This document shows positions 1 to 35,201 of a DNA stretch of 35,201 nucleotides, one piece after another; position 1 is the stretch's first letter; each line of letters opens with the position of its first letter. Under the pieces are notes generated by a model. The model did not search any database and was not told where the DNA came from. It saw only the letters and a program-made list of their open reading frames with translations. Both the position numbers and the translations under genes were made by a program. The stretch lies in the IMG/VR virus record IMGVR_UViG_3300025644_000310, positions 1-35,201 of that record; one strand, written 5' to 3'. This DNA is from a virus.

Positions 1-246
1 TGTATCTGCATCTACTATCAATATTTGGTCGTAATCTATATTATTTGCCTCCAATATATCAAACATATAATATCGTTGCCAAGTTATTTTCATTTGTTCT
101 ATTGGTAACAATAAATCGTTCCATACTACAAGTTCACAATTATATTTATCACAAAAATGTTTCCAACTATTGATAGAATAATTATATGATTTATTTCTAC
201 CATCACCCAAATCAATGTTAGGTATAAAAACTACATTTTTACTCAC
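1..246 (-). CDS. Glycosyltransferase, GT-A-like, 3'-truncated by window edge
   Basis: Only the first 82 codons are inside the window; the gene runs off the low-coordinate end. I infer a GTG start at 246 because it overlaps the stop of the radical SAM gene (GTGAGTAA) and no ATG lies in a useful place. The visible part reads as a Rossmann-like GT-A N-terminus: an early beta strand (VVFIPNIDLGDG), an aromatic-rich middle, then IVDADT at residues 77-82, which is the usual form of the metal- and nucleotide-sugar-binding DxD motif. It is the last visible member of the glycan cluster. Acceptor and sugar are unknown. The family call rests on the DxD context only. Confidence 0.6.
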   Translation of the reverse strand, partial: MSKNVVFIPNIDLGDGRNKSYNYSINSWKHFCDKYNCELVVWNDLLLPIEQMKITWQRYYMFDILEANNIDYDQILIVDADT

Positions 247-1162
247 TAAATATACCTCGTTCTTCTTCAGAAGTACAACCACTCTTATTACATTTCCTAC
301 ACATCTGTAACAAATCTCTACGGCCTTTCTTTAAAGTTTTTCTATAATGTTCATAAGATTCATTTGTCCATACATCTTCTATACTTGTTTCCAAAACATT
401 TCCATGTATAACTTGATATTCCCAATCACAACAACATAATATTGCATCTCCATCCCATTTAATATACATTTGATTTGAAGGATACCCACAATCTTTTTGT
501 GGAACTGATATATCTGGATTTACATTTACAAGTCCACCTCTGTTCCAATATGTATGTGGACCATAATGTTCTTTCTTATTCTTATCTTCTTTTTTCTTAA
601 CTTGTTCTACATTATAATTTGATGATAAAATTATATTTACATTAGCTTCTTGAAAATGTTGCATTACTTCTATCATTCTTGTTGCATATTTATCATCAAA
701 ATAATCATCAAATTGTATCCTATTTAACCCCGCATCTATCATATCTCTCATCAACTCTTTTGTTAATCCCGTTCCGTTACTATCCATCTGAATAAATACA
801 TCAGGTAGATATTCTCTTGCTATTCTAATAAATTCAACTATTCTATCTTTATCCATTAAAGGTTCACTCATCAAGTATGGTGAAAACCTACCATTAAACT
901 CCAAATTAGCTAAATTCTTAACAATCTTTGTATAGTTTTCAACTGTCATCGTGTTATATGGAATACCCTTTTTCTTATTTTCAACCCTGTCCCATATAAG
1001 ATAATGATTAGGACAAAAATCACATTTCAAATTACAAAATTCTATTGTTTGTATTTGAATATTTGTAAATAATTGAATCCCCTTTACATAAACATCTGGT
1101 CTATGTGGGATTTCCCAAAGACCTTTACCGGCAGATAATATTCTTGGTAAATAATATTCCAT
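239..1162 (-). CDS. Radical SAM/SPASM-type protein
   Basis: The 307-residue protein carries the radical SAM cluster motif CxxxCxxC at C43, C47 and C50 (EFCNLKCDFCPN), which binds the 4Fe-4S cluster that cleaves S-adenosylmethionine. A C-terminal cysteine-rich part (CCC at 243-245, CRKC at 288-291, C296) fits a SPASM or twitch domain with auxiliary clusters. Such proteins modify peptides or sugars by radical chemistry. Because it sits among glycosyltransferases and sugar-modifying enzymes, a role in glycan tailoring is plausible, but the substrate cannot be read from the sequence. Its start shares one base with the stop of the upstream gene, and its stop overlaps the next gene, so translation is probably coupled. 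Confidence 0.85.
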   Translation of the reverse strand: MEYYLPRILSAGKGLWEIPHRPDVYVKGIQLFTNIQIQTIEFCNLKCDFCPNHYLIWDRVENKKKGIPYNTMTVENYTKIVKNLANLEFNGRFSPYLMSEPLMDKDRIVEFIRIAREYLPDVFIQMDSNGTGLTKELMRDMIDAGLNRIQFDDYFDDKYATRMIEVMQHFQEANVNIILSSNYNVEQVKKKEDKNKKEHYGPHTYWNRGGLVNVNPDISVPQKDCGYPSNQMYIKWDGDAILCCCDWEYQVIHGNVLETSIEDVWTNESYEHYRKTLKKGRRDLLQMCRKCNKSGCTSEEERGIFSE

Positions 1163-1854
1163 TATTTCTTACCTGTATGTGCTCCCATATTCAAAAAATA
1201 TTTATTATCTCGTGAATCACCTTGAATATAACTAAACTTCAAATCATTCTTCCACGCTATATAATTAAAACTCAACTGTTCTCTCTTGCTATTATATTTT
1301 AACTCGTTCCAGTGATTTTCCATTGATTCTATAACATCTTTTTCATTGTGTCGTCTTAAAACTTCCATTTGAACTACTAATCCATTATTTTCTGGATATC
1401 CATCTCGTCTATATCGATTCATCTGTTCTTTAATAAGTAGTGGGTTGTCTTTGTAATTTCCATTATTTTTTATTCCAAGTTGTAGAATGGTATTCGCTTC
1501 ACCATAGATACAATTTCGTGGGTCTAACTGATTTTGTGAGTGGTCATACGTCGCATAATTACAACCACCAAGATGACTTACTAATTCGTTTACATCTCCA
1601 ACCACTTTTATATTACCATCTAACCATAAACTGTATTCATAATCTGGAAATAACCTATGTGGTAATAACTTATGTTTACGAGCTGTTCTCGTGTTATCTA
1701 TATATAGTGGTAAAGTTGGTCTAACGTCCCATGTTTCTGATTGTAAATCTCTATCTGAAAAACATACAAAGTCCCAACCTTCTGGTTTGTAATCTGGTTC
1801 TACTAATCCATCATAACCACCAAATATAGCTGTATATATAACCTTACTATTCAT
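1162..1854 (-). CDS. Glycosyltransferase, DUF616-like
   Basis: The 230-residue protein opens with VIYTAIFGGYDGLVEPDY, which resembles the start of DUF616 (TOD1/MUCI70-type) glycosyltransferase-like proteins. Residues near 75-85 contain YSLWLDGNIKV, where LDGN occupies the place of a DxD-like motif. It overlaps the upstream GT2 gene by 8 bases and touches the downstream radical SAM gene. It is inferred to add a sugar in the phage-encoded glycan pathway; donor and acceptor are unknown. No signal peptide or membrane segment is seen, so it should act in the cytoplasm. Confidence 0.65.
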   Translation of the reverse strand: MNSKVIYTAIFGGYDGLVEPDYKPEGWDFVCFSDRDLQSETWDVRPTLPLYIDNTRTARKHKLLPHRLFPDYEYSLWLDGNIKVVGDVNELVSHLGGCNYATYDHSQNQLDPRNCIYGEANTILQLGIKNNGNYKDNPLLIKEQMNRYRRDGYPENNGLVVQMEVLRRHNEKDVIESMENHWNELKYNSKREQLSFNYIAWKNDLKFSYIQGDSRDNKYFLNMGAHTGKK

Positions 1855-2548
1855 AATTTAACAATCCTTTGTTATCTGCTTTTCTAATATCTCTCCAACC
1901 ACCTTGCTTGATATGATGTACATAGCATGTACCTACAACTACTGAATGTAATATTCGCTGCTGTAATTCTACTTCTTGATGACCCCATTTTTCTTCATGT
2001 GCAGTACTAAAAAGATTATTGTTAATGTCATAATAGTTTGATAATATTGTCTCTCTAGTCATGCCCAAACAAAATCCATTTATTACATCTACTTCGAAAA
2101 TATTACCGTGAGGTTTATTACCTTCCTGTGGAGGGCAGTTAGCATTGTTAGATATAGGACCGTATATAGCATTATCACGTAACTCATGCGTCGCTATTGC
2201 ATCAATAAAATTGTTTATTGTTTTATCTAAGATAACATCATCATTTATAACTATAATTACATTATAATCTTCTAACATCGCTTGCTTTACACCTTCATTC
2301 CAAGTATAAGTAATTCCACCGATATATTGATCTTTTATTCTAATAATACTCAAATTGTCTGGACAATTCTCTATCTTAAAAATATCGTCTGAAGCGTTGT
2401 CGAACGCAAATAACTTAAATGGATATTCACAATTAGTATATAATGATTGTATATAGTTATTAAATAAATCGAATCCATTCGGCCTATGCTTTACGCTTTG
2501 ATGTGTGGCACATACAAATCCAACTTTTATATTTGTATTATGCTTCAT
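1847..2548 (-). CDS. Glycosyltransferase family 2-like
   Basis: The 233-residue protein has a GT-A layout: an opening strand (VGFVCATHQS), then FAFDNASDD, typical of GT2 nucleotide binding, then IIVINDDVIL near residues 98-107, which is the DxD-type motif. A late NGFCLGMTRE segment and a conserved glutamate-rich stretch (HEEKWGHQEVELQQR) resemble the acceptor loop and catalytic base region of GT2 enzymes. It overlaps both neighbours by short ATG-in-stop junctions, so it belongs to one operon. Specific sugar unknown. Confidence 0.75.
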   Translation of the reverse strand: MKHNTNIKVGFVCATHQSVKHRPNGFDLFNNYIQSLYTNCEYPFKLFAFDNASDDIFKIENCPDNLSIIRIKDQYIGGITYTWNEGVKQAMLEDYNVIIVINDDVILDKTINNFIDAIATHELRDNAIYGPISNNANCPPQEGNKPHGNIFEVDVINGFCLGMTRETILSNYYDINNNLFSTAHEEKWGHQEVELQQRILHSVVVGTCYVHHIKQGGWRDIRKADNKGLLNYE

Positions 2549-3236
2549 TAAACCTTATCCCCATATTTTTATATTCATCTTCTGAATATCGATGTGTATA
2601 GTGGTCAATATTAGATGGAGAGGTCCAAATACTTGCACCAGAGAATTCACCAGAACATACCCATTGTTCACAATCTAATCTTATACCTCTAGGGTGTAAG
2701 TTCTCTATCTTACCTAACCCTTTTATGTGCTCTGATTTAGACCACCAGAAGTTTCCGGCGTAATGCCACCCTTTAGTATGTGATCTACTATCTACTTGTA
2801 GATTAACACCACAAGTATCATACGTATCTAATAAATTAATGCATTCTTTCCATTTAGTGACATTAAAGTATATCATATAATTAACCCAATCTTCAATTTG
2901 TAAAGAGTGTTTTCTAGAATTTCCTTTTGAATGTAAATATAATACACGAAAATCTTCTTTCTGAGAATCTTCCTTTAATAATTCTAAGGTTTTCTTTTCT
3001 CGTAAACTGATATCGTTAGATTGAAAAATAATATTCAATTTGGATTTCATATAAGAATGTAAAAGTATTTTTGCTTCTTCAATTTCTACATCGCTTCCGT
3101 AAACACACACTCTTATCTCGTCTATAAAATCATATAAACCAGAATCTTTAATAGTCACAAGAAATCCTTCAATGATTGATTTCCAATTATTGATAGCACA
3201 AAGATGTAGATATATATATGTTTTTACATTAATCAC
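2538..3236 (-). CDS. Glycosyltransferase-like protein
   Basis: About 232 residues. An upstream TTG at 3248 is possible, but a GTG at 3236 preceded by GGGAGGA and overlapping the epimerase stop as GTGA is the better start. Seen: VLYLHSKGNSRK, HYAGNFWWSKSEH and an acidic DCEQWVCSGEF stretch. YLHSKG and HYAGNFWW are recurrent in phage and surface-polysaccharide glycosyltransferase-like proteins of the rhamnan-synthesis type. I see no classic DxD. It probably transfers a sugar, given its place between an epimerase and a GT2, but this is inferred from motif resemblance and context. Confidence 0.55.
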   Translation of the reverse strand: MINVKTYIYLHLCAINNWKSIIEGFLVTIKDSGLYDFIDEIRVCVYGSDVEIEEAKILLHSYMKSKLNIIFQSNDISLREKKTLELLKEDSQKEDFRVLYLHSKGNSRKHSLQIEDWVNYMIYFNVTKWKECINLLDTYDTCGVNLQVDSRSHTKGWHYAGNFWWSKSEHIKGLGKIENLHPRGIRLDCEQWVCSGEFSGASIWTSPSNIDHYTHRYSEDEYKNMGIRFNEA

Positions 3237-4225
3237 TTTTCCTCCCAATACTCATAAACTCCCTTCTCTATTTCATAACTTTCCCAAAATTTTCTCATGT
3301 TGTTAGGTTGTGTTTTGGCCCAGACCCACATCTGCTGTAACCCATCATGTAATGAAGTTACATCTTTATACTCCAACAACTTTTCTGATTTACTCCAGGT
3401 AGAATGTGCATCCTTTACCTCATGTCTTGCTTCTTTATGAACCTTCTCTCCTCCTCCTATTACATCTCTTAAAATTTTATTTGCTTCATTAATAGTATAA
3501 AATTTTGTTCCTCCAAGATTTATAATTTCCTTTGAGCAATTTGGCTGCATTCCTGCTTTATAAAGTGGCTCTATACAATCACCAATATAGCTAAAAGCTC
3601 TAGTTTGCTCTCCATCTCCAAAAATTGTCATTGGCTCTTTATTAATATACTGATACATCCATATACCTAATACATTTCTATATTTATCCCAGATATTTTG
3701 CTTTTCACCATAAACATTGTGTGGTCTAATTATACACCAATCTAATCCATGTTGTTCACCTGCTATCTTGATATCCATCTCACAAGCATACTTTGCGACT
3801 CCATATGGATCTACAGGTTCAGGTATATCCCTTTCATCAAATGGTGATTTACCGTGACCATACACAGCCATTGTTGATGTAAATACTAATCTTTTTACTT
3901 CATAATTAATACAACAATTTACTATTTTAGCTGTTGAAATTAAATTATTTTTATAATTAAAAGCTCTCATAAAAGGGCTTAATCCTTCTGCAGCATAAGC
4001 TGCAAAATGATATACAATATCAGGAGCAGTTTTTTCAAAAATATTATTTAATTGATTTCCTTCTAATAAATCAAACTTATAAAATTCTACGTCTTTATGG
4101 ATATTATTAATATACCCACCACTTAAATCATCTATACCAATGACTCTATGATTTGTATTTTCAATTACCCAATCTGCAAACTTACTTCCTATTAATCCAG
4201 CTACTCCTGTTATCAGTATTTTCAT
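3233..4225 (-). CDS. NAD-dependent sugar epimerase/dehydratase (GalE-like)
   Basis: The 330-residue protein is an extended short-chain dehydrogenase. The NAD-binding glycine motif TGVAGLIG is at residues 6-13, the acidic IDDLSGG at 30-36, the catalytic serine/threonine in VFTSTMAVYG (about 113-122), and the YxxxK pair is Y140 and K144 (YGVAK). Length and motifs fit UDP-glucose 4-epimerase or a related UDP-sugar epimerase, which changes the configuration of a nucleotide sugar before transfer. It lies between glycosyltransferase genes and overlaps the next start. Exact substrate cannot be set from sequence alone. Confidence 0.85.
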   Translation of the reverse strand: MKILITGVAGLIGSKFADWVIENTNHRVIGIDDLSGGYINNIHKDVEFYKFDLLEGNQLNNIFEKTAPDIVYHFAAYAAEGLSPFMRAFNYKNNLISTAKIVNCCINYEVKRLVFTSTMAVYGHGKSPFDERDIPEPVDPYGVAKYACEMDIKIAGEQHGLDWCIIRPHNVYGEKQNIWDKYRNVLGIWMYQYINKEPMTIFGDGEQTRAFSYIGDCIEPLYKAGMQPNCSKEIINLGGTKFYTINEANKILRDVIGGGEKVHKEARHEVKDAHSTWSKSEKLLEYKDVTSLHDGLQQMWVWAKTQPNNMRKFWESYEIEKGVYEYWEEK

Positions 4226-4228
4226 TTA

Positions 4229-5065
4229 TTAATCCCTTAACTTAAAGCTCTTATAATCTTCATTACCTCTGTTCTGTGATATCAACCAATCTCTAGCCTT
4301 TACCGTATCCATATCTATCCATTCTTGAATTTTTGAATTTGCAAATCCATTATATTTAAGATGTATTTTACAATTATCCTCTTCCATATCTATATATACA
4401 TCAGCATGCTTCCACTTTGGTGTTCCTGTTTTAGATCCAGGTGTATGATGATGTGTATACTCTAGTTCTGTTCTCCAGTTTTCGAATCCATGCTCTAACA
4501 TCTGAAAATTAAGATCTGCATTAGGTACTGTCATCATATGCTCATCATATCTAATTAGATGCTCTCTCATTATATCTCCACTTACTAGTGTTATACCATC
4601 AGTCCAGTATGTTTCAAATGTATCTGTATCTCGCACTTTTAAGGTTTCAATGGTATACTCCTTTCTAGGATTATACTTTCGCTGACCCCCGTGTAACCGT
4701 GTCCCGAATACACCACAATTAGGTATACTTTTAGATAATGATGTAATTTTTTCTAACCAGTTACTTGTTGTAATTACTAGATCGTCCTCTTGATACAAAT
4801 ACCAATCTTCATCAGTTAAATATTCTAATCCTTTATTCATAGCCTTAGCAATATGTCCACCTGGTTCTGATGTAGTTTTAATTATATTTGTATAACCAAA
4901 ATCGTGTGCCAAAAACTCATCATCAGAATACGTACCATTTTTTACTATTACAGTTTTAATATCAAATGTATCGTTTGAATAAACTGAATCTATAACTTCT
5001 TGTAATAATTCTAATCTACTTGCTGTTGTTGGTATTACTACTAATATGCTTTGCTTTTTATTCAT
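4229..5065 (-). CDS. Glycosyltransferase family 2-like
   Basis: The 278-residue protein starts with an LVVIPTTASRLELLQEVIDS strand-helix, has an asparagine-glycine nucleotide site (VIVKNG) and then WYLYQEDDLVIT near residues 93-104, where EDD is the metal-binding motif. GGHIAKAMNKGLEYL corresponds to the GT2 helix before that motif. The gene is the first after a short 49-base gap that contains a T4-late-type TATAAATA box, so it may head a late transcript that includes the epimerase and further glycosyltransferases. Sugar specificity unknown. Confidence 0.8.
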   Translation of the reverse strand: MNKKQSILVVIPTTASRLELLQEVIDSVYSNDTFDIKTVIVKNGTYSDDEFLAHDFGYTNIIKTTSEPGGHIAKAMNKGLEYLTDEDWYLYQEDDLVITTSNWLEKITSLSKSIPNCGVFGTRLHGGQRKYNPRKEYTIETLKVRDTDTFETYWTDGITLVSGDIMREHLIRYDEHMMTVPNADLNFQMLEHGFENWRTELEYTHHHTPGSKTGTPKWKHADVYIDMEEDNCKIHLKYNGFANSKIQEWIDMDTVKARDWLISQNRGNEDYKSFKLRD

Positions 5066-5078
5066 ATGATTTGCTCTT

Positions 5079-5086
5079 TATTTATA
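5079..5086 (-). promoter_or_regulatory. Candidate T4-type late promoter box
   Basis: The minus strand reads TATAAATA in the only clear intergenic gap of this cluster (5066-5114), about 13 bases before the ATG at 5065. TATAAATA is the T4 late-promoter -10 consensus recognised by gp55-type sigma. In DNA this AT-rich the 8-mer occurs several times by chance, so position is the main support. Confidence 0.4.
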
Positions 5087-5114
5087 ATATACGAAAATAA
5101 TACTCAATACCCTA

Positions 5115-6080
5115 CTACATAGTTAATATATTAATATCATTCTGCACCATTCGTTGAATCATTTCAACAAAAGAAACTTTAGGTTGCCAACCAAGTATAT
5201 TTAAAGCTTTTGTTGCATCTCCAGTTAAGTTATCAACATCCACAGGGCGGATCATTGCCGGATCTTGTATTACATATTGAGACCAATCATCTACACCTAT
5301 TGCGGAAAATGATGCATCTAGTAACTGTCTAATTGAGTATTTTTTTCCTGTTGCTATGACGTAATCATCTGGCGTATCTTGTTGCAACATTAACCACATT
5401 GCTTCTACATAGTCAGGAGCATATCCCCAGTCACGCTTAGCATCTAGATTACCTAGCTTTATACTATCAGAAAGTCCTAGATGTATTCTAGCGACTCCAT
5501 TTGTTATTTTACGAGTAACAAATTCTATACCCCTTCGCTCAGACTCATGATTGAATAATATACCACTACAAGCGAATAAAGTATGAGATTCTCGATAATT
5601 CTTAGTTATCCAATGTCCATATAGTTTAGCTACTCCATATGGACTTCTAGGATAAAATCGTGTCAACTCTGTTTGAGGTGTTTCTACTACTTTACCGAAC
5701 ATTTCAGATGTAGATGCTTGGTAAAACTTAATACTACTATTATACTCTCGAATAGCTTCTAGCATTCGAAGAACTCCTAACGCTCCTACATTACCAGTAT
5801 TCTCTGGAGTATTCCAGCTCTCACCTACATATGACATAGCTCCTAAATTATAAATTTCATCAGGATTGGATTCTTTAATACATCGTAGTAATGAGTTTTG
5901 ATCTGTTAAGTCACCGTTTATAAATGTAATTTTGCTTTCTAGATGGTGAGTGTTTACTCGATTCTTTGTTGATGATCGTCGCTCTAACCCGTACACGATA
6001 TACCCTTTAGTTAGTAAAAAGTCAGCAAGATAGCTACCATCTTGACCGTTTATTCCTGTAATAAGTGCTCGTTTTTTCAT
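5115..6080 (-). CDS. gmd: GDP-mannose 4,6-dehydratase
   Basis: The enzyme converts GDP-D-mannose to GDP-4-keto-6-deoxymannose, the precursor of GDP-fucose, rhamnose and perosamine-type sugars. I prefer the ATG at 6080 (321 residues), preceded by AAGG, over the GTG at 6089. The NADP-binding [16 protein letters not shown] is at the N-terminus, STSEMFG follows near 123-129 and the catalytic YxxxK is YGVAK (Y148, K152). FNHESERRG and [16 protein letters not shown] are GMD hallmarks (substrate and cofactor binding). Length is slightly under the usual 340-370. It implies a 6-deoxyhexose made by the phage. It overlaps or abuts the upstream C-methyltransferase. Confidence 0.92.
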
Positions 6081-6081
6081 A

Positions 6082-7308
6082 TTACTCACCTTCTATAATC
6101 TCAAATGATGGACATGGTACTATAAACTTTCCACCATTATTTAGATAATCTTTCTCTCGTCTTCTAAATTCATTTATAAAATGCCAAGGTAATACTAACA
6201 TGTAGTCAGGATTTTGCTTTCTCATATACTCCTCAGAATATATCGGTATATTTGTACCTACCGTTTTTAATCCAAACTTATATGGACTTCGCTCTGCTAT
6301 ACCATCTATAAGTGAATTATCTAATCCATACCACTGTAATAGAGTATTACCTTTTGTAGAAGCTCCATACCCCCATACTGTTTTACCTTCACTCTTTACT
6401 TGCTTTATAAATGCTACAGTCTCATCTCGCAACTTGCATATCTTATCATAGAACTCTAAATAAGGATCCAATGATGTGATTTTCTCATTTGCCTCCATAG
6501 CTAAAATACTATCAACTCTATACTGTGCTACATCTCGAAAAGGAGCTGTTCTAAACATAGTATCATCTGCGATATTTTTTCTAATATATACTCTAAAACT
6601 TCCTCCATTAATATCATTCAATGTACAATCAACCACACTCATATTAACTTGATTTAGCAAATTACTGATGGAGGTTAAGCTATAATAATATACATGTTCG
6701 TGACATATATTATCGAATGCTAATTGTTTTAACATTAATGGAGTATAACTCATTTGAAGTACGAATAATCCATTATCATCTAACACCTCATCAATATCTC
6801 TTAGAAATGATATTGGATCATCTAAATCATAAAACATAGCAATCGTTGTTATTATCTTAGCTTTTTTATTCCCATATTTTGATTTCTTAAAAACTTCAGA
6901 TGTAAAATAATCCTGTATAATTGTGTCTGCGATTTGAGAAGATTCATTATAATATGAATCATCTACTGGGTCTATTCCAATTTTTATCATATCATCAGGT
7001 ACAAATTTTAAAAGTGTACCGTCATTACACGCGATGTCTAAAAAAACATCACCATCATCTATTGGTATAGATGTTACACAATCTTCAGCTATCGATTTCA
7101 ATTCATTGGTCATAGTCGCGTTTATACCTGATCTATACCAATATTGTCCATACATTTTATCTGGATTTGTAACAGAATCTAATTTTGGTGCACCTATGGA
7201 TTCATCCATAACTAAAGACAATAGTTCTCTGCCCCCTCTTGGTGGGTTATTATCTTTTATAAAATCGGAAACATATAAATCTCCTAATGAAAATAATTTA
7301 TTATTCAT
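6082..7308 (-). CDS. NDP-sugar C-methyltransferase
   Basis: The 408-residue protein has a class I SAM-binding motif [14 protein letters not shown] (about 89-102), a motif resembling IGIDPVDD (110-117), and a C-terminal domain with [15 protein letters not shown] from about 311, which marks the C-methyltransferase C-terminal family (TylC3/EvaC-like). These enzymes add a methyl to a carbon of a keto-deoxysugar. The usual N-terminal zinc-binding cysteines are absent here: the first 60 residues lack a CxxC pair, so that small domain is degenerate or replaced. It sits directly before gmd, whose product is a keto sugar, which supports a joint pathway for a branched deoxysugar. ATGA overlap with the FkbM gene. 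Confidence 0.82.
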
Positions 7309-7997
7309 ATTTTGTTCTCCTCATGTTTAATATAAAAATCATTAATTTTATATCTTTTATCTTTTTTGTATCCCATTAAATTCATATATTCCTCAATATT
7401 ATCATCATTGTAATTATTTTCTATTATTAATAATTTAACACTATATTTATCAAAATCTAAACCTTTTATTACATCCAATTCCGTTCCTTCTGTATCTATG
7501 GATATAAAATCTATATCTACAACATTTTCAAATGGTGTATCAGATGTTTCATTTTCTAATATCCAATTTAATGTTCTAACTTTTACATCCACTTTATAGC
7601 TATCATTTATTATTTCTTTATGATCTTCAACCAATCTTTCATCTGGTGACAATGATGTGAGTGAAGATGTTATATCATCCTTTCCTACTCTAAAAATGTG
7701 TAATGGTAATTCTTTATTTTCTTTACCACATGCATAATATCTAACAAATTTTCTATGTGCTGTTAATGATTCTTTATGTTCTATATTTGGTTCTATACAT
7801 AGAGCATCCCAACCTATATCTTCAAAATATTTAGTATTAGAGCCTTTATAACCATTAGCAGCTCCAACCTCAATACATATACCATCTGATTTATTCTTAA
7901 AATAAGATTCAATAATCTTATCTGTTTCCCACTGCCCGTAATATTTACTTGTAGCTTGCGTATTAAGCTCTGTGTTATTTTTATTTACATTATACAT
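7305..7997 (-). CDS. FkbM-family methyltransferase
   Basis: About 230 residues from the ATG at 7997; an upstream TTG at 8027 gives 240. SAM motif I is CIEVGAANGYKGSNT, a downstream IEP acidic loop follows, and DIDFISIDTEGTELDVIKG is the FkbM signature (DxxG-E region). FkbM-type enzymes are usually O-methyltransferases, often on sugars or polysaccharides. In this cluster it likely O-methylates a transferred sugar or nucleotide sugar. It overlaps the next gene as ATGA. Confidence 0.85.
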   Translation of the reverse strand: MYNVNKNNTELNTQATSKYYGQWETDKIIESYFKNKSDGICIEVGAANGYKGSNTKYFEDIGWDALCIEPNIEHKESLTAHRKFVRYYACGKENKELPLHIFRVGKDDITSSLTSLSPDERLVEDHKEIINDSYKVDVKVRTLNWILENETSDTPFENVVDIDFISIDTEGTELDVIKGLDFDKYSVKLLIIENNYNDDNIEEYMNLMGYKKDKRYKINDFYIKHEENKI

Positions 7998-8005
7998 ATC
8001 TATCT

Positions 8006-8776
8006 CTATCTTAAATAATGGATCCAACCACGTGCTATTGCTATTGATTGCATTCTTCTAAATACATCAATATCTTCACTATATAAATCTTTTGCAAAAT
8101 CTTTATCTGAATCAGATGAACCTGTTTTATCAAATTTATTAATTATACCAGTATTAAATGAGTTACGTCTAGCTGCATCTAGATTTGGGAATACAGTAAC
8201 GTCTTTCGTGATTAATACATTACATCCTAAAGGCGATGATATATTATTTAACCTCTCAAATTGGTGACAGTCTACTCCACCACGATCTTGAGCATTTTTT
8301 AACAGCTTAATTAAAAACTCTCGCTTCCATATACTTGGTAGTAGTGATGTAGTATGTAATGTAGATGGAGTATCAGTACAAGTATACCAATTTCCGCTAT
8401 ATAATACTGATGCTTTGCTTGTATAATCTTTATGAAGATATAGCTTATCCACTCCGCCCGCCTCCATTAAAGCAATTCCTTCAGCTAACCGGGTAGCATC
8501 CACAGGCTTTACGAGGTAATGATCTTCAAACGATAGTAGTAGATACTCGTCATCTATAGATTCGAAAAAAGTAATTAATGGAAAGGTCCATGTAGGAAAA
8601 TCCTTCTGTTTTCCCATAGATGTAAATTCAAAATTATTCGGTAATATTATGTCTGGTGAATCAAATCCTAATATTACTGTATCTACATCGTCACCAGTCC
8701 AGTATTTAGTAAATAGTTGAATATACCCTTCTAGTAAGAAATTGTATCGATCAGATGTAATTATAAAGCTCCTCAC
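8006..8776 (-). CDS. Glycosyltransferase-like protein
   Basis: The 256-residue protein starts at a GTG at 8776 that overlaps the stop of the upstream DUF4254-like gene; GGAGAGG lies a few bases before it. Seen: an N-terminal strand FIITSDRYNFLLEGYIQLF, a DEYLLLSFEDHYLVKPVD segment (about 77-94) whose EDH could stand for a DxD, and a later RGGVDCHQFERLN stretch. The layout looks like a GT-A enzyme and the context is glycan synthesis, but no family can be named with certainty. Confidence 0.5.
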   Translation of the reverse strand: MRSFIITSDRYNFLLEGYIQLFTKYWTGDDVDTVILGFDSPDIILPNNFEFTSMGKQKDFPTWTFPLITFFESIDDEYLLLSFEDHYLVKPVDATRLAEGIALMEAGGVDKLYLHKDYTSKASVLYSGNWYTCTDTPSTLHTTSLLPSIWKREFLIKLLKNAQDRGGVDCHQFERLNNISSPLGCNVLITKDVTVFPNLDAARRNSFNTGIINKFDKTGSSDSDKDFAKDLYSEDIDVFRRMQSIAIARGWIHYLR

Positions 8777-9081
8777 TACCTATCCTCTCCACTGTAAAAT
8801 TTATTCTTACCTGTTCCTAATAACTGCTCAGCTGTTATTTTGAAAGTTGTATCATTTGAAGATATTTTGTCAATTAATACTCTAATTCCTGAATTGATCT
8901 GATCTATTAAATCATTTCGCTCTCTATTTGTCGAGCTTATCTTAGATAAGAATTGCTTTAATTCCTGCTCAGTTCGTGATTCACTTGTATTACAGTAATT
9001 TCTTCGCTCATCTTCTAAATTCCATAACCGTATATTTGATATAGTTAACTTATCGATAAGATCTCCTATTGTATCAGCCAT
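8776..9081 (-). CDS. DUF4254-like small helical protein
   Basis: The 101-residue protein is predicted mostly helical. It contains IGDLIDKLTISNIRLWNLED at the N-terminus and NRERNDLIDQIN in the middle. The arrangement LW..ED..R then NR.RNDLID.IN recalls DUF4254, a small domain often found next to glycosyltransferases. It is translationally coupled to the glycosyltransferase-like gene that follows. A second, diverged relative is at 10925-11332. Possible role: accessory subunit for a glycosyltransferase, inferred from context only. Confidence 0.45.
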   Translation of the reverse strand: MADTIGDLIDKLTISNIRLWNLEDERRNYCNTSESRTEQELKQFLSKISSTNRERNDLIDQINSGIRVLIDKISSNDTTFKITAEQLLGTGKNKFYSGEDR

Positions 9082-9098
9082 TTTGATTCTCGTGTATT

Positions 9099-10058
9099 TT
9101 ATCTATTGAGTGAGTTTAATATTGATATTATATATTGCACTCTTTGTTCAGCCGTATGATGTGCTTTTAAGTGTTTGTAACCTTCTTGTCCTACCGTATA
9201 ACATGCTTCTCTATTATTTAGATAATATCTTATCTTAGTTTCAAACTCTTGTATAGTTTCATACTCAACATAATTCTTACTATCAGTAAATTTATATGGA
9301 AAAAGAATATTATATTTTTGCGTGAATGCACAAGTTTTATTTGCAAGTATCTCCCATAACCTTGCACAGCAATCACCTCCACCCCATGCATCAACTGCTA
9401 TATATGATTGAGCTAAAATATCTTTATACGTATCATAATCATACTCTCCACCTACTACTATATTATACCCTTCTCCTTTTAACCGCTTACATACGCTTTC
9501 CGTTTCAGCTCGTAATCCATCATTAATCTGACCGTATGCGCAGAATACATCAATACTCTTTTCTTGCTCTGATACGTTATAATATCGATCAACTGCTCCA
9601 AATAGTAACGGTATGATGCCGAGATTTACATCTTCAGGGTAGCATTCTCTTTTGAAATACCATTTGCAGTAGTTAAGCATATCCATGTTTACCCATTCAG
9701 ACCCTCTTCGACGTTTAGGATTCCATTTAGCTTCTACCACCTGTCCTTGTTCAGGTTGACCAGAGTATGTCCACTCACTCCCGTCAATAAAAACAGTTCT
9801 ATCAGGGCGATTTATACGCTTTACAACATTGTAATCAATTCCAGGATGTGTACCCTTTTTCTTTCCCCAAATTGCAAAAATATAATCTGCAGAATCTGCG
9901 TATTTATAAAAATCAGATAATGCGATTACATCTGTAGGTTTTGCTCCGTTACCTGGTTGATAAAATTTAACTTCAATATCACTCTTATACAGTCCTTCAA
10001 TAACTGTCTCTGCTAGATAATCTAATTTCTTATATGGAGAAATAACAGCTATTCTCAT
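9099..10058 (-). CDS. GT-B glycosyltransferase (CgeB/GT1-like)
   Basis: The 319-residue protein has two Rossmann-like halves. The N-terminal half starts MRIAVISPYKKLDYLAETVIEGL; the C-terminal half has DVFCAYGQINDGLRAE and then YIAVDAWGGGDCCARLWEIL, the donor-binding helix region of GT-B enzymes, in which GG-D-C replaces the common GEG. A final helix (KAHHTAEQRVQYIISIL) matches the C-terminal helix typical of CgeB-like proteins. It overlaps the upstream GT9-like gene by 4 bases. Donor and acceptor unknown. Confidence 0.68.
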   Translation of the reverse strand: MRIAVISPYKKLDYLAETVIEGLYKSDIEVKFYQPGNGAKPTDVIALSDFYKYADSADYIFAIWGKKKGTHPGIDYNVVKRINRPDRTVFIDGSEWTYSGQPEQGQVVEAKWNPKRRRGSEWVNMDMLNYCKWYFKRECYPEDVNLGIIPLLFGAVDRYYNVSEQEKSIDVFCAYGQINDGLRAETESVCKRLKGEGYNIVVGGEYDYDTYKDILAQSYIAVDAWGGGDCCARLWEILANKTCAFTQKYNILFPYKFTDSKNYVEYETIQEFETKIRYYLNNREACYTVGQEGYKHLKAHHTAEQRVQYIISILNSLNR

Positions 10059-10924
10059 AAATACACTTCTCCTTTTACAAAATTATGTGCTATTGGAAAT
10101 TGTCTCTGTGACTCATAACATTTTGAATATCGTGTAACAGTCTGGTTCGTTCCACATTGATTACTAATATTTACCTTTGCTTTTGATTTAATATATAATT
10201 GTATTCTTAAATCAATATTATGTAAATCTAAAACTTTATTTATCCAATTAAACTCGGTATCTTGTATAGGTTTATAAGTCCAATAAAAATAAGGTAATGA
10301 GTTTTCAGTTAAAACTTTTGTTATATTATTAATATCTTTTTTAAAAGTTTCTTTATGATATTTTCCGGATTGAGTACCAAATCTATCAGAAATTAACAAA
10401 CATCCAAATTCCTTATCACCCACATATTCTTTTATAATATCATCACCTAATTTCTTCTCTTCATCAGACCAATACATTTCTGGTTGTGAATCACTCATTT
10501 CTTCATCAGTGAATTGCCAGAATTTCAATATCTGTTTCAATAACGGAATGTCTGTATTGTCTTTATCATATATTCTGTAATGATCGTGGAATACTTCACC
10601 ACTTATCACATCAACAAACTCATCTACAAATGAATTATTATCAAATACCACTTGAACATTATTGTGGTCTTGACCATATAACTTTTTTAGAAGTTTTTTA
10701 GATGGAACATATACCTTACAACCAGGATATTTTTCTTTAAGTAATCGAGGCATTGCTGATATAATTCCCCAATCACCTATTCCGTGAGCAGTTCTCATAA
10801 TCATAAACTCTTGTTTATCTAAATACTCATCAGGTATCCGTAATCCTTCTGATTTCTCAAATCCAAGATTGTCCGTTTCGTGAACTGGGTGAAGTTGGTT
10901 ATCTACGATTCTCCAGAATATCAT
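10055..10924 (-). CDS. GT9/heptosyltransferase-like GT-B protein
   Basis: The 289-residue protein carries MRTAHGIGDWGIISAMPRLL at about 43-62. G-IGD-...-A-PRLLKEKYPG is the conserved opening of GT9 (ADP-heptose transferase-like) enzymes, where the first Rossmann strand is followed by a helix that selects the acceptor. The C-terminal part has ISNQCGTNQTVTRYS, in the place of the donor site. It lies between two short overlapping genes and shares their operon. Whether it transfers heptose or another sugar is not shown. Confidence 0.6.
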   Translation of the reverse strand: MIFWRIVDNQLHPVHETDNLGFEKSEGLRIPDEYLDKQEFMIMRTAHGIGDWGIISAMPRLLKEKYPGCKVYVPSKKLLKKLYGQDHNNVQVVFDNNSFVDEFVDVISGEVFHDHYRIYDKDNTDIPLLKQILKFWQFTDEEMSDSQPEMYWSDEEKKLGDDIIKEYVGDKEFGCLLISDRFGTQSGKYHKETFKKDINNITKVLTENSLPYFYWTYKPIQDTEFNWINKVLDLHNIDLRIQLYIKSKAKVNISNQCGTNQTVTRYSKCYESQRQFPIAHNFVKGEVYL

Positions 10925-11332
10925 CTACCAACTCACATCCCAATCATCAAACTCGGCTGCTATACAATCTACTTTATAATCTTTTCTTCCACCATCTACA
11001 AGTTGGTCTTGGATTTTATTCTTAGCAGTATTTCTAATTCCATTTAATCCATGAGTCAATCCAAGATTACCATCACCTTCACCGGCTCTATATTTGGTTT
11101 CATTATGCCAAATATGTAGATTCATTTGTGATAAAACTATAACTGCCCTAAGAAGTTCTCCTAAGTTAGCATAATCATATTCTTTTTCTAAACCCAATTT
11201 ATTTAAATCGTGAACTATGTCTTTAATTTCTTTGGCATATTCTTCTTTGTGTTCTGTTATAAAAACTTCTTTTAGTTGAATAATAGAAAGTCTGTCTATT
11301 AGTTCAGCTATTGTTGGTAAATATTTTCTCAT
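10925..11332 (-). CDS. Small helical protein, DUF4254-like relative
   Basis: The 135-residue protein begins with LPTIAELIDRLSIIQLKEVF, which parallels IGDLIDKLTISNIRLWNLED of the protein at 8776-9081 in the spacing of LID.L.I. It ends in a tryptophan- and aspartate-rich tail (AEFDDWDVSW). It abuts the GT9-like gene (TAGATG junction) and overlaps the GT2 gene. As for its relative, an accessory role in glycosyl transfer is only inferred. No catalytic motif is seen. Confidence 0.45.
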   Translation of the reverse strand: MRKYLPTIAELIDRLSIIQLKEVFITEHKEEYAKEIKDIVHDLNKLGLEKEYDYANLGELLRAVIVLSQMNLHIWHNETKYRAGEGDGNLGLTHGLNGIRNTAKNKIQDQLVDGGRKDYKVDCIAAEFDDWDVSW

Positions 11333-11988
11333 CCTTTCCTCACGTTTAATTCTTTACTAAAATTTTGATTATAAAATAGATTTTGCTGTTCTTGTTTATC
11401 TATTGTTTTAGGATGATATAACGATAATTCTTCGTGTGGTGGCAAATGTGCATATGTTTTACAACCTGTAATTAGTTCGTGTAATGGTCGAGTCCATCGT
11501 ACCTTTTCATCATTACGAAATACCCTGGCCTGGTAGTCTGGCCAATTTACCCAACCCTTTTCTGATACTTTCCATCCCCACTTCTGAATGTGTTCTACTT
11601 CCATACCATCGATTGTATTCACTCTTGGTACATATATTAAATCAACCCCATCATTCATTTCTATTATTTGTTTAAGTTGTTGTAATAATGTTTCGTGTGG
11701 CTGCTCATCCGCATCTATATGAAATATATAATCTCCCGTAGAGTTTTCTATAACCGAATTCTTTTGAGCCGAAAAATCACCATCAAGTTTTCTCTGATAA
11801 ACCTTAATGGTTTTCTCATGTGAGTATTGTTGTATCCAACTCGTTATAACTTCTTGTGTTTTCTCATCTGAATAATCATCACAAATAACAATCTCATCTT
11901 CTGGGTCTGTTTTGTGTATTAATATCTCTAATAACTTGTTTAGTTCATCTGCTTCATTATGAACAGTGATTCCATAACTAATTTTCAT
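11329..11988 (-). CDS. Glycosyltransferase family 2
   Basis: The 219-residue protein is a compact GT2. It has SYGITVHNEADELNKLLEIL at the start, IVICDDYSDE (nucleotide binding) near 33-42, then DYIFHIDADEQPHE at about 90-103, where DAD is the metal-binding motif. It resembles the WaaE/KdtX-like GT2 subgroup of lipopolysaccharide core enzymes in general form. ATGA-type overlap with the following gene suggests coupled translation. Sugar specificity unknown. Confidence 0.85.
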   Translation of the reverse strand: MKISYGITVHNEADELNKLLEILIHKTDPEDEIVICDDYSDEKTQEVITSWIQQYSHEKTIKVYQRKLDGDFSAQKNSVIENSTGDYIFHIDADEQPHETLLQQLKQIIEMNDGVDLIYVPRVNTIDGMEVEHIQKWGWKVSEKGWVNWPDYQARVFRNDEKVRWTRPLHELITGCKTYAHLPPHEELSLYHPKTIDKQEQQNLFYNQNFSKELNVRKG

Positions 11989-12500
11989 TAGTCGTTAAGT
12001 AACTCCAATTGTTCATCATCTTGTTTTTTCTTTTCTTTACCACTTAATGCTAATTCAAAATCATAATTTAATAATTCTACCAATTTCATTTTTTCCAACT
12101 TAAAAGTTTTGTATATGTTTGGAAGTGTCTTTTCAAGCTTTTTTATATTTTTCTTATAAAATACCTTTGGTGCAGAATATCCACTTGGAAACTTTAATGC
12201 CTGATATTCAAACTTCCCATCGGTTTCATTAAATATACCCTCACTTTCCTTTATGATTTTTTTCAATTCAACGGGTGGAACTTCTGATAAATCAAGACAG
12301 TGTGCTTTTTGATCTTTCATTCCACCAACAACTGGCCATAGATTTAATATCAAGACTAAGTATCTACCCTTGGACGCAGTTTTACTATCATATCTAATTT
12401 CATAAACTGACCCAGGTTTTAAATCACGAGGTTGAGATTTTTTTCTCCCCTTGCTATCACCTATTATTCTACCCCTATGTAATCTGTAATACTTAGCCAT
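11988..12500 (-). CDS. Phage protein of unknown function, basic N-terminus
   Basis: The 170-residue protein is not recognised. It has a basic N-terminus (YYRLHRGRIIGDSKGRKKSQ), then a beta-rich SH3- or KOW-like stretch (LKPGSVYEIRYDSK, RYLVLILNLWPVVGG), and a Lys/Glu-rich C-terminus (GKEKKKQDDEQLELL). It overlaps the upstream zinc-ribbon gene by 8 bases. The basic patch and small barrel-like segment would fit nucleic acid or virion contact, but nothing firm can be said. Confidence 0.5.
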   Translation of the reverse strand: MAKYYRLHRGRIIGDSKGRKKSQPRDLKPGSVYEIRYDSKTASKGRYLVLILNLWPVVGGMKDQKAHCLDLSEVPPVELKKIIKESEGIFNETDGKFEYQALKFPSGYSAPKVFYKKNIKKLEKTLPNIYKTFKLEKMKLVELLNYDFELALSGKEKKKQDDEQLELLND

Positions 12501-12984
12501 TACCTATATCCTTAGCAAAACCCATATCTTTACAAGCCTGGAGAAACTCATATTGTCCATATTCTATAGCACCTTCCATATCAAGTTTCTCAGTATAAAA
12601 TTCTCCATCTTTTCCTGGTACTGGATATGATTCTTTTTCGTTTTTAGGAACTTCAACTACTGTAGCATACTTCCATACCCATTTATTTATTGAACCTTCT
12701 GGGAATATCATACCCATTTGTCCCATATTTATAATGGATGGATACCAGTATATTTGTCTTTCTTCATCAAAGAATTCTAAGTCTTTAACAAGTTTTGAAG
12801 TGGTTTCTAATAGTTTTGCTCGTTCTTTGTTGTCCTCTGTGTAAAATGTATTGCTTAACATCCCACAATTAAAACATAAAAATGAACTATAATTTTCATA
12901 CATATCTTCAAAACAAGTATCTCTATCGTAACACACTGGGCAAGTATCTACAACTCGTTCACCGACATATTTTCCAATTTCCAT
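12493..12984 (-). CDS. Zinc-ribbon phage protein of unknown function
   Basis: The 163-residue protein has two Cys pairs near the N-terminus, CPVCYDRDTC (about 15-24) and CFNCG (37-41), a plausible zinc ribbon. The rest is acidic and aromatic (RQIYWYPSIINMGQMGMIFPEG). It lies between an HNH homing endonuclease and a phage gene of unknown function, so it is likely a resident phage gene that flanks an endonuclease insertion. No enzyme motif seen. Confidence 0.55.
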   Translation of the reverse strand: MEIGKYVGERVVDTCPVCYDRDTCFEDMYENYSSFLCFNCGMLSNTFYTEDNKERAKLLETTSKLVKDLEFFDEERQIYWYPSIINMGQMGMIFPEGSINKWVWKYATVVEVPKNEKESYPVPGKDGEFYTEKLDMEGAIEYGQYEFLQACKDMGFAKDIGNG

Positions 12985-13721
12985 TAAACTACCTCCCTAT
13001 TTAAAAAATATTTAAAAAACATTGTACTTAATACAGCATGATCTCCCTTTAATTCACTGCCACAGTGGACATCCTTGCTTTCAAAAAATAACTTTATGTG
13101 CTTTCTAACGTTTTCGCTATATGTAATAAATTGTAAATTACTTATATCTCCAATATATTCTACCGGTATGTTATTTACAAACCCATAATTTATCGGAACT
13201 ATGTGATCTAAATGATATCCCAACCTACCTCGTTTTCCACTATTTGGTAATAAGTGTACCGACTGTGAATTTGTTATACGTAGAACATTCTTTTTGTATA
13301 TCTGCTTATCCGTTTTTGAAGCTAAAAAATCATCGTAATTATCATATCCATATTTCTTAATGTATCTATCTAATACACCAGGTTTGTACATATTATTCTC
13401 TTTACCACATTTTTCCCAGAATGGATTATTTTTACCAATCATCATCATTGAAATGCGTTTATATAACAATTTACCATCACCACTTTTATTAAATTTTAAC
13501 CTAGCACACGATTTACATTGCACTTTATGTCTAATTTGATTTATACAAGATTGCTTTGCTGTATGGAATACTTCACACTTGCAACTTGGGCAATCCCTAA
13601 CAAACTTACCATTTTTTATTTTAACATTGTATTTTATCTTACTTTTCCAAGAACATTCATTTGAACAATATTTTATATTTGTAGTATCCACACCACAAGC
13701 CTTACATTTAATAGTATTCAT
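12984..13721 (-). CDS. HNH homing endonuclease with zinc fingers
   Basis: The 245-residue protein has N-terminal Cys pairs (CKACG 6-10, CSNEC 19-23, CPSCKC 44-49, CKSC 69-72) and a NUMOD3-like GKNNPFWEKCGKENN (96-110), both used for DNA recognition in phage homing nucleases. The HNH core is YHLDHIVPINYG, with H170 and H173, then N195 in ISNLQF and the final N204/H208 in ENVRKH. It cuts DNA to spread its own gene. Its ATG overlaps the stop of an RHH gene (13718-13873) as ATGA. It is a freestanding nuclease with no intron or intein signal next to it. Confidence 0.88.
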   Translation of the reverse strand: MNTIKCKACGVDTTNIKYCSNECSWKSKIKYNVKIKNGKFVRDCPSCKCEVFHTAKQSCINQIRHKVQCKSCARLKFNKSGDGKLLYKRISMMMIGKNNPFWEKCGKENNMYKPGVLDRYIKKYGYDNYDDFLASKTDKQIYKKNVLRITNSQSVHLLPNSGKRGRLGYHLDHIVPINYGFVNNIPVEYIGDISNLQFITYSENVRKHIKLFFESKDVHCGSELKGDHAVLSTMFFKYFLNREVV

Positions 13722-13873
13722 TTATTATTATCCAGTTTTCGTGTTTTATCTATCCATTCCAATATTAAATTTTCTATTAACAATGATTTATTTATAGAAT
13801 GGGTCTTTGCTATCTCATTAAATTGCTTCACCACTGATTTATCTACTGTATAATTTACTAGTTGTCGTTTCAT
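13718..13873 (-). CDS. Ribbon-helix-helix (CopG-like) DNA-binding protein
   Basis: A 51-residue reading frame from ATG at 13873, preceded by GGAG. The translation starts MKRQLVNYTVDKSVVKQFNE and continues with IAKTHSINKSLLIENLI. This is the short RHH pattern: a beta strand (VNYTVDK), helix, turn, second helix with an S-L-I-E-N start. Such proteins bind operators as dimers. It overlaps the HNH endonuclease gene by 4 bases (ATGA), so the two are co-translated. It may repress the endonuclease or its own promoter; that is inference from the pairing seen twice in this window. Confidence 0.65.
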   Translation of the reverse strand: MKRQLVNYTVDKSVVKQFNEIAKTHSINKSLLIENLILEWIDKTRKLDNNK

Positions 13874-13953
13874 TTACTTTATCTCCAAGTTTTATTCATA
13901 CTTATACATAAATAAATATAAAGAAATTCAATTTTCAATCAATTATTTCCATT

Positions 13954-15300
13954 TTAATTTACCTTTTTTAATGTTGGAAGTTTTATTTTCGGTAACTCTT
14001 TAACTTCACCGACTTTTTTTAACGTCGGGAGTTTAAGTTCCACCGGTTGTGGTGGAGCTTCAAAATTAGGTAAACATGCGTCGAGTATTTTCTCAAATTT
14101 TACAGTCATTGCATCAAGTGAGAACTTTGTTTTATTCATTATACCCTGTTTCTTAGCCTTTACCGTGTATTTATTATAATTATCAAAAACATCCTTTAAC
14201 ATTTTAGATGCGTAATTGTAATTTACAGTAAACCATTGAGTTCCTTTTATGTGCATTCCATTCTGTAATGATTCTTTCTTTACATCATTCATACTACCTG
14301 GTAATAATACAGACTTTTTACTATCCAGGAAATCTGTATGACCACTCCAGTTTGGTGCAATTACTGGTTTCTCACTTAAAGATGCCTCAAGTAATGGACG
14401 ACCAAATCCCTCACCGTGGGTGAATGAAACGTGAACCTTTACCTTTGGGTGATTGTATAAATCATTCATCTCATCATCTCTTAAATCACCGTGCAATACA
14501 TAAATGTTTGGTAAGTTACCCTCTACTGTCTGTCTTATTTGGTTCAACTTTGCGAGTATATCTTCTCTATCTAATATACAGGGTGTTGCTCCACTTGTTT
14601 TTAGAATTAGTGCAGGTTGGTTCTTCTTATTCTTAAATGTTTCCAAGAAGGTTTTAATCAGCATACCAAGATCTTTTCTGTCATTTCCTAAACCACCTTG
14701 TAACCAATGCCCCACGAATAGAAAACAAAAATCTTCTTTTATACTATCGAACTCGTCTACCAAATCCTTTGAAAATTCTTTTGTTGTTTTGTATATGTTT
14801 GTGTCTGCACCTTCAAATAAAACTTCTATTGGTGTTTGACATCTAACTTCACCAATTTTCTGTTTAGTTTGATTATCATGTTTATCAAATACGACCTTTT
14901 CAATACTTTCCTTAACAAATGTCGCTGGAACAATATTCAAGTTCATTCTATTTAATCCCTCTATCCATTCTGGGGGACACACGGTGGTTTCTAATCCTGC
15001 TGTGATACCAATATTAAATTTACCGATTGGTTGGAATTCATTTGGGACTACTATATGGATGTGAATATCTGGTTGTCTATCCATATTTGGATTATCTAAT
15101 AATCTCTCTATGATTGGAATATCATTTGGGTCATTTTCACTTAATGCATTTTGACTTGTGCTCCCCCACCTAACAGGCCATATTTTAATATCAAATTTAT
15201 TCATAGAAATCAATGACCTTGCAATATCTCTGGAGTGACTACCATATCCACTTCGAGTTCCCACCGGAGCAGTTATCAAAACTAAAGGTTTATAGCTCAT
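13954..15300 (-). CDS. GT-B glycosyltransferase (GT4/GT1-like)
   Basis: The 448-residue protein has the GT-B fold marks: N-terminal GTRSGYGSHSRDIARSL (acceptor side), then FCFLFVGHWLQGGLGNDRKD and the donor-binding HGEGFGRPLLEAS from residue 295 (GEGFG 296-300, E305). An unusual C-terminal tail carries a repeated octapeptide KLPTLKKV at 423-430 and again at 440-447, separated by a Val/Glu/Lys linker. The tail may bind a partner or the virion, but this is a guess. AGAGG lies before the ATG. It is followed by an RHH-HNH pair inserted downstream. Confidence 0.88.
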   Translation of the reverse strand: MSYKPLVLITAPVGTRSGYGSHSRDIARSLISMNKFDIKIWPVRWGSTSQNALSENDPNDIPIIERLLDNPNMDRQPDIHIHIVVPNEFQPIGKFNIGITAGLETTVCPPEWIEGLNRMNLNIVPATFVKESIEKVVFDKHDNQTKQKIGEVRCQTPIEVLFEGADTNIYKTTKEFSKDLVDEFDSIKEDFCFLFVGHWLQGGLGNDRKDLGMLIKTFLETFKNKKNQPALILKTSGATPCILDREDILAKLNQIRQTVEGNLPNIYVLHGDLRDDEMNDLYNHPKVKVHVSFTHGEGFGRPLLEASLSEKPVIAPNWSGHTDFLDSKKSVLLPGSMNDVKKESLQNGMHIKGTQWFTVNYNYASKMLKDVFDNYNKYTVKAKKQGIMNKTKFSLDAMTVKFEKILDACLPNFEAPPQPVELKLPTLKKVGEVKELPKIKLPTLKKVN

Positions 15301-15342
15301 ATATTTAAATCCTCTTCTGTTATTATTTTGAATTCATTTTTA

Positions 15343-16254
15343 TCAAACTTTATATAACGTAAATCGTTTTCTTGGTGTCCAGTTTTCAAGTGCAGTGTCC
15401 ATGTCATGTACCATACGTTTACACATATTTTTAGCTGACATTCCAATTTCTTCTAATTGTAAAAACTCCCTACCTAACTGTCCACATTCTTTTCTTTTTT
15501 CTGGTCCTTCATTATACCATTCTAATAATCTATCTGCTACATCATCCCATCTACATCTGTCGTCGAAAATATACGGTGTTGGAATTGAACCTTGTAAACT
15601 TCTATTTGATGGCCAGACTGGTTTTGCCCAATCACCGTAAGTAAGATCAGGATTGTCTTTCCATTTTCTGTCATCGTGTAGTGAATGAACCCAATCGTAA
15701 TCTTCAGTTGTTAGGAATTTACCCTTATATTTGAAGCCACTTGCATCCTGTAGACCACCTGTGGTATTTGTAGTGATTGGTGTTCCTGCCATTAGACTTT
15801 CGACTGTACCCAATCCGAAACCTTCATTACTTGCCATGTTTATAGTAACATCTGCAATATTATATAGAAAATTGAGTTGTTCGTCGTCTATCTTTTGGTG
15901 TGAGAATACAATATCGTAATCTGGACAAATTTCATTTACTACTACTGGTAAATCTGTTCCATTCTGGTCTACTGGTTGAGTGTGCATTAATAATACACAT
16001 TTGTCTGATTTCTCTTTGGGTAAGGTATCACAGAATGTTTTATATGCTAAAATCACGTCACTTGGAACTTTCCGTCTGATATTCCGATTATTCCAAAATA
16101 CTACGAAATCTTTATCTTTATCGTGGAACACTGATTTTCTATATCCTTGTAGTTTCTTCCATTTTTCCACATCTAACTCATTTATTGGGAAAAACTTATC
16201 TTCTGGAATACCATGTGGAACGTATGATAACATAACTTTACTTTTCTCGTTCAT
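15343..16254 (-). CDS. GT-B glycosyltransferase, C-terminal (donor) half of a broken gene
   Basis: About 303 residues from the ATG at 16254, which has AAGGAG five bases upstream; a GTG at 16260 is also possible. It holds the donor half of a GT-B enzyme: YVPHGIPEDKFFPI at the start (the usual linker into the second domain), FVVFWNNRNIRRK, and MASNEGFGLGTVESLMAGTP, the donor-site E-G-F-G and glutamate. It is in the same reading frame as the piece at 16282-16758, separated by two in-frame TAA codons. The two may act together as separate chains, or the gene may be decaying. The good ribosome site before this half favours separate expression. Confidence 0.75.
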   Translation of the reverse strand: MNEKSKVMLSYVPHGIPEDKFFPINELDVEKWKKLQGYRKSVFHDKDKDFVVFWNNRNIRRKVPSDVILAYKTFCDTLPKEKSDKCVLLMHTQPVDQNGTDLPVVVNEICPDYDIVFSHQKIDDEQLNFLYNIADVTINMASNEGFGLGTVESLMAGTPITTNTTGGLQDASGFKYKGKFLTTEDYDWVHSLHDDRKWKDNPDLTYGDWAKPVWPSNRSLQGSIPTPYIFDDRCRWDDVADRLLEWYNEGPEKRKECGQLGREFLQLEEIGMSAKNMCKRMVHDMDTALENWTPRKRFTLYKV

Positions 16255-16281
16255 TTTCACTCCTTATTTTTCTAATAAAAC

Positions 16282-16758
16282 TTATTTTCCAATCCATTCA
16301 GTGTCGACACCACTTCTGTTTAAAACATCTTTATGCATTGCACAAGATTGTTTGGATATTCCCATTATCAAATCAGAACTCTCGTAGTATCTTGCATTGT
16401 ATAATGGTGATGGAAAATTGTCCCAAAGTGCATAATAAAATATGGGGATGAGTTGTCTAATTTCATGTTCCATTTGATATAACCAGCCCCAGAACCTCGG
16501 ATCAGTAAAATGTAAGATGGCATCTGGGTTTTCCAATTTCATTAGTTGTCGTAATAACTCTTGATTTCCATATCCACTAATAGGATATATTTTGAGGTAA
16601 GCATCTTCTATTCCAGTTTCTTCTCTAACTGAATCATTCATATCCACCACTTTACCGTCTTCTGGATGTTTTATTGCACCACCGGCCTGGACCCAATCGT
16701 ATTTATCAAGTGTACCCAGTACAAAATTTTTGGAAACTGTACCAACCCCACTACTCAT
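16282..16758 (-). CDS. GT-B glycosyltransferase, N-terminal (acceptor) half of a broken gene
   Basis: The 158-residue frame begins MSSGVGTVSKNFVLGTLDKY, the acceptor-side opening of GT-B enzymes, and continues with DAILHFTDPRFWGWLYQME and SCAMHKDVLNRSGVDTEWIGK. It stops at a TAA just where the donor half should begin. Upstream in the same frame, after one TGA codon, lies KKKKILLLSDDL (16765-16845), which is the expected first strand of this same enzyme. So this piece lacks its first strand unless the stop is read through. In an intact enzyme all three pieces would form one protein of about 500 residues. Confidence 0.7.
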   Translation of the reverse strand: MSSGVGTVSKNFVLGTLDKYDWVQAGGAIKHPEDGKVVDMNDSVREETGIEDAYLKIYPISGYGNQELLRQLMKLENPDAILHFTDPRFWGWLYQMEHEIRQLIPIFYYALWDNFPSPLYNARYYESSDLIMGISKQSCAMHKDVLNRSGVDTEWIGK

Positions 16759-16764
16759 TCTGAG

Positions 16765-16845
16765 TCAAAGATCATCTGATAAAAGTAAGATTTTTTTCTT
16801 CTTACTATTCAGATGATCTGTAGATACCTCCGTGATTTTATTCAT
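16765..16845 (-). pseudogene. Detached N-terminus of the broken GT-B glycosyltransferase
   Basis: A 26-residue frame ending KKKKILLLSDDL then TGA, followed in frame by L-R-M-S-S-G-V-G of the next piece. The sequence is the natural first beta strand of the GT-B protein. Removing the six bases TTGACT would restore SDDLRMSSGVG without a stop. The ATG overlaps the stop of the homing endonuclease gene at 16838-17845. A strong inverted repeat (16769-16819) falls inside it. Confidence 0.6.
16769..16819. repeat. Strong hairpin with nested inverted repeats
   Basis: An 11-base perfect inverted repeat (AGATCATCTGA at 16769-16779 with TCAGATGATCT at 16809-16819) encloses a 7-base one (AGTAAGA 16784-16790 with TCTTACT 16800-16806), with an A/T-rich loop. 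On the minus strand it lies in the first codons of the broken glycosyltransferase, just before its TGA. It has no T-run after it, so it is not a standard terminator. Confidence 0.7.
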
Positions 16846-17845
16846 ATTTATATTCCTGTAGTAATTTACCATTTTCATGTAATATCCATACATCAATTTT
16901 ATATAATTTATCTGTAACCGATTTACATTTTGATTCAACTGTATCTTCGTGTGTTTTATACGTCCACATTGATTTAACTTCTATAAACTTATTTTCAGAT
17001 TTTATAAAAATATCTGGAAAATACCTTCTATCTTTACCATTATTATACCAAAATTTTGGCATGCCTTTTTTATCTGTGAAAATATCACTTTCATCGTACA
17101 ACTTAAACAAAATATCTAACGCCTGTGGTTCATACCCTTGAACTCTTAATAACTTACCAGATGGTGTTTTATAATCTTTAAAATTTAATCTACTTTTAAT
17201 ATTTTTTTGATGAACTTCTGTATTTTGTTGAGCATTTCTAACTCCGTATTTTTTCAAACAAGTAGTCTCAGATTTTTCTCTGAATTCACTCGTTTTGAAG
17301 TAGTTAGATACACCATACTTTTTGAGCATTGTCTTTTTATAACTGTCACTTCTACTCTGAATCCGCTTCCTTGTCCATTTACTATTTGGATGGGATAACA
17401 TTCGTTCAACTACTTTATTGTCATTCATAGGATTATTTTTCATCATATATTCAGATTGACGTTTTATAGAAGAATTAGTATCTTTTGTAAGTCCACTATT
17501 CCAACTTTCACAGTGACCACCTAAAAATCTATTATATGTGTGTCTCGTATAACTATATTCTGTAAATTCACCACACCCACATTCACATTCAATTTTATGG
17601 TGTTTTATATTATAATTGTCAACCGATAAATTATGTAATTTTAAATGGTTAACTTTAATTGCTGAATTGGAACTTACAATATCACCACATTCTTTACAAT
17701 CAAACTTTCCAACAACATATTCACCATAATTTGATTTTGGAAATTTAAATTTGTATTCATACAATGATATACCGTGTTTAGATTTTAAATGTGAGCCATT
17801 GATTCTCATTTTCATCGTATCACCACATATTTCACAAACTACCAT
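16838..17845 (-). CDS. Homing endonuclease, zinc finger plus PD-(D/E)XK
   Basis: The 335-residue protein has N-terminal zinc-finger-like repeats (CEICG with SHLKSKHGISLYEYK, then CKECG with NHLKLHNLSVDNYN, then CECGCGE), a basic middle with paired KKYGVSN/KKYGVRN repeats that could read DNA, and a C-terminal nuclease core RRYFPDIFIK...NKFIEVKS, giving PD at 277-278 and E289-x-K291. This is the PD-(D/E)XK pattern of restriction-like homing nucleases. Its ATG overlaps the stop of a small RHH gene and its stop overlaps the start of a broken glycosyltransferase, so it sits exactly at that gene's 5' end. Confidence 0.82.
   Translation of the reverse strand: MVVCEICGDTMKMRINGSHLKSKHGISLYEYKFKFPKSNYGEYVVGKFDCKECGDIVSSNSAIKVNHLKLHNLSVDNYNIKHHKIECECGCGEFTEYSYTRHTYNRFLGGHCESWNSGLTKDTNSSIKRQSEYMMKNNPMNDNKVVERMLSHPNSKWTRKRIQSRSDSYKKTMLKKYGVSNYFKTSEFREKSETTCLKKYGVRNAQQNTEVHQKNIKSRLNFKDYKTPSGKLLRVQGYEPQALDILFKLYDESDIFTDKKGMPKFWYNNGKDRRYFPDIFIKSENKFIEVKSMWTYKTHEDTVESKCKSVTDKLYKIDVWILHENGKLLQEYKYE
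16845..16852 (-). promoter_or_regulatory. Possible late promoter box at glycosyltransferase start
   Basis: TATAAATA on the minus strand ends at the first base of the ATG at 16845. A transcript from it would begin a few bases inside the frame, so it would lack this ATG and could favour the start at 16758. Chance occurrence is possible in such AT-rich DNA. Confidence 0.25.
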
Positions 17846-18018
17846 TTTATACTTCCACTAATCTGTTCATATTTTTCATCAATTAAATTAACTAACGCCT
17901 CTCTAACCGACACAAATTTTACACCATCGTCAGAATATTTAGCTATTATTTTTTGTAACTTTTTAAAAGTTACGACTTCTAATTCTATAGGTGCTATTTT
18001 TTTTGTATTTGATTTCAC
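17839..18018 (-). CDS. Small RHH-like protein paired with homing endonuclease
   Basis: A 59-residue frame from a GTG at 18018; no in-frame ATG is available. It reads IELEVVTFKKLQKIIAKYSD then FVSVREALVNLIDEKYEQ. A short strand followed by two helices, the second starting V-S-V-R-E-A, fits an RHH or related small DNA-binding fold, though less clearly than the protein at 13718-13873. Its TAG lies inside the ATGGTAG start of the PD-(D/E)XK homing endonuclease, so the two are co-translated. This mirrors the RHH-HNH pair downstream. Confidence 0.5.
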   Translation of the reverse strand: MKSNTKKIAPIELEVVTFKKLQKIIAKYSDDGVKFVSVREALVNLIDEKYEQISGSIKW

Positions 18019-18079
18019 ATTATATATCTTATATCTTTTATATAAATATCAAGAAATTAAATAAAACATCATTTTATTT

Positions 18080-18268
18080 TTAACTTTTTGCCATATTATC
18101 TTTATTCATAACCATATCTACAGCTTCACTAACTTCAAATATATGCCCCATAAACAAATACCATTCATCAATGGTAAAATGTAATGTCATATGTGGCATC
18201 TCAAAATGTATAGTTTCATTGCTCATAAATGAGTCGTTTGGTAAATCTATTATTTCATTCTCTTTCAT
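18080..18268 (-). CDS. Small phage protein of unknown function
   Basis: A 62-residue acidic protein (MKENEIIDLPNDSFMSNETI...) with a Met/His-rich middle (FEMPHMTLHFTIDEW) and one likely helix (EVSEAVDMVM). No motif recognised. It follows an RHH gene with a 21-base gap. Confidence 0.4.
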   Translation of the reverse strand: MKENEIIDLPNDSFMSNETIHFEMPHMTLHFTIDEWYLFMGHIFEVSEAVDMVMNKDNMAKS

Positions 18269-18289
18269 AACCGTTTCCCTATAAACTAT

Positions 18290-18493
18290 TTAAAAATTAC
18301 TACCACTTGCTTCAAGCCCATCATATTCTACAATAGATTTTTTGTATTCTTCATCACTCAAATATTTATCCATTGATCTATTTACTAATTTTTGTAATGT
18401 AAATTCTTCTCTCAGTGCAATTTCTTTAAATCTCTTGTATAAATCCGTTATTATTTTAACAGAAGTAAGTTTTGTATTATCTTTTATCCTCAT
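18290..18493 (-). CDS. Ribbon-helix-helix-type DNA-binding protein
   Basis: The 67-residue protein has TKLTSVKIITDLYKRFKEIA then LREEFTLQKLVNRSMDKYL. The strand TSVKI, first helix LYKRFKEIALRE and second helix TLQKLVNRSMDKYL form the RHH pattern. GAGG lies before the ATG. It would act as a dimeric operator-binding regulator; its target is unknown. This is the third RHH-like gene in a 5-kb stretch, but this one is not directly followed by a nuclease gene. Confidence 0.6.
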   Translation of the reverse strand: MRIKDNTKLTSVKIITDLYKRFKEIALREEFTLQKLVNRSMDKYLSDEEYKKSIVEYDGLEASGSNF

Positions 18494-18524
18494 AATTATT
18501 CCTCATATATACATATATATCAGA

Positions 18525-18929
18525 TTAATCTAAAATAACTACTTTTTTATCTAATTTTGTTGCATATTCTATTGTATTATTCGTTCCCCTTGATGTATGA
18601 CCCTTTGGTATAAATGCTACTATATAATCACTATGTTCTGCTATTTGTTTATTTCTGTTAAAATAATTGGTAACTCTGTATGGTTTTCCGTATTCACTGG
18701 AATCCAATATACAATGTTGGTTATACTGAAAATGTTTTGGTGGATACTCTACGTACTTCATATCAAATTCAAGTGATATTTTCTTTGCATAGTGGTCAGC
18801 TCCTTGTTTACACCCACCACTTACAATTTCAACTTCATCACCGAACTTTTCCCTTAAATTGAAAATAAATTCTCGAATTTTTCGCCTGTTGATATATTTT
18901 CTACTTCCAACGATTCCAATTCTTTTCAT
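18525..18929 (-). CDS. SLOG-domain protein (DUF2493-like)
   Basis: The 134-residue protein has RIGIVGSRKYINRRKIREFI at the start, VEIVSGGCKQGADHYAKKIS (about 34-53) and a late NRNKQIAEHSDYIVAF and GTNNTIEYA. GSR, SGG...GAD and GT.ntI..A are the nucleotide-binding loops of the SLOG superfamily (DprA/LOG-related; DUF2493). These proteins bind nucleotides or derivatives and are common in phages and defence loci. Exact ligand unknown. It stands in a run of small phage genes after a RecB-like nuclease. Confidence 0.75.
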   Translation of the reverse strand: MKRIGIVGSRKYINRRKIREFIFNLREKFGDEVEIVSGGCKQGADHYAKKISLEFDMKYVEYPPKHFQYNQHCILDSSEYGKPYRVTNYFNRNKQIAEHSDYIVAFIPKGHTSRGTNNTIEYATKLDKKVVILD

Positions 18930-18932
18930 AAT

Positions 18933-19373
18933 CTAATCATTCCTTTTTTGCTTTCTTACTGGTTGATGTGATTTTTGTGGTTTTGGTGAAGTTACAAATG
19001 TTACACAACTCTTAAATTCTTCTAATCCATCCATTAAACCATCAAAAGCTGATGATCCCGTGAACCAATACTGAAATCTTAACGGGGATTCCAATAATAT
19101 ATCTCGTTTATGAGTTATATTAAACCACGTAAATTCATTTATTTTATGTGTATTTCCGACTGTAATGGTTGTTTTATAGTGAAGGATTTTTTCATATCGT
19201 TCCAAAAATCCCTTTAAGTCTGATGGTGCTACTTCACCCTCATCATACCATAGCTGAAGTTTAAATGGGTATAATCCATATATCTCATTTATTTTATCTA
19301 TTACATCGCTTTCATTTTCTGTATTAATAAAATATGATAATTTCATCCTTAAACTAAAATTACTTCCTATCAT
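18933..19373 (-). CDS. Phage protein of unknown function
   Basis: The 146-residue protein abuts the nuclease gene upstream (TAA then ATG). It is mixed alpha/beta with a basic C-terminal tail (PKPQKSHQPVRKQKRND) that could contact nucleic acid. No family recognised. Position between a RecB/Cas4-like nuclease and a SLOG protein suggests DNA metabolism, but there is no direct evidence. Confidence 0.45.
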   Translation of the reverse strand: MIGSNFSLRMKLSYFINTENESDVIDKINEIYGLYPFKLQLWYDEGEVAPSDLKGFLERYEKILHYKTTITVGNTHKINEFTWFNITHKRDILLESPLRFQYWFTGSSAFDGLMDGLEEFKSCVTFVTSPKPQKSHQPVRKQKRND

Positions 19374-20243
19374 TTAATTCTCAGGTTTCTTATCACACAA
19401 ATCTGGTTGGTCTGTGTATTCACACCATTTACAGTTCTTTACTGATGGTAATTTACTATAAATATGGTCTGTTCGGTATTCCCCATCCACTGTAAAACAG
19501 TTGTCTATAAAACTCTCTAATCGTCTATTAACCTTGTTTATAGATGGAGTACCATTTGCTGGGATGAATGTCTGAATTCGTTTTTGTGGGTAATCTGTTC
19601 CTTCATATAGTTTTCGCTTTACTATGAAATACTCTACGTCAATTCTATCTAATGGAACATCAAACTGCTTAGAGAAGAACTGTTTATATAACAATAACTG
19701 AGCTGTTTTGTTCGTATCTGCTTTTTGATATTTGTTCCAGCCGTATGTTGCGGTCTTAATATCAATAATTTTTATTCGTTCACGTTTAACGTCACGAATT
19801 ATCAAATCTATAAATCCCTTAAATTTCGCTTTTTTCATATTATAATCTAATGCAGATTCAATGCCAAGTAACTCATAACCCTTTTTACTGAAATATTGAT
19901 TTCGTTTCTTCTTAAAGAAATCTATTATTTTTATTCCGTCTTGGTAAAACTCGTTCATTTCATTTTTTGTACAAATCTCTACACCACCATTGGTTTTCAT
20001 AGTGTCCAAAAAGTTTATTCTGAGTCTATCTTCTAATAATTCATCAAGATATAATTCATCGGCCTTCTTTACACTATCTGTATACATTACTTTTATATAT
20101 TTTTGTAATACTTCATGCATCGAGGTTCCAAAAATTGTATAAATGTTTCCCTCAAATACAGATTTTTTATCTACATAAGATAGTTTCCAGGCGTGAGGAC
20201 ACCTATCCCATTTAGAAAATTGCGAATAGCTTATACTTTTCAT
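19374..20243 (-). CDS. PD-(D/E)XK nuclease, RecB/Cas4-like with Fe-S cysteines
   Basis: The 289-residue protein starts SYSQFSKWDRCPHAWKLSY, which is typical of AddB/Cas4-like nucleases, with C15. The core motifs follow: GTSMHEVLQ (H43), FKGFIDLII (D146), IIDIKTA (D161, K163) and QLLLYKQFF (Q182, Y186). The C-terminus has CKWCEYTDQPDLC (C271, C274, C283). With C15 these four cysteines match the 4Fe-4S pattern C...CxxC...C of this family. It likely acts as a phage exonuclease in recombination or replication. Confidence 0.88.
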   Translation of the reverse strand: MKSISYSQFSKWDRCPHAWKLSYVDKKSVFEGNIYTIFGTSMHEVLQKYIKVMYTDSVKKADELYLDELLEDRLRINFLDTMKTNGGVEICTKNEMNEFYQDGIKIIDFFKKKRNQYFSKKGYELLGIESALDYNMKKAKFKGFIDLIIRDVKRERIKIIDIKTATYGWNKYQKADTNKTAQLLLYKQFFSKQFDVPLDRIDVEYFIVKRKLYEGTDYPQKRIQTFIPANGTPSINKVNRRLESFIDNCFTVDGEYRTDHIYSKLPSVKNCKWCEYTDQPDLCDKKPEN

Positions 20244-20280
20244 ATTTTATGCCTAAATATACGTAAAAAATAAGTTAAAG

Positions 20281-20526
20281 TCAAGACAATTTTGAAATGA
20301 CGGACTGTTTTGTATGCACTCCAACTAATCTATCCACCTCTTCACCGTTCTCTGATATGACGAGCGTTGGAACACTTTGTATTCTATTTGTTAGTGCCAA
20401 ATCTCGTTCAGTATCTATGTCGTGTAATGTTATGTTATATCCCTCACTCACAAGTTCCAATATGATTGGTTTGAAAGTTTTACAGGGACCACACCAGTTC
20501 GCCGTATAATAATCTGCAGTTTTCAT
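20281..20526 (-). CDS. Thioredoxin-like protein
   Basis: The 81-residue protein is a minimal thioredoxin: the active site is NWCGPCKTFKP (C12, C15), the cis-proline region is SVPTLVI and a late GEEVDRLVG strand completes the fold. It is a little shorter than host thioredoxins because the first strand is reduced. It can serve as a reductant for ribonucleotide reductase or other phage enzymes. Its leader AGGAGAAATAAAATG is identical over 15 bases to that of the GIY-YIG endonuclease at 21519. Confidence 0.92.
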   Translation of the reverse strand: MKTADYYTANWCGPCKTFKPIILELVSEGYNITLHDIDTERDLALTNRIQSVPTLVISENGEEVDRLVGVHTKQSVISKLS

Positions 20527-20536
20527 TTTATTTCTC

Positions 20537-20656
20537 CTAATCTATCCACTTACCGTGGTTTACTAAATGCCAAGTTCTATGTTTAATTATTTCTATCATC
20601 AATCCGATCCAAGAATCTGATTCATAGAGTCCAGTGTCACATTTATAACTATACAT
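20537..20656 (-). CDS. Small protein of unknown function
   Basis: A 39-residue frame (MYSYKCDTGLYESDSW...) whose ATG overlaps the TAA of the short fragment upstream, as expected for a resident phage gene that follows that fragment's original gene. It ends 10 bases before the thioredoxin ATG and its stop overlaps the thioredoxin ribosome site. No motif recognised. Confidence 0.4.
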   Translation of the reverse strand: MYSYKCDTGLYESDSWIGLMIEIIKHRTWHLVNHGKWID

Positions 20657-20730
20657 TATTTTCCCCAACTACCCCTACGAACTATCTCGGCAATAATTCC
20701 ATAAACTGAAATGTCCCTGAAGGTGTCCAT
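20656..20730 (-). pseudogene. Displaced 3' end of a DUF1599/Nmad1-like gene
   Basis: A 24-codon frame, MDTFRDISVYGIIAEIVRR then GSWGK, ending in TAA. It aligns without gaps to the C-terminus of the intact protein at 21633-22055 (DTFIDIANYANIALVVSRKK, then WGK), with 13 of 23 positions identical by my count. It follows the GIY-YIG endonuclease immediately (TAGATG). It is best read as the tail of a homologous gene left behind when the endonuclease and a new tail were inserted. Confidence 0.6.
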
Positions 20731-21417
20731 CTATTTCTTCTCAACTTTCCAGTTGTGACCATTTTTACCATAATAAAATAAACTATAGTAACTTACTTTT
20801 TCATTATTTTTCATAGTATACTCCATAATATACTGTTTAACTTCTTTTTTACCTAAAAATGTTTTAGTGTTGCCATTTGGAAATGTAACTATCCAATGTT
20901 TAGCATATAATTTTTTAAAATAAAGTTTAAGTTCGTCTGTATGATTTTTACCATAAAATGGATTTTTCTTTCCAGTGATATCAACAGTCTTATGCCATTC
21001 TACTTTAGATATGGACATTTTTAATTTGGATTCATCTGAATGTTTACGTCCTGTACTCGATATTCTAAGTTTTTCTTTGGTTTCATCTGAATGTTTCCAA
21101 CTGTTATTTTTGGTTCTAGTTGCAACCATTTTATCTAATGATTCCTTTGAGTGTGCATAACCATTATTTGATATTCGTGTATTCCTTATTTTATTAATGG
21201 TTTCAATTGACAATAATTTATTCATCCCACCTGTAGTTAAGTTATATCCATTACATTCTGGATCACCACGGAATGTGTGATATTCTTTAATGTATTTTTG
21301 TTCTAATAGATTTAACTCACCAATAGATTTTGCTGAATTATCTATAACTTTCCAACTAAAATTTTCGTTCCCATGTTTTCTAATTGATCTATGAAAATAG
21401 GTTGCTGGATCATTTCG
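20731..21417 (-). pseudogene. GIY-YIG homing endonuclease, distal part after in-frame stop
   Basis: Past a TAA at 21418-21420 the frame continues open as RNDPATYFHRSIRKHGNENF, then LLEQKYIKEYHTFRGDP and GYNLTTGG. These are the second half of the GIY-YIG domain, including the expected catalytic glutamate (LLEQKYI). The rest, from the ATG at 21225, has repeated NUMOD3-like motifs (HSKESLDKM, HSDETKEKL, HSDESKLKM, GKKNPFYGKNHTDELK) for DNA binding and ends in WKVEKK. With the N-terminal piece it would make a normal endonuclease of about 262 residues. Only the DNA-binding part has its own ATG. Confidence 0.75.
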
Positions 21418-21519
21418 TTATGCATGTAAATGTTCTGATATTCTTTGTGTTAATGGTTTAATTGTTTGACCAATATAACTTTTATTATTGACTTTGTTAG
21501 TAGCTTTGTAGATAATCAT
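21418..21519 (-). pseudogene. GIY-YIG homing endonuclease, N-terminal part
   Basis: From an ATG at 21519 with a perfect AGGAG site: MIIYKATNKVNNKSYIGQTI then KPLTQRISEHLHA and TAA. It contains the IY...YIGQT motif and the conserved arginine (LTQRISEH) of the GIY-YIG nuclease, but stops before the catalytic glutamate. The same frame also runs back to an ATG at 21645 in the end of the upstream gene; those 42 codons are probably leader DNA, not protein. A single base change would restore the full enzyme. Confidence 0.75.
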
Positions 21520-21632
21520 TTTATTTCTCCTGTTCAGATTTATGTTATAGAACAAGTTATCCTTACTTAAACAGGTTTCAGGAAACACTCCGTCGAATGC
21601 TGTCCTTGTTCTATAATAACTATCAGGAAAAA

Positions 21633-22055
21633 CTATTTTCCCCATTTTTTTCTACTAACAACCAATGCTATATTAGCATAATTTGCAATGTCAATAAATG
21701 TATCTTCAACGTTTTCATCTACCGCACTTTTCTTATTTTTTAATACAAGATTTAATAATCTCTGTAATTTATCATTCAATCTAATTACTACTCCTGATAG
21801 TGCCATTTGTCTATCATCAGATTTATTTATATCACCACCCATTAAAATAGAATTTTTTCCATATGCTTGCTGTTTTTTGGCAAATAACTCATATTGTTCT
21901 TCTTGTATTTTACGAAACTCTTTCATCATTTCTGGATATTCTCGTTCCATTTTGTCTATGATGTTATTTGACTGTGGGTTCACTTCAATTGTATCTGGTG
22001 AACCATCGTTTCCGTAGATTACTCTTTTTTTATTATCTTTGATAAATTTAGTCAT
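21633..22055 (-). CDS. DUF1599/Nmad1-like phage protein
   Basis: The 140-residue protein has QYELFAKKQQAYGKNSILMG (about 52-71), VVIRLNDKLQRLLNLVLKN (about 89-107) and the end VEDTFIDIANYANIALVV. The pattern K..YG, then R..DK..R...L, then D...D.AnYa.ia matches DUF1599 (nucleotide modification associated domain 1), a helical family of phages related to nucleotide-binding all-alpha enzymes. It may act on nucleotides or base modification. Its C-terminus seems to have a displaced homologous copy at 20656-20730 beyond the GIY-YIG gene. A conserved leader AGGAGTTATAAATT precedes the ATG. Confidence 0.65.
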   Translation of the reverse strand: MTKFIKDNKKRVIYGNDGSPDTIEVNPQSNNIIDKMEREYPEMMKEFRKIQEEQYELFAKKQQAYGKNSILMGGDINKSDDRQMALSGVVIRLNDKLQRLLNLVLKNKKSAVDENVEDTFIDIANYANIALVVSRKKWGK

Positions 22056-22067
22056 AATTTATAACTC

Positions 22068-22616
22068 CTATTTTATAATGTCAACAATGCCGTATTCCAA
22101 TGCTTCGTCTGCCGTTAAATACACATCATTTTTAGATATTCTCGTCCAAAATTTATGGTCTTTATTTGTTACTTTACCGAGAATACGATTGATATTTGCT
22201 TGTAATTTTTTCAGGTGTTCTGCACCTTTTAGTACATCTGATGTTTTACCTGACTCAAATGCTGAACCCTCATGCACCATTATTGTTGAATTTATGCTCA
22301 TTGAACGAACTCCGGTTCCACATGCGAGGATGACTGCTGCTGCGGACATTGCTACTCCAAAACAATGAGTATTCACTTTTACTGGAAGTGATCTGAAATA
22401 ATCTATTGTTCCTAACATCGCATAAACATCTCCACCATAAGACGAGACTACCAAGTTTATATCTTCACCTTTATTGTATTTAACTAACTGGTCAAATCTG
22501 GTCATTGTTGAATATAAACTATCTGCATCTATGTCGTATGTGAGATACATAGTATTAGTATGTATGTCTACTCCCCACTCCAAATTTTTATAAAATACTT
22601 CTTTACTTTCGTGCAT
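22068..22616 (-). CDS. ClpP-like serine protease
   Basis: The 182-residue protein has the ClpP/crotonase fold motifs: LVVSSYGGDVYAML (oxyanion strand), GVAMSAAAVILACG with nucleophile S91, STIMVHEGSA with H115, and KNDVYLTADEALEYGIVD with D164 as the third triad residue. Phage ClpP-like proteases commonly process capsid or scaffold, or act with a host ATPase. No ClpX partner is in the window. It lies next to a decayed homing endonuclease and ends 12 bases before the DUF1599-like gene. Confidence 0.9.
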   Translation of the reverse strand: MHESKEVFYKNLEWGVDIHTNTMYLTYDIDADSLYSTMTRFDQLVKYNKGEDINLVVSSYGGDVYAMLGTIDYFRSLPVKVNTHCFGVAMSAAAVILACGTGVRSMSINSTIMVHEGSAFESGKTSDVLKGAEHLKKLQANINRILGKVTNKDHKFWTRISKNDVYLTADEALEYGIVDIIK

Positions 22617-22618
22617 TT

Positions 22619-23062
22619 TTACTCCTCTATTATTATAAATTTACATCCCAGATGATCAACTATTTCTTGCTTTCTTCTTTCATCTCGTTCTTTTTGATAT
22701 TTGTGATGTTTTTCATAGTATTCTATCACTACATTCCGTTCTTTGTCATAGCCATCTACAAAATATCCAATCACTTGAACTTCACCGCCGTTTTCTGCGT
22801 GTTGGAAGTTGTAACTATTTTCTTTTCCGTATCGTTCTATTATCGAAATTGATTTTACATTATACATTGGAGCTCCAGTTGGGAAATCAGGATGATATTT
22901 TTTTAATTTATTTATCATATTTACTCTGTGTTTTTTTCTTGTAGTATCTTTACAATTTACTCCAGCTCTATTTTTATTTGATTTAATAACAACATTAATT
23001 ACAGATGTGGTGTGAGTTTTTCCATAAAACGGGTTTCTATCACCAATTACTGAACACGCCCT
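22619..23062 (-). pseudogene. Homing endonuclease, NUMOD3 plus Vsr-like distal part
   Basis: After a TGA at 23063-23065 the same frame continues RACSVIGDRNPFYGKTHT, a NUMOD3 motif, then basic residues and, from the ATG at 22918, MINKLKKYHPDFPTGAPMYN. It ends with GYFVDGYDKERNVVIEYYEK and HHKYQKERDERRKQEIVDHL. That C-terminus has the D...IEY.EkHH pattern of Vsr/EDxHD-type phage homing nucleases. The part from 22918 (99 residues) has its own ATG but lacks the zinc fingers and NUMOD3 of the complete enzyme. Confidence 0.65.
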
Positions 23063-23417
23063 TCAATATACTGACCTAATGTGTATCAACTTCTCACAAT
23101 TCAAACATTTTTTATTTTTTCCATCACCTACCATCAATCCATGTTTATAATTTCCATTATTTTCACCTTTATGAGTGCAACTCCTACACTTAAACCCCAG
23201 TGATTCAGCTCGAATCATTATATCATTCCGTTTATAAGTAATCACCTTTTCGCAAGTCGGACAATTTCTTTTGAAACTCCCTAATTTTTTCTTCATAATA
23301 TTTCTCCATTTTTTCTTTATTTATTTCATCTTTATTTCGATGATAATAATCTAAAGACCACTTACGTTGAGCTTGTTTCTTTTCATCTACCGTAATATGT
23401 TTCTTTATTCTTCCCAC
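23063..23417 (-). pseudogene. Homing endonuclease, zinc-finger N-terminal part (frameshifted)
   Basis: Two overlapping frames. The first, from a GTG at 23417 with AGGAG, reads GRIKKHITVDEKKQAQRKWS and LDYYHRNKDEINKEKMEKYY, a helical DNA-binding start common in phage HNH/Vsr nucleases. It is out of frame with the second (23063-23296), which has NCPTCEKVITYKRND, FKCRSCTHKGENNGNYKHG and KKCLNCEK zinc-finger pairs. The frames meet at a run of six A residues, so one extra A there would explain the shift. The second frame then ends at a TGA that interrupts the distal part. Together this is a decayed nuclease gene. Confidence 0.6.
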
Positions 23418-23474
23418 TTATCATCTCCTATAATAAATATAACTAAAGTAAAAAAATGAAGTTATTTTATTCAT

Positions 23475-24554
23475 TTATTTTTGAAAAATTAGGCAAGGCT
23501 CCAGTTTCATACCTTTCCCCATAACTGATGAAAGAGTTAATTGTATTGTATCTACGTGAGTGAAGCCGACCCTTTCCGCAACTTTAATTGTACTTCCCAC
23601 TATTGTTTTATGTTTTGATGTATTTGCTATATTAATAATCATATACTTCTCATCCTTTAATCCGTAATAACCATTTTCAAATGATTGAAATAAAAATTCA
23701 TTTACCCAGCTGTCTAATGTAGGAAATTTTATATAACTTTGTGTTGGTTCATCACTATATTTCTCAGTGTCGAAATATGGTGGTGATGTAAAAACTAAAT
23801 CTAATATATCAGGATCTGTTCTGTATGTTTCTGACCCACACTTATATATATCAACTTTTTTCCCTAAATACGAAAAATCTTTTTTCATTTCTAATAGACC
23901 TTCGTATGCTCTGGTGGATGGTTCAGTACCAATATAATGTTTGGTATTTGATGATGCTAAGAACCCCAATAGTCTGCCGCCCCATCCAGAGCTAAAATCC
24001 CTAATGACTTCTCCACCGTATTTTTCATAAATCATCTTTGCAGCTGTTGGTCTAAAATTAGATACTGATTGTGTACCTGTATAAATTTTTATTGACTGAC
24101 GTAATCTGTTTTCGTGAAACTTATTATGGGTCCGTATTCCCTCACCACTCCAATGTTTTATTTGCCAGGTCCAACACTTTTTGATTGTTGCCTTGAACTT
24201 CTTATCATCATTGAAAGTTTCCATTGGGGATTTCATAGAGTTCCCACATTGAATTTCCCAAAAATATGGGAAGTAGGACCAGGCTAACCGTAGAGCATGC
24301 ATAGTCTGGATGATTTTCTTGTCCTCAAATATAGTGGTTGTGTCGAATTTACGCAGTTTTCTCATATGAGAATGCTTCTCATCTTCTCGTATTTTGTAGT
24401 GAGGGAAACCGTGTTTTCTATAATACTTGAAAATGACTTCTACGCCGTAATCAATATCTACTGTATCTATATTATTTGTAACTCTCTCAAACTCTAAATC
24501 ATCTTCATCAAACTCGAAAAAATTACCGAGTGTTGAGTAATTTGTTCGGCTCAC
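23475..24554 (-). CDS. DNA N-methyltransferase (TSPPY type)
   Basis: The 359-residue protein starts at a GTG at 24554 overlapping the gp62 stop as GTGA. It contains VIRDFSSGWGGRLLGFLASS (184-202) as the SAM-binding loop, TKHYIGTEPS as the acidic strand and LVFTSPPYFDTEKY (253-266) as catalytic motif IV (TSPPY), usual for N4-cytosine or N6-adenine amino-methyltransferases. The N-terminal 160 residues may hold target recognition. It may modify phage DNA against host restriction. No matching restriction gene is present. Confidence 0.85.
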   Translation of the reverse strand: MSRTNYSTLGNFFEFDEDDLEFERVTNNIDTVDIDYGVEVIFKYYRKHGFPHYKIREDEKHSHMRKLRKFDTTTIFEDKKIIQTMHALRLAWSYFPYFWEIQCGNSMKSPMETFNDDKKFKATIKKCWTWQIKHWSGEGIRTHNKFHENRLRQSIKIYTGTQSVSNFRPTAAKMIYEKYGGEVIRDFSSGWGGRLLGFLASSNTKHYIGTEPSTRAYEGLLEMKKDFSYLGKKVDIYKCGSETYRTDPDILDLVFTSPPYFDTEKYSDEPTQSYIKFPTLDSWVNEFLFQSFENGYYGLKDEKYMIINIANTSKHKTIVGSTIKVAERVGFTHVDTIQLTLSSVMGKGMKLEPCLIFQK

Positions 24555-24994
24555 GGTAGGTTCAGTTTTTTCAGTTCTTTTGTATCCGCTCCGTATTTCT
24601 GGAGAATAGTTTTGAGATTTGCCTTGTTCTGTTCGGTTGCATAGAATACTTCTAAATATTCGTGTGCTTCTTTAAGACTTGATTCATAGTACTTTGCTAC
24701 TATTTCTAATAACCATTTTGGATGTTTCATACTCTTTTTACCTTTTGTGTATTTCAACCATTGCTTACCCTTTGGTAATATATTGGTATATAACTTGTAT
24801 AACTCTTGTGGTCTTAAATTATATTTTTGGAACTCATTTACTATATCTACCCATTCCATTTTCATAGATAGGAAGCGATGTACCATATAATTAGACCAAT
24901 TTTTCTTTTCTTTATCATTGAGCGTATCCCAATAACCTTTTGTTTGTTTTCCTGTTATATGATTTATGTGGTCAAACAGTGTTTTTGTTTTCAT
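24551..24994 (-). CDS. 62: Clamp loader small subunit, gp62-like
   Basis: The 147-residue protein is helical with NWSNYMVHRFLSMKMEWVDI, LYTNILPKGKQWLKYTKGKK and LEIVAKYYESSLKEAHEYLE. The order W..YMv.R.LS, then LPK.K...KY.K, then YY..S..EA.eyL matches the clamp-loader small subunit of T4-like marine phages, which joins gp44 to load the gp45 clamp. I recognise it by pattern, not by computed alignment. No strong ribosome site precedes it: the upstream DNA is a 60-base AT-rich stretch where an island ends. A truncated copy of its first 45 codons lies at 30834-30998. Confidence 0.72.
   Translation of the reverse strand: MKTKTLFDHINHITGKQTKGYWDTLNDKEKKNWSNYMVHRFLSMKMEWVDIVNEFQKYNLRPQELYKLYTNILPKGKQWLKYTKGKKSMKHPKWLLEIVAKYYESSLKEAHEYLEVFYATEQNKANLKTILQKYGADTKELKKLNLP
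24894..24991 (-). repeat. 98-bp direct repeat, copy at intact gp62
   Basis: Identical base for base to 30895-30992 and in the same orientation. It covers codons 2-34 of gp62. Beyond 24894 toward lower coordinates similarity continues for about 40 bases with mismatches, then stops. It marks one end of the cargo island. Confidence 0.95.
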
Positions 24995-25054
24995 ATATAT
25001 AACTATTAATGTTTTATCTTAAAATTTAATTTATTTTATCACTATATTATATTT

Positions 25055-25843
25055 TCAAATAAAGTTTTCATTGTTTCCTTTTAACAACCATTCTTCATCT
25101 TCTAACCTTTTCTTTCCTCTACTAATAAGTAGTTGTAATTCTTCACTGGATAGATTATTTTTTTCTAATGTACCACCAAGTTTTTTCATCAGAATCTTCA
25201 AAAATTCATCATTAAATTTTGTGGTATCAATAGTTGAATCAACTTCCCATAGACCACCAACCACATCACTAACATCTCCACCATCAGGTTCAAATGATGG
25301 TGTTTTAAGTACATTATTAATATCCAATTCTTTAACTTTAGTTGCTAATTTAGAATCAAACTGATAAGTTATAGTTCCAACAGTTACATGACAATTATTT
25401 ATAACCTCATAACTACAACCGAAGAATTTTTTTTGTTTATTCCTTATTTTAAAAAATATATCATTACGACCATTCCAGAAAGTTTCAATTCCAAATTTAA
25501 AACAACATTCTCGTACCGCTTGTAAGAATAATGGTTTTACATCACGAGAAAAATATAAAATAAAATTAAAACAATTAGGACCTTCTATCCAATATGCCAG
25601 TTTATCATCATCTATGTTATCTGGATCTTCGTAAACTCTTACTATCGGATATTCTATTTCTCCATTAAAAAATGATGAAATATCTAATTCACTATTTCCA
25701 AAAAAAGCTACAATATGTTTTTTTGATGAAAATTTTATAACTGTAGGACAATTTGTATCAATTAAATTTCCATACTCCCAAACTGAACTATATATGTCGG
25801 GAGTAAGACTTCCTAAATTTAAATATTTAATCTCATTGGTCAT
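25055..25843 (-). CDS. Lipoate-protein ligase/octanoyltransferase-like protein
   Basis: The 262-residue protein resembles the BPL/LplA/LipB fold: FFGNSELDISSFFN, EYPIVRVYEDPDN (in place of P.vrR.sGGG), then WNGRNDIFFKI (GRND at 125-128), KKFFGCSYE with the expected lysine K139, and CHVTVGTITYQFD (152-163), as in GRNDL...KisGsA...H.GTlL. The glycine-rich lipoate loop is changed to acidic residues, so the ligand may differ or activity may be lost. If active it would acylate a lysine on a carrier protein. It lies at the gp62-proximal end of the cargo island and overlaps the transporter gene. Confidence 0.5.
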   Translation of the reverse strand: MTNEIKYLNLGSLTPDIYSSVWEYGNLIDTNCPTVIKFSSKKHIVAFFGNSELDISSFFNGEIEYPIVRVYEDPDNIDDDKLAYWIEGPNCFNFILYFSRDVKPLFLQAVRECCFKFGIETFWNGRNDIFFKIRNKQKKFFGCSYEVINNCHVTVGTITYQFDSKLATKVKELDINNVLKTPSFEPDGGDVSDVVGGLWEVDSTIDTTKFNDEFLKILMKKLGGTLEKNNLSSEELQLLISRGKKRLEDEEWLLKGNNENFI

Positions 25844-26744
25844 ACGCGGTCTGTTTTTCTTTATAAATCAAGAAGATACCACCTGAAAGTAATCCCAAAC
25901 CTAATAGTTGATATACTGATGGTGCCGTGTCTAAAAAGAAATAGGCGATTATTACTGCAAAGAATGAACCAAAACAAAGTTCACCAACTCCTGCGTTACT
26001 GGCTCCAATGTATTTAATTGCTGTCCAATAACATAAGTATGCAATATAACTGGCCACTATAGCAATATAGAGAATTGCCAATAGATTATGAGTGGTTAGT
26101 TGTGAAATTGTAGTTGCTGGTGATTGTAATAATGAAGTATAAACAAACACTTGTAGAAAATCGTAGAACACGATAGTAAGTGGTTTATATTTCTTCATTA
26201 TAGATTGTCCTACTAACAAATATCCAACCCATGCTGCAACTGCCACTACACATAACAATACACCAGATGTAGTCAATGCTTCAGTTGAAAATGTGGGTAG
26301 AAATTCAATTGCAAACAATGAACCAACCGTACCCAACCCTACTGCTATTTTTCTCTTAGTACTGAACTTCTCTCCATACAAATACACGGCAACAAGTGCC
26401 AGTACAAATGGATAAAAGTAAAAGATACCATAGATAACTGGAATATTAGGATCCAGATATTCCCAACCGAACCAATATGTAATCAAATGGACGGCAAGAA
26501 ATGCACCATTGGTCAAAAATCGTTTTATATCTTGTTTTTCCACAAGAAACAGATTTTCACCAGTTCTATATTTTTGAAATAAGATGGTTACACCAAACAA
26601 AATAGTTGCTATCAAGAACCTTGTAGATAACAAAGTAACTGGACCTGCACCCTCTGCAAAGATATAACTACCTGTAACCTCAAGACTTGACCATGCAAGA
26701 ATTGAACCGAATAATATCATTATTCCTTTTGTAAAATTATTCAT
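25833..26744 (-). CDS. EamA/DMT-family transporter
   Basis: The 303-residue protein has about ten hydrophobic segments in two repeats, for example GIMILFGSILAWSSLEVTG, YGIFYFYPFVLALVAVYLYG, GVLLCVVAVAAWVGYLLVG and FGSFFAVIIAYFFLDTAPSV. This is the duplicated EamA layout of drug/metabolite exporters in the inner membrane. Typical substrates are amino acids, metabolites or toxic compounds. A full-length exporter is rare in phages; it sits in an accessory island with an outer-membrane-type protein, so an export role for an island product is possible. Confidence 0.9.
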   Translation of the reverse strand: MNNFTKGIMILFGSILAWSSLEVTGSYIFAEGAGPVTLLSTRFLIATILFGVTILFQKYRTGENLFLVEKQDIKRFLTNGAFLAVHLITYWFGWEYLDPNIPVIYGIFYFYPFVLALVAVYLYGEKFSTKRKIAVGLGTVGSLFAIEFLPTFSTEALTTSGVLLCVVAVAAWVGYLLVGQSIMKKYKPLTIVFYDFLQVFVYTSLLQSPATTISQLTTHNLLAILYIAIVASYIAYLCYWTAIKYIGASNAGVGELCFGSFFAVIIAYFFLDTAPSVYQLLGLGLLSGGIFLIYKEKQTAYDQ

Positions 26745-27588
26745 TTTTACTATCTCCTAACTTTAGAATACCGAGGTCGGCATTTATTTTAAAAGTGATA
26801 TCACCTTCACCACTAAACTCTGCGGATAAAAAACTACCAGGATACTCTCCATCAAAAGTCCACATAACCCCATAAAGTGGTTTTGCATCTTTATTAGGAA
26901 AACTCTCATATCCCGCAAGTAAATTTAACCCATAAAGTCCAGGTTTAATAACTGCTCGAGCGAAATAATACTCATCACTCAAACTATACTCAGCGATATA
27001 TTCTATCTTATCATTTAATCCACTAACATCAATGGATTGTCTTTCTTGATTATCAACTGAAAGTGCTACGAATTGATTTGCTACTTCATATGATACACGA
27101 GCAGAAGCGTAATCACTCCAAATGTGATTTATATCATCACCGAAATAAGTTTCAAGATAACCTTTTTCACCAAGTGCACCATAGACACTAACTCCCCTAC
27201 CGAGAACCAACTCACCAACATCCCAACTCGTTTGATAAGTAAACATATCTCGTCTTGTCAAATCAAGATATGGTAAATTAGAACCATATGGTATTAACTG
27301 CTGTCCAAATCCAATATTAAATTTACCACCATTGGCTACACTATACGGTTTATAAAATAATTCTTCAACATATATTTTTTCATCGTTCCACGTAGGACCA
27401 AAGAAAAATGTTGCGAACCATTTTGAGTCATCACTTTTTACATACGAAAAAAGTATTGGTTTACTAAACGATACAGAGTCTCCAACTTCAACATATCCAA
27501 TAACCGAATTTTTGACCGTGATTGATGATTGGGCTGATAATACTGAAACCATTCCAAGTATCATCAATAACCTTACTATTTTATTCAT
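26737..27588 (-). CDS. Secreted beta-barrel-like outer membrane protein
   Basis: The 283-residue protein has a clear signal peptide, NKIVRLLMILGMVSVLSAQS, with likely cleavage after SAQ near residue 20. The mature part is rich in alternating strands and aromatic girdles (WFATFFFGPTW, GKFNIGFGQQLIPYGSNLPY, ARVSYEVANQFVALSVD), as in porin-like beta-barrels. Predicted site: host outer membrane. It could change host surface or permeability, or block other phages. It overlaps the exporter gene by 8 bases, so the two are co-expressed. AAGGAGAAG precedes the ATG. Confidence 0.68.
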   Translation of the reverse strand: MNKIVRLLMILGMVSVLSAQSSITVKNSVIGYVEVGDSVSFSKPILFSYVKSDDSKWFATFFFGPTWNDEKIYVEELFYKPYSVANGGKFNIGFGQQLIPYGSNLPYLDLTRRDMFTYQTSWDVGELVLGRGVSVYGALGEKGYLETYFGDDINHIWSDYASARVSYEVANQFVALSVDNQERQSIDVSGLNDKIEYIAEYSLSDEYYFARAVIKPGLYGLNLLAGYESFPNKDAKPLYGVMWTFDGEYPGSFLSAEFSGEGDITFKINADLGILKLGDSKNE

Positions 27589-27619
27589 TATAACTTCTCC
27601 TTATTATTATATATATATA

Positions 27620-28771
27620 TCATATTTCATATCCAAATTCCAACATTTCTTTGTAAAACTTTTTTTCAATTCTCTTTCGTTGTTTTTTAGTGAGAATGTC
27701 TTTCCAATTTTGGTGTTTAAAATATTCTTTACTCATTGGGTAACTGGCCTCTTTATTCAGTTTTACCATCTTACTAAATGATGTACTTTCAATACACTTT
27801 TTAATTTTATCTTCATCATATGTACCACATCCCACATCATCAGTTAAAAATTTAATAATTTTAGAAAAATATTTAAAACTATCTTGTAATAAATCTTCAT
27901 ATCTAACAACTATTCCAGGATAACCATCCTTTTCTCCGTGTTCTTTCCAAGACATATAATTGTTATACCAATTTAATCTAAATTCTGGAAAATCATCTTT
28001 TTCAGATATATTCATACCATCAGTTGTTATATGGTCTATAGCATTATCAATACTAACTTCCATATATCTGGAATAAGAAATAACCACATCTCTTGGATCC
28101 CTAATTATATTAATATAACCAGCAGCCTTTGTGGCATCTATAAATAAATTACCATTAAGAGTGCCATTCTTATTATGAGTTGTAAGAAACTCAAAATTTA
28201 AATCAGGATCACCATGAGTCCACTCCATTTGTTGCTGGGCTCGTTGCCAATATTCTACAATTCTTTCTTTTTTTTCATCAATCTTTGATTTATATTTTCC
28301 GAAAAAGGTATCACACAAAAAATGTGGTGTTTTATCTATCAACATTTTTAAATAAAACTCTCCATCTTCTGTAAAATAATAAGCTCCTAAAAAACTTCTC
28401 ACCCAAGCAGTCCCACTCCGAGGATAAGTTGTAATCCATATAATTTTATTATTATTTATTGGCCTTTTTTTAAAATCAGGCTGAAGATTTACTACTGTTT
28501 TTTGTTTCCACAATCCATGTTTTTTCAATGATTCAATAATTAAAAATGAATTTTTAGCATCGAATCCAATAAAAAAATCATCTCCTATTTCTACTATTGG
28601 AACAGCAAATGAATGAGTTTTTTTAAACATTCTTCGTCTTTCTTCTCTATTCGTAACTACATCAATTTCTTCATATTCCAAAGATTGATTAGAAAGTAAT
28701 TGTTTAACCATATTGCAACCGGGACAATTTTTTATTTTTGATGATGTAAATAACTTTATTTTTGTAACCAT
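27620..28771 (-). CDS. Glutaredoxin-sulfotransferase fusion
   Basis: The 383-residue protein starts at ATG 28771 with AAGGA upstream; a longer frame to 28858 overlaps the previous gene and is unlikely. Residues 3-85 form a glutaredoxin-like domain, IKLFTSSKIKNCPGCNMVKQ (C16, C19) with a cis-proline in AVPIV. From 109 on there is a sulfotransferase: IWITTYPRSGTAWVRSFLGA (115-130, PAPS 5'-phosphosulfate loop) and INIIRDPRDVVISYSRYM (3'-phosphate site), with VVRYEDLLQD later. It would transfer sulfate from PAPS to a hydroxyl on a sugar or peptide. The fusion with glutaredoxin is unusual, since PAPS metabolism is redox-linked. Confidence 0.85.
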   Translation of the reverse strand: MVTKIKLFTSSKIKNCPGCNMVKQLLSNQSLEYEEIDVVTNREERRRMFKKTHSFAVPIVEIGDDFFIGFDAKNSFLIIESLKKHGLWKQKTVVNLQPDFKKRPINNNKIIWITTYPRSGTAWVRSFLGAYYFTEDGEFYLKMLIDKTPHFLCDTFFGKYKSKIDEKKERIVEYWQRAQQQMEWTHGDPDLNFEFLTTHNKNGTLNGNLFIDATKAAGYINIIRDPRDVVISYSRYMEVSIDNAIDHITTDGMNISEKDDFPEFRLNWYNNYMSWKEHGEKDGYPGIVVRYEDLLQDSFKYFSKIIKFLTDDVGCGTYDEDKIKKCIESTSFSKMVKLNKEASYPMSKEYFKHQNWKDILTKKQRKRIEKKFYKEMLEFGYEI

Positions 28772-28799
28772 TTTTTCCTTATAAATTAGTTTACGGAAA

Positions 28800-30416
28800 T
28801 TACATGGAATTTGTACATATTCCCTTTGATATCCACCATGAAGTGTTGTTACAAACAATACTACCTTTTAGCGTGGTATAAGAAGGAGCGTGGTTCAAAT
28901 TGTTGCTCTGTGCTGAGTAATAATAACAGGCTGTAGGGGCGCTAGGATAGTGCACAGTCCATGAATATCCATACGTCAGCCAATTGAGCCAGGGCGGAGC
29001 CGCACATGCCACATTATGCATTATCACTCCGTTAGCATAATAATAATCCTGGGGTTCAACATTAAGTTCGTGAATAGGAAACACCTGTGTTGAAGATGAA
29101 ACAACCGAAAAACTTGTTATCTTTAATGGTTGTCCGTCCTCACCTGCCAAATAATCTCCAACCGACAACTCTATTGTTGGTTTAAATTTCCATTTATTTT
29201 CACTTCCGCTAGTCAAAAGGTTTGTAAATGTACCAAATTTCTTATCACCATTTATTACGGTATATGAATCTGTATATCTATCAGCCCACTTTTCGGTGAC
29301 CTCAACATTTGATTGGGATGGTATTGACAAGCTTGAAGTTTCCCAAAGTTTCCACAAATAATTACCACACTTGTTAGCGTACCCATCCGATTCATCGGGT
29401 AACCCACTAATATTACGGACTTTTAAGAACGACCCTGTAACTACATTTTCTATGTTTGTATAACTGTCATCAGACATTAATACTTGACTTCCTGTCATAG
29501 CACCCTTTCGTGTAATAGTAGTAGTTGCATAAGAACCCGAATCACCTGATAAAATATAATGAGGTAATTGAGTTTGAAAAACATTCACATCCGCTGTAAT
29601 TGAACCACGTGGTTGTAAAAAAATATTTTCTTGTGGAGTCAGCATCACAATGCCCCTCACCTCGGAATAATAGGCTCCATTATAATTTAAATCGGGTTGG
29701 ATAAACTCCTCACAATAAGATTGAGAAAGTAAATAATCTTTATTATCATCCGTTATATCATAAAACTGAAAAGAATTCATAAGTAAAGTTTGATAATCTA
29801 CTGTGGGGTCTTTAATAAGTACATCTGGAACACCAACACCATTAGAAAATCCATCAGGTAAATCTGCCATTTTTCTTGGCATCAAAGATTCAATTCCAGA
29901 TGAAGATGCGAAATTCCTAAATTCTCTTTTATCCGATGCTAAATAATCAATAGGACTTGCAGAATCAAATCCAAATCGTAACACAAAAGTAGTATTAGGA
30001 ACATCAAAATCTGGTACCGGAGTAGGATAGGAGGGCTGAACATAAATACTTGATGTAAACCCATCTATGTCCAAACTGGCTGTTATATCACCCACTAAGT
30101 TCAAAGATGGTATAACAGTTCCTTCTTCATTTCGTGTAACCAAAACTATAGTGTCATAATTATTTGCTTTCCACCAAGTAACTGCACTATCTAAAAAATT
30201 AGTTTCAGGTGGAGTTTGAATATTCGTGTTAAGTTCTAATAACTTTAATGATCCACTTGAAGGGACCCAATCATATCCGGCAATTACTCCATAATTATCA
30301 CCCTTTCCCGACCAATATTCAGGATTACTTCCTGTTAAAAAGGGAGCGGCAGCTTGCAAAGACTGAGTTACAATAGAACTACTATAATTATTAAAACTAA
30401 AATAATTTAATTTCAT
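28800..30416 (-). CDS. Hint-domain protein with ATP-grasp-like N-terminus and releasable tail
   Basis: The 538-residue protein has three parts. Residues 1-300 resemble ATP-grasp enzymes loosely: GYDWVPSSGSLKLLELNTN, GVPDVLIKDP and SYCEEFIQPDLNY. Residues 306-468 form an intein-like Hint domain: AMTGSQVLMSDDSYTNIENV at the start, HELNVEPQDYYYANGVIMHN at the end. Ala replaces the first Cys, and Val follows the final His-Asn, so splicing is not expected; only cleavage after Asn468 is plausible. The 70-residue tail (starting VACAAPPWLNWL) is rich in Trp, Tyr and Cys. ATGA overlap with the acetyltransferase gene. Confidence 0.65.
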   Translation of the reverse strand: MKLNYFSFNNYSSSIVTQSLQAAAPFLTGSNPEYWSGKGDNYGVIAGYDWVPSSGSLKLLELNTNIQTPPETNFLDSAVTWWKANNYDTIVLVTRNEEGTVIPSLNLVGDITASLDIDGFTSSIYVQPSYPTPVPDFDVPNTTFVLRFGFDSASPIDYLASDKREFRNFASSSGIESLMPRKMADLPDGFSNGVGVPDVLIKDPTVDYQTLLMNSFQFYDITDDNKDYLLSQSYCEEFIQPDLNYNGAYYSEVRGIVMLTPQENIFLQPRGSITADVNVFQTQLPHYILSGDSGSYATTTITRKGAMTGSQVLMSDDSYTNIENVVTGSFLKVRNISGLPDESDGYANKCGNYLWKLWETSSLSIPSQSNVEVTEKWADRYTDSYTVINGDKKFGTFTNLLTSGSENKWKFKPTIELSVGDYLAGEDGQPLKITSFSVVSSSTQVFPIHELNVEPQDYYYANGVIMHNVACAAPPWLNWLTYGYSWTVHYPSAPTACYYYSAQSNNLNHAPSYTTLKGSIVCNNTSWWISKGICTNSM

Positions 30417-30841
30417 TTAATTTCTTCCCAATTACATTTTTTAAATACATTTATGCTTTTTATATTCCACCCATCTACCATACTATAAATATCAATTTTC
30501 TTCTTATTTACCAAATTTGTAATTGAATATATTAATTGCTCTCCATATCCCGTATTTCTATAATCTTTATGTACATATAAATTACAAAGTTCATTTTCTA
30601 TGATATTAAACCAAACCCACCCCACGATTTTATTATTTATTTCTAAAATATTAAAATACCATCCATCTTTTAATCGTTGTTTTGCATCTTCCATCGACCA
30701 CATATCTTCCCAATTCAATTCTACTTGAAATTCATCTAGAGCCCGTTTTAATTTTTCTTCATCTAATTCAAAAACTTGATTTATTTCTGGTATAATGTCA
30801 ACTTCTTTATAATTTATTAAATCCGGTTTAAATTTAATCAT
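30413..30841 (-). CDS. GNAT-family acetyltransferase
   Basis: The 142-residue protein has NKIVGWVWFNIIENELCNLY and VHKDYRNTGYGEQLIYSITN, where the R-N-T-G-Y-G loop binds the pyrophosphate of acetyl-CoA, then SMVDGWNIKSINVFKKCNWE as the C-terminal strand-helix. This is a standard GNAT fold acting on an amine. It is the first gene of the cargo island: its ATG lies inside the end of the truncated gp62 copy, and its stop overlaps the Hint-protein start. It may acetylate the island product or serve self-protection. Confidence 0.85.
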   Translation of the reverse strand: MIKFKPDLINYKEVDIIPEINQVFELDEEKLKRALDEFQVELNWEDMWSMEDAKQRLKDGWYFNILEINNKIVGWVWFNIIENELCNLYVHKDYRNTGYGEQLIYSITNLVNKKKIDIYSMVDGWNIKSINVFKKCNWEEIK

Positions 30842-30998
30842 TTATTGATGTCCAATTCATATTCATAGATAGAAAACGGTGAACCATATAATTGGACCAA
30901 TTTTTCTTTTCTTTATCATTGAGCGTATCCCAATAACCTTTTGTTTGTTTTCCTGTTATATGATTTATGTGGTCAAACAGTGTTTTTGTTTTGGTCAT
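30834..30998 (-). pseudogene. Truncated 5' copy of gp62
   Basis: A 54-codon frame, MTKTKTLFDHINHITGKQTK, then ...NYMVHRFLSMNMNWTSIND and TAA. The first 45 codons match the intact gp62 at 24551-24994; after LSM the two diverge and this copy soon ends, in the acetyltransferase start. The ATG directly follows the stop of the zinc-ribbon gene (TAGATG), so this is probably the original place of gp62. Confidence 0.85.
30895..30992 (-). repeat. 98-bp direct repeat, copy at truncated gp62
   Basis: Identical to 24894-24991, same orientation, spaced by about 5.9 kb that contains exactly the six cargo genes. It bounds the other end of the island. Confidence 0.95.
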
Positions 30999-31274
30999 CT
31001 ACAAATCTAATCTGGAAAGTGAATCATCTTTAGGCTCTTCTTCTATTCCACTACCTTCTAAAAATACCTTTGGGACTTTTCCGCATTGGCCACATGAGTA
31101 TACTTGGATCGGAACGAGTGCTTCTTGTCCGGTGGGTGATAGGATTGCAGATATTCTCTTTATTATGTGTGAAGTAATAAATAGATAATTTCCACAATCA
31201 TCACATTTTATTGTGTCTGCCTTTGTTAAATCAACCTTTTGTTGAATCTGTTGTGGTGGTTTTCGTTTAGCCAT
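30999..31274 (-). CDS. Zinc-ribbon phage protein
   Basis: The 91-residue protein has CDDCG at about 24-28 and CGQCG at about 60-64, a four-cysteine zinc ribbon, with a hydrophobic strand between and an acidic tail (EEEPKDDSLSRLDL). It may bind nucleic acid or replication proteins; no enzyme motif. It overlaps the kinase gene and touches the truncated gp62 start, so it belonged to the clamp-loader operon before the island arrived. Leader AGAGGAGTTACAAA. Confidence 0.6.
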   Translation of the reverse strand: MAKRKPPQQIQQKVDLTKADTIKCDDCGNYLFITSHIIKRISAILSPTGQEALVPIQVYSCGQCGKVPKVFLEGSGIEEEPKDDSLSRLDL

Positions 31275-32055
31275 TTTGTAACTCCTCTAATGTAACCATT
31301 TCAACTCCGTGTTTCTGAACTACACGAGTTGTACATTTCTGTGCAAATTGTATTGCACTTTCTATGTTATTTGTTTCTAAATATTCCTTAACAAGTCCAG
31401 CTATAAATGTATCACCTGCCCCACTAACATCTTTAACTGGAACTTTTTCTACTGAAAATACTTTATCTTTATATCTACATCCATTACCTCCAAGTGTAAC
31501 TATAAGTTTATCATCAAATCCTTCTTCAGATAGTAGTTCGTGATTTTTCTGATATTCTAACTCGTTTATTTTTATGAAATCTGCACACTGTATCCACTTA
31601 CCAAGTTTTTTCTTTGTATCTACAAATACATTATTATTATTTTCACAAATGAATTGTATATCTTCTTCTTCTAAAAATCCCTTACAGTAATCTGAAATAA
31701 TGATTGCGTCAAGCTTGGTTTTGTGTCCAAATATTGGAGTAAATGAATTATCTACTATGCCACTTAGTATTTTCTTATCTATTCTATCACAATAATCATG
31801 TTCATCAACTCGTAATACCATTTGATTTGACCGACTATCCACGTAACGCTTCTTCACAATACTAGTTTCATTTGTAAGTGAATATACAGTCATTTCTAAT
31901 GATTCAACATTATTCACCACATTTTTAGACATTCCTTCATTTTTAGTTTCATGTGTTGGAACAAATATTGGAACTGGGGCCTCTGGACTTATTCTATGTA
32001 TATCACCGTATATAAACACATCTAAGCATTTATCTCCAATGACTAAAACATTCAT
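31267..32055 (-). CDS. PfkB-family sugar kinase, HldE N-terminal-like
   Basis: The 262-residue protein starts VLVIGDKCLDVFIYGDIHRI then SPEAPVPIFV, the hallmark of the heptose-7-phosphate kinase domain of HldE (RfaE). It ends with DVSGAGDTFIAG (GAGD 212-215; D215 catalytic base) as in all PfkB kinases. The normal GGA-x-N substrate loop is changed to NEGMSKNVVNN, and the protein is shorter than usual (about 310), so substrate may differ. It may supply an activated sugar for the glycan cluster, though it lies in the replication operon. Confidence 0.82.
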   Translation of the reverse strand: MNVLVIGDKCLDVFIYGDIHRISPEAPVPIFVPTHETKNEGMSKNVVNNVESLEMTVYSLTNETSIVKKRYVDSRSNQMVLRVDEHDYCDRIDKKILSGIVDNSFTPIFGHKTKLDAIIISDYCKGFLEEEDIQFICENNNNVFVDTKKKLGKWIQCADFIKINELEYQKNHELLSEEGFDDKLIVTLGGNGCRYKDKVFSVEKVPVKDVSGAGDTFIAGLVKEYLETNNIESAIQFAQKCTTRVVQKHGVEMVTLEELQNG

Positions 32056-32056
32056 A

Positions 32057-32266
32057 TTATTCTATCACATCCATTATTCTGGATTCTTTTGCTGATTTTA
32101 CTTCAAATGAAAATGGTGAATCTTTTAACCACTCATGTGCTTTGGTTTCTGCGATACTTACTGAATCACATTCTACCAAATAATTCCTACGGACTTTCTT
32201 TTCTTTTGATCCGTTTTTTGTTTGTATTTCTTCTATAAAAACTACCTGTACTTCGTAATAACTCAT
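32057..32266 (-). CDS. DUF4494-like phage protein
   Basis: A 69-residue protein, SYYEVQVVFIEEIQTKNGSK then RNYLVECDSVSIAETKAHEW. The order of an opening strand, charged turn, YLV-C-SVSIAE helix resembles DUF4494, small phage proteins of unknown role. One base separates it from the kinase gene. Leader AGGAGTTACAAAA is shared with the zinc-ribbon gene. Confidence 0.5.
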   Translation of the reverse strand: MSYYEVQVVFIEEIQTKNGSKEKKVRRNYLVECDSVSIAETKAHEWLKDSPFSFEVKSAKESRIMDVIE

Positions 32267-32281
32267 TTTTGTAACTCCTGT

Positions 32282-33010
32282 TTATTTTATTATATTTAAT
32301 ATATTAATCATTGTTGCCATAAAATTTATTTCTCTATCCACGATGTTTTTTTCTCTAAACTGACCTTCAGCCAGTTCTAATATACATTCCGCGACATGAC
32401 CACTCGCCCATGAATCCAGTTCATCAAATAGTAATCTGAACATATCAGCAAATTCTGTAACTTGGGTGTCTGCTAATAATTGTCGTATATTCTTAAATGC
32501 GCTCTTCTTATCTTGTGACTTTAGTATTTCTAATAATTTTAATTTGTAATCATTTTCAACCATACTACGTTTATCAACAGTCAATTTACCATTTATAGAT
32601 TGCTGTTGGACTGAATTGATTATTCGTCTAATGTCTGGATACCCACTATTAACGTTCAATACTATGTCCTCTACGTTGTATTCTATTTCTTCCTTATCCA
32701 ATATACCCTTTATATGTACTGCAATTTCTTTTTTGGATGGTGGAATTATCTGAAATGTTTGACATCTACTTTGGATTGGATCAATTATTCGTTCTACATA
32801 ATTACAGGTTAGAATAAACCGAGAATGTTTACTGAACGTTTCCATTAGATTTCGTAGTGCTGCTTGACCTTGTGGGGTGACGAAATCACAATTATGTGTA
32901 AGTGTTTCTGTTTTACCTATTACGAAATTATGATTACCGTCAACTGACAAGTCATACACGTGCTGGGTGTCTTTTAATTTTTTTATAGATTTAATCTTTA
33001 TCTTGTTCAC
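32282..33010 (-). CDS. 44: Clamp loader large subunit gp44, C-terminal part with split intein C
   Basis: The 242-residue product starts at a GTG at 33010 inside the end of the nuclease gene. Residues 1-40 are the C-terminal half of a split intein: HVYDLSVDGNHNFVIGKTET then LTHN. The extein starts at C41: CDFVTPQGQAALRNLMETFS, then FILTCNYVERIIDPIQSRCQ (sensor 1 and the SRC arginine finger of AAA+ clamp loaders). It must join with the product of 33949-34566 to make an active gp44 of 306 residues. Splicing would give a DECD Walker B box. Confidence 0.92.
   Translation of the reverse strand: MNKIKIKSIKKLKDTQHVYDLSVDGNHNFVIGKTETLTHNCDFVTPQGQAALRNLMETFSKHSRFILTCNYVERIIDPIQSRCQTFQIIPPSKKEIAVHIKGILDKEEIEYNVEDIVLNVNSGYPDIRRIINSVQQQSINGKLTVDKRSMVENDYKLKLLEILKSQDKKSAFKNIRQLLADTQVTEFADMFRLLFDELDSWASGHVAECILELAEGQFREKNIVDREINFMATMINILNIIK
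32891..33010 (-). other. Split intein, C-terminal fragment
   Basis: Forty residues, ending in block F (HVYDLSVDGNHNFV) and block G (LTHN), followed by Cys (+1) at 32888-32890. All residues for C-terminal cleavage and the transesterification (His, Asn, +1 Cys) are present. Confidence 0.9.
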
Positions 33011-33884
33011 TATAACCTATTCCCACATACATTTTATTTAATTGTATTTTGTTATTATCAATAAATATTTCTGAATTTATATAATCCATAATATTATTTT
33101 CATTTATCCACTTGAATTTATATCCACTCACATCACAATGTTTTATTAAGCTGTCTATTTTTTTTGTTTGTTTTAAGAAAAAACTTCTTGGTTTTATTTC
33201 ATACAATATCTTTGTATCTTTATCGTAAAAATCACCCATATAAACTCTACCATTATCCGTTTTTTTAGTTCTACATTCCTTACTTTCATATTCTAAATGT
33301 TGATTACTATACCAAAAACAAGCTTCCCACGAATTCCTAAACTTTTTAACTTTACCATTAACTTCTATTATAGCATCCCAATGTGTAAATGTATTTGTTA
33401 TTGGTGGTGTAAATTCACCATTGGAAATCTTTTCTCTCATCAACTTTGAGTTTAATTTTGCATTTCTTTTTATATTAGCCTTACCCTTTTCAGTCTGGTT
33501 AAACTCTTTCATCTTTTTAGAATTGTGTTTTCCAAGTTGTGTATAAAATTGTTTAGCTTCATCCGATTGTAACCATTTTTTCTTTGTATGTTGTATCTTT
33601 TTAGCAATTTTTATATTATCTCGTTTTCGCATCCATACTCTATTACCGACACACTGATTACAATATTTTCCATTATTTTTTGTATGAAATCTAGAATCAC
33701 AATGTTCACATTCTTTCAACCTACCTATTTTTTTACATTCATAACATAACAATTGATTCGACGCTTTAGCTACATAATCTTTACCACAACTGTCACAAAT
33801 CTTATCATAATAATGAACTCCACCAAGGCCATTTCTATTTGCGGCATCTCTTAACTTTTGCCTTGTAGATTTTTTTATACTCAT
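32991..33884 (-). CDS. Homing endonuclease lying between the split-intein halves
   Basis: The 297-residue protein has zinc-finger pairs (CDSCGKDYV, CYECK, CEHCDSRFH, CNQC), a basic linker (HTKKKWLQSDEAKQFYTQLG) and a C-terminal nuclease core with KFRNSWEACFWYSNQH, then GDFYDKDTKILYEIKP, giving D218, E229 and K231. The same order and position is known for the Vsr-like endonucleases of fractured split-intein genes (Dassa and co-workers, 2009). It would cut intein-less gp44 alleles and spread the whole unit. Its stop lies 20 bases inside the downstream gp44 part, so translation is coupled. Confidence 0.82.
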   Translation of the reverse strand: MSIKKSTRQKLRDAANRNGLGGVHYYDKICDSCGKDYVAKASNQLLCYECKKIGRLKECEHCDSRFHTKNNGKYCNQCVGNRVWMRKRDNIKIAKKIQHTKKKWLQSDEAKQFYTQLGKHNSKKMKEFNQTEKGKANIKRNAKLNSKLMREKISNGEFTPPITNTFTHWDAIIEVNGKVKKFRNSWEACFWYSNQHLEYESKECRTKKTDNGRVYMGDFYDKDTKILYEIKPRSFFLKQTKKIDSLIKHCDVSGYKFKWINENNIMDYINSEIFIDNNKIQLNKMYVGIGYSEQDKD

Positions 33885-33948
33885 TTAACATCTCCATTGT
33901 TCATATATAAATATAACCAACTTGTGTTTTTCGAGTAAAAAAATCTAA

Positions 33949-34566
33949 CTATGGTGATAAAATATGATTATAGTTATCCAACTGATTTGTTTTAACTACA
34001 ATTGGATTACCATTTTTATCTTCGACGTACCATTTATGATCTTCAGTGCAAACAACTACTTCACCATTTTCAAGTTCAATCTCATACACCTCTTGTTCAC
34101 CCTTATCCCACAAGTGGAATGGTCTCCACTGCCATTCTTCTTTTTCAACATTCCAAGATTTAACTAAATCATTGTTTTCATCAACATCTTTTATCGGAAC
34201 TTGAATCTGTTCCCCATTCGATAATACAGTAACTAATGTATTTTCATCCAAACACTCATCAAGTACGACCACCTTTAAATCTTTAAATCCAATAGTTGAT
34301 ACGAATCCTTTTATTTTATTTCTAACAGAATCTACACTATTTTCATCACTCGCATTTATGTAAATATAGTCACATTCAATACTATTTGAGAGTATTTTTG
34401 CGAGAGTTGTCTTACCGGTTCCAGCTGGACCAAATAATAGTAAGTGTGGGATGTCTCCACTTTCCAAATAAACCCTTACCTTTTCCTTTAGGTGGTCATT
34501 ACCAATGTAAGTGTCAAGATTAGTGGGCCGATATTTTTCTACCCATAGGGTATGTTCAGTTTGCAT
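33949..34566 (-). CDS. 44: Clamp loader large subunit gp44, N-terminal part with split intein N
   Basis: The 205-residue product has residues 1-104 of an AAA+ clamp loader: TLWVEKYRPTNLDTYIGNDH, Walker A FGPAGTGKTT (45-54) and Walker B VVVLDE (99-104). The intein starts at C105 (CLDENTLVTVLSNGEQ), and block B CTEDHKW has T174 and H177. It ends in NYNHILSP. Insertion is after the DE of Walker B, in the ATP site. The start overlaps the upstream glycosyltransferase end by 11 bases. Confidence 0.93.
   Translation of the reverse strand: MQTEHTLWVEKYRPTNLDTYIGNDHLKEKVRVYLESGDIPHLLLFGPAGTGKTTLAKILSNSIECDYIYINASDENSVDSVRNKIKGFVSTIGFKDLKVVVLDECLDENTLVTVLSNGEQIQVPIKDVDENNDLVKSWNVEKEEWQWRPFHLWDKGEQEVYEIELENGEVVVCTEDHKWYVEDKNGNPIVVKTNQLDNYNHILSP
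33952..34254 (-). other. Split intein, N-terminal fragment
   Basis: 101 residues beginning with Cys1 (TGT at 34252-34254). Block A (CLDENTLVTV) and block B (TEDH) are intact, so the N-S acyl shift should work. With the 40-residue partner it makes a small intein with no internal endonuclease domain. Confidence 0.9.
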
Positions 34567-35201
34567 TTTTTAATTCCTGTAAATATTTATTAAATTCTTC
34601 TTCAAAATCTTTTGATGACATTTTATTTTCTGAGAATCCACCTTTGAGATGAGTTAGAAATGGTTTATCCTTATAGAAATATGTATGTAACGTATCTTCC
34701 GTTTCCCAATTTGGATTATCATAATAGGGACCCAAATGAAGATATTTTAAATCGTTTTCAAGACAATAGATAGTTGCACCATGATTTGTATCACCATATC
34801 TCCAGTCTATATCATAAATATCAAAAAACTTTCTCTTAGACAAGAAAAAATACGCATCTGCAAATCCAATCTTTTTAGTCTTTATATATCCACCATTTTC
34901 TGGTCTTATTATTACTGGTTGTTGCGAATATTCCTTAATATATTTATCTAAAAAATCTTTATTTAATAAATAAGTTGAAATCCATATTTTTTTGTTATCA
35001 ACTGAAATATATTCAAGTTCTTCTTCTTCTATTTGTTCAATCATCTCATCTATACAATCTTGATGATAAAAAGTATCATTGTGTTGTAATACAACATATT
35101 CTCCTTTTGCCTCTTGTACTCCTAAATGAAATGCCACAGATACCCACATAGTTAAACAACCAAGATTATCCAAACTTGCCTGAATATCTTTATGATTCAT
35201 A
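34556..35201 (-). CDS. GT2-like glycosyltransferase, 5'-truncated by window edge
   Basis: The open frame reaches the window end; the Met at 35200 is probably internal. The visible part of about 214 residues has EAKGEYVVLQHNDTFYHQDC, a GT2 core with HND in place of DxD, preceded by the helix with VAFHLGVQEAKG. Later HLGPYYDNPNWETEDTLHT and HLKGGFSENK. It likely adds a sugar, as in the cluster at low coordinates, but stands before the replication genes. Its end overlaps gp44. Confidence 0.65.
   Translation of the reverse strand, partial: MNHKDIQASLDNLGCLTMWVSVAFHLGVQEAKGEYVVLQHNDTFYHQDCIDEMIEQIEEEELEYISVDNKKIWISTYLLNKDFLDKYIKEYSQQPVIIRPENGGYIKTKKIGFADAYFFLSKRKFFDIYDIDWRYGDTNHGATIYCLENDLKYLHLGPYYDNPNWETEDTLHTYFYKDKPFLTHLKGGFSENKMSSKDFEEEFNKYLQELKNAN

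Follow-up and report, generated by a model that had tools for sequence, protein, structure and literature searches.

Homing endonucleases need control, or else the host genome is cut, and it is a matter of interest whether such control can travel with the nuclease itself. This question is raised by a 35,201-nucleotide stretch of marine virus DNA (IMG/VR record IMGVR_UViG_3300025644_000310, positions 1 to 35,201), called the window here, in which two homing-type nuclease genes each overlap a very small gene upstream. A preliminary description read both small genes as ribbon-helix-helix (RHH) proteins that may repress or target the nuclease, or form a portable two-gene homing cassette. Its coordinates, strands and overlaps proved exact (ATGA in one pair, ATGGTAG in the other), as did its remark that both small proteins, at 51 and 59 aa, fall below a 60-residue annotation cutoff. 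Because ATGA and other short overlaps are commonplace in phage genomes, it is the recurrence of the RHH-nuclease pairing, not the gene overlap, that goes beyond chance. Our best explanation of the whole, which we hold at a probability of roughly 60%, combines two homing insertions, autorepression by an RHH protein, and a recoded gene start at the second site. All coordinates below refer to features on the minus strand.

Two nuclease insertions beside glycosyltransferase genes

At site A, the 51-aa RHH1 gene (13718..13873) ends in a TGA that overlaps the ATG of an HNH homing-type endonuclease (12984..13721, 245 aa) as ATGA. The HNH protein matches Pfam weakly and, as the preliminary description had it, is of HNH type by its match to phrog_5104 (5e-14), placing it with the HNH proteins that T4-like phages carry between genes 18 and 19. 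The gene GT448 is followed directly by the zinc-ribbon protein gene in 53 of 59 relatives, and not one of the 59 has RHH1 or the HNH gene; RHH1 and HNH are therefore an insertion. Alignment places the inserted cassette, about 975 bp, at 12961..13935, with junctions good to a few bp, and comparison with relatives identifies a remnant of the downstream gene's old start, ATGGAAATAATTGATTG, left of the insertion at 13936..13952. The cassette appears to have entered the first codons of this target, the zinc-ribbon gene (12493..12984), and to have given it a new start codon, as its ATG and first codons are cassette-derived. A promoter-like motif, ATATTTAT, lies upstream of RHH1 (13912..13919) and also stands before the small gene at site B (18042..18049). 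The site A cassette would thus comprise a promoter-like sequence and two genes, one for a small RHH protein and one for an HNH nuclease whose translation is coupled to it.

At site B, a 59-aa gene with a GTG start (17839..18018, labelled RHH2) ends within the ATGGTAG of a 335-aa endonuclease with N-terminal zinc-finger motifs (16838..17845). The PD-(D/E)XK type assigned to this nuclease was likewise borne out by its match to DUF7487 (1e-45). Close relatives lack both genes, and the one RHH gene that they retain is another, resident one, RHH3 (18290..18493); this gene lies upstream of the glycosyltransferase, is conserved in dozens of relatives and served as a control. The extra DNA at site B that relatives lack also includes a 62-aa ORF (18080..18268). 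We considered whether this ORF derives by decay from a left-hand copy of the start of the glycosyltransferase and rejected the idea, its similarity not exceeding that of shuffled sequences save against one relative.

Judged by alignment, both sites display the presence or absence at an otherwise conserved position that is expected of free-standing homing endonucleases. The catalytic motifs are intact, PD...ExK being invariant in the alignment of site B nucleases and LDH...NL...N being conserved in the HNH family. We rejected an intron- or intein-encoded endonuclease, as neither a self-splicing intron nor an intein surrounds the two sites: Rfam gave no group I intron match in the window or related loci, and no intein was seen at sites A and B. 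In each case the nuclease gene adjoins a glycosyltransferase gene, and two independent insertions at opposite ends of the glycosyltransferase operon form part of the explanation we favor. In T4-like phages, free-standing genes for homing endonucleases similarly lie between phage genes or insert into them, leave empty sites in relatives, and sometimes give flanking genes regulatory sequence (PMC2988022). The seg and mob genes of T4 resemble our sites as intergenic nuclease insertions absent at the same position in relatives, but they are described as single genes with no dedicated regulator, whereas the insertion seen here also brings an RHH gene, placed before that of the nuclease.

RHH proteins encoded upstream of homing-type nucleases

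Only one of the two small genes can be placed in the RHH fold. RHH1 matches Pfam RHH_1 at a sub-threshold E of 0.006, and its homolog at locus L185 passes RHH_3. The RHH1 family profile has six matches in the PDB, all to RHH proteins (CopG, antitoxin Rv0298, E73, SvtR, NikR), and a predicted model (pLDDT 87) matches almost exclusively RHH folds. On these profile and model comparisons, RHH1 is a member of the RHH/CopG family. The 59-aa protein has no RHH match in Pfam, in PHROGs or, by sequence, in the PDB, no RHH signal in profile comparison with three RHH groups, and no homolog that we could find; it is modeled, at low confidence, as a helical hairpin that matches no RHH fold, and its GTG start lacks a clear Shine-Dalgarno sequence. 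With sequence, profile and (low-confidence) fold comparisons all devoid of RHH signal, we rejected its membership of these RHH groups. The proposal of two RHH genes is therefore confirmed for RHH1 and unsupported for the 59-aa gene, and that of one pairing shared by different nuclease folds lapses inside the window, where the 59-aa gene is not demonstrably RHH, and stands across phages. A portable two-gene cassette is upheld for RHH1 and HNH by empty sites and recurrence, and not for an RHH pairing at site B.

A search of 131 whole virus records with the RHH1 profile (E <= 1e-3), which was seeded with nuclease-linked members so that only L236, L260, L268 and L273 are new tests, returned 8 matches. 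They fall in 7 places, each immediately followed by a nuclease or nuclease-like ORF. The partners, in unrelated phages, are HNH (L128), PD-(D/E)XK (L185, L219 and L236), GIY-YIG, preceded by two tandem RHH genes (L260), and a Vsr-like nuclease (L268), together with a nuclease-like partner in a weak case (L272). An RHH gene lies directly upstream of 7 of 139 nucleases versus 4 of 1014 other genes (P=7e-5 as computed), three of these four "other genes" being themselves nucleases or nuclease-like. Plain protein scans of viral contigs with HNH and RHH1 found no matches, and profiles were required. An RHH query of GTDB detected no RHH1-like genes in bacterial genomes, and the sole locus from a nuclease-only scan of GTDB contigs (L273) carries an overlapping RHH1-like gene. 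We set aside L002 and L180 as independent support; they are identical over 4.1 kb and so represent the same virus. The RHH1 and HNH insertion and the recurrence of RHH1-like genes upstream of homing-type nucleases together support a portable RHH-nuclease cassette, and the same kind of RHH gene may have been acquired by different nuclease folds. Because only about 5% of the nucleases counted have an RHH partner, and none accompanies the relatives of the HNH and PD-(D/E)XK enzymes that occur in isolated phages, homing does not require the RHH gene.

The most plausible role for RHH1 is that of an autorepressor, which would bind the cassette's own promoter and limit the nuclease. Operator-like direct repeats upstream of RHH genes did not exceed those of shuffled sequences, with one nominal exception. 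A comparable economy is known for I-TevI, which binds DNA at its own promoter and thereby limits its own expression (PMC2988022); there the repressor is the nuclease itself, whereas the repressor proposed here is a separate small protein. RHH1 also recalls CopG/Arc-type repressors and type II toxin-antitoxin operons in its fold, gene order and overlap, but differs from them in having a homing-type nuclease as partner. If autorepression is correct, a portable RHH regulator common to four nuclease types would constitute a general solution to nuclease control, of which we found no description in the literature searched.

Three other accounts of the small genes must be weighed. An RHH dimer might instead be the DNA-targeting subunit of a two-chain homing endonuclease, contributing part of its recognition; tight translational coupling and a gene order conserved over four nuclease types fit this idea, which is nonetheless unlikely in view of nucleases with the same zinc-finger layout (L181, L182, L070) and T4-like HNH relatives that have no RHH partner. 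Quite unlikely, too, is an antitoxin-like inhibitor that binds and neutralizes the product of the second gene while regulating its own operon. A small DNA-binding gene comes first and overlaps the second in RHH1 and HNH, order, size, RHH fold and ATGA overlap all fit type II operons, and antitoxins (Rv0298, ParD, CopASO) are among the top fold matches of RHH1, but proteins of this type (47-57 aa) are almost the RHH core alone and lack the usual C-terminal toxin-binding tail of RHH antitoxins. A type II toxin-antitoxin operon as such was rejected, the second genes being homing-type nucleases and not a known toxin family.

The small genes might also be unrelated hitchhikers or resident neighbors of nuclease landing sites, in which case, as the preliminary description had anticipated, relatives should keep them without the nuclease. 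No relative was found to do so for RHH1 or RHH2. RHH3 is a resident of exactly this kind, and the 'ISGS' RHH genes upstream of the glycosyltransferase (L183, L225) possibly are, occurring with a nuclease in L183, L186 and L225 and without one in L061 and L092; because the same RHH type stands without a nuclease in those two, the RHH genes of L183, L225 and L201 were not counted as clean cassettes. Residency is conceivable for the 59-aa gene, and L181 and L182 have no RHH gene at the corresponding site B nuclease. As a general account it is rather improbable, since RHH1 is missing from all empty-site relatives, the pair in L128 sits within a split glycosyltransferase gene, and the RHH1-like genes are rare and always found at nucleases, save for a weak match (L274; 134 aa, E=1) with no adjacent nuclease.

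The interrupted glycosyltransferase behind the site B nuclease

The glycosyltransferase gene that follows the site B nuclease is broken within the motif that is most conserved. Its N-terminal half (16282..16845, ATG at 16845) contains an in-frame TGA (16765-16767) within a TGACTC insertion (16762..16767) between DDL and RMSSG, downstream of a strong 51-nt hairpin of 11 bp and 7 bp (16769..16819). Leucine codons flank the stop in the order CTT TGA CTC (CTT at 16768-16770, CTC at 16762-16764). Interrupted starts occur only in the window, L181 and L182, about 90 other starts being uninterrupted, and all three, from two lineages, have a nuclease just upstream; the nucleases of L181 and L182 are the closest relatives of that in the window (45% and 43%). 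Hairpin z-scores are -3.8, -3.4 and -3.7 at the three interrupted starts versus -2.1 to +1.2 in uninterrupted relatives.

We propose that the nuclease arrived together with a recoded copy of the target gene's first ~26 codons, and that this copy carries both the hairpin and the stop-bearing 6-nt insert in the most conserved motif. The copy probably keeps the nuclease from cutting the genome, and recoding at the stop probably restores the glycosyltransferase protein. T4 offers a precedent in mobA and gene 60, where an upstream nuclease is linked to a stop-containing insert after the take-off codon, with a 5' stem-loop, and one proposal is that the insert guards against cleavage (PMC5009743, PMC3014915). 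Our locus likewise links a nuclease gene to a stop-containing gap in its target, with a hairpin 5' of the putative take-off site. This putative bypass differs in gap length (6 or 9 nt here, 50 nt in gene 60), in pairing a PD-(D/E)XK nuclease with a glycosyltransferase target where T4 has an HNH enzyme, and in matched codons that are synonymous rather than identical in the window (CTT/CTC) and L182 (CCG/CCT). L182 reads CCG, a gap of UAA AAA, then CCU; L181 has no matched codons, and its 5-nt insert fits a simple hop poorly.

A more specific version, in which endonuclease, hairpin and stop insert form a second family of mobile bypass cassettes that renders the target uncleavable while the ribosome hops CUU-UGA-CUC, is a tentative proposal that we would wager against. 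Stop hops between matched codons, 9 nt decoded as one amino acid, are established experimentally, and a 2016 review knew of no natural case at an in-frame stop (PMC5009743). CTT TGA CTC has exactly this form, here in a natural gene with an upstream hairpin, and as a compact sequence it would be a candidate for stop hopping in nature. Among T4-related phages gene 60 has been called unique (PMC3014915), and the interrupted glycosyltransferase would be a second setting in which a signal for ribosome bypass travels with a homing endonuclease.

Alternatively, no recoding occurs and the gene is dead or is restarted past the stop by termination-reinitiation, an account to which we give somewhat short of an even chance. 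An in-frame ATG lies 6 nt past the TGA in the window, the TGA of L181 overlaps a GTG (GTGA), and the window gene is split a second time, at the inter-domain linker (16260-16282) before its C-terminal half (15343..16260). A restart would, however, leave out the first beta strand, although the codons before the stop retain the consensus KKKILLLSDDL, and no restart codon lies close by in L182. Between L181 and L182, the 16 codons before the stop show only 2 nt of difference, whereas the flanking genes average 9-13 nt per 16 codons. The glycosyltransferase after the stop, with a dN/dS of 0.07-0.2, is under strong purifying selection.

Small genes overlapping the two nucleases

Both gene overlaps of the preliminary description lie exactly where it placed them in this 35.2-kb virus record: the 51-aa gene RHH1 (13718-13873, minus strand) overlaps the HNH nuclease (12984-13721) by ATGA, and a 59-aa gene (17839-18018) overlaps the PD-(D/E)XK nuclease (16838-17845) at ATGGTAG. 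A PDB search with the RHH1 profile matched RHH chains only, and the predicted RHH1 model (pLDDT 87) resembles CopG, Arc, ParD and related antitoxins; on the basis of these profile matches and the predicted model, RHH1 is a member of the RHH fold. The 59-aa protein had been called RHH-like as well, a claim we could not uphold: the RHH signal is absent in every test applied, our searches found no homologs, and the gene starts with GTG and has no clear ribosome site. The window's third RHH gene, RHH3 (18290-18493), has no adjoining nuclease.

Profile searches with each window nuclease gave 80 loci apiece. At one, L128, an RHH protein is among the small ORFs overlapping the start of an HNH nuclease, and this pair sits within a glycosyltransferase gene, the halves of which align on either side of the break. 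RHH small ORFs overlap the start of a PD-(D/E)XK nuclease at loci L185 and L219, and also at L183, L225 and L201, where the nuclease is upstream of a glycosyltransferase. An RHH1-like profile matched at seven places only in 131 whole virus records. Newly matched genes overlap a PD-(D/E)XK partner by 22 nt (L236), precede a GIY-YIG nuclease as a set of two RHH genes (L260), overlap by ATGA a Vsr-like homing endonuclease whose family has hundreds of phage members (L268) or, as a weak match, precede a nuclease-like ORF (L272). Scanning GTDB contigs with the nuclease alone yielded a sole locus, L273, and there too an RHH1-like gene overlaps, while a further RHH-type small ORF lies ahead of a Vsr-like nuclease at L275. 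Across the loci collected, with RHH1-like search seeds that were partly nuclease-linked, an RHH gene is directly upstream of 7/139 nucleases versus 4/1014 other genes, three of these four being themselves nucleases or nuclease-like. A single weak match, in a longer protein at L274, has no nuclease adjoining it.

The promoter-like motif ATATTTAT stands ahead of all four nuclease-type operons in the window (13912-13919, 18042-18049, 23433-23440 and 33907-33914, minus strand) and upstream of 20/139 nucleases compared with 17/368 other genes (about 3 expected by shuffling), which suggests that the cassettes bring their own putative promoter. A search for an operator upstream of the RHH genes found none. 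By analogy with I-TevI, which exerts autorepression (PMC2988022), RHH1 probably limits its nuclease.

Empty sites and insertion points

The HNH cassette lies between a 448-aa glycosyltransferase gene and a zinc-ribbon gene (site A). A scan with this glycosyltransferase gave 80 loci; the zinc-ribbon gene follows it within 10 nt in 53/59 places (redundant contigs counted), with neither RHH1 nor HNH in between. Alignment places the zinc-ribbon gene's old start, ATGGAAATAATTGATTG, left of the window's insertion, and on the right a new ATG and eight codons given to that gene. At site B, RHH3 lies within 30 nt of a 465-aa glycosyltransferase gene in 52/68 places; in the window they are separated by a 62-aa ORF, the 59-aa gene and the nuclease. 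The refuting case named in the preliminary description, nuclease-free relatives that retain the small gene at the same place, was looked for and does not hold for RHH1 or the 59-aa gene; RHH3 is the resident neighbour. Locus L070, from another phage, carries a GIY-YIG nuclease at A and a PD-(D/E)XK nuclease at B (7350-8102 and 3759-4562), unrelated or distant and both lacking RHH partners; thus, the two junctions are nuclease hot spots, or recurrent insertion sites.

An interrupted glycosyltransferase gene

The glycosyltransferase gene directly 3' of the site-B nuclease starts at 16845 and reads MNKITEVSTDHLNSKKKKILLLSDDL, TGA CTC, then RMSSG, whereas relatives read SDDL-RMSSG uninterrupted. 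A motif search of all collected loci gave 95 such starts, interrupted only in the window, its identical copies L002 and L180, and two further loci, L181 (GAC GAC CCG TGACA AGA) and L182 (GAC GAC CCG TAA AAA CCT AGA); the interrupted gene is known from two lineages, in metagenomic assemblies. Just upstream of the interrupted gene, L181 and L182 carry the window nuclease's nearest relatives (45% and 43% identical); ahead of the nuclease both retain a shortened left copy of the start of the glycosyltransferase gene, which marks the insertion point.

In T4 mobA/gene 60, a homing endonuclease is linked to a bypassed insert proposed to block cleavage (PMC5009743, PMC3014915), and the present arrangement would follow the same logic. 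In form, CTT TGA CTC in the window is a stop hop, and we put the chance of a hop or bypass here at about one in three. Readthrough, reinitiation after the stop and an inactive gene are each possible. A simple hop does not account for L181, and a duplicated codon flanking the stop could come about without selection. Codons after the stop are under purifying selection as in uninterrupted relatives (dN/dS about 0.07-0.2; L181 versus L182, dN 0.12 and dS 0.83); the 16 pre-stop codons of L181 and L182 differ at 2 nt, none of these at a synonymous site. A strong hairpin ends at the codon before the stop in the window, L181 and L182 (z -3.8, -3.4 and -3.7), compared with z of -2.1, -0.1, +1.2 and -1.9 in uninterrupted relatives. 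As read from the sequences, its 3' arm codes for (S/C)DD and its 5' arm changes along with it from one lineage to the other (AGATCATCTGA/TCAGATGATCT versus GTCGTCAC/GTGACGAC); these matched differences could reflect selection or two separate inverted duplications.

Separately, the glycosyltransferase is split into two ORFs at the inter-domain linker in the window (16260-16282) and in L061, L071, L073, L076, L085 and L092, and in some lineages extra genes separate the halves.

Other features of the window

Intein-like N- and C-terminal pieces are present in the two ORFs (33949-34566 and 32282-33010) into which the clamp-loader gene (32282-34566, minus strand) is divided, and between these ORFs lies a freestanding PD-(D/E)XK-like nuclease ORF (32991-33884), the 'fractured gene' arrangement. 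At 23063-23417 (minus strand), a broken HNH nuclease fragment is overlapped by a 61-aa basic coil-like ORF; the same kind of ORF overlaps HNH nucleases at L101, L102 and L137, making a second type of small-gene/nuclease pair. Fragments of more homing-type genes lie at 20731-21225 and 21418-21645 (minus strand), namely a NUMOD-like ORF and a GIY-YIG-like C-terminal extension on a small ORF. The N-terminal ~50 residues of a 147-aa protein (24551-24994, minus strand) recur almost exactly in a small ORF (30834-30998, minus strand), and a 538-aa ORF (28800-30416, minus strand) has Hint/intein-like C-terminal motifs.

Follow-up and report, generated by a model that had tools for sequence, protein, structure and literature searches.

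Homing nucleases usually spare the genes of their hosts by residing in introns, inteins or intergenic positions. A different arrangement occurs in fungal mitochondria as the mORF 'gene hybrids', which include atp6 of Allomyces macrogynus, atp6, atp9, cox2 and nad3 of a Glomus sp., atp9 of Rhizopus and cox2 of Mortierella (PMC3630166). The stretch of viral DNA considered here (the window), a 35.2 kb IMG/VR virus record with phage-type genes, resembles these hybrids in that a foreign C-terminal end is joined in frame to a resident gene and followed by an endonuclease ORF, and in that the native C-terminal end is displaced behind the ORF, where it matches a close nuclease-free relative. The window differs in that the hybrids are mitochondrial and partly LAGLIDADG, whereas its own nuclease is a phage GIY-YIG/NUMOD3 protein, and in showing a large co-converted half gene; a displaced-head (5′) version, such as that at an RNA ligase gene described below, is not among the mORF hybrids covered there. 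The window works like an mORF gene hybrid but, not being mitochondrial, is not filed as one.

Within phages, the homing literature, in the searched passages of PMC2988022 and PMC10448857, describes gene splitting, co-conversion and exchange boundaries. Like the GIY-YIG Seg family of T-even phages, the window nuclease is free-standing between genes with co-conversion of a flank, and it shares with T-even homing genes an RNA structure over the ribosome-binding site and a promoter-less operon position (PMC2988022). However, Seg intronless homing swaps flanks by two-sided homology and displaces no gene end, and the MobE/MobA insertions split genes and regenerate no end (PMC2988022); two-sided repair of the Seg type, with no gene end left over, is not what the window displays, since its right junction strands 24 recipient codons. 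One-sided homology, illegitimate joining and resection are shared with the one-sided homing of the td intron in T4 (Parker et al. 1999, as summarized in PMC2988022), although td, in that summary, is an intron in an experimental assay, whereas the window holds a natural free-standing gene and a product that includes a regenerated host-gene end. In the large islands of PMC10448857, homing nucleases likewise mark where recombined stretches end, close to essential genes, but the searched passages of that paper describe neither a displaced gene end nor a regenerated tail or head. A full-text literature search, with most subscription journals outside its scope, returned no report of displaced gene ends in phages or of the 5′ version. 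The three-part layout is therefore known from fungal mitochondria; its occurrence in phages appears new, and the 5′ (head) version is the least precedented.

Two ends of one gene

The locus lies on the minus strand of the window, with the following features in order of transcription.

22616-22068, minus: Clp-like protease, the next gene 5′ of the DUF1599 gene
21633..22055, minus: DUF1599-like gene (PF07659), chimeric, with codons 1 to about 57-62 of the recipient (L003/L004) type and the remainder of another lineage
21866..21920, minus: left recombination junction, in or just past the conserved FRKIQEEQYELF patch
21636..21707, minus: attached (foreign) tail EDTFIDIANYANIALVVSRKKWGK, the C-terminal end of the DUF1599 gene, with the stop after it
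21520..21632, minus: spacer of 113 nt between the DUF1599 gene and the nuclease frame
20731..21519, minus: GIY-YIG (PF01541) plus NUMOD3 (PF07460) frame of homing-endonuclease type, opening MIIYKATNKVNNKSYIGQT and ending in TAG
21418..21420, minus: in-frame TAA at nuclease codon 34, the same in L001 and L002
20656..20730, minus: displaced native DUF1599 3′ end, 24 codons, MDTFRDISVYGIIAEIVRRGSWGK and a stop, starting ATG GAC ACC; its 5′ edge is the right junction
20537..20656, minus: 39-codon ORF overlapping the stop of the displaced tail
20281..20526, minus: thioredoxin-like gene, which in L004 is directly 3′ of DUF1599
20243-19374, minus: PDDEXK nuclease gene, downstream of thioredoxin

The same arrangement is present on two further contigs, L001 and L002, at 100 % identity over the shared stretch, which excludes a one-off assembly error. 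The displaced tail begins at the base right after the nuclease stop, placing the right junction at 20730/20731, where it bounds the candidate cut site. The 39-codon ORF is missing in L004 between DUF1599 and thioredoxin. The thioredoxin and GIY-YIG genes share an identical 16-nt leader, AGGAGAAATAAAATGA, at their starts (20523-20538 and 21516-21531).

A preliminary description of this DNA held that the short frame past the GIY-YIG gene resembles the end of the DUF1599 gene, and the resemblance is borne out: displaced MDTFRDISVYGIIAEIVRRGSWGK and attached EDTFIDIANYANIALVVSRKKWGK agree at 13/24 residues in an ungapped alignment. The pair has a BLOSUM62 score of 60, whereas the best of 100,000 shuffles reaches 44, and in a six-frame scan of the window the runner-up 24-mer reaches 26. 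For comparison, 23 DUF1599 loci were fetched. The nearest nuclease-free relative, L004 (protein identity of 81 % for Clp and 82 % for PDDEXK, about 80 % for DNA), ends its gene with MDAFKDISVYGIIAQIVKNGKWGK and continues directly into thioredoxin, and L003 ends with EDSFLDLSVYGVIAEIVRRKKWGK, directly followed by the PDDEXK gene. The displaced tail matches these two ends at 18/24 and 17/24 positions, respectively, and the attached tail at 12/24 and 14/24, while the ends of L003 and L004 match each other at 14/24. Within clade B (L005-L009, L012, L016 and L017, with the motif 'DTFIDIANYG'), it is the attached tail that is closer, at 14-17/24 as against 11-13/24 for the displaced one. The nuclease has no copy at the corresponding place in L004 or L003, which are empty sites to the occupied site of the window, and no second short tail frame was found at a meaningful score downstream of the intact gene in 17 relatives (1.5-2 kb examined), the scan returning two weak matches only, with scores near chance. 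Because L004 and L003 end with the displaced type and have one tail only, the original tail is the one that follows the nuclease. The history proposed in the preliminary description, in which a diverged 3′ end was gained and the old tail left beyond the nuclease, is thus largely right: the nuclease-free relatives to which it had looked for a check carry the displaced and not the attached type, the attached portion comes from a different DUF1599 lineage, and the second tail that it associated with a tandem duplicate unrelated to the nuclease occurs in 0/17 relatives. L004, at about 80 % DNA identity, is a less exact empty site for the window than the L116 and L260 sites treated below are for their own loci.

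Extent of the exchange

That a foreign end had been imported stood, but the exchange is larger than the tail to which the preliminary description had confined it, spanning about 80 codons from about codon 57-62 onward. Over codons 26-62 the window is 74 % identical to L004 and 81 % to L003, and over codons 63-140 it is 40 % and 39 % identical, respectively; clade B has the reverse trend, with 45-59 % for codons 26-62 and 51-54 % for codons 63-140. When scanned for a single breakpoint, the sites that discriminate between the clades place it after residue 62 (p 5e-5 by permutation, 0/20,000). At the nucleotide level, codons 46-55 are identical to L004 at 30/30 nt, and identity drops to about 0.45-0.5 after codon 60. 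The FRKIQEEQYELF patch is the most conserved part between the lineages, and blastn of L010 and L005 to the window matches only there. In a tree of the C-terminal half, the window joins clade B (92/93), and the AU test rejects its placement with L003/L004 (p 0.014, lnL 38.7 worse); in the tree of the N-terminal half, which has 35 columns, grouping with clade B is not rejected (AU p 0.44). The blastn match to L004 extends for 835 bp at 78.7 %, stops inside the gene and resumes at the displaced tail (74 bp at 74 %); in L004 both parts belong to one uninterrupted gene, the tail coming 150 nt later. About 150 nt of the recipient were therefore lost, in exchange for about 80 foreign codons, the spacer and the nuclease. 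The donor of this 3′ half is unsampled, the best match having 54 % identity and the window being sister to clade B and not within it; no other DUF1599 gene was found with a close GIY-YIG relative as its immediate neighbour.

Gene-end exchange at other loci

In a survey of viral contigs, both flanks of each GIY-YIG frame were compared with one another at 133 non-redundant loci, and end duplications turned up at three genes besides that of the window, encoding a Mom-like protein, a Zn-ribbon protein and an RNA ligase. The tblastx survey misses L084, one of the RNA-ligase loci, which the tblastn version finds, and its counts are therefore lower bounds. Mismatched-flank controls gave 2-3 matches per 133, the strongest probably between loci from one contig. 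The 18 GIY-YIG loci of isolated phages yielded 0 cases, which leaves no cultured example in hand. One further locus, L220 (2400-4800), has a GIY-YIG gene between two complete paralogues (about 171 aa, 44 % identical) and was left out of the case count.

At the Mom-like gene (PF25680) of L040 and L249, the attached end EYPYPSSTADYDYPIEHHLTYPPEDYIENKFW is followed by GIY-YIG and then by KEKKELHSKLKHKIRDYPKNAEEFIPQIERHETVYEPTGATFW, a displaced end that shares 93-95 % identity with the native ends in the nuclease-free L258-L261. The first ~340 nt of this gene are 97-98 % identical to the nuclease-free L260 and the remainder is 80-90 % identical to L250, whereas from the displaced tail onward the DNA is again 95-97 % identical to L260/L258, over 720 bp. 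The foreign type of end also occurs with the nuclease and no displaced tail in L251-L253 and L273, a layout that represents the donor arrangement, and with no nuclease in L250 and L254-L257.

The T4-type RNA ligase gene (PF09511) of L084 presents the mirror image: the old 5′ end (MLKIQKFIKENGFEKAVKEFQLKTREYEHKVLLKY) precedes the nuclease, and behind the nuclease the RNA-ligase body is fused to a 5′ end that is new and diverged. L083 represents this locus on another contig, and L089 and L099 are further lineages with the layout. In the nuclease-free L116-L120, the old head is joined to the body. Around the insert, which consists of spacer, GIY-YIG and new 5′ end, the left flank of L084 is 96.9 % and the right flank 99.4 % identical to L116, and the displaced head of L084 equals the L116 head except for the last residue. 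A search of phage records for the displaced head gave no match, a weak negative, as the query ended in nine added residues. At the Zn-ribbon gene (PF09723) of L222 and L248, the attached and displaced ends agree over 75 nt at 76 %, and no empty site was found. Near-identical empty sites are thus available for the Mom-like and RNA-ligase cases, with flanks at 95-99 %, and L249 and L084 each hold one contiguous insert, with a nuclease whose frame is open; exchange of a gene end together with a nuclease is a recurrent event.

Mechanism, alternative histories and neighbouring elements

A GIY-YIG-driven break, repaired by homology on one side and by illegitimate joining on the other, is the best explanation of the window, with a probability of roughly 0.8. 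The donor would have been another phage lineage with a free-standing GIY-YIG gene just downstream of DUF1599. During co-infection, its nuclease (or the break that it made) would open the recipient DUF1599 gene near the 3′ end. To the left of the break, repair would proceed from the donor gene by homologous recombination, with a crossover in the conserved stretch near codon 55-62, and would bring the recipient the final ~80 codons of the donor gene along with the spacer and the nuclease. Because donor and recipient would share no homology on the right, the broken end there would be joined illegitimately, and the recipient's last 24 codons would survive behind the nuclease. The imported 3′ portion would keep the gene functional by restoring it in frame and, being divergent, would presumably resist re-cutting; both the exact cut site and the immunity to re-cutting we infer. 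Precedents in T4 include one-sided homing with illegitimate repair, microhomology junctions and extensive degradation/resection, as well as the bias of I-TevI co-conversion to one flank (PMC2988022). At the RNA ligase, where each flank agrees with the empty site to within a few bases, homology may have guided the joining at both ends, and the new head would then have moved as a component of the unit; the like layout in three lineages (L084, L089 and L099) also points this way.

That the nuclease itself caused the event in the window is suggested chiefly by the parallel cases with near-identical empty sites, and these also bear on the strongest alternative, in which two unrelated events took place, mosaic exchange replacing the 3′ half of the gene and stranding the tail, and a GIY-YIG gene inserting separately. 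Phage genomes are mosaics, the donor of the C-terminal half is distant, and the foreign tail type occurs without a nuclease at the Mom-like locus (L250 and L254-L257), all of which would suit such a history; however, gene end, nuclease and displaced end recur as a unit at the Mom-like, Zn-ribbon and RNA-ligase genes, the single contiguous inserts of L249 and L084 sit between flanks that are 95-99 % identical to empty sites, and in the window the displaced tail starts at the base after the nuclease stop, so that the end of the nuclease is itself the junction. Two separate events are accordingly improbable, though less so than the remaining alternatives. A tandem copy of the gene, or of its end, that arose independently of the nuclease and then decayed would explain why the two tails are homologous, but they belong to different lineages and are not sister copies, a second tail was seen in none of the relatives, and L003 and L004 resemble the displaced tail (17 and 18/24) no less than they resemble one another (14/24); these comparisons already largely refute such a duplication, which has very little chance of being correct. 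Equally slim are the prospects of a group I intron with GIY-YIG or an alternative-exon device, with the displaced tail as a real 3′ exon, since, although many GIY-YIG nucleases are intron-encoded and both tails are in open frame, there is no Rfam intron match at gathering or relaxed thresholds, the only non-coding DNA is 113 nt, too little for a group I core, with none past the nuclease stop, and the upstream gene is complete with its own stop and its chimerism would be left unexplained.

Beyond the window's break-and-repair history, it is an even call that phages carry recurrent end-regenerating homing units, in which a GIY-YIG nuclease is physically linked to a copy of one end of its target gene that has diverged and resists cutting, the 3′ end at the DUF1599, Mom-like and Zn-ribbon genes and the 5′ end at the RNA ligase. 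If so, such a unit inserts in coding sequence with no splicing intron, giving nucleases a further route in phages, that of bringing a replacement gene end along, and it would be a natural counterpart of engineered 'home-and-rescue' gene drives, one of which is described in PMC7968924. It would also account for short orphan frames that resemble gene tails or heads beside phage nucleases, and explain in concrete terms how nucleases produce chimeric genes in phages. The RNA-ligase and Mom-like empty sites are close enough for direct cutting tests.

The nuclease frame of the window matches the PF01541 and NUMOD3 profiles (E 1.4e-7 and 1.2e-12, respectively) and keeps the positions that are invariant in an alignment of 11 relatives. 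Its reading frame is broken by the TAA at codon 34, which L001 and L002 share, and this copy is therefore probably dead, so that its activity cannot be assumed; the stop codon was probably acquired after the event. The spacer holds a 12-nt perfect inverted repeat and folds better than shuffles (z -2.84), the predicted fold covering the ribosome-binding site and start codon of the nuclease. Rescue by a recoded stop was considered, as a glycosyltransferase frame of the window is also cut by TAA, and was rejected: the glycosyltransferase (15343-16758, minus strand) consists of two frames with two in-frame TAAs and a fresh ribosome-binding site, and so looks like a real split gene, a single 482-aa version of which is present in L048.

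Several other features were noted in the window and in a relative. HNH-like and PDDEXK/Vsr-like ORFs resembling homing nucleases at 12984-13721, 16838-17845 and 22619-23296 make the phage look rich in such elements, and in L048 (1601-4840) GIY-YIG genes sit elsewhere in the same neighbourhood, after the Clp-like gene and after the PDDEXK gene, a placement that suggests repeated independent invasions of this operon. At 32282-34566 (minus strand), a clamp-loader gene is in two parts with intein-like halves (the N-part with DECLDENTLVTV and the C-part with NFVIGKTETLTHNC), with a nuclease-like ORF (32991-33884) between them, as in a fractured gene with a split intein. Finally, a 139-bp direct repeat (95 %) at 24853-24991 and 30855-30992 flanks about 5.9 kb that encode an EamA-type transporter, an outer-membrane-like protein, a sulfotransferase-like protein and other ORFs, a stretch that is missing or joined differently in L001 and L002.
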